Positions 1-64,000 of a stretch of DNA of 64,000 nt are shown piece by piece. Position 1 is the stretch's first letter. Every line of letters begins with the position of its first letter. The stretch is from Trichomonas vaginalis G3 (Eukaryota > Parabasalia > Trichomonadida > Trichomonadidae). A program made the translations under genes and the position numbers. The notes beneath the pieces are model-generated. The model made no database searches, was not told where the DNA came from, and saw only the letters and a list, made by a program, of their open reading frames with translations. The stretch lies in the NCBI RefSeq assembly GCF_026262505.1, contig NC_067204.1, positions 24,025,300 through 24,089,299 of the forward strand, in the 5' to 3' direction.

Positions 1-1292
1 AATATTTTTTTTCTATAATCTTTAACCTAATAATTCATTCAATTTTAATATCGAAGATCCAATCTACAAAATTTAATTAATTGCAATATGATGAAGCCCA
101 AAATCAAACGATACTCTTTTCGAATGTAAATGCTGACAGTTTTCAAATCTTGTATTCTCTTACTCCTTTATTTTTAATTGTACTTACATTATTAAGAACT
201 AGTATCCATCACATTCTTGGACATATAATGTCGGTACTTGAAATGACAGAAAAAATATCATCAAAAAATCGCTTTTTTCCTTGTAAAGGCTGAAAATGAG
301 ATATTTTCCTAATATTTTAATGTGTATAATTTTATTCAAATGAAAATGATCAAATGTCATTTGTAGAACAAAGCAAAGAAATTTTCATTTACTGTTCCCA
401 GCCAGAAGGCAATTAGTAAAGAGTTTCATTAATTTAACGATTAGATCTAACCGAATAAATTTCAAATTAGATAGGAAAAATATGAAATAAAATGGCATTT
501 TATAAAAACAATTCACATATTATAATTAACTATAAAACATTCACATATATAAGCAATGGAAGATAAATATTCAATTCAAGCATATAAATGGCCCAAATTA
601 GAAGATTGTAACAATTATGAACATCATTTGCAACATGGTCGTGAATGTAAATATATAGATACTCAAGTACAATCAAAAATTAATTACCCCTGCTAAATTT
701 AATTGCAGTAATAAATCAAAGACTAACTTTTGTAATAATCGACAAAATATGATTATTATAAGCATGCATTTTCGTTGATAATTACTTGTTATTGCCATCA
801 TTAATCAAAACAGAATTTAAGCGATTATCAGATACTTTTCATGTGCTGAATGTACATTTGAAATCAAACGATTTCGGTTATATTCTACACGCCCCTAAAT
901 TTTAAAAAACCTTTCTTTTTATCGTTTATCAAATAATAGTATATAAACTGATGTATATTGCAGCAGAACTTTATGGTTGGTTTATCAAGTTTGATAGCCA
1001 TTCAATTTTTAAATAACAATTTTTTTAATAACAATTTTAAATAACAAAAAATTTATATATTAATAGATTTTTTTTGAATAGTGACTGAAAATTGAGAACC
1101 TTATGTAGTCTTATATAAAACACGCGTAATCAAACAAGATGAGTAATATAATAAAAATTTTTTCTAAATCATTGAAAGTACATTAATTTGAAAATCCGAA
1201 TATATAATATTATCTGAGCTTGATTATAATTTTGGATCAAAATCAAATTGATAAATTAAGGTTATATAAACCTCTTTCTTGTTCCATTAAGA
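1..1292. other. Intergenic, no convincing gene
   Basis: AT-rich sequence with no gene I can support. A 46-codon reading frame from the ATG at 556 to the stop at 696 follows an Initiator-like TCACAT by 14 nt, but it resembles nothing I know and is probably chance. Short direct repeats of AATAACAATTTT lie around 1010-1040. Confidence 0.5.
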
Positions 1293-3101
1293 TTATGATA
1301 AACTACCTTCAAGATTCAACACACTGTCATCAACCTTGGTTCCCAGGACATTTCTAATGTACCATTTTGACTGCGACCTAGAGATATCGTTCAGAAACTG
1401 TTCTGAATATTTATCAAGAACTGTTTTCTCATCAGACATCAAATTCACTCCTAGGGCCAGTTTGTCACCTTGTATCTTAACACCTGATGCAGCAAGTAAG
1501 GTTGGAAAGATATCAAACATTGTTAAATGAGTATGAACCCGAGATTTCGGTTTAACAACAGAGTTTATAATGGTAAGAATTGCCCTACGTTTATAATGCA
1601 TCGAATCAGCACGTTCAGCAATAAACCAATTCATTGCAGCGTGATCACCAACTAATAATATTGTTGTTTCATTGTAATAAGGCTGTTCCTTCAACCAATT
1701 CAAGAGATCATATATCTGCTGATCATTACACATATTAGTATCGATCATTGCGTTTCTAGATTTATTACAATATTTGCATCTGAAGCCAGGAGCATGTGTA
1801 TCCATCGTAGTGTACACGTAGAAGAATGGTTTGCCTGTTTTGGATATTTCAGTCAAATGTTGCTTGACAATTTTGATTTGGGTGTGATCTTTTACCCAAG
1901 TTTTACATTTCGGGTCTGTTTCGCTCTTGGAATACACATTCTTACGATCAAAGCCATGCGCTGTATATACATATCCATGATTCAAGTCTTCAAATTGAGT
2001 TCCAAACATTGCCATATTTATATATCCGTTTTTCTTAGTTATATCACCAAGACACTTCATAGGAGGATAGAACATTAACTCTCTATACGATACAGAAGGG
2101 TCTACTGATTTTCCTGTTGGTGCTCCGCATAACATTGAAAATGTAGCGCCAAGAGAATAAGCAGTTGCAGTAATTATAGTAAGACCACCAAGTTTACCAG
2201 GCTGGCTGAAGAAATGAACGTTGTTTAGATCAAGAGAAAGAGTTTCCAAGTGAGGAATGAAAGATTCTTCAAAAGCACCTCCATTTTTCATAGATGCGAA
2301 TGTACTTTCAACTGATTCGAGCATGATAATCAACATATTACGTTTTTGTTCTGGAAAAGTAATAATATTATCCGGAAAAACGTAATTATCTTGGTAAAAT
2401 GTTGAATCTGTGTACCAGGATGGCTGGTATATCATGTAAGCGAAAGAGAAGAAAGATGTCATTAGAAGAAGTAGTAATTTCGTTGAAGTTAAGTTAATTG
2501 AAAAACTAATATTCGGAAATTCCGAGAAAAATGTAAATTTTGTATATGACTTGATGATTATACGATATCCGAGGTAGATTATTACTGTTGCTGCTGGAAT
2601 CAAGTTTTTATAGAGTAACAAAAGAATAATGTCGATTTTTTCGGCGAAATTTTGTTTTCCTTCGAATTGTGTCATCATTTGTATTAAGTGCTCTTCACGT
2701 ATTGGCCCAAATTCAGTGTAAGTGAACTTAAGAATACAAGAACCAAACGAAAAAATCAAAATGGCAAGAAATTTCTCGAATTGATGAATTATTTGTAGTC
2801 TTTTGTATCTTGACGATGATTTAGCTTCGATCTTTTTATCTTTCGATTCTTGTTCGTTTCTGACTGGAAAAGTTGCAAACAGAAATGCCAGAACTCCTGA
2901 AATATATATCTGGTACATCTCTATCCATCTCGTGAAATAGACGAATTGCTGTAATGCGACAGATAGAATCAAAATATTTGAAATATGAAAAACTTTTTCA
3001 TATTTTGTTAAATGCTTGAAGTTCGGAGAGAACATGGCATATATTAGTACAGGATAAATATAATATGTCCTCGGATGCCATAAAATCCGCTTGAGTTTCA
3101 T
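1293..3101 (-). CDS. MdoB/LtaS-like phosphoglycerol transferase, membrane protein
   Basis: A 602-residue protein starting MKLKRILWHP. The N-terminal ~230 residues hold several hydrophobic membrane segments (about 10-30, 40-60, 65-80, 110-130, 160-185, 210-230). The rest is an alkaline-phosphatase-superfamily domain: a metal-site strand NMLIIMLESVESTF (~255), the block GGLTIITATAYSLGATFSMLCG (~305-325), which aligns with the OpgB/LtaS nucleophile block and puts a serine where the family usually has threonine, TTMDTHAPGF (~430) and LLVGDHAA (~495). Family knowledge: MdoB/OpgB and LtaS move phosphoglycerol from phosphatidylglycerol to an extracytoplasmic acceptor. The substrate here is unknown. 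It is divergently paired with the paralogue starting at 3361, 259 bp away. Sulfatase is the main alternative label, but no sulfatase C/S-x-P-x-R signature is visible. Confidence 0.75.
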   Translation of the reverse strand: MKLKRILWHPRTYYIYPVLIYAMFSPNFKHLTKYEKVFHISNILILSVALQQFVYFTRWIEMYQIYISGVLAFLFATFPVRNEQESKDKKIEAKSSSRYKRLQIIHQFEKFLAILIFSFGSCILKFTYTEFGPIREEHLIQMMTQFEGKQNFAEKIDIILLLLYKNLIPAATVIIYLGYRIIIKSYTKFTFFSEFPNISFSINLTSTKLLLLLMTSFFSFAYMIYQPSWYTDSTFYQDNYVFPDNIITFPEQKRNMLIIMLESVESTFASMKNGGAFEESFIPHLETLSLDLNNVHFFSQPGKLGGLTIITATAYSLGATFSMLCGAPTGKSVDPSVSYRELMFYPPMKCLGDITKKNGYINMAMFGTQFEDLNHGYVYTAHGFDRKNVYSKSETDPKCKTWVKDHTQIKIVKQHLTEISKTGKPFFYVYTTMDTHAPGFRCKYCNKSRNAMIDTNMCNDQQIYDLLNWLKEQPYYNETTILLVGDHAAMNWFIAERADSMHYKRRAILTIINSVVKPKSRVHTHLTMFDIFPTLLAASGVKIQGDKLALGVNLMSDEKTVLDKYSEQFLNDISRSQSKWYIRNVLGTKVDDSVLNLEGSLS

Positions 3102-3360
3102 GTTTCAAGTAGATGTTCTCTCCTTTTGGATAATTCTTATTTCAATGTTTTTGAATCGAAAAAAAGACTATCCAATCTATGCTAGGATTGGTATCTCATA
3201 TGAGCTATCTATTAATATTAATTTTCAAAGAGTATTCAAAACTTTTAAAGTATATTAGGTAATTAATTAGATTTTGTTATTCAAAAAAAGAGTTGCTTAG
3301 AGTCTGATTTTTGAGAGTTTTTTTTTATTTGAAAAGTCTTTTGATCGGATAGGAACATTA
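3102..3360. promoter_or_regulatory. Shared upstream region of two divergent MdoB-like genes
   Basis: The 259-bp gap between the two head-to-head start codons must hold both promoters. I see no perfect host Initiator directly before either ATG, unlike many other genes in the window, so both may use a variant start element. Confidence 0.45.
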
Positions 3361-5211
3361 ATGGCTATGGCTTTACCCTTTCTTTTATACTATGGGGTAA
3401 CCATAGCTATCTTCAATGTATCCTATTATATGAGTACGCCTGAAGAATTGACGAATTTTTCAAAATTATTTCAGCGATTTTTAAAAAGAAACGCTATGCT
3501 AATAATATTTATTACGTGGATCATTTCTCACATGCTAATATACCCTTTCAATCTCGTTTTTCAGCCAAAATCATTCAGTAGTTCCGCATTTCTATTTTTG
3601 CAATTATTTTCTGCGGTAATCGGAGTTTGCGTTAGAGAAGATAAGAGATTAGATATGTTTAGTATGAAATTCTCCAAAAACTTATATAAAAAATACATAA
3701 TTTGCGAATCTTCAATCTTTATTTTTCTTCTTACGCTTTTCATTGCCTTTGTAAAAAACATATACGAATCAGTTGGCCCAATGTACGAGGACATATTTTT
3801 CAAACTTATTGAACAGAGCTCAACGTATTCAGAAAATTACGGAGTTTTTATCACGTATATAAAAAAATATCTACTCAGCAACTTCATTTCTTCGTTGCTT
3901 TTTGCCATAGTATACTACAAACTCTCGTTGAAAACATTTATGTTCCGAAAAACGATATTTAAAGTTAAATTAAACTTTAAACACCTACCGTTGATATATT
4001 TACTCCCGTCCATATACTTATTCTCACAGATATTCATCCCTCTACCAGCAGTTGACCAGAATTCTTTGTTTTTCAAAAACGCGGTAATCGCGAATTCAAA
4101 ACCTTTGACATTTCCCGAAAACAAGAAGAATATCATTGTTATTACCGCGGAATCCATGGACTCTACATTCTATTCTTTAAAGAATGGAGGAATAACTCCA
4201 GAAAATCTTGTTCCATTTTTCGAAGAATTGGCATTAAATCCAAATTACACGCATTTCTCGCATCAGAAGAAGCCATTATTAGGTGGAATGAAGACAACAA
4301 GTCGGAGTTGCCATACAATGGGAAGTGCAATGGGAGCTGTCTGCGGAATACCTTTTATGGGAGAGAACGAAGTTAAAGGGAGAACAACAGGATACATGAA
4401 AGAACTTACTTGTATAGGAGAACTCTTAGTTCAAGGTGGTTACACGACATCATCAACATTCGGATGTCCGTTTAACGACTGGGGAATTGGATATGTATTT
4501 AAATACCATGATTTCCAAAGAATAAATACAAATAACGACATGGTTGGCCAAAAAGAAAGAAGATTTTGGATAAATGATTACGCTTCTTTCGAATATTTCA
4601 AAAATGAAGTTACACAATTATCAAAAGGTGACAAACCTTTCTTTGCATTCTTTGCAACTCTCGATGCACATGAACCTGGCTTTATTTGCCCTTATTGTCC
4701 TCAAGACAAATACCCACATCGAATTTGGAGATCTGTAAAATGCACTGATAACAATCTCAAAAAATTCATGATGTGGGCGAAAGAACAGCCTTGGTATAAG
4801 AATACTGTGATTGTTATTTATGGAGATCATGTTTCTAGATCAGATTACGCTTTGTATGCTTCTTCAACACAGAACTATGAAAGAGGCGCGTTTAATGTTT
4901 TTATTAATTCTGAATTGAAATCGAATAATACTTTCGAAAGGAACTTCTCTGTTTATGACATGTTCCCGACAATTCTGGCATCCGCTGGAATCAAAATTAA
5001 AGGAGATAAGCTTGGTATTGGAGTGAATATGTTCTCTGATGAAAAAACTCATATAGAACAGTACTCTCAACAAGAATTTGAAGACAGCTTCAATGATGCC
5101 ACTTATTGGTTTGATACGGCAATCCTTAATAAACCAGCTCAATGCGATGGGTTTGCTCCTTGCATTTCAGCTGAAAAAATAGATGTTTTTGTTAATGTTA
5201 CTATTGTATAG
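3361..5211 (+). CDS. MdoB/LtaS-like phosphoglycerol transferase, paralogue
   Basis: A 616-residue protein starting MAMALPFLLYYG, with hydrophobic segments in the first ~240 residues and the same C-terminal alkaline-phosphatase-type domain as its divergent neighbour: NIIVITAESMDSTF (~260), GGMKTTSRSCHTMGSAMG (~302-320), where threonine occupies the inferred nucleophile position, FFATLDAHEPGF (~425) and VIVIYGDHVSRSDY (~480). The two proteins align throughout, with shared C-terminal elements FDIFPTLLAASGVKIQGDKL / YDMFPTILASAGIKIKGDKL, so they arose by inverted duplication. A catalytic domain on the outer or lumenal side is expected from the family. A piece of this gene is also found inverted just downstream (5406-5479). 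Confidence 0.75.
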   Translation: MAMALPFLLYYGVTIAIFNVSYYMSTPEELTNFSKLFQRFLKRNAMLIIFITWIISHMLIYPFNLVFQPKSFSSSAFLFLQLFSAVIGVCVREDKRLDMFSMKFSKNLYKKYIICESSIFIFLLTLFIAFVKNIYESVGPMYEDIFFKLIEQSSTYSENYGVFITYIKKYLLSNFISSLLFAIVYYKLSLKTFMFRKTIFKVKLNFKHLPLIYLLPSIYLFSQIFIPLPAVDQNSLFFKNAVIANSKPLTFPENKKNIIVITAESMDSTFYSLKNGGITPENLVPFFEELALNPNYTHFSHQKKPLLGGMKTTSRSCHTMGSAMGAVCGIPFMGENEVKGRTTGYMKELTCIGELLVQGGYTTSSTFGCPFNDWGIGYVFKYHDFQRINTNNDMVGQKERRFWINDYASFEYFKNEVTQLSKGDKPFFAFFATLDAHEPGFICPYCPQDKYPHRIWRSVKCTDNNLKKFMMWAKEQPWYKNTVIVIYGDHVSRSDYALYASSTQNYERGAFNVFINSELKSNNTFERNFSVYDMFPTILASAGIKIKGDKLGIGVNMFSDEKTHIEQYSQQEFEDSFNDATYWFDTAILNKPAQCDGFAPCISAEKIDVFVNVTIV

Positions 5212-5405
5212 AAATAAAGATATTTATAGAGCTATTTTTTTTTATATAACAAAAGCTTTATTCAGCACATTAGTACCTCGTAACACAATTTGGAATTTTC
5301 TAGTAGAATATATCTATTTACAAATATATCCCCTTATTTGGAATTTCCAATTAATTGGAAAAACCATTGAAATTGGAAAAATTGGGAGATTGGAATTGTT
5401 TTTAT

Positions 5406-5479
5406 GTTGAAGAAGCATACAAAGCGTAATCAGATCTAGAAACATGATCTCCATAAATAACAATCACAGTATTCTTATA
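5406..5479 (-). repeat. Inverted 74-bp copy of the preceding gene's 3' part
   Basis: The 74 bp are the reverse complement of about 4796-4869 inside the upstream MdoB-like gene, covering its IYGDHVSRSDYALYASST codons, with one mismatch seen. Identity ends sharply on both sides. It is non-coding here and about 200 bp beyond the stop codon. Confidence 0.85.
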
Positions 5480-5661
5480 TCAGTATGCTTATTTAATTCA
5501 ATTAGAGTTGTTACAATTGTGTTACTTTTTCAATTATTAAATATATTAGCATTATTTATTACTTACTTTTTGAAAACTTTGGAAAATTTAAAATCGATTA
5601 TTTAATTCAAATTTACGCATTTAAAATTTCCCTTTCAATTTTTCAATATTTAAAAATTCCA

Positions 5662-5673
5662 TCATTATCATTA
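5662..5673 (+). promoter_or_regulatory. Initiator pair upstream of ankyrin gene
   Basis: Two overlapping-style TCATTA motifs lie 9-20 nt before the ATG at 5682. They match the trichomonad Inr (TCA, pyrimidine, A/T) and give the short leader typical of the host. Confidence 0.6.
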
Positions 5674-5681
5674 TTTTTTTC

Positions 5682-6854
5682 ATGAGTGAAGAGTATAATG
5701 AGCTTATGAATAAGTATAAGGATTATATTGATCTTACAGATGCAATATATAGGTTGAAAACGTTAGACGAAGATAAAATCAACGAAATCTATAAAAATAT
5801 CAAGAGTCAATTTATCGAAAAAGGAATCATGACAGCACTTCAAACTTTTAAAATGATCGATACTGCAATGAAATATAATAATCGTTACTTTAAATCATAC
5901 TTTTTATTACTCCAAATGTTATCAAAAGAATATCACCTTAACAAGGATAAATTACTAAACTGGTATCAAGGAAAATACAAAAAAATAAATATTGAATCCA
6001 AAAATTCATTACTCGGAGCAATTATGAATGATGATATTACAAAATTTGTTATATTGGCAGAAAAAGACGATTTTGATATCGATCAAGAAGTTATTTGTAG
6101 CATATATCCATTATGTTGTATGACTCTACTTGAATTATGTTCCTACTATGGTTCCGTTAATTGTTTTAAATTTTTATTAACAAATTTCAAATCAAAAATT
6201 TTAAAGCATTGTACCCCATGCGCATTTTTGGGTGCAAATCCAGATATAATTAGTAAATGCTTGGAAGATAGAGTAGGCGATTATGACATGATGGAGTTTG
6301 CAATAGCTTCACACAACATTGATTTTGTTTCTTACATGATGAATGAATGTGGTATAGAATTCAAATTAATAGAATCTGGGAGATTCAATAATCTTCATGC
6401 ATTTTTAGTTTATTATGATCAAACAAAAGATATTAATGGATGTATGGCTGCTTCATCTCTTTTTAACATCCCATCTCTTTGTGAATATTTCATTTCGAAA
6501 GGAGCTGATATCAATGCAAACTATTATAGTTTCACAGCTCTTCATTTGGCAGCAGAAGAAGATTGTAGCAAAGCAGCAGAATTTCTTATTTCAAAAGGCA
6601 TCAGTATGGAGTTAATATGTCAAAGTGCATATACACCTCTTGATGTAGCAGCAAAAAATAATAGCGTTGAAACAATGCGAGTCCTATTGTTACATGGTGC
6701 TAATGTAAATTCAAGAACTGACTTTGACTATGGTAGGACTGCATTACATTATGCCGCATCACATCACAATCAAGAGGCATTTGACATTCTAGTTTCATTT
6801 GGGGCAGATCTCAATGTTAGAGATGGTTTTGGCAAACTTCCACATATGTATTAA
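5682..6854 (+). CDS. DUF3447/ankyrin-repeat protein
   Basis: A 390-residue member of the large trichomonad DUF3447-ankyrin family. Residues ~1-270 are the helical DUF3447-type region (conserved elements: DAIYRLKTLDEDKINEIY, NNRYFKSY, LLELCSYYGSVNCFKFL, HNIDFVSYMMNE). Residues ~280-390 hold about three ankyrin repeats with TALHLAAEE and TALHYAASHH. Such proteins are taken to be protein-binding scaffolds; no enzymatic motif is present. The start is fixed by the Initiator pair at 5662. It is short compared with its relatives here (440-820 residues), ending KLPHMY inside a repeat, so the 3' end may be truncated. Confidence 0.85.
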   Translation: MSEEYNELMNKYKDYIDLTDAIYRLKTLDEDKINEIYKNIKSQFIEKGIMTALQTFKMIDTAMKYNNRYFKSYFLLLQMLSKEYHLNKDKLLNWYQGKYKKINIESKNSLLGAIMNDDITKFVILAEKDDFDIDQEVICSIYPLCCMTLLELCSYYGSVNCFKFLLTNFKSKILKHCTPCAFLGANPDIISKCLEDRVGDYDMMEFAIASHNIDFVSYMMNECGIEFKLIESGRFNNLHAFLVYYDQTKDINGCMAASSLFNIPSLCEYFISKGADINANYYSFTALHLAAEEDCSKAAEFLISKGISMELICQSAYTPLDVAAKNNSVETMRVLLLHGANVNSRTDFDYGRTALHYAASHHNQEAFDILVSFGADLNVRDGFGKLPHMY

Positions 6855-7014
6855 ATTCTCTTCCATGCTCTCACAAATACATCTTTTTTTTATTTCTTAA
6901 ATTTTAAAGTATAAGTTTATTAAAACTGGAGCTTACTGAGACCCAATTTCGATATTTTTTCAATAAAATAAAAATTTCAAAAATATTCTTATCGAAAATA
7001 GGCTATTGATTTTT

Positions 7015-7236
7015 TTTAAGGGTGCACTTACCACTTTCTGACATTCTCTCAAATTTTTTGACATCCAAGCTTTAATCATAATTTTCTAAGGTAAAAAGTC
7101 ATTAACTTTGTTCGGAAAGAAGTTATTTTAAATCTCTACTTAGTACCTTATATTACTGTTATACTTTTTTGCAATCATAATAAAGATATATTGATACTGT
7201 GGGAGCATGTCAAAAAGTGGTAAGTGCACCTTTAAG
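7015..7236. repeat. MITE-like element with ~29-bp inverted ends
   Basis: The left end (7015-7044) and right end (7207-7236) are inverted copies sharing GGTGCACTTACCACTTT with a few mismatches further out. The ~160-bp interior has no reading frame. Similar ends occur near 20646-20686 and 20857-20884, so this is a dispersed family. I could not fix a target duplication. A non-autonomous DNA transposon is the likeliest reading. Confidence 0.6.
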
Positions 7237-7611
7237 AAATGAAAAATATTGTTTTGTTTCAGCTCCATCTTAATTATTAAATGAAAATATGATAATATTG
7301 TTTCAAACTATAACATAGCACTTCAAAGCTAAGGTATCCTCAATTTTTTACTTTTGCAACTCAATATGGAGAAATTTTTTCAAATTTGAGGTATCTGATA
7401 TTGACTTAATTATTTTTGCCCAATATCACTTCGAATTATATCCTGGATTTTTCAAAATGAAAAAAAAGCCATAATTTATTTTGCGAACTTTTATTTAAAT
7501 GTTATAGTTACCTAAATATAGTTATGGGAAAATCGAGGAAAACGATGAAATTCAAGGAAAATCTGACACCAAAATTGTTTTTTCTTTCCGAAGTCTTTTT
7601 CCTTATTTTGC

Positions 7612-9600
7612 TCATTTTACAAACTGAAATAAAGATGACATTGATTTATATAATGCATAAGATCCTAAGGATAACACACCTAAACCCATGTAACTATAAA
7701 GCACGTCATTTTCTGGTTCTTCTTTATTGGAGGAAGTATTCTGTACGGATTCGATAGCTCCATGCGATTTAAGGAGTTCAGCTATTTCCATTTTCCCATT
7801 TTTTAAAGCATAATAAAGGGCTGTGTACCCTTCATTGTCGGCAGCGTTAATATTAACACCATGTAATATAAGGCATTCTGCTACGTCTTTTGTACTCATT
7901 ATTGCTGCCTCATGAAGTGCAGTTTTCCCTTCATTATCTTTAGAATTAATATCTGAACCATGCATAATAAGATCATCTATTATATCCATACTGTTATTTC
8001 CTGCTGCCAAATGAAGAGCAATTTTTCCTAAATTAGTTTTTGCGGTTGGATCTGCACCATGAGAAATGAGCACTTTTATCATCTCTTTACAGTTATGTAT
8101 GGCTGCCAAATGAATGGCATTCTGACCATAGATATCTTTTGCATTAATATCGACATTTGACATTATTAATAACTTTCCTACGTGGATACTATTCCTTATC
8201 GAGGAAATGTGTAAAGCTGTTCGTCCATTTTTATCACTCGCATTTATTTCTGCACCATTCGAAATTAATAGATTTGCAAAATCTCTGTAATTACAATCAG
8301 CAGCAATGTGCAATGCAGAATAACCATTCTTATCTTTTGCATTTATATTCACTTTATTTGAAATAAGAACCTTTAAGACATCTATACAATTATGTTCTGC
8401 AGCATAGTGCAATGGAGTTCTCCCATCTGGATCATTATCTTGAATATTAACATCAGAACCATGGGCAATAAGAATTTTAGCAATTTCTTTTCTATTCATC
8501 CGTGCTGCTATATGAAGTGCCGTTGCCCCTTCATTATCCTGAGTATTAATGTCAGCACCATTGGAAATTAGAATTTCTACAATTTCTTTATTATTATTGA
8601 TAACTCCAAAATGAAGAGCTGATCTACCTTTGTCATCTCGTTCATTAATCAAATCTTGAGAGCCTGAAAAATGTTTGCATAATTCTACATTATTATATGC
8701 AGTTGCATAATGAAGTAGTGTCCATTGGTCTGGAGATCTCGCTAAAATATTTATATTTTCATCTTGAAGAAAAGCATAACACGGTTTCAAAGCAGCACAC
8801 CATGGAATTATGCAATTTTTATCTTTTTCATATACTAGGAGGAAAGCCTTCATGTTTTGAGAACTGATAATTGATGCGAAATTAATATCAGAAAGATTAA
8901 CCAAGCCCATTTCAAAGATATTTTCAAGATATGTGTTGTTGTGCGATTCAATAATGTATTCCATGCATATTTCATCGATTGAATGATTCTTAAAACATTC
9001 ATTGATGATATCAGCATTACCACCAATCAGGGAATATTGAAAGTCTTCCTGTGTAATTTTGGTATTTAAATTTGAAATCATGAAATTGAAAATATTAACT
9101 GAGCCAAAATAACAGCATGCTTGAAGAGGTGAAAGACCCGCAAAACCAGGAATAAGAATATAAACATCATTAATTGGATTGTTAACTATGTATTCAATGA
9201 ATTTATCGACTTGATCATTCATGATTATACGGAGAATTTCATCCTCTTGTGGGAATTTTTGATTATATTTGATCATAGAATTATAGGATGCATCTTTGAA
9301 TAAATCCAAATGTAACTTTTTAGACATATTTAATAAGAGTTCATTGCCCAGTTCAGATATTGAATTGGTGATTAATAAATTGTTAATAATATTAACATAA
9401 CGTAGAGTGGATCGATAATTGAATTTGATTGCCATCAAAATGCTAAGAAATATGTCTGGAAAATTCACTTTGTATTTGGAAACTATAATATTTGTAATCA
9501 AATTTATTACATCTTCTTCGTTTTGGTCAGATCCCAAGTGGAAGAGTGCTTCATAGGCTTTAATGAAGTCATCATAGGGTTTAACCCGCTCGGAAGTCAT
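7612..9600 (-). CDS. DUF3447/ankyrin-repeat protein with C-terminal hydrophobic segment
   Basis: 662 residues. The first ~275 form a diverged DUF3447-type region (LSPLQACCYFGSVNIFNFM, NADIINECF, YIIESHNN). Roughly eleven 33-residue ankyrin repeats follow (~290-620), many with TALHIAA or TPLHYAA cores. Unlike the other ankyrin proteins of the window, it ends in a hydrophobic stretch (SYMGLGVLSLGSYALYKSM, ~635-655) followed by a short tail, which looks like a tail anchor. The ATG at 9600 is preceded by a textbook Initiator at 9614-9621 on this strand. It is intact. Confidence 0.88.
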   Translation of the reverse strand: MTSERVKPYDDFIKAYEALFHLGSDQNEEDVINLITNIIVSKYKVNFPDIFLSILMAIKFNYRSTLRYVNIINNLLITNSISELGNELLLNMSKKLHLDLFKDASYNSMIKYNQKFPQEDEILRIIMNDQVDKFIEYIVNNPINDVYILIPGFAGLSPLQACCYFGSVNIFNFMISNLNTKITQEDFQYSLIGGNADIINECFKNHSIDEICMEYIIESHNNTYLENIFEMGLVNLSDINFASIISSQNMKAFLLVYEKDKNCIIPWCAALKPCYAFLQDENINILARSPDQWTLLHYATAYNNVELCKHFSGSQDLINERDDKGRSALHFGVINNNKEIVEILISNGADINTQDNEGATALHIAARMNRKEIAKILIAHGSDVNIQDNDPDGRTPLHYAAEHNCIDVLKVLISNKVNINAKDKNGYSALHIAADCNYRDFANLLISNGAEINASDKNGRTALHISSIRNSIHVGKLLIMSNVDINAKDIYGQNAIHLAAIHNCKEMIKVLISHGADPTAKTNLGKIALHLAAGNNSMDIIDDLIMHGSDINSKDNEGKTALHEAAIMSTKDVAECLILHGVNINAADNEGYTALYYALKNGKMEIAELLKSHGAIESVQNTSSNKEEPENDVLYSYMGLGVLSLGSYALYKSMSSLFQFVK

Positions 9601-9613
9601 GAACTTCTTTATT

Positions 9614-9621
9614 AAAAATGA
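9614..9621 (-). promoter_or_regulatory. Initiator TCATTTTT of the 662-residue ankyrin gene
   Basis: On the minus strand TCATTTTT lies ~14 nt before the ATG at 9600, matching the trichomonad Inr consensus and spacing. Confidence 0.7.
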
Positions 9622-9890
9622 TATTCCGACATGGTTTTTTAAAGAGAATTAGATTTTAAAAATCCATTTTATCAAGGGAAAAAAAGGCTGTTGTTTAAAA
9701 GAAGAGAAGACAAAAACATTTAGTGGTGTGATTAGTGCTAAATTCTGGTTCTGGACAAGCTTAGAACGATAGATGGTGGGATATAGGTGGCGGGAGGGGA
9801 AAAATTGCCCTTACAAAAAGTATAAAATTTTCTATATTTTTTTGTTTTTCTGAATTTTTTTGAATAGTTTACTATCATTTCATCGTGATA

Positions 9891-10925
9891 TTAAACGAGA
9901 AAAATAAAGAAGGAACTTGAAAAAAGCGAAGCAAATGAAAAATAGTTTCCATAATTGAAAGAAGGACATACAATTCCTAGTAATCCATAAAGTAAAGCAT
10001 CTCTTGTAACATGGCAATATCCAAATTTATTAGATGGATAAAGTGGGATAACTCTAGCTCGTGTTAATGAAGGACAGCTAATAAAGAGATTTCTATCTTT
10101 GAAATCACATTTTCCGAAATAAACAATCATTTTAAGCAAAGGAAATGTAGAGAATGCCTGGTCTTCAATAGATGTAACCAATGAAGGAATATAAAACTTT
10201 TCGATTATAGCTAAATTCAAAAATGAATTCTGCATAATTGATGTCAGATTATCAGGAAGAAGGACGGTTGTTAAAGATTTGCATCCATAAAAGCAGAACT
10301 GAGGAATTACACTTATTTTTGTCATCGAAATATCAATAGTTTTCAGACTATTTGTGGCATGAAATATGTATGTTCCAATAGTTTCGATGCTAGACCAACC
10401 AATAAACTCTTCTATTGTTGATCCGCTCATTAGAAATTCACCAAGATTTATTATATTTTCTCGATTAGGAATCATTTCAAGGCTAAAATTTATTGGGGTT
10501 CGAACTAATGTGTTTTTATTCTTATTAAATATAAAGTTATTCTCTGAGCAGAAATTTGGATTGGATCTATCGACTTCCAATTTATTTAAATTAAAACATT
10601 GATTGAAAGCAGAGCCTGACATAATCACGACACTTGCAGGAATATAAATTGAAGGAATAGCAGAGTGTACAAAAGCATTTTGTGCCAAAGACTTCAAAGT
10701 TGAAGGGAAAATAAATGATTCCAAATTTGGAGTTAAATCAAACGCATTTCTTTTTATATGAGTAATAACTGTTTGGCTTAAATCTACGCCATTGCATTGA
10801 CAAGTTGAGCATGCTGATTCTTCAATATATTTAAATGTGTTTGATTTAACAACAATAGTTCCTGTATAGGATCTATTAAATGAAATGATTGTATCAGCAT
10901 TTGATTCATTGATACAATCATTCAA
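9891..10925 (-). pseudogene. BspA-like leucine-rich-repeat surface protein, start lost
   Basis: About 344 codons of BspA-type (LRR_5) leucine-rich repeats, with phrases such as NAFDLTPNLESFIFPSTLKSLAQNAF, CFYGCKSLTTVLLPDNLTSI and SFLNLAIIEKFYIPSLVTSI. A serine/phenylalanine-rich hydrophobic C-terminus (~325-344) could be a membrane segment. Such proteins are surface-antigen candidates in this organism. No ATG begins this frame: a TAA stop directly precedes the first open codon, and the only nearby ATG (10956 to 10954), which has a perfect Initiator upstream, runs into a stop after eight codons. There is no signal peptide. I read it as a gene with its 5' end lost or damaged. Confidence 0.7.
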
Positions 10926-10962
10926 TTAATTATATACTCCCAATGTTTAAAATCATTATTTT

Positions 10963-10970
10963 AAAAATGA
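10963..10970 (-). promoter_or_regulatory. Orphan Initiator upstream of the BspA-like relic
   Basis: TCATTTTT on the minus strand, with ATG 7 nt further on (10956 to 10954), looks like the original promoter and start of the BspA-like gene. That ATG opens only eight codons and is out of frame with the leucine-rich repeats. Confidence 0.5.
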
Positions 10971-11282
10971 TTCCTTGTAAACTATCAAATCTTCTCAATT
11001 TTTCTGACAAAGGCGGAATCTTTTATGTGGCATCGTTGAGAAGATACCAAATATCAACAAATACTTTATAACATATGAATATTATAATTTGTCCACAGCT
11101 AAAATTGAATGTACATGAATACACTCACTTCGATCTTCAATTGAAGAAAATGAACATTAAATCTAACTCAATTAATAGATGTAGAATTCGCCATAGACAA
11201 AACTATTTAAAGTAGTGTTTCAAAAAAAAAGTAAAAAAAATACATAAAATTATAAATTTATAGACGTATTTTATGAGATAAT

Positions 11283-12452
11283 TTATATCTTCACAGATGA
11301 AGATTGATCATTTGTAGAGGAAAGAAGAGGTTGGGATGACTTCATTATATCAATATCGTCTGGATATGTAAAACATGGAAGTCTGATGATCTTATTGTAC
11401 ATTAATGATCCAGTGAAGAGAAGGCTGAAGCCGGCAAGTTGGAGGAAGCTCCATCTTGTCCATGGTTCGCCAATTGATGGATGATTGTTATGCATTGCGT
11501 AGTAGAGGATGAGCTGGACGCCCCAGATGCAGAGTGTACGAAGACCTTCGAGAATTGTACGGTGAACAGCGGAGAAAACGTTTGTAACAAGCATTCCACC
11601 GATGTTATAAAGTAAAATGAAAACAATGTAAAGGACAATGAAAACCAAAATGATACTGTTGCTCTTAAGCATTGCGAATGTATCGATTAAGTCTTCGTGG
11701 ACACCATTGCCTTCTTCAGAATGTGTAAATTGGACAATTGGGAAGCAGATTGATGTGCAAAGGACCCAACCCCAGAAGCCCTTAAGGCCAACGAGTTGGA
11801 GAGGGTGAGTATCTAAGTCGTGGAGAATGAAGTCTTCGATGACAAGTTGAGATGCCTGAATAATTTGGGCAACAATTGTTAAGAAGACGGCCATAATAAC
11901 TCTGCCTTGTGAAACACCTTCCTTGCCAGCGCCTGTTGAGCATACACAAGCAACACCGACAACTGTAAGAGCAATAACGACAGCAAGGATTGACCACCAC
12001 ATGTATGGGAAGTGTGGACGTTTAAGGATGAATGCGCAGAAGAGGGATGAGAAAATAACCATTGAACCACGAAGCATCTGCCAAACAGAAGCTTGTATGT
12101 AAAGAAGTTGAACGTTCATAAGAGAAGTAGCTGAAAGATCGCAAATAGCTGGGAGAGCACCGCCGAAAATTAACTTCCAATTGCATTTCTTTGTTTCTTG
12201 AACTTCGGAATTAGTTTCCTTGCGGTCCTTCTTTCCGAGAATTAAATAAGCTAAGAGAGAAAGAGTCATACCCATGAACATTGTGTCTGTTTGGAACCAT
12301 GGCTTATGGAATCCGTGATAGCCATACTTTGCACTGCCTTGGCCTTGTTGTTCGAACAAAAATTTCTGTGTAACGACAGTGGCAGTACCGAAAATCAGCA
12401 TACCGGGAATGGCATAGATTTGTTGCCAGCGCGGAGCTTTAGTATTCACCAT
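11283..12452 (-). CDS. SLC35F6-like drug/metabolite-superfamily transporter
   Basis: 389 residues with about ten membrane helices spread over ~15-365 and hydrophilic ends. The motif SVWQMLRGSMVIFSSLF (~128-145) is the characteristic second-repeat signature of the SLC35F6 (TANGO9/ANT2-binding protein) branch, as is VGLKGFWGWVL (~222-232). Family knowledge: members are multi-pass proteins of nucleotide-sugar-transporter ancestry in lysosomal or Golgi-type membranes; the substrate is not established. The gene is richer in G and C at silent positions than its neighbours, suggesting strong expression. TTCACATT ~17-24 nt before the ATG is a plausible Initiator. Confidence 0.85.
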   Translation of the reverse strand: MVNTKAPRWQQIYAIPGMLIFGTATVVTQKFLFEQQGQGSAKYGYHGFHKPWFQTDTMFMGMTLSLLAYLILGKKDRKETNSEVQETKKCNWKLIFGGALPAICDLSATSLMNVQLLYIQASVWQMLRGSMVIFSSLFCAFILKRPHFPYMWWSILAVVIALTVVGVACVCSTGAGKEGVSQGRVIMAVFLTIVAQIIQASQLVIEDFILHDLDTHPLQLVGLKGFWGWVLCTSICFPIVQFTHSEEGNGVHEDLIDTFAMLKSNSIILVFIVLYIVFILLYNIGGMLVTNVFSAVHRTILEGLRTLCIWGVQLILYYAMHNNHPSIGEPWTRWSFLQLAGFSLLFTGSLMYNKIIRLPCFTYPDDIDIMKSSQPLLSSTNDQSSSVKI

Positions 12453-13014
12453 TCTCTTTAAAATTCAATGTGAAACCGCAATCAAATTTCATCGTTTTCA
12501 AAGAATCAACGATAGGATTTTCGGTTAACAAATTCGATAACTCCTCACTTTCATTTTGATCTCTTCCATATGCATGAGATAAGTGAGATGTCTATTATTA
12601 CAAATTTTGATAAATCATGAGATTATTTGACAGAGTTAGAATCGGAACTATGTTGTGAACAATCATTGTGATACATCGATGAGCAGGGAACTAATGTAAT
12701 GGTGCAATTCGAGTCCAGGACCATTTCCATTTCCATAATATTTATGAAAGTCATGTACGACACATTTTTATGAAAGTCATGAGATATCGCACTATGACTT
12801 ATAGCAATTGCATTAAAATCTATTGAAAAATTCTTTCTGTTCTTTAATCATATTAAGAACATACAATCTTGTATAATGGGACCTAAAGATCTCGACTTCT
12901 CTATTGTTATTATGTCATTTCATATCTTTGAACTGTATTAATGTTCATAAATTATTTCCGAAATCTTTGAGACCATTGTTTTTCACATGTTTAACATATT
13001 ATTCATTTCTTCTA
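12453..13014. other. Intergenic between divergent genes
   Basis: No gene seen. A direct repeat of TTTATGAAAGTCATG occurs at about 12739 and 12768. The downstream ankyrin gene's Initiator lies at the right edge (13003). Confidence 0.5.
13003..13008 (+). promoter_or_regulatory. Initiator TCATTT of the split ankyrin gene
   Basis: TCATTTCTTCTAATG: the Initiator lies 12 nt before the ATG at 13015 and selects that ATG over the in-frame methionines downstream (13048, 13054, 13075). Confidence 0.65.
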
Positions 13015-14236
13015 ATGAATTTAAAAGATATTTGTAAGAAAAAAAATATGCAAATGTGTCCTAAAAAATTATTGATGTCCGAACAAGACATTCATCCAAA
13101 TAAATTTATCGAACTACGAAGTATCTATAAATATCACATCGATTCATATAATGCATTGTATCAGCTGAAAACTGACAAAGAAGAAGAATTAAAGCAAATT
13201 TACAAAAAGATCAAAACAGAATTGATCGATTCAAAGAAATATATGCCAAAAAGGATTATGGAAGATATTTTAAATATAATTCCGTATAATAATCGCTATT
13301 CAAAGTCATATTTGATTCTTGCCAAATTCATTTCTGATGAATATCATGTGGAAGAGGCCTACAATGCTAAACGTACTTCAATCTTCCTGTTTTATAAACA
13401 ATATGGAATTAAATTAGCCAAAGATGATGACTTTGTAAAAGGTGATCTTAAAAATCTTGAAATTCACACAGATGATACAATATATAAAGCAATTATGTAT
13501 AATGACTTGAAAACATTCATAATATTCACAGAAGGACATGGATTTGATAAAGATCAAAAACTTGAAAGTAGTTTATATCCAGATTCTTATCATGAATATT
13601 CATTACTTGAATTATGCTGTTACCACGGAGCAGTTGATTGTTTCAAGTTATTAAGAACGAAATTTAACTCAGAAATAACTAAAGAATGTCTAGAATTTTC
13701 ATTTTTAGGAAGAAATCCAGAGATCATGAGTGAATGTTTGAAATATCAAACACCAGATGAACTTTGCATGACATATGCAATTGTTTCACACAACATTGAT
13801 TTTGTCACATTCTTGATGAATGAATACGATATTGAAATCAATTTGGGAGTTTGCGCAGATTATAATAATCTTGAATCATTTTTAGTATATTTCGATCAAA
13901 CTAATGATATTTGGCATATTAACAAATGTTTTATTTTCTCATTGATGTTTGGCATATCATCCCTTTGCGAATACTTCCTTTCACTTGGTGCCAATGTCAA
14001 TATAAAATTTACAAAAGAAAATATTGGTTTAAATTCACTAGGTAGATTTTATAAATTCGGACAAACTGCTCTTCATATTGCAACAGCTTATAATAGTAAA
14101 GAAATAGTTGAACTTCTTATATCATATGGTGCAAATATCGATGAAAAAGATAATGGTGGACAAACTACTCTTCATATTGCAGTAGGTTATAATTGTAAAG
14201 AAATTGCCGAACTTCTTATTTTACATGGTGCAAATA
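13015..14236 (+). CDS. DUF3447/ankyrin-repeat protein, 5' part (gene split by mariner)
   Basis: The N-terminal 407 codons of an ankyrin gene interrupted by a mariner at 14237. The family-typical start MSEQDIHPNKF lies 20 codons inside, at 13075, but the Initiator favours the ATG at 13015. Residues ~40-330 are the DUF3447-type region (DSYNALYQLKTDKEEEL, NNRYSKSYLILAKFI, LLELCCYHGAVDCFKLL, HNIDFVTFLMNE). Ankyrin repeats then begin (QTALHIATAYNSKEIVELL). Removing the transposon with one TA copy joins this frame exactly to the 411 codons at 15537-16772, giving an uninterrupted 818-residue frame. With the insert present, translation stops inside the mariner end at about 14277. Confidence 0.85.
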
Positions 14237-14263
14237 TAGGGTGTCCAAAGGTGCGTTTAGCAC
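14237..14263 (+). repeat. Mariner left inverted repeat
   Basis: Begins TAGGGTGTCCAAAGG and ends GTTTAGCAC. It pairs with 15509-15535. Confidence 0.9.
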
Positions 14264-14442
14264 AGCGCTCTATATGAGACTATTAAAGGAGATATATGCT
14301 GATTATAAATATATAATAAAAATATGAATATATGTATATGATGAGTATGTTGTATTTTGGCGCCATGCCGGGATATAAAATGAATTTTGAGACAAGAGGC
14401 GGTTTCGCGGGAAATTTTGGCGGGATTTTTTTCATTTTTTTA

Positions 14443-15455
14443 ATGAATCATAAAGAAAACATCCTCGCTCTTGCAAAAAAATGCAAAGACTGTAAAAAAA
14501 TCTACGAGACATTGGTAAAATGCTTCGGTATGGATGCTCCTAGCTATTCCACTGTAACGTATCATGTTAGGATGTATCACTTCATGAACAAAAAGGCGCC
14601 CATCATAAAAATTGACAAAAAAATCGCCGGATCAAAGAAAAATCAAAGCAATTCTTCAAGCGCTAGATGAAGACCCAAGAGCATCACTCAGAAGGATAGA
14701 GGAGATGACAAAGATACCACGTACAACAGTCAGTTATTATCTGCACAATTATTTGAACTACAAACTAGCGTATACACGTTGGTCCGCACAACCTTAATTC
14801 AGTTCAAAAAAAATCTAGAGTCCAATCTTCGAAAGAGCTCCTCTCTATATTGGGTGCTATCAATCCAAAAGTTTCGCTTTTTAGTAACAGGGGACGAGTC
14901 TTGGTTTCAATATGCAACAGAAGCCAAAATCATGTGGATCCCGAAGGATGAAAATCCGCAAACATTCCCGAAGAAAAAAAATGACACACCAATGATGATG
15001 TTGTCGGTTTTTTGGGGCGTGAATGACATCATCGCAATTGATATTCTTCAAAAACCTAATACGATGAATGCTCAGTATCTAATTGACAATGTTCTTACTC
15101 AAATTATCAATTCTGATGAGTTTGAGAAATCCAAACAACAAAAACAAAAGTTTGCAATTCATTTTGATAATTCAAGAGTTCACAAAAGTCATAAGGTAAT
15201 GAATTACTGGTGGAAAACAATGTCAAAGTTGTTCCAAACCCAATTTATTCACCTGATATTGCACCCTCTGACTTTTATTTATTCGGCACGCTAAAAAAGA
15301 GAGCTGAAGGACGCGAATTCGCGAGTCCAGATGATCTTGAAAATTTTGTAAGAGAGCAATTTGAGCAATTTTCTCATGATGATTTAAAGCGTGTCTTTCA
15401 AGCCTGGATCGATCGCTGCGAACGCGTGATTGAATCCAATGGTGATTATATTTAA
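14443..15455 (+). pseudogene. Mariner transposase, multiply frameshifted
   Basis: Homology to a DD34D mariner transposase runs across all three frames. An N-terminal DNA-binding part starts MNHKENILALAKK (14443), with a second helix-turn-helix block LRRIEEMTKIPRTTVSYYL near 14690. The catalytic blocks are VTGDESWFQYATE (first Asp, ~14895), FAIHFDNSR (second Asp, ~15165) and SPDIAPSDFYLFGTLK (third Asp, ~15255), then a normal C-terminus at 15455. Frame changes near 14625, 14780, 14865 and 15205 mean no full-length product. A host-type Initiator (TCATTT at 14432) lies 11 nt before the ATG. Confidence 0.88.
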
Positions 15456-15508
15456 ATAAACTTTATATATATGTAACTTGTTTATTTCTATTCGCAGTAT
15501 TCAGGTTT

Positions 15509-15535
15509 GTGCTAAACACACCTTTGGACACCCTA
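15509..15535 (-). repeat. Mariner right inverted repeat
   Basis: Inverted partner of 14237-14263, reading GTGCTAAACACACC and ending ACACCCTA on the plus strand, followed by the second TA. Confidence 0.9.
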
Positions 15536-15536
15536 T

Positions 15537-16772
15537 ATTAATGAAAAAGGATATAATGGGTATTCTGCTCTTCAAGAAGCAGCAATTAATAATTGTAAAG
15601 AAATTGCCGAACTTCTTATTTTACATGGTGCAAATATCAATGAAAAAGATAAAGATGGGCAAACAACTCTTCATTATGCAGCATATAATAATAGCAAAGA
15701 AACGGCTGAACTTCTTATTTCACATGGCATAAATATCAATGATAAAGATAAAGATGGACAAACAGCTCTTCATATTGCAGCAAGTTATAATCATAAAGAA
15801 ATAGCCGAACTTCTTATTTCACATGGTATTAATATCAATGAAAAAGATAAACAGGGGAAAACGGCTCTTTATATCCCAGAACGTTATAATTATAAAGAAA
15901 TAGCCGAACTTCTTATTTCACATGATCCAAAAATCGATGAAAAAAGAAGTTATGGGCAAGCCGCTCTTCATATTGCAGCACGTTATAATTGTAAAGAAAC
16001 AGCCGAACTTCTTATTTTATATGGTGCAAATATCAATGAAAAAGATGAAAGAGGAAAAACTGCTCTTCATATTGCAGCACGGTATAATTGTAAAGAAACA
16101 GCCGAACTTCTTATTTCACATGGTGCAAATATCAATGAAAAAGATATTGAAGGAAAAACCGCTCTTCATCATGCAGCAGAGAATAATTGTATAGAAATAG
16201 CAGAACTTCTTATTTCACATGGTGCAAATATCAATGAAAAAGATGAGAGAGGAAAAACCGCTCTTCATCATGCAGCTGAGAAAGGTTGTAAAGAATCAAC
16301 CGAACTCCTTATTTTACATGGTATAAATATCAATGAAAAAGATAATGATGGACAAACCGCTCTTCATGCCGCAGCAACTAATTATTCTAAAGAAACAACT
16401 GAACTTCTTATTTCTCATGGTATAAATATCAATGAAAAAGATGAAAGAGGAAAAACTGCTCTTCATACTGCAATATGGAAAAATAATGATGAAATAGCTG
16501 AACTTCTTATTTCACATGGTGCAAATATCAATGAAAAAGATAATGGTGGAAAAACTGCTCTTCATTTTGCAGCATATTATGAATGTCCAGGAATAATCAA
16601 AATTTTTATTTCACATGGTATAAATATCAATGAAAAAGATAATGATGGGAAAACTGCTCTTGATATTGCAGCATGTAATATTAAATCTCTTATTTCACAT
16701 GATGTAAATATTAATGAACAAAATAATGATGGGAAAACTTATCTTTCTTTTTCTGATATTTTCGAAGATTAA
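15537..16772 (+). CDS. Ankyrin-repeat array, 3' part of the mariner-split gene
   Basis: A continuous 411-codon frame of about twelve nearly identical 33-residue ankyrin repeats (core TALHIAARYNCKETAELLISHG, spacer ANINEKD). It contains no methionine or near-cognate start codon, so it cannot be a gene by itself. It is in register with 13015-14236 once the mariner is removed. The repeats are far more alike at DNA level than in the older ankyrin genes, pointing to recent expansion inside the gene. The last repeat decays and ends TYLSFSDIFED. Confidence 0.85.
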   Translation: MNEKGYNGYSALQEAAINNCKEIAELLILHGANINEKDKDGQTTLHYAAYNNSKETAELLISHGININDKDKDGQTALHIAASYNHKEIAELLISHGININEKDKQGKTALYIPERYNYKEIAELLISHDPKIDEKRSYGQAALHIAARYNCKETAELLILYGANINEKDERGKTALHIAARYNCKETAELLISHGANINEKDIEGKTALHHAAENNCIEIAELLISHGANINEKDERGKTALHHAAEKGCKESTELLILHGININEKDNDGQTALHAAATNYSKETTELLISHGININEKDERGKTALHTAIWKNNDEIAELLISHGANINEKDNGGKTALHFAAYYECPGIIKIFISHGININEKDNDGKTALDIAACNIKSLISHDVNINEQNNDGKTYLSFSDIFED

Positions 16773-17033
16773 TTTCATGAGAAATAATAAAAAAAATGAT
16801 AATTCTTAATTCCCATTGATTCTAAATATAAAACATTTTTTCCTATATATTATCTCGGGACGACCTTTAATTATTAATCAAAATTCTGTTTCTACCTACC
16901 TACTTCTCATTAGAAAAAGTATTTTCGTTTCTCGGAATAACAAATATTAAGAGAGATTCTATAAAGAGAATAGGATTTTATTATATTTGTGAAGCATGCA
17001 AAATCTCTTGAAAGCGTTGAAATTTTTAAACGT

Positions 17034-17039
17034 TCACTA
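17034..17039 (+). promoter_or_regulatory. Initiator TCACTA of the CEP20-like gene
   Basis: TCACTAAAAATG: the Initiator lies 9 nt before the ATG at 17043, deciding that start. Confidence 0.7.
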
Positions 17040-17042
17040 AAA

Positions 17043-17525
17043 ATGTCTGTTTCACTTGGCGATTTAAATGATGCTGTTGTTGCCTCATTGAGGGAAACAG
17101 GAAAATTGGGACAAATCACTGCTCAGATTCGTGCAGAAATATATAGAATTCTAACAGAAGACCAACAAAATCATAATCAGATTCCCCTTTGTAAAGAAAA
17201 TTTTATAATCAATGAGTTAATTCGAGAATACATGCAATTTAATGGATATTCAAATTCATTATCAGTCTTTTTACACGAAACTGGCCAACCAATTGATCCA
17301 ATGAATAGAGAATTTCTTGCTCATAGTTTAGAAATAATACCAAACAAATCAGTTCCTCTTCTTTATTCACTTGCTGATCCTAATAGTAGAAAAGGAAGTA
17401 ATATTTCCCAGGAAACGCCAGATTCAGAACCGAGCAGTCCTGAGAAGCAAAAAATCAATGCTAAACCTTTATACTACGATGATTCCGATAATGAAGGATT
17501 CTTTGAAATCAAATCATCCAAATAA
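17043..17525 (+). CDS. CEP20/FOR20 (FOPNL)-like centrosomal protein with LisH motif
   Basis: 160 residues starting MSVSLGDLNDAV. It matches the small FOP-related protein FOR20/CEP20: an N-terminal helix VVASLRETGKLGQITAQIRAEIY (~13-37), then a LisH dimerisation motif in FIINELIREYMQFNGYSNSLSVFLHETGQP (~55-85), then the conserved PLLYSL segment (~107). The C-terminal ~45 residues are polar, acidic and unconserved. Family knowledge: CEP20 is needed for basal-body anchoring and cilia assembly; here it would serve the flagellar apparatus. The open frame extends further upstream, but only to a GTG codon. Confidence 0.85.
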   Translation: MSVSLGDLNDAVVASLRETGKLGQITAQIRAEIYRILTEDQQNHNQIPLCKENFIINELIREYMQFNGYSNSLSVFLHETGQPIDPMNREFLAHSLEIIPNKSVPLLYSLADPNSRKGSNISQETPDSEPSSPEKQKINAKPLYYDDSDNEGFFEIKSSK

Positions 17526-17797
17526 TATGATATTTGTTTATTTCTATCATAAAACTCATTCTTATTTGTTTGTACTTTCTTTTATAAACACTTGTTATCG
17601 AGTAAGAAAATATTTTACTAATTTTGGATCAAAGTTTAATACATTTACCTGATTTCAGAAAAATTATTAACATATTGCTCCGAAAAAGTTTCTTTTGGAG
17701 CATAAAGTTGAATCTGTATGAAACAAAGAAACGCAGAGTCTTTAATCAATAAATATTGGCAATATTTTTTTAGGCAATAAAATTTGACAAATCGGAA

Positions 17798-18676
17798 ATG
17801 AATGGAACAATATTTACATTGAACGATTCTATTGATACCACAACAAGCTATACAGATGAGCTAAACAAAGATTTAGGACCCGTTTGTAAATATATCGTAA
17901 TTTATCAACATCCATTAAATCAGAAGAGAGCATTCGAACTTCAAAATACTGTTGAAGACACGCTAAGAGTTGAAATCGATGATATTACGATTTTCAAGCA
18001 TCCAAATGGCGAAAATTTAGGTATTTCTTCAATTGAATTTTCCAAAGAAGTTCCAATATCACAATTAAACTTACTTGAAAAAGAAAAAATTAACCAAATT
18101 TGTGCTTTTAAGACAAGGTCTGAATACGAGCAATTCATGAATATTCACTCTCTTGATCGTTTAGAACTGATCAAATTTAAGAGCGGCAGGACCCCATTAG
18201 TTTACATAGGTAATTTCAACGGCTCTGCAGACGACTTGAGACAAATGTTAAGACAATTTGGCACAATTACACTTGTCAGAGAGTTAAAAGCTAAAAACAT
18301 TACTTATTTCATTGCTTACTTTGAGCAAGAGACATCAGCTAGCTTTGCAGTCCAAACTTTGAACCAACAAATAATAAATTCACAGAGCGTCCTCTGCCGT
18401 TCATTTTACTCCAATGCTTACCAAGATTTCTTTGCTGTACGTGGCGCATTAGATGCCGAAAGCCTCAAATCATTGTTATCCGACTATGGAAATATCAAAT
18501 CATTCCAAGAAGTCCAGGATGGCGAGTCAGTTACATATATCATATCAATGGAGTCAGAAGAAATCAACAAAGCCTGCTGCATGCTCTTAAACGGAATCAA
18601 ATTGGGTCATTCCAAATTTAAGACATTCTTTGTCGACAAGCAACGTTTCTTGAGTTCACGCAACCAAAGGATATAA
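17798..18676 (+). CDS. RRM-type RNA-binding protein
   Basis: 292 residues. A clear RNA-recognition motif spans ~128-205, with RNP2-like LVYIGNF (~134) and RNP1-like YFIAYFEQ (~170). A second, weaker one follows at ~210-280 (FFAVRGA, VTYIISMES). The N-terminal ~120 residues may be a third degenerate copy. The layout resembles Mei2-like or other multi-RRM regulators, but I cannot name the orthologue. It is tail to tail with another RRM gene at 18849-19550, which shows comparable organisation, so the two may be distant duplicates. Confidence 0.75.
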   Translation: MNGTIFTLNDSIDTTTSYTDELNKDLGPVCKYIVIYQHPLNQKRAFELQNTVEDTLRVEIDDITIFKHPNGENLGISSIEFSKEVPISQLNLLEKEKINQICAFKTRSEYEQFMNIHSLDRLELIKFKSGRTPLVYIGNFNGSADDLRQMLRQFGTITLVRELKAKNITYFIAYFEQETSASFAVQTLNQQIINSQSVLCRSFYSNAYQDFFAVRGALDAESLKSLLSDYGNIKSFQEVQDGESVTYIISMESEEINKACCMLLNGIKLGHSKFKTFFVDKQRFLSSRNQRI

Positions 18677-18848
18677 TAGTTCTACATAAAATGTTGAATA
18701 ATAAATAATAAATTTTTACATTTTAATTTTTATTGTTTAATTCAGACTATTAAACATAAATTTATATATTTCTCTATTAAACAAACTCGAATTTATTTAA
18801 AACTAAGTTGATGAATTATATAGACAAAATACATTTATATTTTTGAGT

Positions 18849-19550
18849 TTAATTGTAAGCTTTGCTACGGCCTTGAATGGTACTTACTAATTTTTGCCAA
18901 AATTCGTGGTCTGGTTTGAAAATTTCGGTCAAAGGCAAAACCATTCCTGTGAAATCTGTTTTAGGGGCTTCCTGGCAGTATTCTAATGACATATGGAAAT
19001 CCTGTTGGTTTGAGTTTGGTCCTAAAGCTTCCATTACAGCTTTAGCATCTTCTACAGTATCAAAGTCAACAAACGCATATCTTTGCTTCATAGAAATGTG
19101 CTTAACATATCCGTAAGGTGACATTTTGAAATAAAGCTCTCTATCTGTTGGACGCTTTCTGCCAAAATTAGAAACGCAAATTCTTGTGCATGGTGGATAT
19201 TGAATTAAGCGTTTTTTAGATTCTGTTGCGAACATTTTAACGCCTTCATAAACGAAATTATCGAAGTGTTTGTTAAATGCTTCGAATTCTGATTTTGTAT
19301 GAAAACGAACGAAACAATGCTTGTCGTAAACTTGAAGATTGTACATTCCTGTAAATCCTTCACGAAGGATTAAAGCTTGAGTGTCTTCTTTTCTTCCGTT
19401 TACTGGAGGTCCGAAGAAAGATTGATAAACTTCTTCTGGCTGATCAGCATCGCCATTATTTGGGTTCTGATTATAATCTCCTTTATCCTGTTGTTGGTCG
19501 TCATCCATTGGTCCATTTTGATCATATTGATCATTATTATTCGAAGTCAT
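18849..19550 (-). CDS. RRM-type RNA-binding protein
   Basis: 233 residues from the ATG at 19550; the frame is open further upstream but with no ATG. The first ~45 residues are low-complexity (Asn, Asp, Gln rich). Two RRM-like units follow: ALILREGFTGMYNLQVYDKHCFVRFHT (~57-84) and a clear one at ~120-195 with RICVSNFG (RNP2) and RYAFVDFDTVEDA (RNP1). The C-terminal helix lies in FKPDHEFWQKLVSTIQGRSK. An Initiator-like TCATCC (19555-19560, minus strand) lies just before the chosen ATG. Head to head with the RPAP2-like gene, 147 bp apart. Probably an mRNA-binding protein; exact function unknown. Confidence 0.78.
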   Translation of the reverse strand: MTSNNNDQYDQNGPMDDDQQQDKGDYNQNPNNGDADQPEEVYQSFFGPPVNGRKEDTQALILREGFTGMYNLQVYDKHCFVRFHTKSEFEAFNKHFDNFVYEGVKMFATESKKRLIQYPPCTRICVSNFGRKRPTDRELYFKMSPYGYVKHISMKQRYAFVDFDTVEDAKAVMEALGPNSNQQDFHMSLEYCQEAPKTDFTGMVLPLTEIFKPDHEFWQKLVSTIQGRSKAYN

Positions 19551-19697
19551 TCTTGGATGAAATTTGCAAACAAACCTTTTCAATTTTCACTTTTAGCTTT
19601 CATGATAAAAATGATATTAAATCTATTATTAATTTATAATCTAGAAAACAATTTTGTAAAAATTTTGTTCACAAAAAAATAATCGTTCTTTTTAAAA

Positions 19698-20444
19698 ATG
19701 GCTGTATCTCTAGAGTTAATAGATGCATTTGTAAAGCCAATCATTGATGATGCAACTTGGGATGATCCAGCTCTACGCGATAAATCTGTTTTTATGGATT
19801 TAATGTGTGAAAGAAATAATGAAGATTTATGTGGTTATCCTAGATGCTCAAATAAGATCCCACATCAAAAGAAAATCGTTACAGAACCAATATTCTGCTC
19901 AAAAGCATGCTTTAAGAAGTTCCAACAAGTATTTTCCAAAAATAAAGCTGAAAAAAGGAACCCAATTGGCAAAATCGTCGAAAAATTTACAGATCAGCGT
20001 CCACCTAAGAAACTTACATGCTTCCATTCAGACAGAGTTGAAGGAGCACAAGTTAGAACTGGAGATTTCTCAGAAATACTCAATGAAATTGAGATGTGGG
20101 TAGGTGATATACCAGGATCGCCACTCCAAGAACTAAACTACAAACAGAAGGTTGTCAAAGACATCGTTCAAGCTGGTTTGAAGCAAATTAATATTACATT
20201 GAAAGATGTACCAGAAATCAACTTTTATTTCGTTAACTTAGATGTACGTAACCTAGATAAGCTCTCTAAGGCTCCAGAAATCTTCCAAAAAGCTTTTTCT
20301 TTCGCAATGTGGGAATTAATCTCAGGAACTGACATGACAAATGAAATTAACCATATCAGATTTGACATGGCAATATATGATGAATTGGTTCAAATTTTGG
20401 GTGAAATGGAACCAGAAGATGGAAATATTTACCAATTTATGTGA
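19698..20444 (+). CDS. RPAP2/Rtr1-like RNA polymerase II CTD phosphatase
   Basis: 248 residues. The family hallmark is a zinc-binding block at ~50-75: LCGYPRCSN with a second half IFCSKACFKKFQ, matching the C-x4-C...C-x3-C pattern of Rtr1/RPAP2. The conserved Rtr1 helix before it contains SVFMDLMCERNNEDLCGYPRC. The C-terminal half (~110-248) is not recognisable but may be the lineage's own extension. Family knowledge: Rtr1/RPAP2 acts on phosphorylated Ser5 of the Pol II C-terminal domain and helps import of Pol II. Trichomonad Pol II lacks a canonical heptad CTD, which makes its substrate here an open question. Confidence 0.8.
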   Translation: MAVSLELIDAFVKPIIDDATWDDPALRDKSVFMDLMCERNNEDLCGYPRCSNKIPHQKKIVTEPIFCSKACFKKFQQVFSKNKAEKRNPIGKIVEKFTDQRPPKKLTCFHSDRVEGAQVRTGDFSEILNEIEMWVGDIPGSPLQELNYKQKVVKDIVQAGLKQINITLKDVPEINFYFVNLDVRNLDKLSKAPEIFQKAFSFAMWELISGTDMTNEINHIRFDMAIYDELVQILGEMEPEDGNIYQFM

Positions 20445-21176
20445 TATTTATACGAGTTACATACATTATTTTGTTTATATTATTATTAAACTGCATTTTT
20501 ATACAAGAATCTGGAATTATCTCTCAAGATTTTTTTTTTGCGAACCAAAGGTGTAGGAAAAAGTGAGAACTATAAACTTTAATACATTACTCACTTTAAC
20601 GGTATGATTTTTCAGTCAAACAGGAAAAGAGAGTATGATAAAAATTGAGAGAATTGCAGAAAATTGTAAGTGCACGCTTAAGGGATCAGGAATTTAGTTT
20701 TCAAAGATATACGCTATCTATAACTTGAGCCATCTTCCAAAGATCTTTTTTAGAGTTTGAAATAGAGAAAAGATAGAGTATGGTCAATGTATGCTGTGTA
20801 TACGTTTATTCATAAAAATATCATTCGATATCAGTATAAACTAAGATGGTGAACCATTAAGGGTTTACCTACACATTTTCTGTCATTCTCTCTTTATATA
20901 CCAAATTTTCCATCTTGAATATACAATGACAGATTTCCTCGTAACAAGTAATCAGATGAATGGGAAATCTAGATTAAATAAGATAGAAAGAAATAATAAA
21001 TTAATCTATTATCTACTTCTAGAACATATCCGTATATGGGCACGACGCCTCCCAAAAATGCCAAAAAGTGTAATTATTGTCAGAAACAATAGTTATGAAT
21101 ATTAATTTTTACGTTTAATGAAATCCATCTTCGAAAATATCAGGGAAAAAAAAGAAAATCATAATATATAGAAATA
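20445..21176. repeat. Intergenic with MITE-like ends
   Basis: No gene. About 20646-20686 (reading outward to the right) and 20857-20884 (reading inward) carry the same terminal sequence as the element at 7015-7236, sharing GTGCACTTAC or TTAAGGG and TTCTG-CATTCTCTC. The orientation suggests the right end of one copy and the left end of another, not one element. Boundaries are uncertain. Confidence 0.4.
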
Positions 21177-22655
21177 TTATGATTTGGCACCATATGAACG
21201 AATAATTTTGGCAGTTTCTATGTTATTATTAGAATTTGCAAATGAAAGAGGAGTATTTCCATATCTATCTTTTTCATTGATATTTGCACCATGTGAAAGA
21301 AGAAGTTCGGCAGTTTCTTTACTATTATGAAATGCTGCTTTATGAAGAGCTGTTTCTCCAAATTCATCTTTTTCATTGACATTTGCGCCATGTAAAATAA
21401 GAATTTCAGCGGTTTCTTTACTGTTTTTCCATGCTGTTATATGAAGAGCGGCTTTTCCATCTTTGTTTTTTTCATTGATTTTTGCGCCATGTGAAATAAG
21501 AAGTTCGGCTATTTCTTTATTATTTTCATAGGCAGCATCATGAAGAGCAGTTTTTCCTTCTTTATCTTTTATGTTGATATTTGCCCCATGCAAAATCAGA
21601 AGCTCGGCTGTTTCAATACTGTGATTTTTTGTTGCTTTATGAAGAGCAGTTTCTCCAATAAAACATTTTTCATTGATATTTGCACCATGTGAAAGAAGAA
21701 CTTCGGCTGTTTCTTTATAATTTTTAAGTGCGGCGGTATGAAGAGCTGTTTCTCCGTTATCATTTTTTGTGTTAACATTCGCGCCAAGCGAAAGGAAATG
21801 TTCACAAAGAGATGGTATATCAAATTGACCTGAATAATTTAAACAATTGTTAATATCATAAGTTTTATCGAAATAAACCAAAAATGCGCTAAGATTCTTA
21901 TAATAGGCGCAAAAAGATATATTAATCTTCAATTTGTATTCATTCATCAAGTATGTAACAAAATCAATGTTGTGTGAAATAATTGCGTATTTCATGCATT
22001 CATTATTTGGTTTGTGAAATTTCAAACATTCCATCATGATCTCTTGATTTCTGCCTAAAAATGATAATTCGAGACATCTTTCAGTTATTTCTGAGTTAAA
22101 TTTCGTTCTTAATAACTTGAAACAATCAACTGCTCCGTGGTAACAACATAATTCAAGTAATGAATATCCTTTTTCAGATTCTGGATATAATTCGCTTTTA
22201 AGTTCTTTATCTTTATTAAATCCTTCTTTTTCAGTGAATGAGATGAATTTTTCTTTCTCATTATACATAATTGCTCGATAAATCTTGTCTTTTATATGTT
22301 TATCGAGACTTTGATAAATATTTTTCCCGAAATCCGCAAATTTGTCTAATTTAATTCCATATACTTTGTAAAATAGGAAGTTAGAAATATTTGAAATTTC
22401 TCTGACTTCTGTTACATGATATTCATCAGTTATGAGCTTGGCAAGAGTCAAATATGACTTTGTATAGCGATTATTGTACGGAATGATGTTTAAAATATCC
22501 CTGATTATATTTTGGGGTAGATGTTTCTTTGAATCAATTAACTCTGTTTTGATCACATTATAAAACTTATTTAATTCTTCTTCATTTTCCGTTTTCAGCT
22601 GATACAACGCATTATATATATTGATGTAGTGTGCATACTTACTTTGCAGTTCCAT
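21177..22655 (-). CDS. DUF3447/ankyrin-repeat protein
   Basis: 492 residues starting MELQSKYAHYINIYNALYQLKT. The DUF3447-type region spans ~1-295 (NNRYTKSYLTLAKLI, LLELCCYHGAVDCFKLLRTKF, HNIDFVTYLMNE). About six ankyrin repeats follow (~300-490) with core GETALHKAA...KETAELLLSHGANINEKD, the same consensus as the mariner-split gene, so the two are close paralogues. Intact. Likely a protein-interaction scaffold. It is the last host gene before the Maverick, and its promoter side faces the element 580 bp away. Confidence 0.88.
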   Translation of the reverse strand: MELQSKYAHYINIYNALYQLKTENEEELNKFYNVIKTELIDSKKHLPQNIIRDILNIIPYNNRYTKSYLTLAKLITDEYHVTEVREISNISNFLFYKVYGIKLDKFADFGKNIYQSLDKHIKDKIYRAIMYNEKEKFISFTEKEGFNKDKELKSELYPESEKGYSLLELCCYHGAVDCFKLLRTKFNSEITERCLELSFLGRNQEIMMECLKFHKPNNECMKYAIISHNIDFVTYLMNEYKLKINISFCAYYKNLSAFLVYFDKTYDINNCLNYSGQFDIPSLCEHFLSLGANVNTKNDNGETALHTAALKNYKETAEVLLSHGANINEKCFIGETALHKATKNHSIETAELLILHGANINIKDKEGKTALHDAAYENNKEIAELLISHGAKINEKNKDGKAALHITAWKNSKETAEILILHGANVNEKDEFGETALHKAAFHNSKETAELLLSHGANINEKDRYGNTPLSFANSNNNIETAKIIRSYGAKS

Positions 22656-23234
22656 GCTTTTGAAAGGATCAAGGTCAAATCAAGACATTATCTAATTTTA
22701 AATCCGAAATATTTTAATATTCATGTTAAACATCTTCATTATTCATTAGGAGACAAAAACCTATATTACACATGTGGAATATTAGGACCCCAAAGATTTA
22801 AGAATTAATTTATGAACGTTGATAAGGTTTATAGGTATGGAATGATGCAATAACAATAGTTAAGTCAAAACCAGTATGGTATTCATCAATATACTTAAAA
22901 GATTTTAAAATTTAGCTTTTCAGATAATCTTAGATTTTATTTAAATCAAATACACTGACTATATATAGCCTATATAAAGGTTTCACATTTCCTTAATTCT
23001 TTAATTTATATTGCGTTTGCATAGCAATTTTGAATGCCTGTAATCTGCTATACAAGGTCTGTTTGGCACAAAAAATGAATGTCGCTTTGATCTGTTCAAA
23101 CCTTTCAATACACCATTATAAGAATCTTTAAAAATCAAGCAAATCTTTGAAATCTATGATATACCTATGTAGTTTGTTGCTATACAAGTGTTCGAGAAGA
23201 TAAATATAAACAATATTTTGAAAATTTATAAATC
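22656..23234. other. Intergenic up to the Maverick
   Basis: No gene, RNA or repeat recognised. It ends in the left target-site copy at 23235-23240. Confidence 0.5.
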
Positions 23235-23240
23235 TACATT
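23235..23240. repeat. Maverick target-site duplication, left
   Basis: TACATT, identical to 44427-44432. Six base pairs is the standard Maverick/Polinton duplication. Confidence 0.95.
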
Positions 23241-23538
23241 AGTAGTATATATTGCGGGTTTTGTGACTTTTTTTGTAAACGTAAGAATTCATACATTTTT
23301 GAGCGATTTTGTATCATTTTTTTTTACATATGAAGTAAAAAATGTATGATTTTTACGGTTTTTATTCTTACGTTTTTGAATAAATCAAGATTTAAAAATT
23401 TTCAGAATCGTAAGAAATTTTCACTAAACCCATACATAATGAAATAAAAAAAATAAAAAAATAAAAAAATAAACTTTAAAAATTCATGTCTTACATTTTT
23501 TGAATAATTTATTTTTTTAATTCGTATGAAAATGAGTG
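23241..23538 (+). repeat. Maverick left terminal inverted repeat
   Basis: About 298 bp, roughly 95% identical to the complement of 44130-44426. It contains its own inner palindrome: AAACGTAAGAAT at 23277 against ATTCTTACGTTT at 23364, and CATACATTTTT at 23290 against its complement near 23338. It also has A/T homopolymer runs near 23440-23480. Its inner edge runs into the first gene, so the start codon and first residues (MKMS) are TIR-encoded. Confidence 0.95.
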
Positions 23539-24002
23539 AATCAAAATTCGTGACTGTGAATCAATTAATGAATAAACTTTCACCAATTCTCACCCATGTT
23601 AAACAAGTAGACGTTTATTTTGATGATTGCATAGAAAGTTTATATTATAAAGGTAAGTTTAATATTAAACCTATTGCTTTTGCATTTGATGGTAAATTAA
23701 TCGAAAATTCAAAAATTTGGGAATTAATTCCGGATATTGAATTTATAACAAATATTAAGGATAAGTGGTTTAAACAACAAAACCTTTTCACTAAAGTTCT
23801 TTGTAGATTAATGATTAAAACTGAGGAAAAAGAATTTAACGGATTTAAATATCATCCATGTAAAATTTTAGAACTTGGTAACGAAAAACTTCAGAAAAAA
23901 TTAAACGAAAGACTATCAAAAGATAAAGTTGAAAGAGTAAATAAACTCACTAAAGGTAATGATGATGAAGATGAATTTGATGAGTTCAACATTGAACTTT
24001 AA
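23526..24002 (+). CDS. Maverick protein of unknown function, left terminal gene
   Basis: 158 residues starting MKMSESKFVTVNQLM; a second in-frame ATG lies two codons on. Mixed alpha/beta character with an acidic tail (NDDEDEFDEFNIEL) and no motif I recognise. The first codons lie within the terminal repeat and are shared with the right terminal gene (44141, minus), which begins MKMSVKTNN; the two proteins are otherwise unrelated. It converges on the 131-residue gene with a 4-bp gap. Confidence 0.7.
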   Translation: MKMSESKFVTVNQLMNKLSPILTHVKQVDVYFDDCIESLYYKGKFNIKPIAFAFDGKLIENSKIWELIPDIEFITNIKDKWFKQQNLFTKVLCRLMIKTEEKEFNGFKYHPCKILELGNEKLQKKLNERLSKDKVERVNKLTKGNDDEDEFDEFNIEL

Positions 24003-24006
24003 GAAA

Positions 24007-24402
24007 CTAATGATTATTTGAATTTATGAAATCAATAATTTGATTTATTCGCTCTTCAATAATTTCTATTCTTTTTGTTAAATCATCTATTTTCATTAAT
24101 GAGGTGATTCTTGATTGAGGAATAGATTTCAAACTAACCACCCCTTTTATTTTTGAAATTTTGAATCCATGACCCTCCGGGTCTTGGACTCTGTCCTCAA
24201 CTTTAAACATTTTATTCAATTTACACGTTGTCAATTCTTCAAATAATTTTTTATTATTAGCATAATAATCATTAAATTCTTCAACAGATGAAAAAATTTT
24301 TATTTCAGTAATTGGTTTAACAACGTTTATTTTTTGTTGAACATCTTCACTTTCATTTATTTCTTCCTTCTCTGTTTCATTTATTTTTAAAATCGGTTTC
24401 AT
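24007..24402 (-). CDS. Maverick protein of unknown function
   Basis: 131 residues starting MKPILKINETEKEE. A charged N-terminal region is followed by a central KVEDRVQDPEGHGFKISKIKG, whose codons form a hairpin-rich GC patch (24171-24196), then a C-terminal helix DDLTKRIEIIEERINQIIDFIN (~107-128) that looks like a coiled coil for oligomerisation. The start fits the element's GATAAATG start context. No family recognised. Confidence 0.65.
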   Translation of the reverse strand: MKPILKINETEKEEINESEDVQQKINVVKPITEIKIFSSVEEFNDYYANNKKLFEELTTCKLNKMFKVEDRVQDPEGHGFKISKIKGVVSLKSIPQSRITSLMKIDDLTKRIEIIEERINQIIDFINSNNH

Positions 24403-24468
24403 TTATCATTAAATAAAAATTAGAATATAAGTGATGAAATATATTTTTTAATTAATATTAAATCAGAG

Positions 24469-24705
24469 ATGGCGGCAGGATTCTTTAAAAAATTATGGGA
24501 AGGAATTAAGAAAGCTGCAAGTTGGGTTCATCAAAAGATTATTAAACCCGTTGCAAACTTTTTGGCACCAGTAGCGAAAACGGCAGGAACTATCATAGGA
24601 GGAGTATTAGGTGCTAAAGCAGGTAATCCAGCGATGGGAGCACAAGCAGGTAACGCAGTTGGTGGAATTGCTGAAGGAATACTTAATAAAATAGGAGGAA
24701 AGTAG
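24469..24705 (+). CDS. Small amphipathic, glycine/alanine-rich Maverick protein
   Basis: 78 residues. The N-terminus MAAGFFKKLWEGIKKAASWV is a strongly amphipathic basic helix. Residues ~30-75 are a Gly/Ala-rich hydrophobic stretch (PVAKTAGTIIGGVLGAKAG...NAVGGIAEGIL) of the sort seen in membrane-active or minor capsid peptides such as adenovirus pVI or virus-encoded lytic peptides. The first ten residues are identical to those of the convergent neighbour at 24942 apart from the shared run's end. Inference: internal virion proteins that disturb membranes on entry or pack DNA. No direct homologue recognised. Confidence 0.7.
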   Translation: MAAGFFKKLWEGIKKAASWVHQKIIKPVANFLAPVAKTAGTIIGGVLGAKAGNPAMGAQAGNAVGGIAEGILNKIGGK

Positions 24706-24729
24706 TGGAAAAATAAATAAATATTATTT

Positions 24730-24942
24730 TTATCTCAATATCGGTTGTAGTCGACGATAAACCTTATCTCCTTTATTTAATACTTCCCTTACCGGAACAT
24801 TAGGTGCTATTTGTTCAGCAACGTCACTAATTGCTTCTTTATTCTTAAATATCCAATTTGCTCCTTTCTTAATCCCTTCCCAAACTTTATGCGCTCCTCT
24901 TTTTACTTTATCCCATAACTTTTTAAAGAATCCTGCAGCCAT
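24730..24942 (-). CDS. Small basic amphipathic Maverick protein, partner of the 78-residue gene
   Basis: 70 residues starting MAAGFFKKLWDKVKRGAHKV, so its leader matches that of the convergent gene at 24469. The middle (WEGIKKGANWIFKNK) repeats the same amphipathic theme, and the C-terminus is polar and basic (NKGDKVYRRLQPILR). The stop codons of the pair are 24 bp apart. Its start context differs from the TAAATG pattern of most element genes. Probably a duplicate that diverged after the first 10-12 residues. Confidence 0.7.
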   Translation of the reverse strand: MAAGFFKKLWDKVKRGAHKVWEGIKKGANWIFKNKEAISDVAEQIAPNVPVREVLNKGDKVYRRLQPILR

Positions 24943-25011
24943 AGTTGATTATTTCATTAAAATTAAAAATTCATTTTCATCTTTTAATTTTGATTTTTTA
25001 TTTATTAATAA

Positions 25012-25845
25012 ATGACGACTAACTATTTGGTGCCAAACACCAAACCGATTAATGGAAATGTGTTTCATTCATTCGAAAAGATAAATGAAATATTCGCAAA
25101 GAATGATGGAAGAAGATATTATAGAGAACTTGAAAGTTCATGCTATGACTCTGATGCTCCATATTTTGATGATAAACAAACTCATTTAAGAATTACAAAT
25201 CCGGCTCATGATGTGAACCAATTAGGTGACACATATATTAAACGCAAAGTTAAAGCAACTCTAGTTTCAAATAAAGCTTTCACATGTGATGCTGCTTTTA
25301 AATGCATGCGTTTATTCGTTGGTTACAAATCATCAAATCAAAGCTTTAAACAATTAGAAGTAGAAACCGAAAGAGGTGATGCTGGTTATCTTCAGATGGA
25401 TTGCGCCCGTGAATCTTTCGCATTTGCAACATATAAACCAAAATCAGAAAGGAAAGTTAAAAAGTTTGTTCATTCGTTATATAATAATGTTCAAAAATAT
25501 GATAACTCAGTATGTGGTAAATATATTGACCCTTCAGAAGTTTTCAAGAAAGCAAATGAAGAAGTTGATGTCACTTTTGATATGATTATTCCGGTAAATG
25601 ATTTGTTAGCATTTCAGGCGTTCGATGATTATCCTAAATCATTTGGTGAAATCATTCTTAAATATTATGTTTTCAGGGATACTTTAGTATTTTGTCAGGT
25701 TGACCCGTTAAGAGTTGCTGATTTACAAAATTACGTTTATGAAAAGATAACTGATGAAAATTATGAAAAGATTATGAATCATGTTTATAAATATGATCGC
25801 AAATTCCAACAAATCGGACTTTCTGCCAAATTAATTACAGCTTAG
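25012..25845 (+). CDS. Probable Maverick major capsid protein, N-terminal part (frameshifted)
   Basis: 277 residues starting MTTNYLVPNTKPING, rich in beta-strand patterns. It lies directly upstream of the packaging ATPase, the usual place for the Polinton double-jelly-roll capsid gene. The frame closes at 25845, but the -1 frame is open across that point and continues the protein (AATSADATVDDV...), so this is the N-terminal half of a ~540-residue product spanning 25012-26632. Length is somewhat short for Polinton capsids (usually over 500). The start has the element's ATAAATG context. Assignment rests on position, size and strand-rich composition, not on a motif. Confidence 0.6.
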   Translation: MTTNYLVPNTKPINGNVFHSFEKINEIFAKNDGRRYYRELESSCYDSDAPYFDDKQTHLRITNPAHDVNQLGDTYIKRKVKATLVSNKAFTCDAAFKCMRLFVGYKSSNQSFKQLEVETERGDAGYLQMDCARESFAFATYKPKSERKVKKFVHSLYNNVQKYDNSVCGKYIDPSEVFKKANEEVDVTFDMIIPVNDLLAFQAFDDYPKSFGEIILKYYVFRDTLVFCQVDPLRVADLQNYVYEKITDENYEKIMNHVYKYDRKFQQIGLSAKLITA

Positions 25846-26632
25846 CCGCTACATCTGCTGACGCAACAGTTGATGACGTTATTATTTCATGCACAAAGAT
25901 GGAAGTTTTAGAGGATAAATGCATTACACCAGGATACGGTTTAATTGAAGAATCAGTTAAAGCAATACCACGTTTATTCAGTAAGGAAGATCCATTCATG
26001 ATTCCAGCTCAACATATTGACGTTCGTTCACTAAATGGAGGTTGCATCACTCCTGAAGGTATTAGCTCAGATTTCTCATACGCTCTTCATAACGTTACAG
26101 ATGTTGTGTTAACATTTCCGAAGAATGCAATGCAAAGAACAGTTTTAGAAAATCCAATGCTTCGAGGTCTTCAGGTCACTATAGATTCCAGAAACTTCCC
26201 CGATCAAGCGATGACCACAGTGGGTGACATATTCTTTACACGTATGCTTCAAGCTTCTGATTTAGATGGAGTGAATGAATGCACGGAAGAATACGAGGAC
26301 TCATTAACTAGACCACTGAATGATATGATGGCACACCATTAGCTAGAACATGGAAAGACCAAACTTCATTCTTATGCACTATTCCAGTTCAACGTGATGG
26401 AGCGGGTATATTCTTTGATGGATTAGAAACTTTCAACTCACAAGTTACAGTACAAGTGAAAGCTTATCCAATCATTCAGGGTGAAAATGACACTTACTGT
26501 TCAAAGGTGACAAATCCTCCTCAGGTTTGGTTTACTAGGACTACATATTGGACATGGACACCGGACGAAGGTTTGAAATATCATCCAACAGGTACACACC
26601 ACAGTATAGAAGTTCATATGATGAAATATTGA
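25846..26632 (+). pseudogene. Probable major capsid protein, C-terminal part (two frames)
   Basis: Continuation of the capsid-like gene. One frame is open from upstream of 25846 to the stop at 26342 (MEVLEDKCITPGYGLIEESV ... DSLTRPLNDM). A second shift near 26330 leads into a frame that ends at 26632 (PLARTWKDQTSFLCTIPVQR ... PPQVWFTRTTYWTWTPDEG). Both shifts are of the -1 type and neither sits on a recognisable slippery site, so indels (real or sequencing) are likelier than programmed frameshifting. The packaging ATPase follows 41 bp later. Confidence 0.6.
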
Positions 26633-26673
26633 TGAATAGAAATGTATAAAATTATAAATTTATTTTTGATTAA

Positions 26674-27501
26674 ATGGATTTAAATTCATCCACCCCTTAT
26701 GAAGAATTAGCAGGAGTATATAATACATACGTAGATGATATGATTAATGAAGCATTGAGTGATAATAGAAATGCTCTATCTAAGGAAAAATTAATGAAAA
26801 TTCCATATTCTGAATGTTACTTAAATTCAATCACTGCAGCAATTGGTAAACAAAATAAAGGTAAAACATTAACGATATTAAAACAAATTATCATTATTGC
26901 TAACACTTCACCCTATTCACATGTGTTAATTTATATCAACCGTTCAGGTTCACCTTCAGATGATACATTTGAATCTTTAAAGCATTTAATCAAAATTCCA
27001 ATTATTTATTTATCACAAGAAGAAGCAGAAGATTATTTAAAAAACTTTGTAATGTATAAAGAATTATATAATACAATCAAGAAGCAAGGATTAGAGGATA
27101 AAATTATTGATAAACAACGGGATGAATTATTTGAAACACTTTCTATTTCAAATTTTGATAGAGAATTTTTGCATTCACTCATTTTTCTAGATGATGCGGT
27201 GAAATCAAAACTAATAACTAATGAGAAATCATATTTTAATCAATTATTAACTCAATGTCGACACATTCAGTGTTCATTCTTCATGGCTGTTCAATACTTT
27301 AAAGCATTAAGCACAAACATTAAATCAAACCTGTCCACCCTTTTCATTTTCAGTGGTTTTAGTCGTCAACAGTTGAACGTTATGCTTTATCAAGTGAATT
27401 TACCAATGAGCATTAATGAACTTTACACACAATATCAACAATTAGGAGAACATGGAAAAATAATAGTTGATTTAAATAAAGGTTCCATTAAATTCGAATA
27501 A
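26674..27501 (+). CDS. Packaging ATPase (FtsK-HerA/A32-like)
   Basis: 275 residues starting MDLNSSTPYEELAGV. Walker A is GKQNKGKT (~66-73) and Walker B is LIFLDDA (~171-177), followed by QCRHIQCSFFMAVQYFKAL with the sensor-like Gln. This spacing matches the A32/FtsK-HerA genome-packaging ATPases of Polintons, virophages and large DNA viruses, which drive DNA into preformed capsids. It sits next to the capsid gene, as in other Mavericks. Intact. TAAATG start context. Confidence 0.88.
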   Translation: MDLNSSTPYEELAGVYNTYVDDMINEALSDNRNALSKEKLMKIPYSECYLNSITAAIGKQNKGKTLTILKQIIIIANTSPYSHVLIYINRSGSPSDDTFESLKHLIKIPIIYLSQEEAEDYLKNFVMYKELYNTIKKQGLEDKIIDKQRDELFETLSISNFDREFLHSLIFLDDAVKSKLITNEKSYFNQLLTQCRHIQCSFFMAVQYFKALSTNIKSNLSTLFIFSGFSRQQLNVMLYQVNLPMSINELYTQYQQLGEHGKIIVDLNKGSIKFE

Positions 27502-27541
27502 CTTTTTATAATTAATTTTTATTTTTTATTTATAATTAAAC

Positions 27542-28441
27542 ATGACAGAAATTGCAAATCTTCTACAGGTTCCATTAAAACAAGGAACAAACAAAAAGGG
27601 TGCATATAATAGAACTATGAAAGTTCCAGACGGAATGAAAGAATTAGTCCACATTGTTGCCGGTCTTCAAAAGGATGTTAAACAAATGAGAAACGTTTTA
27701 ACATTACCAGAAGCTCAAGCATATGCCAAACGTCACGGACCAAATTGGGAAGCACACGAAGCAGACATTACGGGTCCAAATGGAAAACCTGATGGAATAA
27801 ATGAAGTTTTCGTTACTGATGGTCAAGGAAATATTAAAGTCATAAATGGGTATAAATTAACAATGACGGATTATCCTAAACGTAAAGCATATAATGAACA
27901 TTATCCTATGCAATTTGATGAAAATGGAAAAGCTGTTAAACAATACATTGGAGAAGGTGAAAATGGTCCAATTAATTCATACCGTCATAATCCATATTCT
28001 TACTTCAATGAAGAATTAAATGCTATTGAAGAGGGACCGGATGGATTACCACGATATTCTAACCAGTTTGATGGTCAATATGCAAATTTAAGACCTGAAA
28101 TTCCAGCTAAGAAATTCTTTAAAGTTGCTTTATTCGATCCAGTTTTCGCAAATGTTAAAGATGAACTTAAACAGCAATTCCAACCAATTATAGTAGCAAG
28201 AATTGCATCAGGTGCTTTATCTCAAGCATTCAAAGATTTAATTAAGAAACCATTATATCAGCAACGAGGTTTAACTTATGATTTAGTTAAGGAATCAGAT
28301 AAAAGAAAATTTGAGAAATCAGATGATTATAAGAATGCAATTAATGAATATATTCGGTCTATTAATTTCGATGAAAATGCTAAAAATCAACTTCATGAAC
28401 AAATACAGGAAATAATAGATTCAAAAGTTCCAGCAAAATAA
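27542..28441 (+). CDS. Conserved Maverick-type protein, unknown function
   Basis: 299 residues starting [14 protein letters not shown] short coiled segment [20 protein letters not shown] (~32-52) is followed by a distinctive middle ([42 protein letters not shown], ~67-110) and a helical C-terminal half. Its place in the rightward virion block suggests a structural or assembly role, but I recognise no domain. Intact, 40 bp after the ATPase and 32 bp before the next gene. Confidence 0.75.
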
Positions 28442-28473
28442 AAGTTTAAATATATTTTTTTATTCGAATATAA

Positions 28474-29175
28474 ATGAGAAGACGTTTCACTAGTCAAAAG
28501 AACACTAACGCAAAAGCAGAGATTACGGTTGGTTATAACGTAAATGATGATAAATCACGAATTATTCAAAATGTTAAAGTTAATGTTAGTCCTGAATTAA
28601 CAAGGTCAGCAACTCAACCAAATTTATTAACTCGTGACTTACCGAAGAATGAGGAGAATGAAGAAAACCATGAGAATGGAGACCCAATCATTTTATCTGA
28701 ACCTGGTAAAGAACCTGTTGAAATTCCCACTTATCCAACATACCCCCCACCTCTTTCATCAAACATCGAGAACCCAGGAATCTACGATTACAGTCGCAAT
28801 GCGCCATATAAAATAGACATTAATTCTGAATTAATGAAAATTTACCGTGATATAATAATTAATAATTATGATTCAATAATAAATTTAATTGATCAATCCG
28901 GTTTAATTATTTTACCTTATGAATCATTAATTCACATTATCGCCATTCTTTGTGATGTTCAAGATTCAGACGTTAAGATTCAATTTTTCATAGATGATGA
29001 GGTTTCATGCTGCGGAACAGTTGCAAAAATAAATCCTATAAAGGATATTAGCACAATTAAGATATCAAAGAACGGAACAACAACTGAACTTCATTTAACA
29101 TATAATGATATTTATAATAAAATAGTTGATGAATATAAAATATCACTTGAAAAATTCTTTGTTAAGGCTATTTAA
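28474..29175 (+). CDS. Maverick protein of unknown function
   Basis: 233 residues starting MRRRFTSQKNTNAK. The basic N-terminus is followed by a disordered acidic and proline-rich linker (~55-100, PTYPTYPPPLSS) and a folded C-terminal domain (~105-233) rich in Ile and Asp. Its TAA stop shares the TTAA at 29172-29175 with the stop of the convergent 152-residue gene. ATAAATG start context. Function unknown; part of the virion block by position. Confidence 0.7.
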   Translation: MRRRFTSQKNTNAKAEITVGYNVNDDKSRIIQNVKVNVSPELTRSATQPNLLTRDLPKNEENEENHENGDPIILSEPGKEPVEIPTYPTYPPPLSSNIENPGIYDYSRNAPYKIDINSELMKIYRDIIINNYDSIINLIDQSGLIILPYESLIHIIAILCDVQDSDVKIQFFIDDEVSCCGTVAKINPIKDISTIKISKNGTTTELHLTYNDIYNKIVDEYKISLEKFFVKAI

Positions 29176-29630
29176 TATTCAAGCATTAACATTATCGAAT
29201 AATAATCCTTTGAATCATAATCAATAATAATTGACCTTTCACCAGTTTCTATCGTTTGTTTTATTTCTTTTTGTTCCCCACTATCCGGATCGGTCATTGT
29301 AATTGTTTTTGTTATAGTATCAGCTTTATCTTTAACTTCAATCTTTTTTCCATCGGGATATTTAAACCAAAATTCCAAAAATTCGATATTGTCAATCTGT
29401 TCATATTTTAATCTATCAATTACATTTTTAATACCATCTGAAAATCTTATGAAATGGTCATTATATGGGTTTGATTGAACTAAATTTGAATGAAGTGAAA
29501 TATAACCTGATGATGAATATGACATCGACTCATATTTTCTGAAAACACTAAAATTTATAACATGAATGAATTTCTTATTCGTTGAATTTATGAATTCTTG
29601 AGGTAATCTTATTCTAGTTTTATTTATCAC
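29172..29630 (-). CDS. Maverick protein, possible minor capsid component
   Basis: About 152 codons, strand-rich, with YISLHSNLVQSNPYNDHFIRFSDGI (~42-66), a pattern compatible with a single jelly-roll protein. The first codon of the full-length frame is GTG, at the place where an ATG would fit the family (followed by ATAAATAAA); the first in-frame ATG is ~35 codons inside. The start codon may have been mutated. It is divergent from the 245-residue gene across the large repeat array. Minor capsid identity is only a guess. Confidence 0.5.
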   Translation of the reverse strand: MINKTRIRLPQEFINSTNKKFIHVINFSVFRKYESMSYSSSGYISLHSNLVQSNPYNDHFIRFSDGIKNVIDRLKYEQIDNIEFLEFWFKYPDGKKIEVKDKADTITKTITMTDPDSGEQKEIKQTIETGERSIIIDYDSKDYYSIMLMLEY

Positions 29631-29789
29631 TGGAAAATAACGCTTTACTGTTATATACGAAAACGATAAAAACAGTTTGATAGAAAAGTGACAACTTTAC
29701 GTGTCAAAAATATAAAAAGTGATATTTTATTCATCATTATCTTCTTCATAATTTATTTCATATTCTTCGTCTTACCAACAAAAGATGGG

Positions 29790-30756
29790 AATGTGAACAA
29801 TTGCGGGCAATTTTTAGCCATTTTGGCTTGGAACTAGAGCCTGCGAGGTACATGGATAGTATCAGTACCTCACAGGCTCTAGTTCTCTATATGGCGCCGA
29901 GAAATTTTGGTGAAATGTGGTCGCATTTCACCAAAATTTTTTCGGCGCCATAGGATGAATTGGAGGGTGAGAATATTATTTCATACAATACTACTCTCAC
30001 CCTCCAATTCCCAGCCAAAATGGCTAAAAATTGCCCGCAATGTGAACAATTGCGGGCAATTTTTAGCCATTTTGGCTTGGAACTAGAGCCTGCGAGGTAC
30101 ATGGATAGTATCAGTACCTCACAGGCTCTAGTTCTCTATATGCGCCGAGAAATTTTGGTGAAATGTGGTCGCATTTCACCAAAATTTTTTCGGCGCCATA
30201 GGATGAATTGGAGGGTGAGAGATATTATTTCATACAATACTACTCTCACCCTCCAATTCCCAGCCAAAATGGCTAAAAATTGCCCGCAATGTGAACAATT
30301 GCGGGCAATTTTTAGCCATTTTGGCTTGGAACTAGAGCCTGCGAGGTACATGGATAGTATCAGTACCTCACAGGCTCTAGTTCTCTATATGGCGCCGAGA
30401 AATTTTGGTGAAATGTGGTCGCATTTCACCAAAATTTTTTCGGCGCCATAGGATGAATTGGAGGGTGAGAGATATTATTTCATACAATACTACTCTCACC
30501 CTCCAATTCCCAGCCAAAATGGCTAAAAATTGCCCGCAATGTGAACAATTGCGGGCAATTTTTAGCCATTTTGGCTTGGAACTAGAGCCTGCGAGGTACA
30601 TGGATAGTATCAGTACCTCACAGGCTCTAGTTCTCTATATGGCGCCGAGAAATTTTGGTGAAATGTGGTCGCATTTCACCAAAATTTTTTCGGCGCCATA
30701 GGATGAATTGGAGGGTGAGAGATATTATTTCATACAATACTACTCTCACCCTCAAT
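29790..30756. repeat. Tandem array, ~3.9 copies of a 249-250 bp unit made of palindromes
   Basis: Units start at about 29792, 30041, 30290 and 30540 and are nearly identical, differing by single-base indels. Each unit is tiled by four inverted repeats: GGAACTAGAGCCTG / CAGGCTCTAGTTC, GGCGCCGAGAAATTTTGGTG / CACCAAAATTTTTTCGGCGCC, GAATTGGAGGGTGAG / CTCACCCTCCAATTC, and ATTGCGGGCAATTTTTAGCC with its complement. The last unit ends inside the third palindrome. Readable frames through it are by-products of the repeat. It fills the intergenic space between the divergent genes at 29630 and 30881. Confidence 0.95.
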
Positions 30757-30809
30757 TTTAATTACTTAAACTCATTCTATTTTTTTGACATGTAAATGTC
30801 ACTTTTACT

Positions 30810-30834
30810 GAGATCTGACACAATGTCAGATCTC
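30810..30834. terminator. Perfect hairpin followed by T-run
   Basis: GAGATCTGACA-CAA-TGTCAGATCTC: an 11-bp stem with a 3-nt loop and then six or more T. It sits 46 bp upstream of the ATG at 30881, so it may be a regulatory hairpin of the array region and not a terminator. Its role in a eukaryotic element is unknown. Confidence 0.5.
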
Positions 30835-30880
30835 TTTTTTTCGTATATAAGATTACCATATTTTTAATCGTAATAAAAAA

Positions 30881-31618
30881 ATGTCAATTATCAATATTAT
30901 TTCGAATAATAACTGTGAATTAAATTTAACAGTTAGCGGAATTTATAATGTTACTCTCGTTTCTGTGAGTGGTAAATTTAATCCCATTCTTTTAAACCCT
31001 TCAGATTATATATCATTTATTAAAGATGACCATGAGCCGCATAGCGGCGGGGTCGTAGACCTAAAAACGTATGATATGTATATAAATAATGTGATAACGA
31101 AATGGGATATTAACATGATTTTAAGTTATTTAAATGAATCATTTATCGTATGGTATGAAGAAAATTTTAAATCAAAACCTGATAAACTTTTTGAACTTGA
31201 TGAAATAAATAACCTTATTAAATTTCCGCTGAAAATTAAATTTTGTACTCCTCGTCTTCGTTCATTGTTGGGGATATTAAATTTTGAAAAAGATGTTGGG
31301 GATGTTTTGTATTCTGACACTGGTTCTAATTTCATTTTAATCAAATGTGATAAAGTTAATACCCCAATGAGATTTTCACATCAAACATTAGACCCTAACT
31401 CTTACCCATCAATACAAAACATTTTATCCATCAACTTAAACATATTTTCTTTATCATATCCGTTTCAATTATCCGGGAATTCATTTATTCTTCATTCAAA
31501 AGATTTATCAAATATTAAATTTAGAGTAACTGACCTATTTGATTGTGATTTAGAATTTATGAATGAAATATTATGGCAATTTCAAATAGAAAAAATAGCT
31601 GATGAGATAACAGATTAA
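30881..31618 (+). CDS. Maverick protein, candidate penton/minor capsid
   Basis: 245 residues starting MSIINIISNNNCELN, strand-rich throughout. The C-terminal half has FILIKCDKVNTPMRF (~147-161), SINLNIFSLSYPFQ (~184-197) and LSNIKFRVTDLFDCDLEF (~210-227), a layout that recalls Polinton/virophage penton proteins (single jelly roll). A GC-rich palindromic module lies inside the frame at 31035-31061 and encodes EPHSGGVVDLKT. Intact. Assignment is tentative. Confidence 0.55.
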   Translation: MSIINIISNNNCELNLTVSGIYNVTLVSVSGKFNPILLNPSDYISFIKDDHEPHSGGVVDLKTYDMYINNVITKWDINMILSYLNESFIVWYEENFKSKPDKLFELDEINNLIKFPLKIKFCTPRLRSLLGILNFEKDVGDVLYSDTGSNFILIKCDKVNTPMRFSHQTLDPNSYPSIQNILSINLNIFSLSYPFQLSGNSFILHSKDLSNIKFRVTDLFDCDLEFMNEILWQFQIEKIADEITD

Positions 31619-31642
31619 ATATTTATTTTTAAATCGTAATAA

Positions 31643-32404
31643 ATGATTAAACAACAGCAACCACAGACCATTACATACGCCACATATGCATATAATTCAA
31701 AGACGGCAGAACAAACGCAAAGGTTGAAATATGGAGATTTGGAGATAGTATTGAAAAATGACCATTTTGAATTCGTTTGCAAAGGTGGTGCAGTGATATC
31801 AAATATAAAAGAAATTTTATTTATGAATTCAAAAATTAAAGGTATAACGGATGATATAACATCAATTCCACCAGAAGAACAAAGATATTACGCATTAAAT
31901 GCATTTCCTAAAGTTTTAAAGATTGGAAGATTTAATTTAAATGAGGAATTCATAAAAGGTTTCCTAAATGACATAATGAAGAAAGCAGATATATCATTTG
32001 TTAACGATGAGTTAGCAAAGAAGGCAGATATATCATTTGTTAACGATGAGTTAGCAAAGAAAGCAGATAAGGAATATGTTAACGATGAGTTAGCAAAGAA
32101 AGCAGATATATCATTTGTTAACGATGAGTTAGCAAAGAAGGCAGATAAGGAATATGTTAACGATGAGTTAGCAAAGAAGGCAGATAAGGAATATGTTAAC
32201 GATGAGTTAGCAAAGAAAGCAGATATATCATTTGTTAACGATGAGTTAGCAAAGAAGGCAGATAAGGAATATGTTAACGATGAGTTAGCAAAGAAAGCAG
32301 ATATATCATTTGTTAACGAAATATACCAAAGTTTAGTTGGAACAAAAAATATTGAAACTATTGTTGGCGACTTTTCTGTCAATGAAGAAAAACAAATATT
32401 TTAG
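31643..32404 (+). CDS. Maverick fibre protein, N-terminal part and repeat shaft
   Basis: 253 codons starting MIKQQQPQTITYATYAY. Residues ~1-110 form a head region. ~113-235 is a shaft of eight full and one partial 14-residue repeats in two variants, KADISFVNDELAKK and KADKEYVNDELAKK, in the order A A B A B B A B A. Such two-heptad repeats are typical of trimeric coiled-coil tail fibres. The frame shifts by one near 32390 (A- and T-rich codons), after which the protein continues in another frame to the tip at 33340. TAAATG start context. Presumably a virion attachment protein. Confidence 0.75.
   Translation: MIKQQQPQTITYATYAYNSKTAEQTQRLKYGDLEIVLKNDHFEFVCKGGAVISNIKEILFMNSKIKGITDDITSIPPEEQRYYALNAFPKVLKIGRFNLNEEFIKGFLNDIMKKADISFVNDELAKKADISFVNDELAKKADKEYVNDELAKKADISFVNDELAKKADKEYVNDELAKKADKEYVNDELAKKADISFVNDELAKKADKEYVNDELAKKADISFVNEIYQSLVGTKNIETIVGDFSVNEEKQIF
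31981..32318 (+). repeat. 42-bp tandem repeat encoding the fibre shaft
   Basis: Eight consecutive 42-bp units plus a partial one, nearly identical except for the variable triplets (ATATCATTT versus AAGGAATAT). Near-identity at silent positions indicates recent slippage or recombination changing the shaft length. Confidence 0.92.
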
Positions 32405-33340
32405 ATGGGAGTTTGTACAGTCCTTAAGAAATGGTATACGGTATAAACTCATTCCGAAAAATAACAATGAAATGTATGTAGGCTATATAAAGAATAATGG
32501 CACACAAGTTAAAGTTCCATTAGACAACAACTGCTACTTAAACTTATATGGAGACGAACAAAAGAAATATTTAAGAGTTTATGAAATGACAGATATGACA
32601 GATATGACATTGTCTAACGTAGCTCCAGCACCGTATTATTATGACTATGGTGTTGACGCACATGTAGACCCAAAAAAGCAAACATTATATTTAGAATATT
32701 ATAGATATAAAAGATATAATGCAATAGAAAAAACGAGAATAGTATACTATTATGAAGATGACAAAATAAATATTATAGTCAAGATTTTACATACCCTGAA
32801 AACATAAGATTATATTATAAAAAATATTCTGACACAAACCAGAAGAAACCCGAAATAGTTACACTATATTTTAAGTTCAAAAGAGACAATCCTATAATAT
32901 CTCATATGTTTGATTTAATGAACCCAGTAGGTTCTATTTATACATCTATGGATGTGAGAGGTCCTCAAGCAATGTTTGGTGTTGGTGCATGGGAACAAAT
33001 AGTCGACAGGTTTTTGTATTGTGCAAACTCTTCAAAGGAAACAGGGGGAAGTAAAACGATTACAGGTGAAAATTTACCTGCACACAGTCACTACATAGAT
33101 TTAAGCACATCTCAAGCAGGTTGGCATAAGCATAGATATTGGGATTGGTCAGGAATGACAAAAGGTAAAGGATATGATGTTAAAGATGATGTTAAATTTG
33201 CCATAAATTGTTACTGGAGTGACACTCAGGGAGAAGGAAACCATACACATCGCGTTTCAGGATATACACAAACAACGGGACAAAGTAAAGATTACATGCC
33301 ACCATTTATGACTGTATTCGCATGGTATAGAGTTCAATGA
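32405..33340 (+). pseudogene. Fibre protein, C-terminal part with phage tail-collar-like tip
   Basis: Continues the fibre in two frames: RWEFVQSLRNGIRYKLI onward to the stop at 32807, then, after a shift near 32765, the frame ending at 33340. The last ~145 residues begin NPVGSIYTSMDVRGP and AMFGVGAWEQIVDRFLYC. They carry three His-x-His-type motifs (LPAHSH, WHKH, NHTH) and end MPPFMTVFAWYRVQ. This is the architecture of bacteriophage tail-collar / short-fibre / gp10 C-terminal domains, where the histidines bind metal. The frame changes mean this copy would not make a full fibre. Confidence 0.78.
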
Positions 33341-33418
33341 ACGCTCAATGTTTGTGAAACAAACTTTAGGAGCTCCAAAAGAGCAAACGACATAATTTAA
33401 ATTTTTATTTTAGTATAA

Positions 33419-33571
33419 ATGAAGATTCTACCATATGGTGTTATTGGAAGAGATAAAGATGGAAACCCAATATTTGATCCAAAGTTAAAATTCAAGTTAC
33501 TGACAAGACAACAACTTGAAAAGTTGCTGAAACCAAAACAGGATGAGAAAATGAGAAAGAAAAAAATTTAA
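33419..33571 (+). CDS. 50-residue Maverick peptide, TR-x-x-x-x-K family
   Basis: Starts MKILPYGVIGRDKDG and ends RKKKI. Contains LLTRQQLEKLLK, similar to LLTKDEVNKMMIK in the next gene and IITREEMIKMMQ in the small gene at 37345. Its ATG has the strong shared context TTTTTATTTTAGTATAAATG. Basic, probably helical C-terminus. Function unknown; possible small virion or DNA-binding peptide. Confidence 0.6.
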   Translation: MKILPYGVIGRDKDGNPIFDPKLKFKLLTRQQLEKLLKPKQDEKMRKKKI

Positions 33572-33597
33572 ATTATGTAATTTTATTTTTATCATAA

Positions 33598-33780
33598 ATG
33601 ACAAAATTAATTAAGCCAACTATTTCTAAATTAATGTTACCAATGAAATCATTTCGTGGAGTACTTATCCCAGGTTCTTCACAATTAGCCAGGGTAAGTG
33701 TTGGGACTCAAGGTGGAACATTAGTGAATCCATTCAAATTATTAACTAAAGATGAAGTTAATAAAATGATGATAAAATAA
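33598..33780 (+). CDS. 60-residue Maverick peptide, same small family
   Basis: Starts MTKLIKPTISKLMLP and ends LLTKDEVNKMMIK. It shares the C-terminal helix motif and the start context (TTTTTATCATAAATG) with the small genes at 33419 and 37345. Last rightward gene before the two halves of the element converge. Confidence 0.6.
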   Translation: MTKLIKPTISKLMLPMKSFRGVLIPGSSQLARVSVGTQGGTLVNPFKLLTKDEVNKMMIK

Positions 33781-34096
33781 CTGATAACAAAATTTTATTT
33801 CACTACTACCATAAAAACAGGTGAAAAAACAGGCGAGATCTCACCTCTTCACCTCAACATTATATCATTTCCACGAGAGAAAAGATTCCTCATTCGCTAA
33901 GGATTCCAAAAATGAAAAAATCATTGATTTCGGCTGAGAAAAAACAGCAAAACCCTTCTTCCACGGGAACAAAGAAATAAAGAAGAAATAAAGAAGAAAT
34001 AAAGTAAATTTTTTATTTATTCCCGTGGAAGATAGAGCACTTTTATGACACTTTTTATTCACGACAAACAAGACAAACAAAGAAAATAAGAAAATA
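33781..34096. other. Non-coding convergence zone with stem-loops
   Basis: A hairpin-like GGTGA...TCACC region at about 33821-33853 follows the last rightward gene and could serve 3'-end formation. A 12-bp inverted pair CTTCCACGGGAA (33958) / TTCCCGTGGAAG (34020) encloses three copies of AAGAAATAA. No gene. Confidence 0.6.
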
Positions 34097-34097
34097 C

Positions 34098-34170
34098 GGC
34101 GCTGTCGCGGTTCGAACCACAGACCTTGACCCCTCCATAACACCACCTTAGACCACTGTGCTACGTAGCC
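34098..34170 (-). tRNA. Degenerate tRNA-like sequence (probable pseudogene)
   Basis: On the minus strand it carries an A box TAGCACAGTGGTC and a B box GGTTCGAACC at tRNA spacing, followed by a T-rich tail. Its translation (VAQWSK...GLWFEPR) is the kind typically produced by reading a tRNA gene as protein. The acceptor, T and anticodon stems do not pair well in my reading, so I do not assign an anticodon and favour a pseudogene or a Pol III promoter relic. Confidence 0.45.
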
Positions 34171-34220
34171 TGTCGACATAAGATTTTATAAATTGCATAT
34201 TTGACGTAAATTTATTTCCC

Positions 34221-34460
34221 AGTTATTCAAAAATAATTAATTAATTATTGAAGAACTGAAGGTGCTACCATGTTACCATGTTGACAACAGCCGCTAAGCG
34301 GCGAGACCTGAAGGTCTTGACATTTTGACAACAGTTCAGGAGGAAGGTAGTTATGAATTATTTTTGAATAACCGAAGGTGCTACCATGCTACCATGTGCT
34401 ACCAGGTCATTTAACTTCTCTGAAAAAATGTGACAACATGACATTTTGACAACACAGCAG
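34221..34460. repeat. Inverted repeat flanking the primase-helicase, distal copy
   Basis: Roughly 240 bp whose complement reappears at 36941-37290. It contains GGTGCTACCATGTTACCATG, TGTGACAACATGACATTTTG and a palindromic core GCCGCTAAGCGGC with AGACCTGAAGGTCT (34290-34317). It lies just beyond the 3' end of the helicase gene. Confidence 0.85.
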
Positions 34461-34501
34461 GATTAATGCAAAAATAAATTCCAATCATACTTTATAAAGC
34501 T

Positions 34502-34567
34502 AGACCTTCAGGTCTCGCCGCTTCGGTCTGAAAGACCTTCAGGACTCAAAGAGTCCGTTAGCGGCTC
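34502..34567. repeat. GC-rich palindromic module at the helicase C-terminus
   Basis: An outer stem GCCGC / GCGGC (34517-34565) encloses two hairpins, GGTCT-GAA-AGACC and GGACTC-AAA-GAGTCC, and a further hairpin AGACCT-TC-AGGTCT lies beside it. On the coding strand it specifies the last residues TDSLSPEGLSDRSGET of the helicase. A 48/49-identical copy lies in the polymerase gene (42182-42230). Confidence 0.9.
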
Positions 34568-36082
34568 ATTTACAGGTATTTCATCGTCAGTAAATGAATC
34601 CTCATTATCGTTTGGTTCAACCTGTTTATATAATCCTTTCATTTCTTCTTTCAAAACATAACACCATGTTTGTTTACCGTCTATTCTTCTATGTTTCCTA
34701 TCACATTTATCCTTAATACTCATTTGAAAGTTTTTGTCTTTCATGTCTGATGGTTTGCAGAATAGAGCATTTTCACACGTCATACCTGCACACAATTCAT
34801 CATAATGTGTATTTATCCATACATCTAAAGGATTTGATGATAATTCAATTAAATCTTGTTTGGCTTCAGTCATCGGTATGATTCGTACATTAAATGATGA
34901 AAGGTCGTAATTGATAAAATACGTCAGTAAATTATCATAAAATTCCTTTGTGCATGAATCCATCAAATTCTTGAAGTAATCAAATTGACCCTTGAATTTA
35001 CCATTAACTCTTAAAACTACGTATCTTCTGTCTCCAACTTCAATTTTGACAGGGTAGACGTTGTTAGTTACGAAAATGAAGTTTGCAACATTCTGAGCAG
35101 TTCTTCTGGGTTGATTCTTTTCATTAATTCTAATCTCATTATCCGTTATAATTGATTTCAAAGCGTTGAAGTTTGCGAGTCTATCTTCACCTACATTCTT
35201 GAGTTCATTAAGTACAAGAAACATTTTATTTTCAACAACTGAGTTGAAATTACCCGTTAACTCACTTATTTCAGTAATGTTTTTACATGAATAACCAGCG
35301 AGAAGTTCAGAAATAATGTCAGTAAATCTGTTTTTACCTGTTCCCTGAAGTCCTTTCAAAATAATTGCTGTTTCATTCTTGATTCCTGGATGTTGAATCA
35401 TTGATGCAATCCAGCCGAGTATGTATTTATACACTTCATCGTTATTATCACAAATGGCTTCTTTAATGAAATTCATAAACATCTCAATTTTTGAGTAATC
35501 AGGCTTTTCAAGAATGTTGTATTTATAACCATGAAACGTTGAGAAAACATCTGGAGAATCAGATTTAAAGCAAACACCCTTAACGGTTAATGAGGATAAT
35601 TGATTTAGTAGTACATCCCATGCTGTTATTGTTTTACCTTCTTCTTTAAATAATTTAATCATTTTGAGTGACTCTTTCATGTTTGATTGAAGAACAAATG
35701 ATATTTGATTCATTTTGTCGTGTATGTTGTAATCTTTCTGAATGAAATATTTATTTCCACAATCTACAAAACGGATTACACGTGATAAATCCTCAATTAC
35801 TTCAGAACTGTTTTTATACTGATGATTTTCAGCCTTGCGTCTAATATCTGTTATCAAGAATGAATCATCAAGTTTTATATCAAATGTTATTTTTGGCTTA
35901 CGTAATAAAGGTAAAACATATTCATCATAATATTCCTTTTGATATAGTTTTAGAATCTTCACCAAAACAAATGGAGAAGTCATTAAATGTGCATATCTAC
36001 TACGTGCTTTTTCAAAATTACTTTTTGCATTTTCAGTTAAATTGCAGAAGTTATAAACGTTATCGTATGCTTCATTAATCAA
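34508..36082 (-). CDS. SF3/D5-type helicase, Maverick replication protein
   Basis: 524 codons. Walker A is LKGLQGTGKNRF (~243-254), Walker B-like region NKMFLVLNELKN (~289-300), sensor block VANFIFVTNNVYPVKI (~330-345), and arginine-finger-type DRRYVVLRV (~348), the order of D5-like superfamily 3 helicases with a D5_N-type region before. The first in-frame codon of this piece is TTG, but the frame is open further back to 36127, where it meets the primase frame at an A8 run. Primase and helicase were therefore probably one protein (36867 to 34508). The C-terminal 16 residues come from the palindromic module. Confidence 0.85.
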   Translation of the reverse strand: MINEAYDNVYNFCNLTENAKSNFEKARSRYAHLMTSPFVLVKILKLYQKEYYDEYVLPLLRKPKITFDIKLDDSFLITDIRRKAENHQYKNSSEVIEDLSRVIRFVDCGNKYFIQKDYNIHDKMNQISFVLQSNMKESLKMIKLFKEEGKTITAWDVLLNQLSSLTVKGVCFKSDSPDVFSTFHGYKYNILEKPDYSKIEMFMNFIKEAICDNNDEVYKYILGWIASMIQHPGIKNETAIILKGLQGTGKNRFTDIISELLAGYSCKNITEISELTGNFNSVVENKMFLVLNELKNVGEDRLANFNALKSIITDNEIRINEKNQPRRTAQNVANFIFVTNNVYPVKIEVGDRRYVVLRVNGKFKGQFDYFKNLMDSCTKEFYDNLLTYFINYDLSSFNVRIIPMTEAKQDLIELSSNPLDVWINTHYDELCAGMTCENALFCKPSDMKDKNFQMSIKDKCDRKHRRIDGKQTWCYVLKEEMKGLYKQVEPNDNEDSFTDDEIPVNEPLTDSLSPEGLSDRSGET

Positions 36083-36126
36083 ATGATTAGGTAACGAATT
36101 AATAGCTTGAAACAGTGTGAATAATG

Positions 36127-36867
36127 TTATTTTTTTTCTAAATTCATGTTTCCACCGTCATTATGTACTTCAAAATCACAGATGCCATCAACTATGCTCT
36201 GGGCAAGTTTATCGTCAATGTTTACATCTTTGTTTTCATTCATGATAGTCTTTATTTCTTCATTCTTCTGTTCAACTCTTACCTTAATATTCAAATCATT
36301 TAATATATCATTCACTGTTCTGGTTAATGTTGAATCATAACTTCCACGAATGAATGAGTATGTTTTGATTGGTTCTGTTGCATTCTTGCGAACTCTTGAA
36401 TCAGCCATAACCACTAATGAACGCTTTGAATCATCCATAGAAGTCATTATGTCAATATCATAATCATTGCAGGAATAACATTTAATCATTCTGTTCGAGG
36501 TTGAATAGAAGAAATTAGTGTTGCAATAAATGTGAAGACCTCCTGAAGCGGTTTTAACGATAATATCTTTATCCGAAAGTTTTGATAAAATGTCTTTTCT
36601 AACTGTTTCTTTAAGTTCATCATTGTACGATTTATTGATATCAACATCTATAATCGTTAAATTTGAAATTTTATTTACTAATAAAGCCATACCAGTTTTC
36701 CTTCCTCTTCCTCCATCGTGTTTGAGGTAGTTATGTAAATCAATCTTGTTTTCACCAATTCTTTCGTTGAGGGTTTTAGTTTCTGCCACAACTAATTCCT
36801 CAGCTAATGAATCAATGATATTTTCATCAGAAACGATATAGTTGTTGCTGTTGTTTGTTGCTGTCAT
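36127..36867 (-). CDS. Archaeo-eukaryotic primase domain (N-terminal part of primase-helicase)
   Basis: 246 residues starting MTATNNSNNYIVSDE. It has the AEP/prim-pol motifs: LTIIDVDINK (motif I, D-x-D, ~70-79), TASGGLHIYCN (motif II, s-x-H, ~105-115) and a later YDIDIM (motif III acidic, ~133-138). It ends NLEKK-stop exactly at a run of eight A; slipping one base back there enters the open helicase frame. It would make primers or initiate copying of the linear element. Divergent from the small gene at 37345 across the repeated region 36941-37290. ATAAATG start context. Confidence 0.82.
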   Translation of the reverse strand: MTATNNSNNYIVSDENIIDSLAEELVVAETKTLNERIGENKIDLHNYLKHDGGRGRKTGMALLVNKISNLTIIDVDINKSYNDELKETVRKDILSKLSDKDIIVKTASGGLHIYCNTNFFYSTSNRMIKCYSCNDYDIDIMTSMDDSKRSLVVMADSRVRKNATEPIKTYSFIRGSYDSTLTRTVNDILNDLNIKVRVEQKNEEIKTIMNENKDVNIDDKLAQSIVDGICDFEVHNDGGNMNLEKK

Positions 36868-36940
36868 TTATATAGGAATAAAAAAATAAAAATAATTTTA
36901 AAACTAACTTTATTTTTGGACTGCATCATATTTTCGTAAA

Positions 36941-37290
36941 TGTTGTCAAAATGTCATGTTGTCACATTTTTTCATAGAAGTTAAATGACCTGGTAGCACA
37001 TGGTAACATGGTAGCACCTTCAGTTCTTCAAAAATAATTCATAACTGCCATCCTCCTGTGTTGTTGTCAAAATGTCATGTTGTCACATTTTTTCATAGAA
37101 GTTAAATGACCTGGTAGCACATGGTAACATGGTAGCACCTTCAGTTCTTCAAAAATAATTCATAACTGCCATCCTCCTGTGTTGTTGTCAAAATGTCAAG
37201 ACCTTCAGGTCTCGCCGCTTAGCGGCTGTTGTCAACATGGTAACATGGTAGCACCTTCAGTTCTTCAAAAATAATTAATTATTGAATAAC
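36941..37290. repeat. Inverted repeat flanking the primase-helicase, proximal copy with internal tandem duplication
   Basis: Complementary to 34221-34460. Contains two ~119-bp tandem copies (TGTTGTCAAAATGTCATG ... GCCATCCTCCTGTG) and then a partial third carrying the palindromic core at 37199-37226. It occupies the divergent promoter space between the primase gene and the small gene at 37345. Confidence 0.87.
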
Positions 37291-37344
37291 CTAAAAACCA
37301 TTAACGATAAAATAAGTGATAACAAATTTTTATTTTTATCATAA

Positions 37345-37509
37345 ATGAATACCCCACAAGCTCAAAATTTACCACGAATCATAACAAGGGAGGAAATGAT
37401 AAAAATGATGCAAGAACATGTTAAAAATAACAAACCACTAAAATTGAGAAAATGTGGTTATGCAGTAATGATGGAAAGAGAGATGTTGTCGAAGAGGAAT
37501 AAAAATTAA
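37345..37509 (+). CDS. 54-residue Maverick peptide, TR-x-x-x-x-K family
   Basis: Starts MNTPQAQNLPRIITREEM and ends SKRNKN. IITREEMIKMMQ aligns with the helix motif of the peptides at 33419 and 33598, and its start context TTTTTATCATAAATG is the same. It is the only rightward gene in the right half. Its TAA shares TTAA (37506-37509) with the stop of the convergent 90-residue gene. Confidence 0.58.
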   Translation: MNTPQAQNLPRIITREEMIKMMQEHVKNNKPLKLRKCGYAVMMEREMLSKRNKN

Positions 37510-37778
37510 ATTTGGATAGAGTTTAAAAATTCATCTTTATTAAATTCATCTCTTCCAATCAATTTATTTATTCTATTAAATTCTTTTATTTTTGCTTCAC
37601 TCAGTTTAAGGATTGAACGATAAGTTTCTAATTTTTCGATTATTTCTTTCCTCTCTTTATCGTTTTCAACCCCACCACATTGTGGCTTCTTTTTGTAATA
37701 ACATATTTTTGATTTAATTCTGTTTAGTTTCTTTTTATATTCATTGTCTGGACTCTTGGATGCTTCGTTGTCACTCAT
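37506..37778 (-). CDS. Small charged Maverick protein
   Basis: 90 residues starting MSDNEASKSPDNEYKKK. Highly charged and helical (ERKEIIEKLETYRSILKLSEAKIKEF, ~43-68). Two cysteine-bearing spots (KICYYKKKPQCGG). No family recognised. It lies directly upstream, in the leftward sense downstream, of the integrase. Confidence 0.6.
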   Translation of the reverse strand: MSDNEASKSPDNEYKKKLNRIKSKICYYKKKPQCGGVENDKERKEIIEKLETYRSILKLSEAKIKEFNRINKLIGRDEFNKDEFLNSIQI

Positions 37779-37797
37779 TTCTTACGAAATAAAAAAA

Positions 37798-38690
37798 TTA
37801 AATATTATTTAAATATAATGGAGTAATAAAATAAATCGGAATTTCTATTAATTTATTGTCAACTTCAACTAATGCATTGCCGTTAATATATCTAACAAAT
37901 TCAGCTATTGTGTCAAATCTTCGTCTTCTTTTTGTCATTGATTTATCAGTTTTTCCATAATCGAGATGAATCAAAACTTTATCCCCTTGTTTAAAATTCA
38001 TGAGCCCCGAATTAATTTGTTCACGTTTAACATCATTCAACCTTTCCATTTGCTTTCTAATATATTCCCATTCTTTTGAAATATCATTTTTCATTTCCAC
38101 CGGTTTCATGTTTATTGTTCTATGCCATGTATTATTGTAATAATATACTAACTGCTGTATGATGGAGTCATGATTTCCATCCCAGTATATCTGACCATTA
38201 ACCCCTAACGCATCTCTAAGAGTTCTCATTACCGCATCAACTATTTTATTATGAAACGTATATGGAGAGGATGAAAAGTAAAAATTAATTTGTGGGAAAT
38301 AATGAGCCATAGCTGCCTGAAATCCTTTATCACCATCACCCCTTATATTATCTACTCTTTCATGATCTAGTAAGTATTGAATAGCTCTTCTTGTTTCCTG
38401 TTCTGTTTTCCCTTTCACCGGAATGCAATATAAATATCTGGTGTTAATGTTAATGGCAAATAAATAAGTAACGTTTCCTCTTGAATATTCTAAATGATCG
38501 ATTTCGTATGAATATGGATATGGTGCAAATGAAGGGCGACTAAATTTTTCCTTTAACGGTTGAATTTTTGGGTCAGTTGGTTTATTTAATATTTTGAAAT
38601 CCTTTTTAAAATCTTTTTGCTTCTTTAATGTTTGAAATGGATATAATAAAGTGAATGATGAAGGATTAACTGAAGAGGAGGAGGTACTGT
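37798..38690 (-). CDS. Retroviral-type integrase, catalytic and C-terminal part
   Basis: The frame is open from about 38690. First catalytic Asp is in YSYEIDHLEY (~38525); then GNVTYLFAININTRYLY, the second Asp in IRGDGDKGF, and SSSPYTFHNKIVDAVMRTLRDALG, where Asp stands where retroviral-type integrases have Glu. The C-terminal region FKQGDKVLIHLDYGK ... ALVEVDNKLIEIPIYFI is an SH3/chromo-like barrel. In Mavericks this integrase inserts the element with a 6-bp duplication. Only a GTG lies near 38418; the true start is in the upstream piece, joined by one frameshift near 38680. Confidence 0.83.
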
Positions 38691-39325
38691 CGTTGGAGGT
38701 TTGGTGTTGCAGGTGGTTTAATTTTATCTGCTTTGATTTTGGATTTCATTCCCCCCTTCATTAATTCTGGATGTATTCTATTCATTTGTTTTAAATATGC
38801 TGTATATAAAGGTTTGATATACTTTCCCGCTTCGAGTTTATGTTGAAGGATGAATTCCAAAAGTTGATCTTCATTTAAAAGTCGGGCTGAATATGGTTTA
38901 ACTAATGAATCATAAATTAAAGCTTGTGCTTCATTTATGGTCTGAAGGACCTGGGCGTTTTGCACCTTTTGTTTTTGTTCCTTTGGTTTTTGCGGCTCAG
39001 GATTATATAATTTATATAATTTATATAATTCATCAATATCTTCTTCTGTTAATACTTTATTTTTGAAATCTTTCAATTGTTTAAGTTGTGATTTACTTTT
39101 TCCCTTTGAATATTCATTATTTTTAATTTTGTCTTTAATTTTAGAAATTATTTTATCATGATATTTCAAAACTTCATTTTTATAATACGAATAATAATAA
39201 TCCATATCATCACCCGTTATATTGTTATCATGTTTTTGGAGATATGATTTTAATTCATAATAATTAAGAAAATTTTGATTAAGTACTAAATCATCAATTA
39301 AATTTTTTAAATCTACGCTATTCAT
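38666..39325 (-). CDS. Integrase N-terminal region (frameshifted from the catalytic part)
   Basis: 219 residues starting MNSVDLKNLIDDLV. Lysine-rich and helical (~1-130), then a basic linker (GGMKSKIKADKIKPPATPN) that overlaps the first open codons of the integrase core in another frame. The core has no start of its own, and the Ser/Thr-rich junction lies in the overlap, so I read these as one gene of ~510 codons broken by a single indel near 38680. The alternative is an independent small gene. ATAAATG start context. Confidence 0.6.
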   Translation of the reverse strand: MNSVDLKNLIDDLVLNQNFLNYYELKSYLQKHDNNITGDDMDYYYSYYKNEVLKYHDKIISKIKDKIKNNEYSKGKSKSQLKQLKDFKNKVLTEEDIDELYKLYKLYNPEPQKPKEQKQKVQNAQVLQTINEAQALIYDSLVKPYSARLLNEDQLLEFILQHKLEAGKYIKPLYTAYLKQMNRIHPELMKGGMKSKIKADKIKPPATPNLQRQYLLLFS

Positions 39326-39426
39326 TTATATAAAAATAAAATAATGTTTTAAGGGTGCCCGCCTCTTTGAATCATAGTATCAAAACCATTATTTACGGTT
39401 CCTTTTGTCTCTTCTGTGGCATTTTA
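39326..39426. other. Short region after the polymerase stop
   Basis: Directly after two consecutive TAA stops of the polymerase, its frame reopens for 24 codons (NATEETKGTVNN...RGGHP) to a stop at 39349. This may be a former C-terminus cut off by stops, or chance. Confidence 0.4.
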
Positions 39427-40311
39427 TTAAATAAATGGCATACAACATCCATTTTCACAACATACAGCCTTAGTGTGTGCTCCTGTTAATGCAGTCTTAC
39501 CGATTGTTAAGCGAGTCATTGACCCGTTTTTAAGTTGTAAATTAATATTCTGACCATCAAATATCACTTTATCATTTATTATATCCAAATAATTTTTAGG
39601 TGTTAATTGTTTATTTTGTCGTAAACTAACTCCTTTCATTTTTTGTGCAATCTTTTTAAAATCACTTCCATCAATTGAACCGTTGAATGAAGTATAACAC
39701 TTAGGACATAAAGCAACCATGTTATCACCTTGTTTCTCAATTGCTAAACCCAATAACTTCTTCTCATGTGCTTTTTCTTCAGCTTTATTCTTTAATTTAG
39801 GTTTAAATTTCTCATTAAAACAGAAGAAATCAAAAGGTGCGAATTTGTAAATGTTTTTATCATAAAATTTTTTATCGGTTACAATTGCTTGAAATGCTTG
39901 AGTGTTAGGAAGATTTGGGTCGCCAGCGATTGCCCAATAAGATGAATCAGTATCACCTTCAATGAAATGAAAACGATTAACATCCATGCATTTATACATA
40001 AAATCATAAATGAAAACCAAATACCAGTATTTTGCGTTATCTAAAGTGAAGAATGCCTCTTGTAAACATGTATCACATCTATAAAATCTATCTTTAAGCA
40101 TCACTTGATACGTATCCTCTCCTATTTCTCTTATGTTTTTAAACTTATTTGACATACATGCAACGCGTGCCTTCTGTGCATTCATTATTTTAGTCTTTGC
40201 GTAATTTTGTGTATTCATTGCATCGTAACCATATGATCCATTAAGTGAAATCTTGCAAAATAAACTTTTTCCTTTATTTCCTTCTAATTCAGCCTTTTGT
40301 CTTTCGTTCAT
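39427..40311 (-). CDS. Family B DNA polymerase, C-terminal catalytic part
   Basis: 294 codons from MNERQKAELEGNKG. Polymerase motif B is CKISLNGSYGYDA (KxxxNxxYG) and motif C is FIEGDTDSSYW (DTDS). Cysteine pairs CPKC (~206) and CCENGCC near the end suggest a zinc-binding tail. It overlaps the upstream piece in another frame; two small indels (A-run near 40345 and TTT near 40312) separate it from motif A. In Polintons this enzyme is protein-primed and copies the linear element. Confidence 0.88.
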   Translation of the reverse strand: MNERQKAELEGNKGKSLFCKISLNGSYGYDAMNTQNYAKTKIMNAQKARVACMSNKFKNIREIGEDTYQVMLKDRFYRCDTCLQEAFFTLDNAKYWYLVFIYDFMYKCMDVNRFHFIEGDTDSSYWAIAGDPNLPNTQAFQAIVTDKKFYDKNIYKFAPFDFFCFNEKFKPKLKNKAEEKAHEKKLLGLAIEKQGDNMVALCPKCYTSFNGSIDGSDFKKIAQKMKGVSLRQNKQLTPKNYLDIINDKVIFDGQNINLQLKNGSMTRLTIGKTALTGAHTKAVCCENGCCMPFI

Positions 40312-42967
40312 AAATTGTTCGCAAATTCATTAAAACAAGTTTTTTCGTAAATGTTAAAATTGATTGAATGTCATCAATGATAAAATGAAATCTGTCTATT
40401 AGATACCAAAGATAATAAGAAGAAAATGGTTGATATTGGTTGTGTGTTGATGCTAACTGAGTTAATTTCCTCTGTTTCTGGTCAACTGGTAGATTGTTTG
40501 ATTTCATGTAATTATACATAAAACCACCAATTGTTTTTTCATCTGTGATAATATCAAAGTTTCTTATTATTGGTAAAAAGTTTATGTAATCATTAATGTA
40601 TTTTTCATCAATGTGACCCTTTACTTCAGCCACGAATAAAGTATTTTTCTTCTTAATTATTCCCAGTGCTTTTGCTTTCTTTGTTGCTGTATCACAAATG
40701 ATAACACCATTCAATCTTCCCGGCATATACATTTTATGGTCAGTATATTGAATGAAATCATGAGGATTAGATGAAAATGATGAAGGATATAATGAATTAA
40801 AGTCAACACCAACGAAATGAGTCATAATGTTGGAAGTGTCCTCATTTGATACAGTTTTAGTTTCTGGATTATATGAAAGTTTATTAATGTGCGTGATTCC
40901 TTTAAGATTTACTCTATGTTGAACATTTGATAAACCACCAGTAATTCCATTACGGAGGATGTGATAAGCTTCAACTGAATCTAGAGTCATTGGTAAATTA
41001 TTTTTTAATGTATAATTTCTTAAATTGATTCTTAAACGTTGAACATCTTCATCTTTATTTGATTTTACGACATTGCAATAACAACACATTAACTGACAAT
41101 TTTCTTTGGTATGTGGTTTTTCATTATCGATTCTATCTAATGTTGGTTTATTAGCATATGTAAACGCTTTACCACACATTTTGCATTTAGATGAAAGGAT
41201 TAAATCGTGATAGTATTGATAGTCATCCATTGAAACATTGTTTTTAGTATCCCTTTCTGCTTTTTCATCTTGTTTCTTATATGAATCAATTTTATATTTC
41301 CAATACTTTTTTGTTAATTCAAAACTTGATTCCACATTTTCTTCTTCTGGATATGTTTCGTTAGGATTGAAGTTCTTATATGCTAACGCGTAACGAATCA
41401 TTGATGCATTCGATGATAAAGAAAGATTATGAAGCATGTCAATTTTATAAACAAATGTTTCTTCAATAATTTTATCAATTGGGTCAATCATAATTTCAAC
41501 GTCTTTATTGCAATAATGAATAAAATATTCTAATCTATTCTCAAAATTTTTAGCATCATTGAGATATATTTGATAATCTGAATCGGATATTGTTTCTTGA
41601 GTTAATGCTGAATAAAATGAATCTTGAGTGAATGGTTCCACTTTATATAATTCATCTTCGTAATTCTCCCATGTGATGAATTGATAAGGGAAAAAGGATT
41701 TAACACGTGATTTATTGTTTCCGAAATCTTGAGTGAATTGGTCTAATGTTCCACCCGCTATATAATTTCTGATGTCAATAAATCTTAATTCATATGGACA
41801 GTTTGTTTTCTTTACAATGATTTGCTTAAATTGAGAAGAAGAACCCAGCATTGATTTTATTTTCCATTTTGCAGTGTTTAAATCACGAAGAATTAAATTT
41901 AAATCAAACTTTCCCGAATTAAAACCTATGATATTCACTTTATTGAATTCCTCATCTAGAAGTTCTTTAAATGCTTCCTTCTGTTTTTCATTTAATGTAT
42001 GGGACAAAGTCCCCGCCGTTTGGTCCGTTTGCGGCTTCATTAATTCTTCATATTGTTCAATATTTGATTTAGCAACTAATGAACAGGTTGAAAATAAAAA
42101 TTCAATCCAATCAGAGATGAACGAATCACTTGATGTTAAGCAAAAATTCCTCGTAAATGTTTTATCACGGTCTACGACCTCGCCGCTTCGGTCTGAAAGA
42201 CCTTCAGGACTCAAAGAGTCCGTTTGCGGCTTTATTTTGACAGTTGATGATACCATAAATGGTTTTAAGTAAGCGTTCAAAGTTGCACATTCAGAAAGTT
42301 GAAGTTCTTCTTTAGTCTCTAATGTTTCGAAGTCAAAAGTAATATAATATCTTGTTGGTTTATAATATTCCTGCAAATTATGTGCTAATAGCCATTGATA
42401 TATCTTCTGTTTCGTGATATGTGGTGCATATGGTTGTTGTGTGTTTTGCAATTGAACGTCTTGAATTAATCTTCCATTATTTTCTTTACATTTCTCACAA
42501 TGTTTTAAAAATCTTCTTTGGTTTTTCCTTTCTGGGTCATCACGGATAGAATATACTTCTTCTTTGCAAAAGGGGCAAACTTTATATCCTGTGAGTGCTT
42601 CAACGTCTGTAATTCTGTCAGCGTGAAGTTTTCCACATGGACTCTGTGTTAATAAAATATTTACTGTTTCAAATTCTGGATCTATCATTATTGATTCCAC
42701 TAATGGAAAGTCTACCTTATTTATGTCTACGTCTTCTGGTTGAGGGTCACAATAATAAAAATCAATATTAACGTTTAACATTCTTGCTAACCTCTCACTT
42801 TCTGATGAAATGTCAAATCCTTCATATGCATCTATGGCTTCATTTAAATAACTTCTACGAGTTTTAGGATTAACACCATCAGGAATGTTATAGAAGCGTT
42901 TAAATAACCTTCTACCTTCGGCTCTTATTTGATTATCATTCATTTTAGCTGTTCCGTTTTTGTTCAT
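40289..42967 (-). CDS. Family B DNA polymerase, exonuclease and motif A part, with HNH-like insert
   Basis: 892 codons starting MNKNGTAKMNDNQIRAE. Order: N-terminal region with a CxxC pair (VCPFCKEE ... KHCEKCK); exonuclease motifs FDFETLE (~222), IGFNSGKFDLNLI (~342) and YCNKDVEIM (~470); an HNH-like zinc unit SSKCKMCGKAF ... LDRIDNEKPHTKENC ... CCYCN (~590-645); motif A VGVDFNSLYPSS (~723). Two short GC-rich palindromic modules are inside the frame (42001-42035 and 42182-42230). The frame then leaves the polymerase near 40345, and motifs B and C are in the next piece. ATAAATG start context. Confidence 0.9.
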   Translation of the reverse strand: MNKNGTAKMNDNQIRAEGRRLFKRFYNIPDGVNPKTRRSYLNEAIDAYEGFDISSESERLARMLNVNIDFYYCDPQPEDVDINKVDFPLVESIMIDPEFETVNILLTQSPCGKLHADRITDVEALTGYKVCPFCKEEVYSIRDDPERKNQRRFLKHCEKCKENNGRLIQDVQLQNTQQPYAPHITKQKIYQWLLAHNLQEYYKPTRYYITFDFETLETKEELQLSECATLNAYLKPFMVSSTVKIKPQTDSLSPEGLSDRSGEVVDRDKTFTRNFCLTSSDSFISDWIEFLFSTCSLVAKSNIEQYEELMKPQTDQTAGTLSHTLNEKQKEAFKELLDEEFNKVNIIGFNSGKFDLNLILRDLNTAKWKIKSMLGSSSQFKQIIVKKTNCPYELRFIDIRNYIAGGTLDQFTQDFGNNKSRVKSFFPYQFITWENYEDELYKVEPFTQDSFYSALTQETISDSDYQIYLNDAKNFENRLEYFIHYCNKDVEIMIDPIDKIIEETFVYKIDMLHNLSLSSNASMIRYALAYKNFNPNETYPEEENVESSFELTKKYWKYKIDSYKKQDEKAERDTKNNVSMDDYQYYHDLILSSKCKMCGKAFTYANKPTLDRIDNEKPHTKENCQLMCCYCNVVKSNKDEDVQRLRINLRNYTLKNNLPMTLDSVEAYHILRNGITGGLSNVQHRVNLKGITHINKLSYNPETKTVSNEDTSNIMTHFVGVDFNSLYPSSFSSNPHDFIQYTDHKMYMPGRLNGVIICDTATKKAKALGIIKKKNTLFVAEVKGHIDEKYINDYINFLPIIRNFDIITDEKTIGGFMYNYMKSNNLPVDQKQRKLTQLASTHNQYQPFSSYYLWYLIDRFHFIIDDIQSILTFTKKLVLMNLRTIYERKTKG
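42182..42230. repeat. GC-rich palindromic module inside the polymerase gene
   Basis: 48 of 49 bases match 34517-34565 in the helicase gene. Outer stem GCCGC/GCGGC, inner hairpins GGTCT-GAA-AGACC and GGACTC-AAA-GAGTCC. It encodes TDSLSPEGLSDRSGE in frame between the exonuclease motifs, with adjoining GGTCGTAGACC. Confidence 0.92.
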
Positions 42968-43031
42968 TTATGTAAGAATAAAAAATTAAAAAATAAATAA
43001 AAATAAAGTTTATTTTTTTTAAAGTCCAGGG

Positions 43032-43764
43032 CTAAAGTCCATAAAATGAATTAAGAACACATAAATTTTTATCATCTGCGACGTGACGAATACATTTTAA
43101 TTTACTCAAGAATGCGTACCCTGATACATTAAATCTAATTCCTGTCTTATTTAATTTCACAACTTTGAAAAGGAATGTATGAATAGCTATAAAATGATGA
43201 GATGATGTTTTATGGGTTGCTTCCATTTTTTCTGAAATAAATGAATAAATATAATGTTTATAAGTTTTCATATCTTTTATATTCTTAATAACGAATGGTA
43301 TAGACCTTTCAACTTCGTCTTCCTTCGGTGCTGTTCTTTCATATGAAACATTATTAGTATCTTCAATAATGAAACCACAATCGCATAAAATTTTATATGT
43401 ACCAATTGTTTCTTTTGATATTTTATCTAACAAATCAAAAACTTTATCAACACCTGTACATTTATTTAAATAATAATTTGTGTAAATATCATGGTCTTCT
43501 TTCTTAATCGTATTTGTTGCATATGTTACATTTTTCAGTGCTTTTTTGAATTTTTCAGAATCAAGAGGAGGTGAAAGTAATATACATGGATAATCTCCAT
43601 CGTCAATAAATTGTAACTTATGTTTATGAATAAATTTGTACCTTCTTCTGAAAGTGTTTCATCTATTTCACCATCTAATAAATTTTTGTTGATTCTGAGA
43701 CATAATTTTTATATCTTTCTTCATGAGATTTTTGAACTGCTGATTCTGAAGCTGGGATATTCAT
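43032..43764 (-). pseudogene. Maverick gene of unknown function, frameshifted
   Basis: Begins MNIPASESAVQKSHEERY at the ATG 43764, changes frame near 43680 and 43635, and then runs open to the stop at 43032 (YPCILLSPPLDSEKFKKAL ... SSHHFIAIHTFLFKVVKLNKTGIRF ... NLCVLNSFYGL). The total is ~240 codons. I recognise no family. A cysteine protease is expected in Mavericks, but I see no convincing His/Asp/Cys arrangement here. Confidence 0.5.
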
Positions 43765-43772
43765 TAAACCCT

Positions 43773-44141
43773 CTACTTCATTTCATTATATTTTTCAACT
43801 TCTCTTAATTCCTTAATTTTTTCATCTATTTCATCTCTTATTTTTTCCAGTCTTTCAATTTCATCATATTCATCATCTTTAATCCGTTCTTCATAATATT
43901 CAGGGAAAACATCAGGTTCTTTAGGTTTTTCTTCTTCAGATGTGGGATATAAGAAATTTATAACATCATCTTTATTCATTTTTCTATCATAATCAAACTC
44001 ATTTAAAAACTCCGCGAATTTTTGACAATTTCTTAAATAATATTTACTAACCTCATAACCCGCTTCCTCTAATATATCCTTTATTTCCTCATTTGTGAAT
44101 CCCAATTTTTTAACGTTGTTAGTTTTGACACTCATTTTCAT
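43773..44141 (-). CDS. Maverick protein of unknown function, right terminal gene
   Basis: 122 residues starting MKMSVKTNNVKKLGF. A possible small helical domain (FTNEEIKDILEEAGYEVSKYYLRN, ~15-38) is followed by an acidic linker and a C-terminal coiled coil (EIERLEKIRDEIDEKIKELREVEKY, ~94-118). The start codon and first four residues lie inside the right terminal repeat, mirroring the left terminal gene. Confidence 0.68.
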   Translation of the reverse strand: MKMSVKTNNVKKLGFTNEEIKDILEEAGYEVSKYYLRNCQKFAEFLNEFDYDRKMNKDDVINFLYPTSEEEKPKEPDVFPEYYEERIKDDEYDEIERLEKIRDEIDEKIKELREVEKYNEMK

Positions 44142-44426
44142 ACAAATTAAAAAATAAATTATTCAAAAATGTAAGACATGAATTTTTAAAGTTTATTTTT
44201 TTATTTTTTTTAATTTTTTTATTTCATTATGTATGGGTTTAGTGTAAATGTCTTACAATTTTGAAAATTTTTTAAATCTTGATTTATTCAAAAACGTAAG
44301 AATAAAAACCGTAAGAATCATACATTTTTTACTTCATATGTTAAAAAAAATGATACAAAATCACTCGATATTGTATGAATTCTTACGTTTACAAAAAAAG
44401 TCACAAAACCCGCAATATATACTACT
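44130..44426 (-). repeat. Maverick right terminal inverted repeat
   Basis: Inverted partner of 23241-23538 with scattered mismatches and run-length differences, ending CCCGCAATATATACTACT. Confidence 0.95.
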
Positions 44427-44432
44427 TACATT
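44427..44432. repeat. Maverick target-site duplication, right
   Basis: TACATT, identical to 23235-23240. Confidence 0.95.
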
Positions 44433-44511
44433 CTCGATCTTCACGTCCTGAATTTAGACGGCAGAGTATTTAGTATTATATTTTCCAAATGAAATAAAAA
44501 CTCAAATTTAC

Positions 44512-46236
44512 ATGAGTACGAATCCAGTTCATATTATAAAAATGACATCAACAAGTTTTCTTAACTTCGAAACCTTTCGTTTATCATCAGTTCAAATATT
44601 CAAAGCCTTTATAGAAAAGCTTGTGAAAGCTAAAGATGGCAAAATGTTCGTAACTTCTCCTCCAAAATTGCAAAATTATTTTTTCCAGCTTTTCAATAAT
44701 GAAGATATTTTCACATACAAAACATTTCCAACAATCGTTAACGCAGAAAATCCATACACAGTTATCGCAATCACAAATGGCGATCCAGAAAACTTAGAAA
44801 TGATTTGTTCTAAGTTTCAAGATTGTCCAAGATTAAGAAAAGCGCTATTAGTCATTCCAAAATTCACAGAACATAGCAAAATCATCATGGAAAATCATAG
44901 GTTACAAATAGTTTCTGAGGCTTCAAATTTCCATTCATCTCAAGTTTATGTAGGAGAGTTTCCAGCTGATTTTATCCCTATCGAGGATGATTTCTTTTTA
45001 ATGCCATCGACTAATTGCTTTAAAAACATTTTCATCAATCATGATACTTTAGATTTATATAATTCTGCAAGAGCATTAGCAAAAATCCAATACATATACG
45101 GAAGAATACCTCAAGTAGTTACGGTTGGCCAGCAATCTGAACGAATTCATCGTTTAATGTGTGGAATGATGGATAAAGTTGAACTTGGAAAGGCTGTTGC
45201 ACCTGCAATCTCATCAGTATTAATCATAGATCGATACGCAGATCTTCTTACTCCTTTATCTATTGCTCAACCCTGTGAACAATTATATAATGAATATTTT
45301 GGTATAAATTACGGAATTATTCAACTCGGAAATGACTTAAAAGACTTAAGGAAACTCACGGATAATGATGTTATCTTCAAAGATTATAGATATAAGTCAT
45401 TAAGTGAAGCAGAGATATATATCAACGGAATTCGACCACAAGAAGAAGAGAAATTCAAAAAGGCAAAGACTTTGAGTGAAAAGAAGGAAATTTTCAGTGA
45501 ATTTCAGAAAAAATTATCTCAAAAATTAGATTTACACGTTAAACTCTTTGCAGGATTGATAAATTTGATGGATTTCAGGATATACAATTGCAGTAGCCGC
45601 ATCCCATTTGGTATGATGTTAAGAGAAAGAGATACTTTGAATTATATCGAAAAACTTCTGGCCAATTTTGGAGATTGGCAAACGGCTTTGAGATTACTCA
45701 TTATTTACCAGCTGATTGGCTATAAAAAGGGCGTTACAAAGATTTACAACTCAATTCAAAAAGAAATTTTGGGTGAATTTGGCCAGAAAGCTCTCGAAGG
45801 CCTTATGAATTTAGATATACTTAAATTAATATCTTCAGAGCCATTTGGTTGGGACTTTTCTTCAATATTGACAAAATTAAATTTGATAAATAAGGATTCG
45901 AACTCTGATATTCAACAAGCAATGTATATGTACTTCCCTATATCAGTAAGTCTTGCTAAAATGCTTGCCGATAACGAAATTAAAGAAGTTCAATCACTAT
46001 TTCCTGAATCTCTTCCTCACATCAAGATGACAATCACTGGAGAGAAGCCAGAATTAACAACAGACCAAATGAGAATCCTTGTCTTCTTCACAGGAGGTGT
46101 TTCTCTTGGAGAAGTCGCATTTTTGAAGAATATTAGCCATAGCGTGTTCAATGACAAGGTTCAGTTCATTATTGGAGCAACGAATACTGTTGATGGCAAT
46201 GGACTTATTAAAGAAATTTGTCCTTTCTTGAATTAA
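44512..46236 (+). CDS. Sec1/Munc18-family protein, Vps33-like
   Basis: 574 residues starting MSTNPVHIIKMTSTS, the usual SM-protein length. Diagnostic parts: a central SVLIIDRYADLLTPLSIAQPCEQLYNEYFGI (~238-268), preceded by IYGRIPQVVTVGQQSERIHRLM (~193-214) as in Vps33, and the C-terminal FFTGGVSLGEVAFLKNI ... FIIGATNTVDGNGLI (~523-568). Family knowledge: Vps33 binds SNARE bundles as the SM subunit of the HOPS/CORVET tethering complexes for endolysosomal fusion. Vps45 or Sly1 are alternatives I consider less likely. Only 79 bp of host sequence separates it from the Maverick's target site, so its promoter must be close to the ATG or supplied by the element. Confidence 0.82.
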   Translation: MSTNPVHIIKMTSTSFLNFETFRLSSVQIFKAFIEKLVKAKDGKMFVTSPPKLQNYFFQLFNNEDIFTYKTFPTIVNAENPYTVIAITNGDPENLEMICSKFQDCPRLRKALLVIPKFTEHSKIIMENHRLQIVSEASNFHSSQVYVGEFPADFIPIEDDFFLMPSTNCFKNIFINHDTLDLYNSARALAKIQYIYGRIPQVVTVGQQSERIHRLMCGMMDKVELGKAVAPAISSVLIIDRYADLLTPLSIAQPCEQLYNEYFGINYGIIQLGNDLKDLRKLTDNDVIFKDYRYKSLSEAEIYINGIRPQEEEKFKKAKTLSEKKEIFSEFQKKLSQKLDLHVKLFAGLINLMDFRIYNCSSRIPFGMMLRERDTLNYIEKLLANFGDWQTALRLLIIYQLIGYKKGVTKIYNSIQKEILGEFGQKALEGLMNLDILKLISSEPFGWDFSSILTKLNLINKDSNSDIQQAMYMYFPISVSLAKMLADNEIKEVQSLFPESLPHIKMTITGEKPELTTDQMRILVFFTGGVSLGEVAFLKNISHSVFNDKVQFIIGATNTVDGNGLIKEICPFLN

Positions 46237-46933
46237 AAGAAAAAAATCCGAAATAATTATTCGATTTATGCTTAGTTATTGTCTTTTGTGCGTATGATTT
46301 CATGCACTGAAGCATTCATAGTCTTGATTTAGACTGTTTTTGAAAATCAAGATAATTTTATAAAATTCGTATTTTATTTGCTTGCATATTGTGTCTTTTT
46401 TGTAACCTTGTATAGTAAAAATATCATGCCATTAATTTGTGATCATTTCATTCATTTTTATTTCAAATATAAAATTCACTATTGGTAAATTCATAAATAC
46501 AGCTAGTACAGCATTTTCTAGGGATTAGTAATTGCAATTCAGCGTTGATTAATGCATAAAATGAGAAATACTTTTGAGATGAAAAAAATCACTTTTCATT
46601 TAAAGTTTTCGCGATTTTGCATTACCATTCATAATCTATAATGGTTGCTTTAAGGTTTGTTAAGAGATACCTGGCTATAATTGGAATTATCAAAAAACTC
46701 TTATTTTAACATTTTCACAGCACAACATTACCATTTCGGTTTTTTATCCATAATCTATATTATCTCTTTTAATTATAAAGAATGTTAGCTTCAAATTGCA
46801 GATCCGATCAATTGAAATCCAAAGGAAAAATAGTTTCAATGATTATGAAATATCATTATTTAGTATGATATTATAAATGGCCAGCAAGAAAGTTAAAAAA
46901 TTGCTGGATTAAAATCGCTATTTTAATTCCAAC
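46237..46933. other. Intergenic between convergent genes
   Basis: About 700 bp of AT-rich sequence with no reading frame, RNA or repeat that I can support. Confidence 0.5.
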
Positions 46934-47686
46934 TTACTGAAGGCGGGAAACTCTGCGGCTACAGCCATTGACAACGGCACCACCCCATTCGACAATTGTG
47001 AAACCTTTGCGAACGGCGTTTGGAAGCTGCTGAACTGGCTTCAAATTGTCGCCTGGCTGAGCCTTACGGATAGCAAGGAAGACACGGATGAGTGAATCTG
47101 GCTTAACAGAGATGCCGAGTGGAGCACTGTGGCAGTAGTTATCCAACTGGAATGAGCAGAAAACATCGCCGAGTTTGTTGAATGTTGGGAGCCAGTATGT
47201 CATGAAATCGAACTTCTCGCGATCGTTGAGCTTGATCTGAGTTAATGTCTTCTCAAGGAACTGGCGTGCTTCTCCCTTCTTGACATAGAAGCCGGACTTG
47301 AAGTTCATCTTCATGCCAGAGAGGGCTTCCCAGAAGAGGTATGGGATAACCTTGTTCTTGTAGATGAGTTCACCGTTTGGCTTGGCTGTAACATTCCAGT
47401 AGTTCTCGGCTGTGAATTCTGGAACAACGGCTGTGAACTGATTCTGCTTCAAATTGACGGAAACTGTAAGGTTCATTTCCTTTGTTGGGTATAAGTAAAT
47501 AGCTGGCTTTCTAAGGCAGACTAATCTTGATGAGAATGGAAGGCCATCAGCATTGGATTCAGCTCTATGGTGTCTGTGCCTGCGCTCGATTGGGCGTGGG
47601 CGCTGGTATGGCTGGCGGATCTCATGTGGGTATGGGTATGGATATGATCGTCTCTTAGCTTCGGCCAAAGCAAGAAGGCAAAACAT
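46934..47686 (-). CDS. GC-rich putative secreted protein with KPAIYLYP motif
   Basis: 250 residues from the ATG at 47686, which follows the Initiator at 47689-47694; the frame is open further upstream, but that ATG lacks an Initiator. The N-terminus MFCLLALAEA looks like a short signal peptide, then a basic Tyr/Pro/His/Arg-rich stretch (~11-45), then RLVCLRKPAIYLYPTKEMNLTVSV (~52-75) and NKVIPYLFWEAL (~110-121). The KP-x-IYLYP...PYLFWE pattern recurs in uncharacterised bacterial and protist proteins. Silent positions are clearly richer in G and C than the neighbours', a sign of high expression. Function unknown. Confidence 0.65.
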   Translation of the reverse strand: MFCLLALAEAKRRSYPYPYPHEIRQPYQRPRPIERRHRHHRAESNADGLPFSSRLVCLRKPAIYLYPTKEMNLTVSVNLKQNQFTAVVPEFTAENYWNVTAKPNGELIYKNKVIPYLFWEALSGMKMNFKSGFYVKKGEARQFLEKTLTQIKLNDREKFDFMTYWLPTFNKLGDVFCSFQLDNYCHSAPLGISVKPDSLIRVFLAIRKAQPGDNLKPVQQLPNAVRKGFTIVEWGGAVVNGCSRRVSRLQ

Positions 47687-47688
47687 CG

Positions 47689-47694
47689 AAATGA
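47689..47694 (-). promoter_or_regulatory. Initiator TCATTT of the secreted-protein gene
   Basis: TCATTTCGATG on the minus strand, with a second TCATTTTC just before it. It decides the start at 47686. Confidence 0.65.
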
Positions 47695-48247
47695 AAATGA
47701 ATTCAAAATTGTCAAACTGACAATTGCATTTTATATCATTCAAATTTGTGAATATGTAAAGTAATCGAATAGAAATTCTATCAGACATTTTTCATCACAA
47801 TTAGAGTTTATCATTTGAAGAAGCAATATTTACGAAAAAAATTTGTCAGATAACAGATCAATTACTTTCAAACCTTTACTTCACTTAAGTGATAAAAAAG
47901 ATATTTGTTTCATATGCTATTAAATATATAAAAAGAGGTTATGTCAATTTTTCAGATTGACAGATACATAATTTATTGTGCTCTCTTGACAACAGGGAAC
48001 TAGTATCCATTCTCATTAAAAAGTTATTATCGGTTATTTTGAAATTGATCGTAATAATTTCATGATCAGAAATCTCAATTGGGGTCAATCCGATTTTGAT
48101 CATGTTATCACATATGTTTTAAGACTACATATAGGATTAAAATTGAAAATATAGGAGTTTTAGTGAAAAATGTTAGGGTTCTCATTTTTTAATGTAAAAA
48201 AATGCCATGTAATTTCTTTTTGTAAAGTCGAATTTTGACGAAAAAAG

Positions 48248-48253
48248 TCACTT
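48248..48253 (+). promoter_or_regulatory. Initiator TCACTT of the L7Ae-like gene
   Basis: TCACTTTTCAAAAAATG: the Initiator lies 14 nt before the ATG at 48262. Confidence 0.65.
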
Positions 48254-48261
48254 TTCAAAAA

Positions 48262-48708
48262 ATGAACAAAGTAAAAAAACAGCAAAAACAAATATTACAA
48301 ACAGCTTCAGCTCTCAAAATGCCAGAGCCAAACAACTTTGATGAAAATATAATAATAAATGATATCAAAAATATGGCAAAACAACATAAAGTAATTTTTG
48401 GAATTAATTCTGTCTTAAAATCATCATTAAAGTTAGAAATCAAATGTATTATCATACCAAAAAGCGAAAATTTTGATAATGCAATTCAACCTCTTCTTTC
48501 CGTTGCCTCGAGAAAATCAATTCCAATCCTTTCTCTTAATACATCAGCAAAAGATTTAGCCCATATATTTAGCATGAAAAATCTATCCATTATAGCCACT
48601 ACTGAACCTTTGCCAGACATGAGATTTACAACGATACTCCAACAAGGAATTTCATTGCAGCCAACTATTGTTCAAATTGATACATTCACTGTGAATAAGC
48701 CAAAATAA
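48262..48708 (+). CDS. L7Ae/L30e-fold RNA-binding protein (Rpp38/Pop3- or NHP2-like)
   Basis: 148 residues from the ATG at 48262. After a basic N-terminus the pattern FGINSVLKSSLKLEIKCIIIPKSENFDN...LLSVASRKSIPILSL-SAKDLAHIF (~50-110) matches the L7Ae fold: G-x-N-x-V-x-K, a hydrophobic strand, P-I-hydrophobic and a helix. Family members bind kink-turn RNA in RNase P/MRP, snoRNPs or ribosomes. The degree of divergence and basic N-terminus favour an RNase P/MRP subunit, but this is a guess. Confidence 0.6.
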   Translation: MNKVKKQQKQILQTASALKMPEPNNFDENIIINDIKNMAKQHKVIFGINSVLKSSLKLEIKCIIIPKSENFDNAIQPLLSVASRKSIPILSLNTSAKDLAHIFSMKNLSIIATTEPLPDMRFTTILQQGISLQPTIVQIDTFTVNKPK

Positions 48709-49251
48709 TACCTAAGATGGTTGCTCCTGTTTGATAAATTAATATTCTGGATAAAGAAGTTTAAAAATAAAAAATATGATGAAAAAAGTAGGACCTTCGC
48801 TATCCCCAAGGATACATCGCTTCCTTCAGCCAATGGCCGCAAAAAGTCGTCAAATATGAAATTTACATTTCATTCTTCTTTTTGATTCTTCTTATCCTTT
48901 ACTTTTCTCTTTCTCTTTTTGTTTTTCTTTATTTGTTGATTTCTTTTTGATAATTTGATAAAAATATTTAAATATTATGAATATAGTTAGATTCATTTAT
49001 AGTGATAACCATTAGTTGTTATGCTTTTTGTTTCTAAGATATATCAGATGTAACTTCATCAAATTTTTCATCCTTAATAATTTTTCAAAGATCAAGCTGA
49101 AACTCTTTAATACAGATCATCATATTGCACATATAGTTATTTTATTTGAAGTAAACTATCTTTTATTATATCATTAAATTTATTTCATAATTTATTCTCT
49201 AATTTCAATCTAATTCAAATTAATGTTATTAAAGACTGATACTATTAAAGG
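48709..49251. other. Intergenic upstream of the PIKK gene
   Basis: No gene seen; T-rich tracts near 48880-48960. No strong Initiator directly before the ATG at 49252. Confidence 0.5.
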
Positions 49252-52200
49252 ATGTATGTTGCATTCATTGAAAATTGCTTCATTGTTGTTTTAATGCAAG
49301 GAGGGGATGTATTCCCTTACCAAATTGTGAATAAAACATCAATTAAATCTGCAAATCTTGCACAATTACAACAATGTATTAAAGATGTAATTGAAAATTC
49401 CGATGATTTGCAGAGTCAACAATCAATTTCATCAATAAGTGCATTTCAGAACTGTGTTTCAGCTCAATATAAAGTTGCTGCTAATACAAACTCTGAAGGC
49501 TACTACTTAAATTCACTATTCTCCTTACTTTCATATGATAGCTTGCAAAAAAACAACAAAAACTACTTACTTCTTATGAATTCATTAATAACAACAGATT
49601 TAGGCGAAAAGAAAAATAAAGCGATGAACATTTCGAAAGATATCATAGCAATTCAGCCAGATTTAAATCCAGTTGTCTGGACTTTACTAGAAAAAATCCT
49701 TGTTTGGCTGACAAATCCCTTAGGTACATCGATGCATTTAACATTACATCCTTTACGTGATACAATATGGAAATGGTATTTTTCTGGAGATCCAAATTCA
49801 GTAGTTTCATCATTATCCTTGCTGAATATTTTCTTCAGAAGGTTTTATGTCCTTCTCATACCTGCATTTAACAGCTTTCAGAACCTTTTAATCCACTCAA
49901 TTCAAGATCAAGATGTCAATATTCGAAATCAAGCGATTACAGTTCTTAAATCTGCTCTCGGAATACTTGGTCAGTCATCAGATGGTCCAATTCGCCGTCT
50001 TTTTGATCGTTTTCGCGAATTAATCGAATATGATTACAATCCTCTCGTTGTTGAATCAATTATTTCGGTATTTGATCATACAGTTGATTGTTGCTCGATT
50101 ATGCAGTTCTCACAGACAATGATTGAGAAGCTAAACCCTAACGAACCTTCATCATTATTATTAATTCCATTTATTTACAAATGCAGGCCATCTATTTTCA
50201 CAACATCTGATGTACAGCATATATTGGAGATGTTTAATGACTTTTTGGCTCAGCAACCCACCAAAAAAGTTCTAATTTACAAAGCAGTTGGAAATTTCGG
50301 TTTCCAACTCTCTAAATTCATCATAGAAAGCCATCAAATCATTGTTAATACACTCATAGAATCCATCCAAATAGACAGTAGAGAAGCAGCTTACGCATTT
50401 CTCTCTTTTGTCGATCCACAATCAGATTATTTCTACGACAAGATGTCAGATCTCTTCCAATTGCCCATCAATACATTCCTTGCCCGAGGAATGCGCGCCT
50501 TCATAAGGAGATGGCCGGACTCAGCCCACCAATTCCGCTCTTACGTCATGCGAGAGTTAAATAATGTTGTTTTAACAAAAAGTGACAGTGACAAACTTTC
50601 CAGAGCATTTTCTATCATGAGCATATTCACATTTCGTGATGATGAGATGAGCAATCAGATGATTGACCAATACGCACTTGCTCTTCGCCATCCAAGTCCT
50701 CAAGTTCGTGAGAAATGCGCCAATTTTTTGATTAGACAACAAAGTTGTTTTCCTTCCGCTGTTTATAGATTAGTTGCTTTCGTATCAATCGAAATGATAC
50801 CAGAACTCCGTGCAGAAGCCATCAACAAAATAGTTGTCCAGTCAACACAAACAGATATGATAACTCCTCTTCATTCTTTGTTATCTGACAGACAAACTGA
50901 AATTGTTTACAAAGCATTGACACTTTTATGTGAAATTTCAGAGGCTTCTCATTTCATGATGGAGTTTACATGTGATATCATCAATAGGTTGAATAGATCA
51001 ACAACTCTTGAAACTCATTACGTGACTTGTTTGTTGATTTTGGCAAGAAATCACTTCATTTATGTCCGACCATTTACAAACATAATCATAGAATATTTGT
51101 TAAAATGCGAGAGACAAACAGCGTCATCGATTGAACTGATTTCGATATTAGTCAATGATTTGGACTTCGAAAACATCATTCCAAAACTGGAACCGATTCT
51201 TTTGAAGTCATTAAACAGGAATTCATCGAATAGAAAAGTTTCTTCCGCTTTGAAACTTTTCACTGTTCTTTTGAGTTCACAGAGTTTCCGTATACAACTA
51301 AGATCAACTCGCGAAATCTTAGTCAATAACTTAATTGACTTGTTTTCAAGTACGGATTCTGAGAAAATAAGAACACAAATTTTAGAAGTTTTTAGTAGAA
51401 TTGGAGTAATCACTCCTTTGGCTGTTAGATCATTATTCACAAGACCAATCAAGAGATTGTCAAATAATACAATTGCTCCTTTGGATGGATTGAGTAATTT
51501 ACCTGTTTACGCAGCTTCTTTCGCTGTTTCTTCTGTTACTGATATTTTGGCAAGTGAAGATTTCTCTTGTTTACAAGGTTTGGCTCTTGAAACATTATTA
51601 ATTATACTTAAGAAGTTTAGAACAATACCTATAGTTATACATGATGAAATTCTTGAAACGATTTGTTTCGTAATCCGTTCAAAATTGACATCGACCACGT
51701 CAATAATTTTGAACAACGTTCCAACTTTGATAAGAATTTTTGACAAAAAAAGTGAAATTTTTATACCAGATATCATCAACATGATCTTCGATAACTGGGG
51801 TAAAATAGACACAGCAATATTACTAACAGGTATTGAATGGATGGCTTATAAATTACCTGACGCAGTGTCACCTTTTGCAACAAAAATTTTGTCACTTTTT
51901 GTTCCAGAATTATCAACTGCCAAAAATGGAAAAGAAAGTGAGAATATCTTTGTCGCTATAGCATGTTTCGGAAAGCTTGCAGCTAAGGTAGATACCATGA
52001 TTATGTCCAATGTTATTCCATGGATAGAAGGACATATTCACGAAACAGAAACTGAAGCTTATGTTTTAGAAAAATTTGCAGACATTTTAAAGGGTTTGCC
52101 AATCGAAAAATTCTATGTGAGAATATATCAAATGATGATTATGATCACTAAAGAAAATGCAGAACTCATCCCACAAGTCATTGAAATCTTGAGTGTCTTA

Positions 52201-55200
52201 GTTGTCCACATGAAATACGATTTCGAAATTTTCATCCCTGAAATTTTACAATTTTATGATCTCAAAAATTATGACACTTTTTGGAAAATTATCGAATGTG
52301 TTTCCACTCATGTAGACATACCAGACAATTTAAGTCTTAAATACAAGACACCACAATTATCACATATGTTCCAGGACTTTCCAGAACAACCATTTTCAAG
52401 TTTCCAATATTTAATTCCTGATTTCGAAGTTCCTATGAATACTTGGGACGCTTTGCAGTGGAACAAATGGTTCAACAACTTCATGAATATGATTATCTTG
52501 AAGTCCCCTTCAAAAGCAATCTCCGCGTGCTACACAATCTGTGAAAGAGACCATAAAGTGAGGTCAGCACTTTTCCCTGTTTCTTTTTCACTTTGTATTT
52601 CAGAATCACAAGATCCAAGTCCTTTGCACAATGTTTTGAAGGTCGCACTTACTAGTGACAACATTCCGAACTACATAATCTCATTGTTCCTCTCCAGTGT
52701 CGAAATCCTGATGCTGCACAACATAGACATCAGAGTCAGTGAAACAATTATTGGAGAAAAAGCAATGATAACTGGAAATCTTTCTTTGGCGTTGAGATGT
52801 TTCGAAAATAACTATAAATTAAACCCGGATAATAATAAAGGAAACCAAAGATCAAACTCTCAAAGTATCAAGGATAAATCGAAATTCGATCTTTTCAGTT
52901 TAGAAAAGAAACAGAAAAAAGAAAATTCTGACATTTTCTTGTCAAAAATTGACAATTCTCAAAAAGGTGACAATTTTGAGCCAAAATCTGATAAAAGTGA
53001 AAAATCTGATATTTTCTTATCCAAGACACAGAACTCCTCTAGTGAATTATTTGATTTGGGATCGATGAAACGGTCAAATTCAGAAACATTCGATTCTTTA
53101 TCAGAAAAATCACAAAATCAAGATCTTTTCGCATCGAGCACTGATTTATTCAATATAGAAAGGAAGAACAGAAGCAATGGATCAGGAATCTTCGATATCT
53201 ATTCAAAGAAAAGATCGAATTCCGAGAATTATCCTAAAAATAAAACGAATAATTCCGATATTTCGAGATTAATCAAAATTAATTTGATGTTAGGAAAGAG
53301 TTATTTGGCTCGGAAATTGGCGAAATGCGAAACAGCTGAAGAAGCAGAACTCGTTTGTAATTGGGAAAAAGCTTATGAACTTTACAGTCTCGAGAACAAC
53401 AGAGAAAAACAAATTTTGTGTTTAGAAAAATTGAATAAATTTGAAACACTTGAATCTCTCAACATAAAAGGAGAAAAAGCAGCAGATATAAGTTTGTTTA
53501 ACTGTTCCAGTGAGTTCAGGGAACTTGCCCAGAATGATTTCCATAAGTGTGTATTGGCAATTCTCGATGGAGAATGTCAACAAGCGCAAAATTTAATCCA
53601 GAAAATAAGAGAAAATGTTTTTCCTCATATTTTGTCGAATACTGATTTCGATTACAGTTCTATAACAAATGAATTGAGTTCTGCATCGATGCTTGTTGAT
53701 CTTGAAGACGCGGCAAGAATACTGGAGTTGAGAACATCAATGATAAACTCAACACCAAATGAGAAACTCAAAATCCAAGATAAAATTCAGAGATTATTTG
53801 AAATGTGGGATGAAAAATTTGACAGTTTGGATCCTGCGTCACTATTTTTGACGATTATTATAAGAAGAAGTGTTTCTCCAAGCGAAAAAACAGCGGATGG
53901 ATTTGTCAAATTCCTCAGGAAGTACCACGATGACAAGAGTGCTGGAGAATTGGTCGACATGGCCTTTAGAAGACTCAAAGTTTTAGATCTCAACAGATTC
54001 AACTTGGTTGATAGCCTTTTGAACAAATCTGTTGATGAATTCGAACAAGTTGTCATCAATAACAAGTACGCAACTGGTGATGACAACGTTTGGAGACATG
54101 ATTTAGGAAAAAGATTCTTCATGGAACATAACTATGAGAAATCCATCAAGTATCTACCAAGAAACACCTTGGATTGGGCCAAAGCAACCTTCAAAATCTA
54201 TGAAACCAAAAAAGATCCAAATTTGATAATTGAAATTATCCCAACTTTCATCAAATTCGATGGATTGCACTTTATCATGGCTGTTCTATCCAGAAACATC
54301 CCAGAAATAGAGAATATTGTGCAATCAAGAATAGAAATGATACCTGCATCACAATTATCTGACTTTTTGCCTCAAATCATCTCGAATTGTGATAAAGGAG
54401 TGTTCAAATCACTTCTTTATAAGTACTTCAAGGCTTATCCATCTAAAACAGTCTTTAGTTTGGTCTACAAAATCCTTAAAAATGAAAAACGTGACATTTA
54501 CGATGAATTTTTAAGTTTAGACCAAAGTATTGTTAATATTTTAGATTTCTGCCAAGAAATGATCAAGATCAGTACTAGTTATCATGAGAAGATTGCTATT
54601 TTATCACAGAAATTCCTTGAAAGCAAAGATCCAAGTGAATTAATTTCCCTTTACAATGAAGAAAAGAATACAGGAGTTGTCAAACAAATGTACACTTTAA
54701 ATCCTGAGTTAAATGATTGCAAGAAATGTATGGCAGAGTATTCTTCAACATTGCAAAAGAAAGAACTTGAAAATTGTTTGAGTATCCATAAATCTTTTCT
54801 TGGAAAACTTGTTTTGCCGAAAGAATATTCTCTATCAGATATTTCTGATGTTGAAGAAAAGAAATATTTCCAGAAAATTATTCTTCCTTTCAGCGAAACA
54901 CAGATTGGAAGATTTGCTTCGATTATCGCTCAAGAAAACTATTCTAAAACAGTTAAAGCGATTTTGGATTCAGGAAAGACTTCTTCTTTCACGATTCGCA
55001 ATAGAAGTAATGCTTTTATTGACGAAAGATCTTTTATTTTGATGAGAATGATTTCAAAAATCATCAAAAGTTACCAGAAACCAAATTTAGTTCCTCCTTT
55101 AGTTCAAACGATTCCTTTGACGGAAAACATTTCTTTGGAGAAAAGCTCACCATGTTTCTCTCTCGAGGAAGCAATAAAACAAAGAAGAAGACGTCAAAGT

Positions 55201-55830
55201 GTTTGTGTTGATGAACGCACATGGATATTAAATGATTACGATGATTTGTCTGCAGAAGATAAAATGAAAGCTTACAAACAATCACTGAGTTCAACGAGAG
55301 GTGATGATTTGGAAGCAGTTATTGTAAGAGGAAGTGTCTCTTATCAAGGATGGATGGAGAGAAGATCGATGTACATTGGAAGTTTGTCTGTTAAAGCTGT
55401 TACTGGATATATTTTCGGTGTTGGCGACAGAAAGTTGACGAATATAATGATGGAATTAAATACTTCCAAAGTTTACAACACGAAATATTATCCATGTTTT
55501 GTCAAGAAACAAATTGTTCCGTTTAGATTGACAAGGATAATGGCTAATGCATTGGATGTTGCAGGTGTTAATGGTGTTTTGGAAAGAGAAATGAATGATG
55601 CAATGGATATCGTGAGAGAATCAAAGGACTTCATTGTTTGTACACTTGAACCAAGTATAAGAGATGAAAAATTAAACTGGACATCGAATCCAGAAAATGC
55701 ATTGGATTTCGTGGCTAAAAGACTGTCCGACGAAAATGATTCACAAGAACTGGTATTGAAGCTTATTGATAGTGCAACATCAGATACTAATATTTCGAGA
55801 ATGCCTGCGGATTGGAATTCATGGTGGTAA
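49252..55830 (+). CDS. TOR-like PIK-related kinase with degenerate catalytic site
   Basis: 2192 residues. ~1-1190 is helical HEAT-type solenoid. ~1196-1345 is a disordered Ser/Lys/Asn insert with repeated RSNS motifs. ~1345-1830 is FAT-like. ~1890-2160 is the kinase region and the end is FATC-like, finishing PADWNSWW. TOR likeness is plain in LSAEDKMKAYKQSLSSTRGDDL, WMERRSMYIGSLSVKAVTGYIFGVGDRK and PFRLTRIMANALDVAGVNG. Catalytic residues are altered: the ATP-binding Lys aligns with Arg (TIRNRS...DER, ~1912), GDRH is GDRK, and DFG is replaced by KYY in NTKYYPCF (~2078). The GDR Asp and the following Asn remain. The gene is uninterrupted over 6.6 kb, so it is under selection; it is probably a scaffold or pseudokinase. 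Confidence 0.85.
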   Translation: MYVAFIENCFIVVLMQGGDVFPYQIVNKTSIKSANLAQLQQCIKDVIENSDDLQSQQSISSISAFQNCVSAQYKVAANTNSEGYYLNSLFSLLSYDSLQKNNKNYLLLMNSLITTDLGEKKNKAMNISKDIIAIQPDLNPVVWTLLEKILVWLTNPLGTSMHLTLHPLRDTIWKWYFSGDPNSVVSSLSLLNIFFRRFYVLLIPAFNSFQNLLIHSIQDQDVNIRNQAITVLKSALGILGQSSDGPIRRLFDRFRELIEYDYNPLVVESIISVFDHTVDCCSIMQFSQTMIEKLNPNEPSSLLLIPFIYKCRPSIFTTSDVQHILEMFNDFLAQQPTKKVLIYKAVGNFGFQLSKFIIESHQIIVNTLIESIQIDSREAAYAFLSFVDPQSDYFYDKMSDLFQLPINTFLARGMRAFIRRWPDSAHQFRSYVMRELNNVVLTKSDSDKLSRAFSIMSIFTFRDDEMSNQMIDQYALALRHPSPQVREKCANFLIRQQSCFPSAVYRLVAFVSIEMIPELRAEAINKIVVQSTQTDMITPLHSLLSDRQTEIVYKALTLLCEISEASHFMMEFTCDIINRLNRSTTLETHYVTCLLILARNHFIYVRPFTNIIIEYLLKCERQTASSIELISILVNDLDFENIIPKLEPILLKSLNRNSSNRKVSSALKLFTVLLSSQSFRIQLRSTREILVNNLIDLFSSTDSEKIRTQILEVFSRIGVITPLAVRSLFTRPIKRLSNNTIAPLDGLSNLPVYAASFAVSSVTDILASEDFSCLQGLALETLLIILKKFRTIPIVIHDEILETICFVIRSKLTSTTSIILNNVPTLIRIFDKKSEIFIPDIINMIFDNWGKIDTAILLTGIEWMAYKLPDAVSPFATKILSLFVPELSTAKNGKESENIFVAIACFGKLAAKVDTMIMSNVIPWIEGHIHETETEAYVLEKFADILKGLPIEKFYVRIYQMMIMITKENAELIPQVIEILSVLVVHMKYDFEIFIPEILQFYDLKNYDTFWKIIECVSTHVDIPDNLSLKYKTPQLSHMFQDFPEQPFSSFQYLIPDFEVPMNTWDALQWNKWFNNFMNMIILKSPSKAISACYTICERDHKVRSALFPVSFSLCISESQDPSPLHNVLKVALTSDNIPNYIISLFLSSVEILMLHNIDIRVSETIIGEKAMITGNLSLALRCFENNYKLNPDNNKGNQRSNSQSIKDKSKFDLFSLEKKQKKENSDIFLSKIDNSQKGDNFEPKSDKSEKSDIFLSKTQNSSSELFDLGSMKRSNSETFDSLSEKSQNQDLFASSTDLFNIERKNRSNGSGIFDIYSKKRSNSENYPKNKTNNSDISRLIKINLMLGKSYLARKLAKCETAEEAELVCNWEKAYELYSLENNREKQILCLEKLNKFETLESLNIKGEKAADISLFNCSSEFRELAQNDFHKCVLAILDGECQQAQNLIQKIRENVFPHILSNTDFDYSSITNELSSASMLVDLEDAARILELRTSMINSTPNEKLKIQDKIQRLFEMWDEKFDSLDPASLFLTIIIRRSVSPSEKTADGFVKFLRKYHDDKSAGELVDMAFRRLKVLDLNRFNLVDSLLNKSVDEFEQVVINNKYATGDDNVWRHDLGKRFFMEHNYEKSIKYLPRNTLDWAKATFKIYETKKDPNLIIEIIPTFIKFDGLHFIMAVLSRNIPEIENIVQSRIEMIPASQLSDFLPQIISNCDKGVFKSLLYKYFKAYPSKTVFSLVYKILKNEKRDIYDEFLSLDQSIVNILDFCQEMIKISTSYHEKIAILSQKFLESKDPSELISLYNEEKNTGVVKQMYTLNPELNDCKKCMAEYSSTLQKKELENCLSIHKSFLGKLVLPKEYSLSDISDVEEKKYFQKIILPFSETQIGRFASIIAQENYSKTVKAILDSGKTSSFTIRNRSNAFIDERSFILMRMISKIIKSYQKPNLVPPLVQTIPLTENISLEKSSPCFSLEEAIKQRRRRQSVCVDERTWILNDYDDLSAEDKMKAYKQSLSSTRGDDLEAVIVRGSVSYQGWMERRSMYIGSLSVKAVTGYIFGVGDRKLTNIMMELNTSKVYNTKYYPCFVKKQIVPFRLTRIMANALDVAGVNGVLEREMNDAMDIVRESKDFIVCTLEPSIRDEKLNWTSNPENALDFVAKRLSDENDSQELVLKLIDSATSDTNISRMPADWNSWW

Positions 55831-56083
55831 TAATCTTTATTTTTGTATTAAATTAATTTTTTGTATGTTTGAATATGTATGTGGTTTTTATTTATTTTTA
55901 TTAATACTCTTAATAGTATACTTGTGTCCATCTGACTTTAATATACGAAATTCTGATGCCACAAACATACAATTATTTAATCTATGTAAGTTCCTCCTCA
56001 AAGTATTCAAAAGTTCTGAGATATTTATCACTATTGAAACCCAAAGATATGTAATCGGTATAAAATTAAAAAAAAGTCTGAAC

Positions 56084-57307
56084 ATGTCATTCATCAGAGT
56101 AAGTACAATGAATTGCGAAGCATCTGCAAATACTACATTGATTCATATAATGCATTGTATCTGCTAAAAACGGAAAATGAAGAAGAATTAATCTCAATTT
56201 ACAAAAAGATTAAAACAGAATTGATTGATTCAAAGAAACATCTTCCAATAAATACCATGGTACATATTTTAGGAATCATCCAGTTTAATAGCCGCTATGC
56301 GAAGTCATATTTAACTCTTGCCATATAACAAAGAAAGATTCATATATTTCAAGTTTGATAAAAACTTGATAGCAATATTAATTTATATTTTATGGAAGGA
56401 TGTTCACTACTTGAATTATGTTGTTACCATGGAGCAGTTGATTGTTTCAAGTTATTAAGATCTAAATTTAACTCAGAAATAACTAAAGAATGTATTGGAT
56501 TATCATTTTTAGGAGGAAATTCAGAAATCATGAGCGAATTATTGAAATATCAAACATCAGATGAAGAATGTATGGAATATGCAATTATTTCACACTACAT
56601 TGATTTTGTCACATTCTTGATGAATGAATACAATATAGAGATCGATTTAAAATATTTTCCCATCATGTGTCGGAAATTGAATTTCATTCAATTTCCGACA
56701 CATGATGAAATACTTGAAAAATTTTCAATTTTTAGCCTCTTTTAAATTGAATGCAATTCAATTTTTGAGGCGACTCATTGAAAATCCGTCAAGTATTCCA
56801 AAATATAATAATCTTGAATCTTTTTTAGTTTATTTCGCGCAAACTAATGATATTAACAAATGTTTTGTTTATTCAACAATGTTTGGAATGTCATCTCTTT
56901 GTGAATCTTTCCTTTCACTTGGTGTAAATATCAATGCAAAAGAGGAAAATGGAATGACAGCTCTTCATGTTGCAACACTTACTGATCAAAAATGAATCAT
57001 TCAGTATTATATCTCACATGGGGCAAATATTAATGAAATAAATAATGAGAGGCAAACTGCTCTTCATTGTGCCACTGTCGGAACTTTATCAGAAATAGTT
57101 GAGCTTCTTATTTCACATGGTGCAAATATAAATGTAAAAGATTAATATAAAAAGACTGCTCTTCAATATGCAGTAGTAAATGATAATCATAAAATATATG
57201 ATTTTCTATGAAAGCTTGGTGCAGAAACAAGTGCAAATGATAAAGATGGGAAAACAGCACTTAATATACTCATAGATAACAGTGGATTATTCGACCAATT
57301 ATATTAG
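56084..57307 (+). pseudogene. DUF3447/ankyrin gene, decayed
   Basis: Follows the family from a damaged start (ATGTCATTCATC at 56084; the usual MSEQDIH region has lost a few bases) through IDSYNALYLLKTENEEELISIYKKIKTELIDSKKHLP, then a deletion of ~100 residues at ~56328-56391, LLELCCYHGAVDCFKLLRSKF, an inserted palindromic element (56656-56799), NNLESFLVYFAQTND and ankyrin repeats with stop codons at about 56993, 57142 and 57209. It cannot make a family-type protein. It begins the tandem cluster of four. Confidence 0.88.
56656..56799. mobile_element. 144-bp palindromic insertion with 7-bp duplication
   Basis: It interrupts the ankyrin pseudogene at codons that are continuous in the paralogues (DLKY|NNLESF). 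The flanks are duplicated: AAAATAT at 56649-56655 and 56800-56806. Removing the insert and one copy restores the family sequence in frame. It consists of two foldbacks: a near-perfect 20-bp stem around CATCATGTGTCGGAAATTGA, and a longer imperfect one (56708-56797). A small foldback/MITE-like element, no coding capacity. Confidence 0.82.
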
Positions 57308-57682
57308 ATTTGTGATTATCTGCAGTTTTCTTAAATGCACTGAAGAAGATCTTAAATGTTATAAATTATATCTAAACATTTTTCCTATTTTCGCATCACA
57401 TTTACTTTTTTCGCACTAAAAAACGTAAAAATCAAGCCTAATCTCATGCTTTTGCTTATCCAACAGCAATTATCAGCATATACAATCATATTACATAATT
57501 ATCATTTCCACCTCCTCCCAGTCAGTGATGTTTTGAAGATGCTTAGAGTTTTTGAATCAAAAGAAAAATTGTATAAATTAAAAATCGAGCTTGGAAAGGT
57601 GTTTAAATAATATAGATAATAATTTTCTAATATAATGAAAAGAGGAAAAAAAAATGGAAATTGTAGTTTTATTTCAATATTT
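57308..57682. other. Intergenic in ankyrin cluster
   Basis: No gene seen. The next gene's ATG (57683) has only a weak TTTCAATATTT before it, where its intact paralogue has an Initiator. Confidence 0.45.
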
Positions 57683-60116
57683 ATGACAGAAAGAATCATT
57701 AGTGAATTAATGAAAATGTTTAAAGATCAGGATGATGCTTGGAATGCATTATATAAACTGAATACTTTCAATGAAGAAGAAATTAACAAGATTTATAGCA
57801 AAATCAAAGATTCATTGATTGAAACGAAAGCATCGTCACCGATTCAAACTATTATGATTATCGAAAGAGTTTTGCCTTATAATACCAAATATTTTAAGTC
57901 TTACAAAGCAATTTTCAAAAAGATTTATGATGAATATCACCCAAAACTATATCAAATACATATTGAAGTACTTCCTTATATTTTATGGTCTGATATCTCT
58001 GATGAAGATGGCATTTTATTATCAGAAAAGTTTAATGACGAAATTATCAAACAAAAAACTTAAAAATACTCTTTAGATTTCCTTGAAGATAATACTATTT
58101 ACAAGGTAATTATGGATGATAACATAGAATCATTCATCTTTTTCACAGAAAGAGAAGGATTTGATGCAAAACTTGTATCCGTCAGAATCTAATTCATTAC
58201 TTGAATTATGTTGTTATCATGGATCTGTTCGGTGTTTTAAGTTGTTACTATCAAAATTCCATTGCGATATCACCGAAAAATGTCCTTCCTATTCATTCTT
58301 GAGTGGAAACGCAGATATTATGAACGAATGTTTGAAAGAACAAGATCCAGATGATAGCTGCATGGAATATGCAATTATCGCGCATAACATCGATTTTATT
58401 AGTTTTTTGATGAATGAGTTCGAATTAAAAATCGATTTGACCTATTGTGTATATTTCAATAATTTTCCAGCACCGTTAGTTTATTTGGATCAAACAAAAG
58501 ACATCAACAGTTTCTTTATAGCTTCAATATTATTGGACATTCCAATGATTTATAAATTTTTCCTTTCAGTTGGTATTGATGTTAATGTACAAGCTAAAAT
58601 TGGAACAACTGCACTCCAAGCTGCAATATCTATCCATAACATCGCTGCTATAAAATTTCTAATTTCACACGGTGCAGATGTCAATTTAAAAAATAAACAA
58701 GGAACTGCACCTATTCATTTGGCTGCGCAAATTAATAGCAATGGTATTGTTGAACTTCTTATAAGAAATGGTGCAGAAATTAATGCAAAAGATGAAAATG
58801 GAAATACTGCTCTTCATATTGCAGCCTTTTGTTTTGGCCATCATGTAGCAAAATTACTTATTTCTCATGGAGCTGAAATTAATGCAAAAAATTATGATGA
58901 GTATACCCCGCTTCACTTTGCTGCTGAGAAGAATAACAAAGATATAGCTGAACTTCTTGTTTTGCATGGTGCATTTATTAATGCACGTGAAAATCATGGA
59001 TCGACTCCTCTTCATATTGCTGCATTAAATAATTGCAAAGAAACTGCAGAACGTCTCATTTCACATGGGGCAGATGTCAACGCAAAAAATGATGATAAAT
59101 CTACTCCTGTTCATTCTGCTGCAGAATTTTACAAAAGTAAAGATATAGTAGAGCTTCTTGTTTCACACGGAGCATTAATTAATGCGAATGATATTAATAG
59201 ATCCACTCCTCTTCATATTGCTGCATTAAATAATAGCAAAGAAACTGCAGAACTTCTTATTTTGCATGGGGCCAATATTTATGCAGAAGATAATTCTGGT
59301 TTAACTCCGCTTTCTAACGCAATATGGAAAAACTGCAAACCTATAATAGATCTCATTTTTCAAATGTTTCTGATTTTAATGAGAAAATAATTGGGAAATT
59401 ATTCCCCCTTCATTATGCAATTCAAATAAATAGCAAAGATTTGCTAATAAATCTCATTTCACATGGTGCAAACATTAATTCGAAAGATAATGATGGATTT
59501 ACCTCTCTTTATGCCGCTGCATTTAATAATAACAAAGATTTAGCAGCAATTCTTATTTTGAATGATGCAGATATTAATGCAAAAAGTAATGATGGAATGA
59601 CTCCTCTTCATATTGCTGCAAAAAAATAATTACAAAGACTTTGCGGAACTTCTTATTTCATATAATGCCAAAATAAATGCAAAAGATAACAAAATATCAA
59701 CACCTCTTCATCATGCAGTATTTAATAGGAGCATTGATGTCTTGAAGCTTCTTATTTCGCATGGTGCGAAAATTAATGCTAAAATGAGTGATAATTATAC
59801 TCCTCTTCATGTTGCTGCTTATATTGACAGCAAAGATATGGTAGAAATTCTTATTTTACATGGAGCAGATATCAATTCAAAAGATAATAATGGCTGGACG
59901 GCACTTCATATTGCTGCAAGAAATAATAGCAAAGATATCGCAAAACTTCTGATTTTGCATAACGCAGAAATTAATGCAGAAGATAATAATGGGTTTACTG
60001 CTCTACTTATTGCTGTAACTCATAATAGCATTGAAACACTAAAACTCCTTATTTCAAATGGTGCGGTGATTAATCAAGGAACAAAACCAACTTTAATCCA
60101 ATTGAGCATGAATTAA
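57683..60116 (+). pseudogene. DUF3447/ankyrin gene, broken by one stop and several frameshifts
   Basis: Starts MTERIISELMKMFKDQDDAW at 57683 and closely follows the intact gene at 60524. A TAA stands at 58061; the same frame then stays open to ~58190, where a short deletion (missing the DSDLYP part) moves the frame to that of 58161-59390. Further shifts occur at ~59350 and at an A7 run at ~59625. About 16 ankyrin repeats remain (ending 60116). The A7 shift could be a base-calling error; the nonsense codon and deletion are convincing lesions. Confidence 0.85.
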
Positions 60117-60523
60117 TTTAATATTTAAAAAAGTATTTATTGATTACAAAGGATTAGTTAAAAAGGAAACAGTTGTTAAACTCAAAATAATAAAATAATA
60201 ATAGCTTGTGAGGCTTGTAAATTTTCTAGCTTTATATTTTCAGAGAAATTTCTCTGTACATAGAAAAAAATGTCAATTAGATTCAATCAAAGATAAGGAG
60301 ATAAATATATCTCATGGCATTATTCATAATTCAAATTTGACAACTCTAATATTATCGTGATATTCATTTCCTCACGCATTTATGTGGCTTGAGTTTGATC
60401 AGAAAAATAAAATGTTATAAAATAAATATTAAGATTGGTAAATGTTTAATTTATTATAATCTTCGTATTAGATAAGAGATCAAGAAAAAAAAGTCACAAA
60501 AAAATTATTGAATTCACATTTTT
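60117..60523. other. Intergenic in ankyrin cluster
   Basis: About 400 bp without a gene. It ends with the Initiator at 60514-60519 for the next gene. Confidence 0.5.
60514..60519 (+). promoter_or_regulatory. Initiator TCACAT of ankyrin gene
   Basis: TCACATTTTTATG: 10 nt before the ATG at 60524. Confidence 0.65.
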
Positions 60524-62548
60524 ATGACAGAAGTATTCCTGAGTGAATTAATGAATATGTTTAAAGATTACGAAGATGCGTATCATGCATTATATCAACT
60601 AAATACATACAATCAAGACGAAATTAACAAAATTTATCACATAATTAAAAATTCGTTGATTGAAACAAAGTCTTTGTCGCCAACTCAAACTTTAAAGACT
60701 ATTTGGGGGATTTTACCTTATAATATGAAATATTTTAAGTCTTACAAAGAAATTTTCAAAAAGATTTATGATGATTATCATCCAATTCTTTCACAAATAG
60801 ATATCCAAGATATTTCTTATGTTTTGTGGTCCGATTTGACTGATGAACATGGAATTTCATTATCAGAAAAATTTAATTTCCAAATCATAACTCAAAAAAA
60901 CAAAAATTATTCGCTAGACTTCCTTGAATATAATAATAATATCTACAGATTAATTGTGGATGATGACATAAAATCATTCATCTTTTTCGTTGAAAGGGAA
61001 GGATTTATTCCAAAACAAGTTCTTGATAGCGACTTGTATCCGTCAGAATCTAATTCATTACTTGAACTATGTTGTTATTATGGATCTGTTAATTGTTTTA
61101 AAATATTAATTACAAAATTCCACTCCGAAATCACACAGAAATGTCTTCAATACTCGTTTTTAGGTGGAAACGCAGATATTATGAATGAATGTTTGAAAGA
61201 GCAAGATCCGGATGATACTTGCATGGAATATGCAATTATCTCACATAACATTGACTTTGTTAGTTTTTTAATTAATGAATTCGAGTTAGAAATTAATTTA
61301 ACTAGTTGTACAAAATTTCATAATTTTCAAGCCCTTATAGTATATTTAGATCAAACAAAAGATATCAACGGTTGCTTTGTTCATTCATTATTACTTGATC
61401 TCTCACCAATTTATCAGTACTTCTTTTGGAGTGGTGCAGATATAAATGCGCATGATGAAAAAGGAACAACTGCTCTTCAGGCTGCAATATATATGAATAA
61501 TACAGATGCAATTGAATTTCTTATTTCTAATGGTGTAGAAATTAATGCCAAAGATAACGCAGGGAATACATATCTTCACCTGGTTGCATTTCGTAAAAAT
61601 ATTAATTTGGCAAAATTTCTAATTTCGCATGGTGCTGAAATTAATGCGAAAAATAATGATCGATCTACTCCACTGCATGTTGCTGCGTTTCAAAATTGCC
61701 TTGATTTATCGGAATTATTTATTTTGCATGGTGCTGAAATTAATGCAAAAAATGTTGATGGTTGGACGGCTCTGCATGCAGCTGCTTATCAAAATGGTAA
61801 AGAAACAGCAGAGCTTCTTATATCTCATGGTGCAGAAATTAATTCCAAAAATAATGACGGTTCTACTCCTCTTCATTTAACAGCATATCAGAAAAGTACG
61901 GAAACTGCTGAACTTCTTATCTTACACAATGCAGATATTAATGCAGAAGATAACAGCAAACGGCTTCCTCTTCATTATGCTGCTACATATAATAGTAAAA
62001 ATATAGGGAAACTTCTAATCTCTTATGGTTCCAAAATTAATGCAAACAGTATTGAAGGATACACTCCTCTTCATTTGGCGGCAATGCTAGATAGTAAAGA
62101 TATGGCAAAACTCCTTATATTGCATGGTGCTGAAATTAATACAAAATGCTGTAATGGCCATACTGCTCTTCATATTGCTGCAGAAAATAATAGCATCGAA
62201 ACGTCTAAACTTCTTATATTGCATGGTGCTGAAATTAATGCAAAAGGTAATGATGGCTATACTGCTCTTCATGTTGCTGCAGAAAATAATAGCATCGAAA
62301 CAGCAGAACTTCTTATATTGAATGGTGCTGAAATTAATATAATTAATAAAAATGGACAAATTCCTCTTCATCTTTCAATAATTAAAAATAACATAAACAT
62401 GTCAAATATACTTATTTCACATGGTGCTGATATTAATGCCAAAATGGATGATGAAACTCCTTTCAATTTTGCAGTAAATAACAAATTGAACGATATTGTA
62501 GAATTACTTATCTCACATGGAGCTCCAATATCGTTCAATGATGTTTAA
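60524..62548 (+). CDS. DUF3447/ankyrin-repeat protein
   Basis: 674 residues starting MTEVFLSELMNMFKDYED, intact. DUF3447-type region ~1-300 (DAYHALYQLNTYNQDEINKIY, NMKYFKSYKEIFKKIYDDYHP, LLELCCYYGSVNCFKIL, HNIDFVSFLINEFELEINL). About eleven ankyrin repeats follow (~310-670), consensus STPLHLAAYQN-ETAELLILHGAEINAKNNDG. Cytosolic or surface-associated scaffold role only by analogy. It is the intact twin of the broken gene upstream. Confidence 0.9.
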   Translation: MTEVFLSELMNMFKDYEDAYHALYQLNTYNQDEINKIYHIIKNSLIETKSLSPTQTLKTIWGILPYNMKYFKSYKEIFKKIYDDYHPILSQIDIQDISYVLWSDLTDEHGISLSEKFNFQIITQKNKNYSLDFLEYNNNIYRLIVDDDIKSFIFFVEREGFIPKQVLDSDLYPSESNSLLELCCYYGSVNCFKILITKFHSEITQKCLQYSFLGGNADIMNECLKEQDPDDTCMEYAIISHNIDFVSFLINEFELEINLTSCTKFHNFQALIVYLDQTKDINGCFVHSLLLDLSPIYQYFFWSGADINAHDEKGTTALQAAIYMNNTDAIEFLISNGVEINAKDNAGNTYLHLVAFRKNINLAKFLISHGAEINAKNNDRSTPLHVAAFQNCLDLSELFILHGAEINAKNVDGWTALHAAAYQNGKETAELLISHGAEINSKNNDGSTPLHLTAYQKSTETAELLILHNADINAEDNSKRLPLHYAATYNSKNIGKLLISYGSKINANSIEGYTPLHLAAMLDSKDMAKLLILHGAEINTKCCNGHTALHIAAENNSIETSKLLILHGAEINAKGNDGYTALHVAAENNSIETAELLILNGAEINIINKNGQIPLHLSIIKNNINMSNILISHGADINAKMDDETPFNFAVNNKLNDIVELLISHGAPISFNDV

Positions 62549-62602
62549 AAAATGTTATTGCTTCGATATATATTTCGACCAAAAAAAGTGCCATAAAATT
62601 TT

Positions 62603-63922
62603 ATGGAGTTAGATAAATTTAGCTATCAAGTGCTTTTTAGTCTATATAATGATTACGATAATACATTTAATGAATTATACAGACTAAATACTTTCAATGA
62701 AGGCGAAATCGAAAAAGTTTACAAAGATATCAAAACACAGTTGATCGAAACTAATTATTTTTCTCCATCTGATATCATAAAGATAATATCATCTATATCA
62801 ATATACAATAACCGCTACATAAAGTCATATTGGATACTTTTCAAAAAGATATATGAAAAATATCATCCAAAACGGATCAAAAACATCTCTCCTCTTTTTG
62901 ATTACTTTGTTTATAAAGAGTATGGGATCATTTTTGATGAAACTAATAAAATTGCCTGCAAAGAATATGAAATTAAAAATTATTCATTAGAAGTTCACGA
63001 ATTAAATACATCATACAGAGCAATAATGGATGATGACCTAAAATTGCTTATATCGATAGCAGAACAAGAAGAATTTGACAAAGATCAAAAGCTATTAAGT
63101 GATTTTTATCCAAAATTTCAAGGCGATTCATATCTTGAACTATGTTGTTATCATGGCTCTGTTGATTGTTTTAAATTTTTAAGAACAAAATTTCACTCGC
63201 AGATCACTGAAAAATGTCTATGGTATTCATTTTTGAGTGGAAACCAAGAGATTATGAGCGAATGTTTGAAATTTCAAAGACCTAATTTTGTTTGCATGGT
63301 TTTTGCAGTTATATCACACAACATTGATTTTGTTTCATTTCTTATGAACGAGTATAATTTAAGGATTGACTTAACTTCATGTGGAACTTACAATAATCTT
63401 CAATCATTTTTAGTATATTTAGATCAAACAAAAGATATCAACAGTTGTTTTGTGTATTCTCCTCTTTTCAGAATTCCTTCAGTCTGCGAATACTTACTTT
63501 CTCATGGTGCAAGTGTCAATGCAAAAGACGAAATGTGGAAAACAGCACTGCAAGTTGCAGCAATGAATGACCTTAAAAATATTGCAGAATTTCTTATTTC
63601 ACATGGTGCAAATGTCAATGAGCAAAATTCTAATGGGTGGACATCTCTAATTATTGCATCAAATAATAATTGCATTGAAACTGCAGAAACTCTTCTATTA
63701 CATGGGGCAGATGTAAATGCAAAAGAGTATAGAGGAGGGAGTTCTCTCCATTGGACATCCTGGACTAATAGCAAAGAAGCAGTTGAACTACTTCTTATGC
63801 ATGGTGCTGATATTGATGCTAGAGATCATCATGGGAAAAGTCCTCTTGACTACGCAATAGAAAACAACAGTAAAGTAGTAGCCGATTTTCTTATAGCGCA
63901 TGGTGCAAGTGTAACTAAATAG
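62603..63922 (+). CDS. DUF3447/ankyrin-repeat protein
   Basis: 439 residues starting MELDKFSYQVLFSLYNDYD, intact, 54 bp after the preceding stop. DUF3447-type region ~1-300 (NTFNEGEIEKVYKDIKTQLIET, NNRYIKSYWILFKKIYEKYHP, YLELCCYHGSVDCFKFLRTKF, HNIDFVSFLMNEYNLRIDL). About four ankyrin repeats (~305-435) ending VADFLIAHGASVTK. It is shorter and more diverged from the other cluster members than they are from one another. No clear Initiator in the 54-bp gap. Confidence 0.88.
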   Translation: MELDKFSYQVLFSLYNDYDNTFNELYRLNTFNEGEIEKVYKDIKTQLIETNYFSPSDIIKIISSISIYNNRYIKSYWILFKKIYEKYHPKRIKNISPLFDYFVYKEYGIIFDETNKIACKEYEIKNYSLEVHELNTSYRAIMDDDLKLLISIAEQEEFDKDQKLLSDFYPKFQGDSYLELCCYHGSVDCFKFLRTKFHSQITEKCLWYSFLSGNQEIMSECLKFQRPNFVCMVFAVISHNIDFVSFLMNEYNLRIDLTSCGTYNNLQSFLVYLDQTKDINSCFVYSPLFRIPSVCEYLLSHGASVNAKDEMWKTALQVAAMNDLKNIAEFLISHGANVNEQNSNGWTSLIIASNNNCIETAETLLLHGADVNAKEYRGGSSLHWTSWTNSKEAVELLLMHGADIDARDHHGKSPLDYAIENNSKVVADFLIAHGASVTK

Positions 63923-64000
63923 TAGAAAGAATCTTTCATGCCCTAACTTTTTTGGATGATTTTTGAGTTGGGGAAAAAAAAATACCGATTATTTTTTTTC
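63923..64000. other. Window end, no feature
   Basis: A-rich and T-rich sequence after the last ankyrin stop; nothing recognised. Confidence 0.5.

Follow-up and report, generated by a model that had tools for sequence, protein, structure and literature searches.

Nested double-hairpin units, probably mobile, in the Mavericks of Trichomonas vaginalis

Comparison with described palindromic elements

Mobile palindromes that lie in frame within genes are known from bacteria and, rarely, from mitochondria. The RPEs of Rickettsia are described as bacterial elements of about 150 bp (PMC10969869). The hairpin units of a Maverick in Trichomonas vaginalis share with them the in-frame position of palindromic repeats in unrelated genes and a conserved peptide, but they are 27–64 nt long (63–64 nt with core), nested, and located in a virus-like transposon of a eukaryote; a link at the sequence level was not found. 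A first-pass annotation had likened the units to bacterial palindromic elements, which agrees with their behavior (in frame, in the same phase, and in unrelated genes) but not with membership: the units are shorter, their host is a eukaryote, and the exact 32-nt core is absent from the prokaryote genome collection, in a comparison based on exact matches. A 19-nt core fragment had no match in IMG/VR, nor did the 63-nt unit, searched in distant mode, match any phage or plasmid record; viral contigs searched with a polymerase query yielded one pattern stretch but no relative.

The double-hairpin elements of fungi are short palindromes that invite the same comparison as the GC clusters of yeast mitochondria. 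These clusters (GC42) are reported to be short GC-rich palindromes in AT-rich DNA with presence/absence polymorphism, whose smaller units merge and shuffle and for which an AG target duplication is putative (PMC4478555). The Trichomonas units are likewise short, GC-rich, polymorphic, and merging; by contrast, they are nuclear rather than organellar, show no duplication in the case of the A–B units, and lie in frame in coding genes. With lengths of 20–40 Mb, the module-bearing contigs do not represent organelle genomes. Hairpin elements of sponge mitochondria (RHE) are reported to include a few that lie within protein genes without a frameshift (PMC2800124). They differ in being organellar, and the parts of that account that describe them (PMC2800124) make no mention of a nested core, which is present in the Trichomonas units. 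The units work like the RPEs of Rickettsia and the mitochondrial GC clusters but lack defining features of both.

Bacterial REP/BIME and IS200/IS605-type elements form paired hairpins, cause no target duplication, and are mobilized in trans. The Trichomonas units share the hairpins and the duplication-free insertion, but the bacterial elements depend on a Y1 transposase, whose domain (PF01797) has no match in this genome (the control matched in 5/14). Nonautonomous Helitrons also insert without duplication, often at A|T, and their ends are of the form TC...CTRR. Insertion without duplication recurs among the Trichomonas units, and Rep-like domains (Helitron_like_N) are present in the genome; however, the units are far shorter, have no TC/CTRR ends, and carry a hairpin at their extreme end (GCGGC, GCGAC, GCGTC, or GCGGT at the 3′ ends examined). 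They differ from MITEs by the absence of a target-site duplication at five tested sites. Literature searches over open-license PMC papers brought up no earlier account of palindromic modules in the Mavericks of Trichomonas.

Anatomy of the units and their alleles

All DNA evidence stems from a single assembly of 181 Mb (T. vaginalis G3). The window, a stretch of 64 kb, harbors a Maverick/Polinton at 23241–44426 (no strand assigned), whose ends are formed by an inverted repeat of 162 nt (96%; 23241–23402 and 44265–44426). It encodes a polymerase with homologs and a DUF5906/VapE-like helicase; its match to Pox_A32 is slightly below the cut-off.

The basic unit comprises 27–28 nt and consists of two adjoining hairpins with loops of 2–4 nt, in the order hairpin A, a spacer of 1–3 nt, and hairpin B (GCCGC/GCGGC type). 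The loop of hairpin B may hold a core, itself a double hairpin of 34–36 nt, which extends the unit to a module of 63–64 nt. The B stems adjoining the core, which had not been chosen for pairing, vary with compensation (GCCGC/GCGGC, GTCGC/GCGAC, and ACCGC/GCGGT); in one of the contexts of the core (context D), the B stem is mismatched. In arms registered by hand, too, stems of differing sequence keep their pairing. In contexts D and F, no long ORF follows the peptide frame. In locus L095, the inner hairpin carries the sequence of hairpin A.

The two 49-nt copies noted in the first-pass annotation (34517–34565 and 42182–42230) indeed differ by one mismatch, and both read TDSLSPEGLSDRSGE in the same phase, in the helicase and polymerase ORFs. 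Their description as a cloverleaf fits the 49 bp but not the whole unit, because the adjoining A hairpin also belongs to it; the 49-bp stretches are real but form part of larger units at 42168–42230 (63 nt) and 34502–34565 (64 nt). A further unit at 42000–42035 had been overlooked.

The 63-nt unit at polymerase site 1 (42168–42230, plus strand; coding strand minus) consists of the A hairpin GGTCtacGACC, the dinucleotide TC, and a GCCGC/GCGGC B hairpin with the 36-nt core in its loop (42189–42224, plus strand). Empty, +27, and +63 alleles occur in the genome; L091 and L092 carry the coreless unit, and 17 of 20 fetched copies, picked from those that best matched an empty query, are empty. Polymerase site 2 (42000–42035, plus strand) represents state +30 of an allelic ladder of 0/+21/+30/+57 nt; its A hairpin is GGGACaaaGTCCC, and the core within its B hairpin is trimmed. 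Its empty allele retains TGGGAC, which is half of the A hairpin. TGGGACT might be taken for the original empty allele, but the unpaired GGGAC and homologs that are about two residues shorter give it more the appearance of a remnant; it may be a deletion product.

Several combinations of states are found across the two polymerase sites, which indicates that Maverick copies recombine. It is nevertheless very improbable that the modules all descend from one ancestral insertion and spread solely by recombination or gene conversion among Mavericks, because homologous exchange shifts alleles within one site but not across unrelated genes in loci that lack DNA similarity.

In the helicase, the 64-nt unit (34502–34565, plus strand) represents a 28-nt unit plus the 36-nt core (34524–34559) and provides a new stop codon at the C terminus; both empty and 28-nt alleles exist, and the homolog P0036 terminates in NEAL. 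The annotation's two noncoding versions, at 37199–37226 (plus strand) and 34290–34317 (minus strand), proved to be identical 28-nt units without core. The former lies between ORFs, in a repeat with empty copies at 36941–37061 and 37062–37182; since the two units sit in the arms of a 237-nt inverted repeat, they probably represent a single insertion that was later duplicated. The 28-nt unit occurs at three sites, with exact copies in the helicase and the intergenic repeat and two mismatches at the third. The shorter relative proposed for the candidate penton ORF is likewise real: a 27-nt unit at 31036–31062 (A–B orientation on the minus strand, coding strand plus) adds PHSGGVVDL and reads EPHSGGVVDL in the same phase, whereas the homolog P0156 has no insert. 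Units occur also in a 706-aa ORF (locus L009) and, with and without core, in an 86-aa ORF that belongs to a second lineage of Mavericks. The 706-aa ORF has no family in Pfam or PHROGs, and its label as a Maverick fiber gene was therefore withdrawn.

Insertion pattern and distribution in the genome

Clean empty alleles are present in the genome for polymerase site 1, the helicase, the penton, the intergenic repeat, and the 706-aa ORF. Within ORFs, the insert lengths are multiples of three (27, 27, 27, 33, and 21/30/57 nt); the other sites with empty alleles have inserts of 28, 28, 16, 16, and 28–29 nt, the last being counted without a coding assignment. Insertion in frame and in the same phase is common to the unrelated genes for the polymerase, the penton, and the 706-aa and 86-aa ORFs, whereas the helicase unit sits at the very end of the gene. 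Forms with and without the core, which differ by exactly 36 nt, exist at five sites, namely both polymerase sites, the helicase, the 706-aa ORF, and the 86-aa ORF. The single-base losses seen in the ORFs of some copies suggest decay or errors in the sequence, but the probability that the modules are an assembly artefact is negligible: the edges of the inserts are exact to the base at hundreds of places on several large contigs, and the empty state is also seen in homologs from independent data.

No target-site duplication was found for the A–B units at polymerase site 1 or at the helicase, intergenic, penton, and 706-aa-ORF sites. Duplications of 2–7 nt considered at single sites were dropped, as they are inconsistent between sites. 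The core has a possible TT duplication that is ambiguous within a run of T, and the edge of the 33-nt insert is ambiguous by 1–2 nt. The insertion target is loose. Most insertions lie to the left of a T, with A|T flanks at polymerase site 1 (with a base difference in some empty alleles), the intergenic site, the 27-nt site of the 706-aa ORF, and presumably polymerase site 2, and T|T flanks at the penton and in most helicase copies. In the 706-aa ORF, the 33-nt double hairpin has A|G or similar flanks.

In the 181-Mb assembly, the 34-nt core has 222 occurrences at ≤3 mismatches, whereas the reversed-pattern control gave no occurrence. It is found in seven contexts, including loci that otherwise share no DNA similarity; when the 3-kb locus L009 was compared with the whole window, blastn (E 1e-6) matched only the module copies. 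Adjacent GC-rich hairpin pairs without core number three in the 21-kb Maverick and zero in the remaining 43 kb, whereas Markov resamples of these two parts (100 and 30, respectively) gave a mean of 0.0; the criteria for pairs were fixed only after the units had been seen. The hairpin modules are not due to chance.

The preservation of structure despite changing stem sequences would also be expected of RNA or DNA signals with a function for Mavericks (such as packaging, termination, or replication) that are kept by selection and are not selfish. This explanation is improbable, because, when the first 100 listed places are taken for each site, the unit is missing from 92 in the helicase (of 554), 82 in the penton (of 404; 18 filled), and 89 in the 706-aa ORF (of 214). 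Moreover, unit positions vary between genes, and the units have no match in Rfam, which returned for 30800–42600 only one chance-level hit (E 0.6) away from them. The proposal of a mobile module made in the first-pass annotation is supported, since neither condition that it named as refuting applies: the module is neither a feature of all polymerases and helicases nor confined to one copy.

Movement of the units and its consequences

It was directly observed that the units are precisely present or absent, that the same unit or core recurs in unrelated genes at unrelated sites, that units are nested, and that their lengths within ORFs keep the frame. On this basis, the modules are probably ultra-short mobile double hairpins that form one family of DNA units, located mainly on Mavericks and probably moved via single-stranded DNA. 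Mobility is read here from alleles rather than from movement. Loss of the core by slippage between the flanking TT repeats could yield the same five pairs with and without core, so that the direction of change, gain or loss, is not proven at single sites; even so, the core must have been copied into unrelated genes.

The units would move as hairpins on single-stranded DNA, which should become exposed when Mavericks replicate by protein-primed strand displacement. The enzyme would act in trans and be encoded outside the unit; the likeliest class would be a single-strand nicking-and-joining (HUH) protein, for which the Helitron-like Rep genes are one candidate. The in-frame copies would be survivors of selection on the host genes.

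A close rival, possible though on the whole doubtful, is that the hairpins are both made and moved without a transposase, by template switching of the protein-primed, strand-displacing polymerase of the Maverick, with a displaced 3′ end copying a hairpin elsewhere or snapping back on itself. Phi29 polymerase is protein-primed, and the chimeras of phi29-type amplification are reportedly mostly inverted. That chimeras do form in such amplification (PMC1855051) counts for template switching, as do the lack of a target duplication, the differing stem sequences with conserved pairing, the A-hairpin sequence in the inner hairpin of L095, and the arm GGGAC already present in the empty allele of polymerase site 2. 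The same applies to the site upstream of the polymerase ORF (43021–43040, plus strand), at which 16-nt palindromes of differing sequence are found in other copies: 21 of 26 copies have none, L007 has one (shared, with losses, by L029), L021 and L060 share another, and L004 has an 8-nt direct duplication. However, template switching does not predict defined ends, which are implied by the recurrence of identical units of 28 nt and 36 nt, each with its two ends unchanged, at unrelated sites. The identical loop position of the core at five sites also counts against it.

A more specific form of the mobile-unit reading, which is put forward tentatively, regards the hairpin units of about 27 nt as parasites of Mavericks that transpose on single-stranded replication intermediates, nest in the loops of earlier units, and are frame-neutral. 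Their design (27 nt, an additional 36 nt, and an open frame on one strand) would make them tolerable within essential genes. If this is true, eukaryotic nuclei would have their own counterpart of RPEs, and few known mobile DNA units would be as small.

Among hundreds of Maverick gene copies in one genome, empty, unit, unit-plus-core, and trimmed states coexist as several intermediates, so that the edges and targets of insertions, as well as their order and rates, can be read directly and the mechanism can be tested. The hairpin units often add a few amino acids while keeping the reading frame, and through them viral-type genes have a ready supply of new peptide segments.

Anatomy and pairing of the hairpin unit

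The 49-bp module that the first-pass annotation placed in the polymerase and helicase genes, with one mismatch between the two copies and an identical peptide in equal phase, is real, but both copies run past 49 bp (window 42168-42230 and 34502-34565). Read opposite to the coding strand of these genes, the unit opens with hairpin A of 4-6 bp and continues, after 1-3 nt, into hairpin B, whose stem is GCCGC/GCGGC or a variant. The B loop optionally holds a core of two hairpins (CGGTCTGAAAGACCTTCAGGACTCAAAGAGTCCG followed by TT), which contributes 36 nt on top of the unit. Predicted RNA folds of nine unit sequences (ViennaRNA defaults, without shuffles) give the A-B-core structure for the cored ones.

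The A hairpins vary among units (GGTCtacGACC, AGACCttcaGGTCT, GGGCttcGCCC, GGGACaaaGTCCC, GAGCCCaacGGGCTC, and others), and 12 hand-listed units comprise eight distinct left arms for A and seven for B. Pairing extends to 116 of their 117 arm positions, which is partly a selection effect because some of these units came from hairpin searches; the A arms are paired at 56/56 positions, against a mean of 41.7/56 when re-paired among units of equal arm length. Units known only via their core are free of this selection, and here compensatory changes turn the B stem GCCGC/GCGGC into GTCGC/GCGAC and ACCGC/GCGGT; the stem beside the core has one mismatch in context D and a G-T pair in context F.

Filled and empty sites

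All DNA evidence comes from one assembly (180.85 Mb, 86 contigs), and places listed for a pattern run in contig order and are a non-random sample. At polymerase site 1, 80 of 1658 candidate places were scored, namely the best matches to the homologue P0002, itself empty there; 20 of these, picked to span the length classes, comprise 17 empty places, two with an uncored 27-nt unit, and one cored, in stretch L095, where GGTCGTAGACC, the sequence of the A hairpin, stands in place of the inner hairpin. Among copies picked for the core, the 63-nt unit occupies this site in the window and in 25 others, a few with single-base losses. The site is covered by 34 of 35 protein homologues, and the insert is absent from 33 (P0025 has a few extra residues). 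P0001, 81% identical and from another source, carries a different insert at about residues 255-285, which at the protein level reads like a reverse-oriented core (SGLKETV vs SGLKESV) and may serve as a lead. A scan of P0001-P0155 found the module peptide in P0002 alone, at polymerase site 2.

Site 2 (42000-42035) forms an allelic ladder of 0, +21, +30, and +57 nt. The first 100 of 289 short-state places comprise 18 empty, 80 with +21 (some minus 1-2 bases), and two trimmed, and the first 100 of 226 long-state places 84 with +30 (some with losses) and 16 with +57; L087 shows an additional in-frame loss of 21 nt. Upstream of the polymerase, 21 of 26 copies lack an extra palindrome. One 16-nt palindrome occurs in L007 and, with losses, in L029, and another in L021 and L060; L004 has an 8-nt direct duplication.

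The helicase unit of the window is a 28-nt unit plus the 36-nt core. The module is absent from all 34 homologues that extend to the C-terminus (35 of 120 listed were aligned), and the first 100 of 554 places matching the short state comprise 92 empty and eight with the 28-nt unit. This unit occurs at 113 places in the assembly when up to two mismatches are allowed; 18 of these were fetched, 16 at the helicase site (one also intergenic) and two at a third site. At the candidate penton site (31036-31062), the first 100 of 404 places comprise 18 with the insert of 27 nt, two of them variants, and 82 without it; length differences of 1-3 nt occur among the latter. The homologues P0156, P0158, P0159, and P0160 lack the insert; P0157, P0161, and P0162 were left out as too dissimilar at the site.

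In a 706-aa ORF typified by L009, a flank-built pattern gave 214 places, the first 100 of which comprise 89 empty ones of identical sequence and 11 with an uncored 27-nt unit, including three variants; the cored form (+63) accounts for 40 of 80 core copies. The same ORF contains a 33-nt double hairpin, missing from three of 39 aligned copies, and L062 deviates at this place. The intergenic 28-nt unit at 37199 interrupts a sequence present as empty 121-nt repeats at 36941 and 37062. A near-identical unit separates GAAAATTCA from TGAGGG in L115 and L116 (29-nt form in L061); the unsplit counterpart in L031 and L034 reads GAAAATTCA followed directly by CGAGGG.

Inserts within ORFs measure 27 nt (polymerase site 1 and candidate penton), 27 and 33 nt (706-aa ORF), and 21, 30, or 57 nt (polymerase site 2). 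Other sites with empty alleles have 28 nt (helicase end and intergenic) and 16 nt (each of the two palindromes upstream of the polymerase), and the L115/L061 site, which may be coding or non-coding, has 28-29 nt. The helicase unit is not divisible by three but sits at the extreme end of the ORF and brings its own TGA. We attribute the in-frame lengths to selection acting on the host genes, with a built-in mechanism as a possible alternative. The core is open in three of its six frames, and it is read in the TDSLSPEGLSDR frame in four ORFs (polymerase, helicase, 706-aa, and 86-aa); only short frames cross it in contexts D and F, and in D a different frame is longer.

Distribution among Mavericks

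The Maverick of the window spans 23241-44426, as bounded by its terminal inverted repeats, and looks degraded: the polymerase (892 + 294 aa) and the primase-helicase are each split into two ORFs (window 40289-40311; 34508-36867), which correspond to single proteins in P0001 (1168 aa) and P0036 (770 aa). A 237-nt inverted repeat (34244-34480 / 37036-37272), with a 28-nt unit in each arm, flanks the primase-helicase region. A tandem array at 29790-30757 (250-nt period, 3.9 copies) includes 65-nt palindromes with perfect 29-bp stems, and a perfect hairpin with a 22-bp stem lies outside the Maverick (56661-56707).

Among the copies examined, the core occurs in seven contexts (polymerase 1 and 2, helicase, 706-aa ORF, 86-aa ORF, D, and F), a count that omits two places outside the polymerase list among the 100 exact core places listed, out of 222. 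The uncored unit is known at five contexts and is always 36 nt shorter. Contexts D and F adjoin Maverick genes (matches to window 32712-34234). The DNA similarity of L009 to the window is confined to the module; because Pfam and PHROGs searches with its 706-aa ORF gave no match, its membership in a Maverick is only presumed.

Six 6-kb stretches taken at round coordinates served as control. Units are absent from four of them (24 kb, irrespective of sequence type) and from 43 kb of window flanks; the other two, L121 and L123, each carry two uncored 86-aa-ORF units. L123 encodes an rve integrase and an ATPase of the Pox_A32 type, both over Pfam cut-offs, and neither stretch has a blastn match to the window Maverick, so we take the two to represent a second Maverick lineage. 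L121 contains a 1776-nt segment twice, inverted, at 99.8% identity.

Insertion edges and mechanism

The edges of the A-B units are exact and target duplications are absent. On the right, the units abut a T at the five sites with exact empty counterparts (polymerase 1, helicase, intergenic, candidate penton, and the 27-nt insert of the 706-aa ORF); the L115 site has C or T in this position, and the 33-nt insert has G. On the left, several sites have A, but the candidate penton and most helicase copies have T. Domain searches of the genome found no Y1 transposase domain and five matches to Helitron_like_N (C4:20041336, C4:20203745, C2:12208090, C4:30684930, and C4:30700797), one within a 1791-aa frame; Helitron ends are absent from the units.

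In behaviour, the units resemble Rickettsia palindromic elements, yeast mitochondrial GC clusters, and sponge mitochondrial hairpin elements (PMC10969869, PMC4478555, PMC2800124, respectively). Searches gave no sequence link in prokaryote genomes (exact 32-nt core), IMG/VR (19-nt core fragment), and phage and plasmid records (distant search with the 63-nt unit).

The main rival explanation is template switching by the protein-primed polymerase of the Maverick, which is favoured by the swapped inner hairpin in L095 and the varied 16-nt palindromes, but the identical ends of the units count against it. Mavericks replicate by a protein-primed polymerase. This mode of replication should expose single strands, on which hairpins could fold, and would explain why units were found on Mavericks but neither in the four unit-free control stretches nor in the window flanks.
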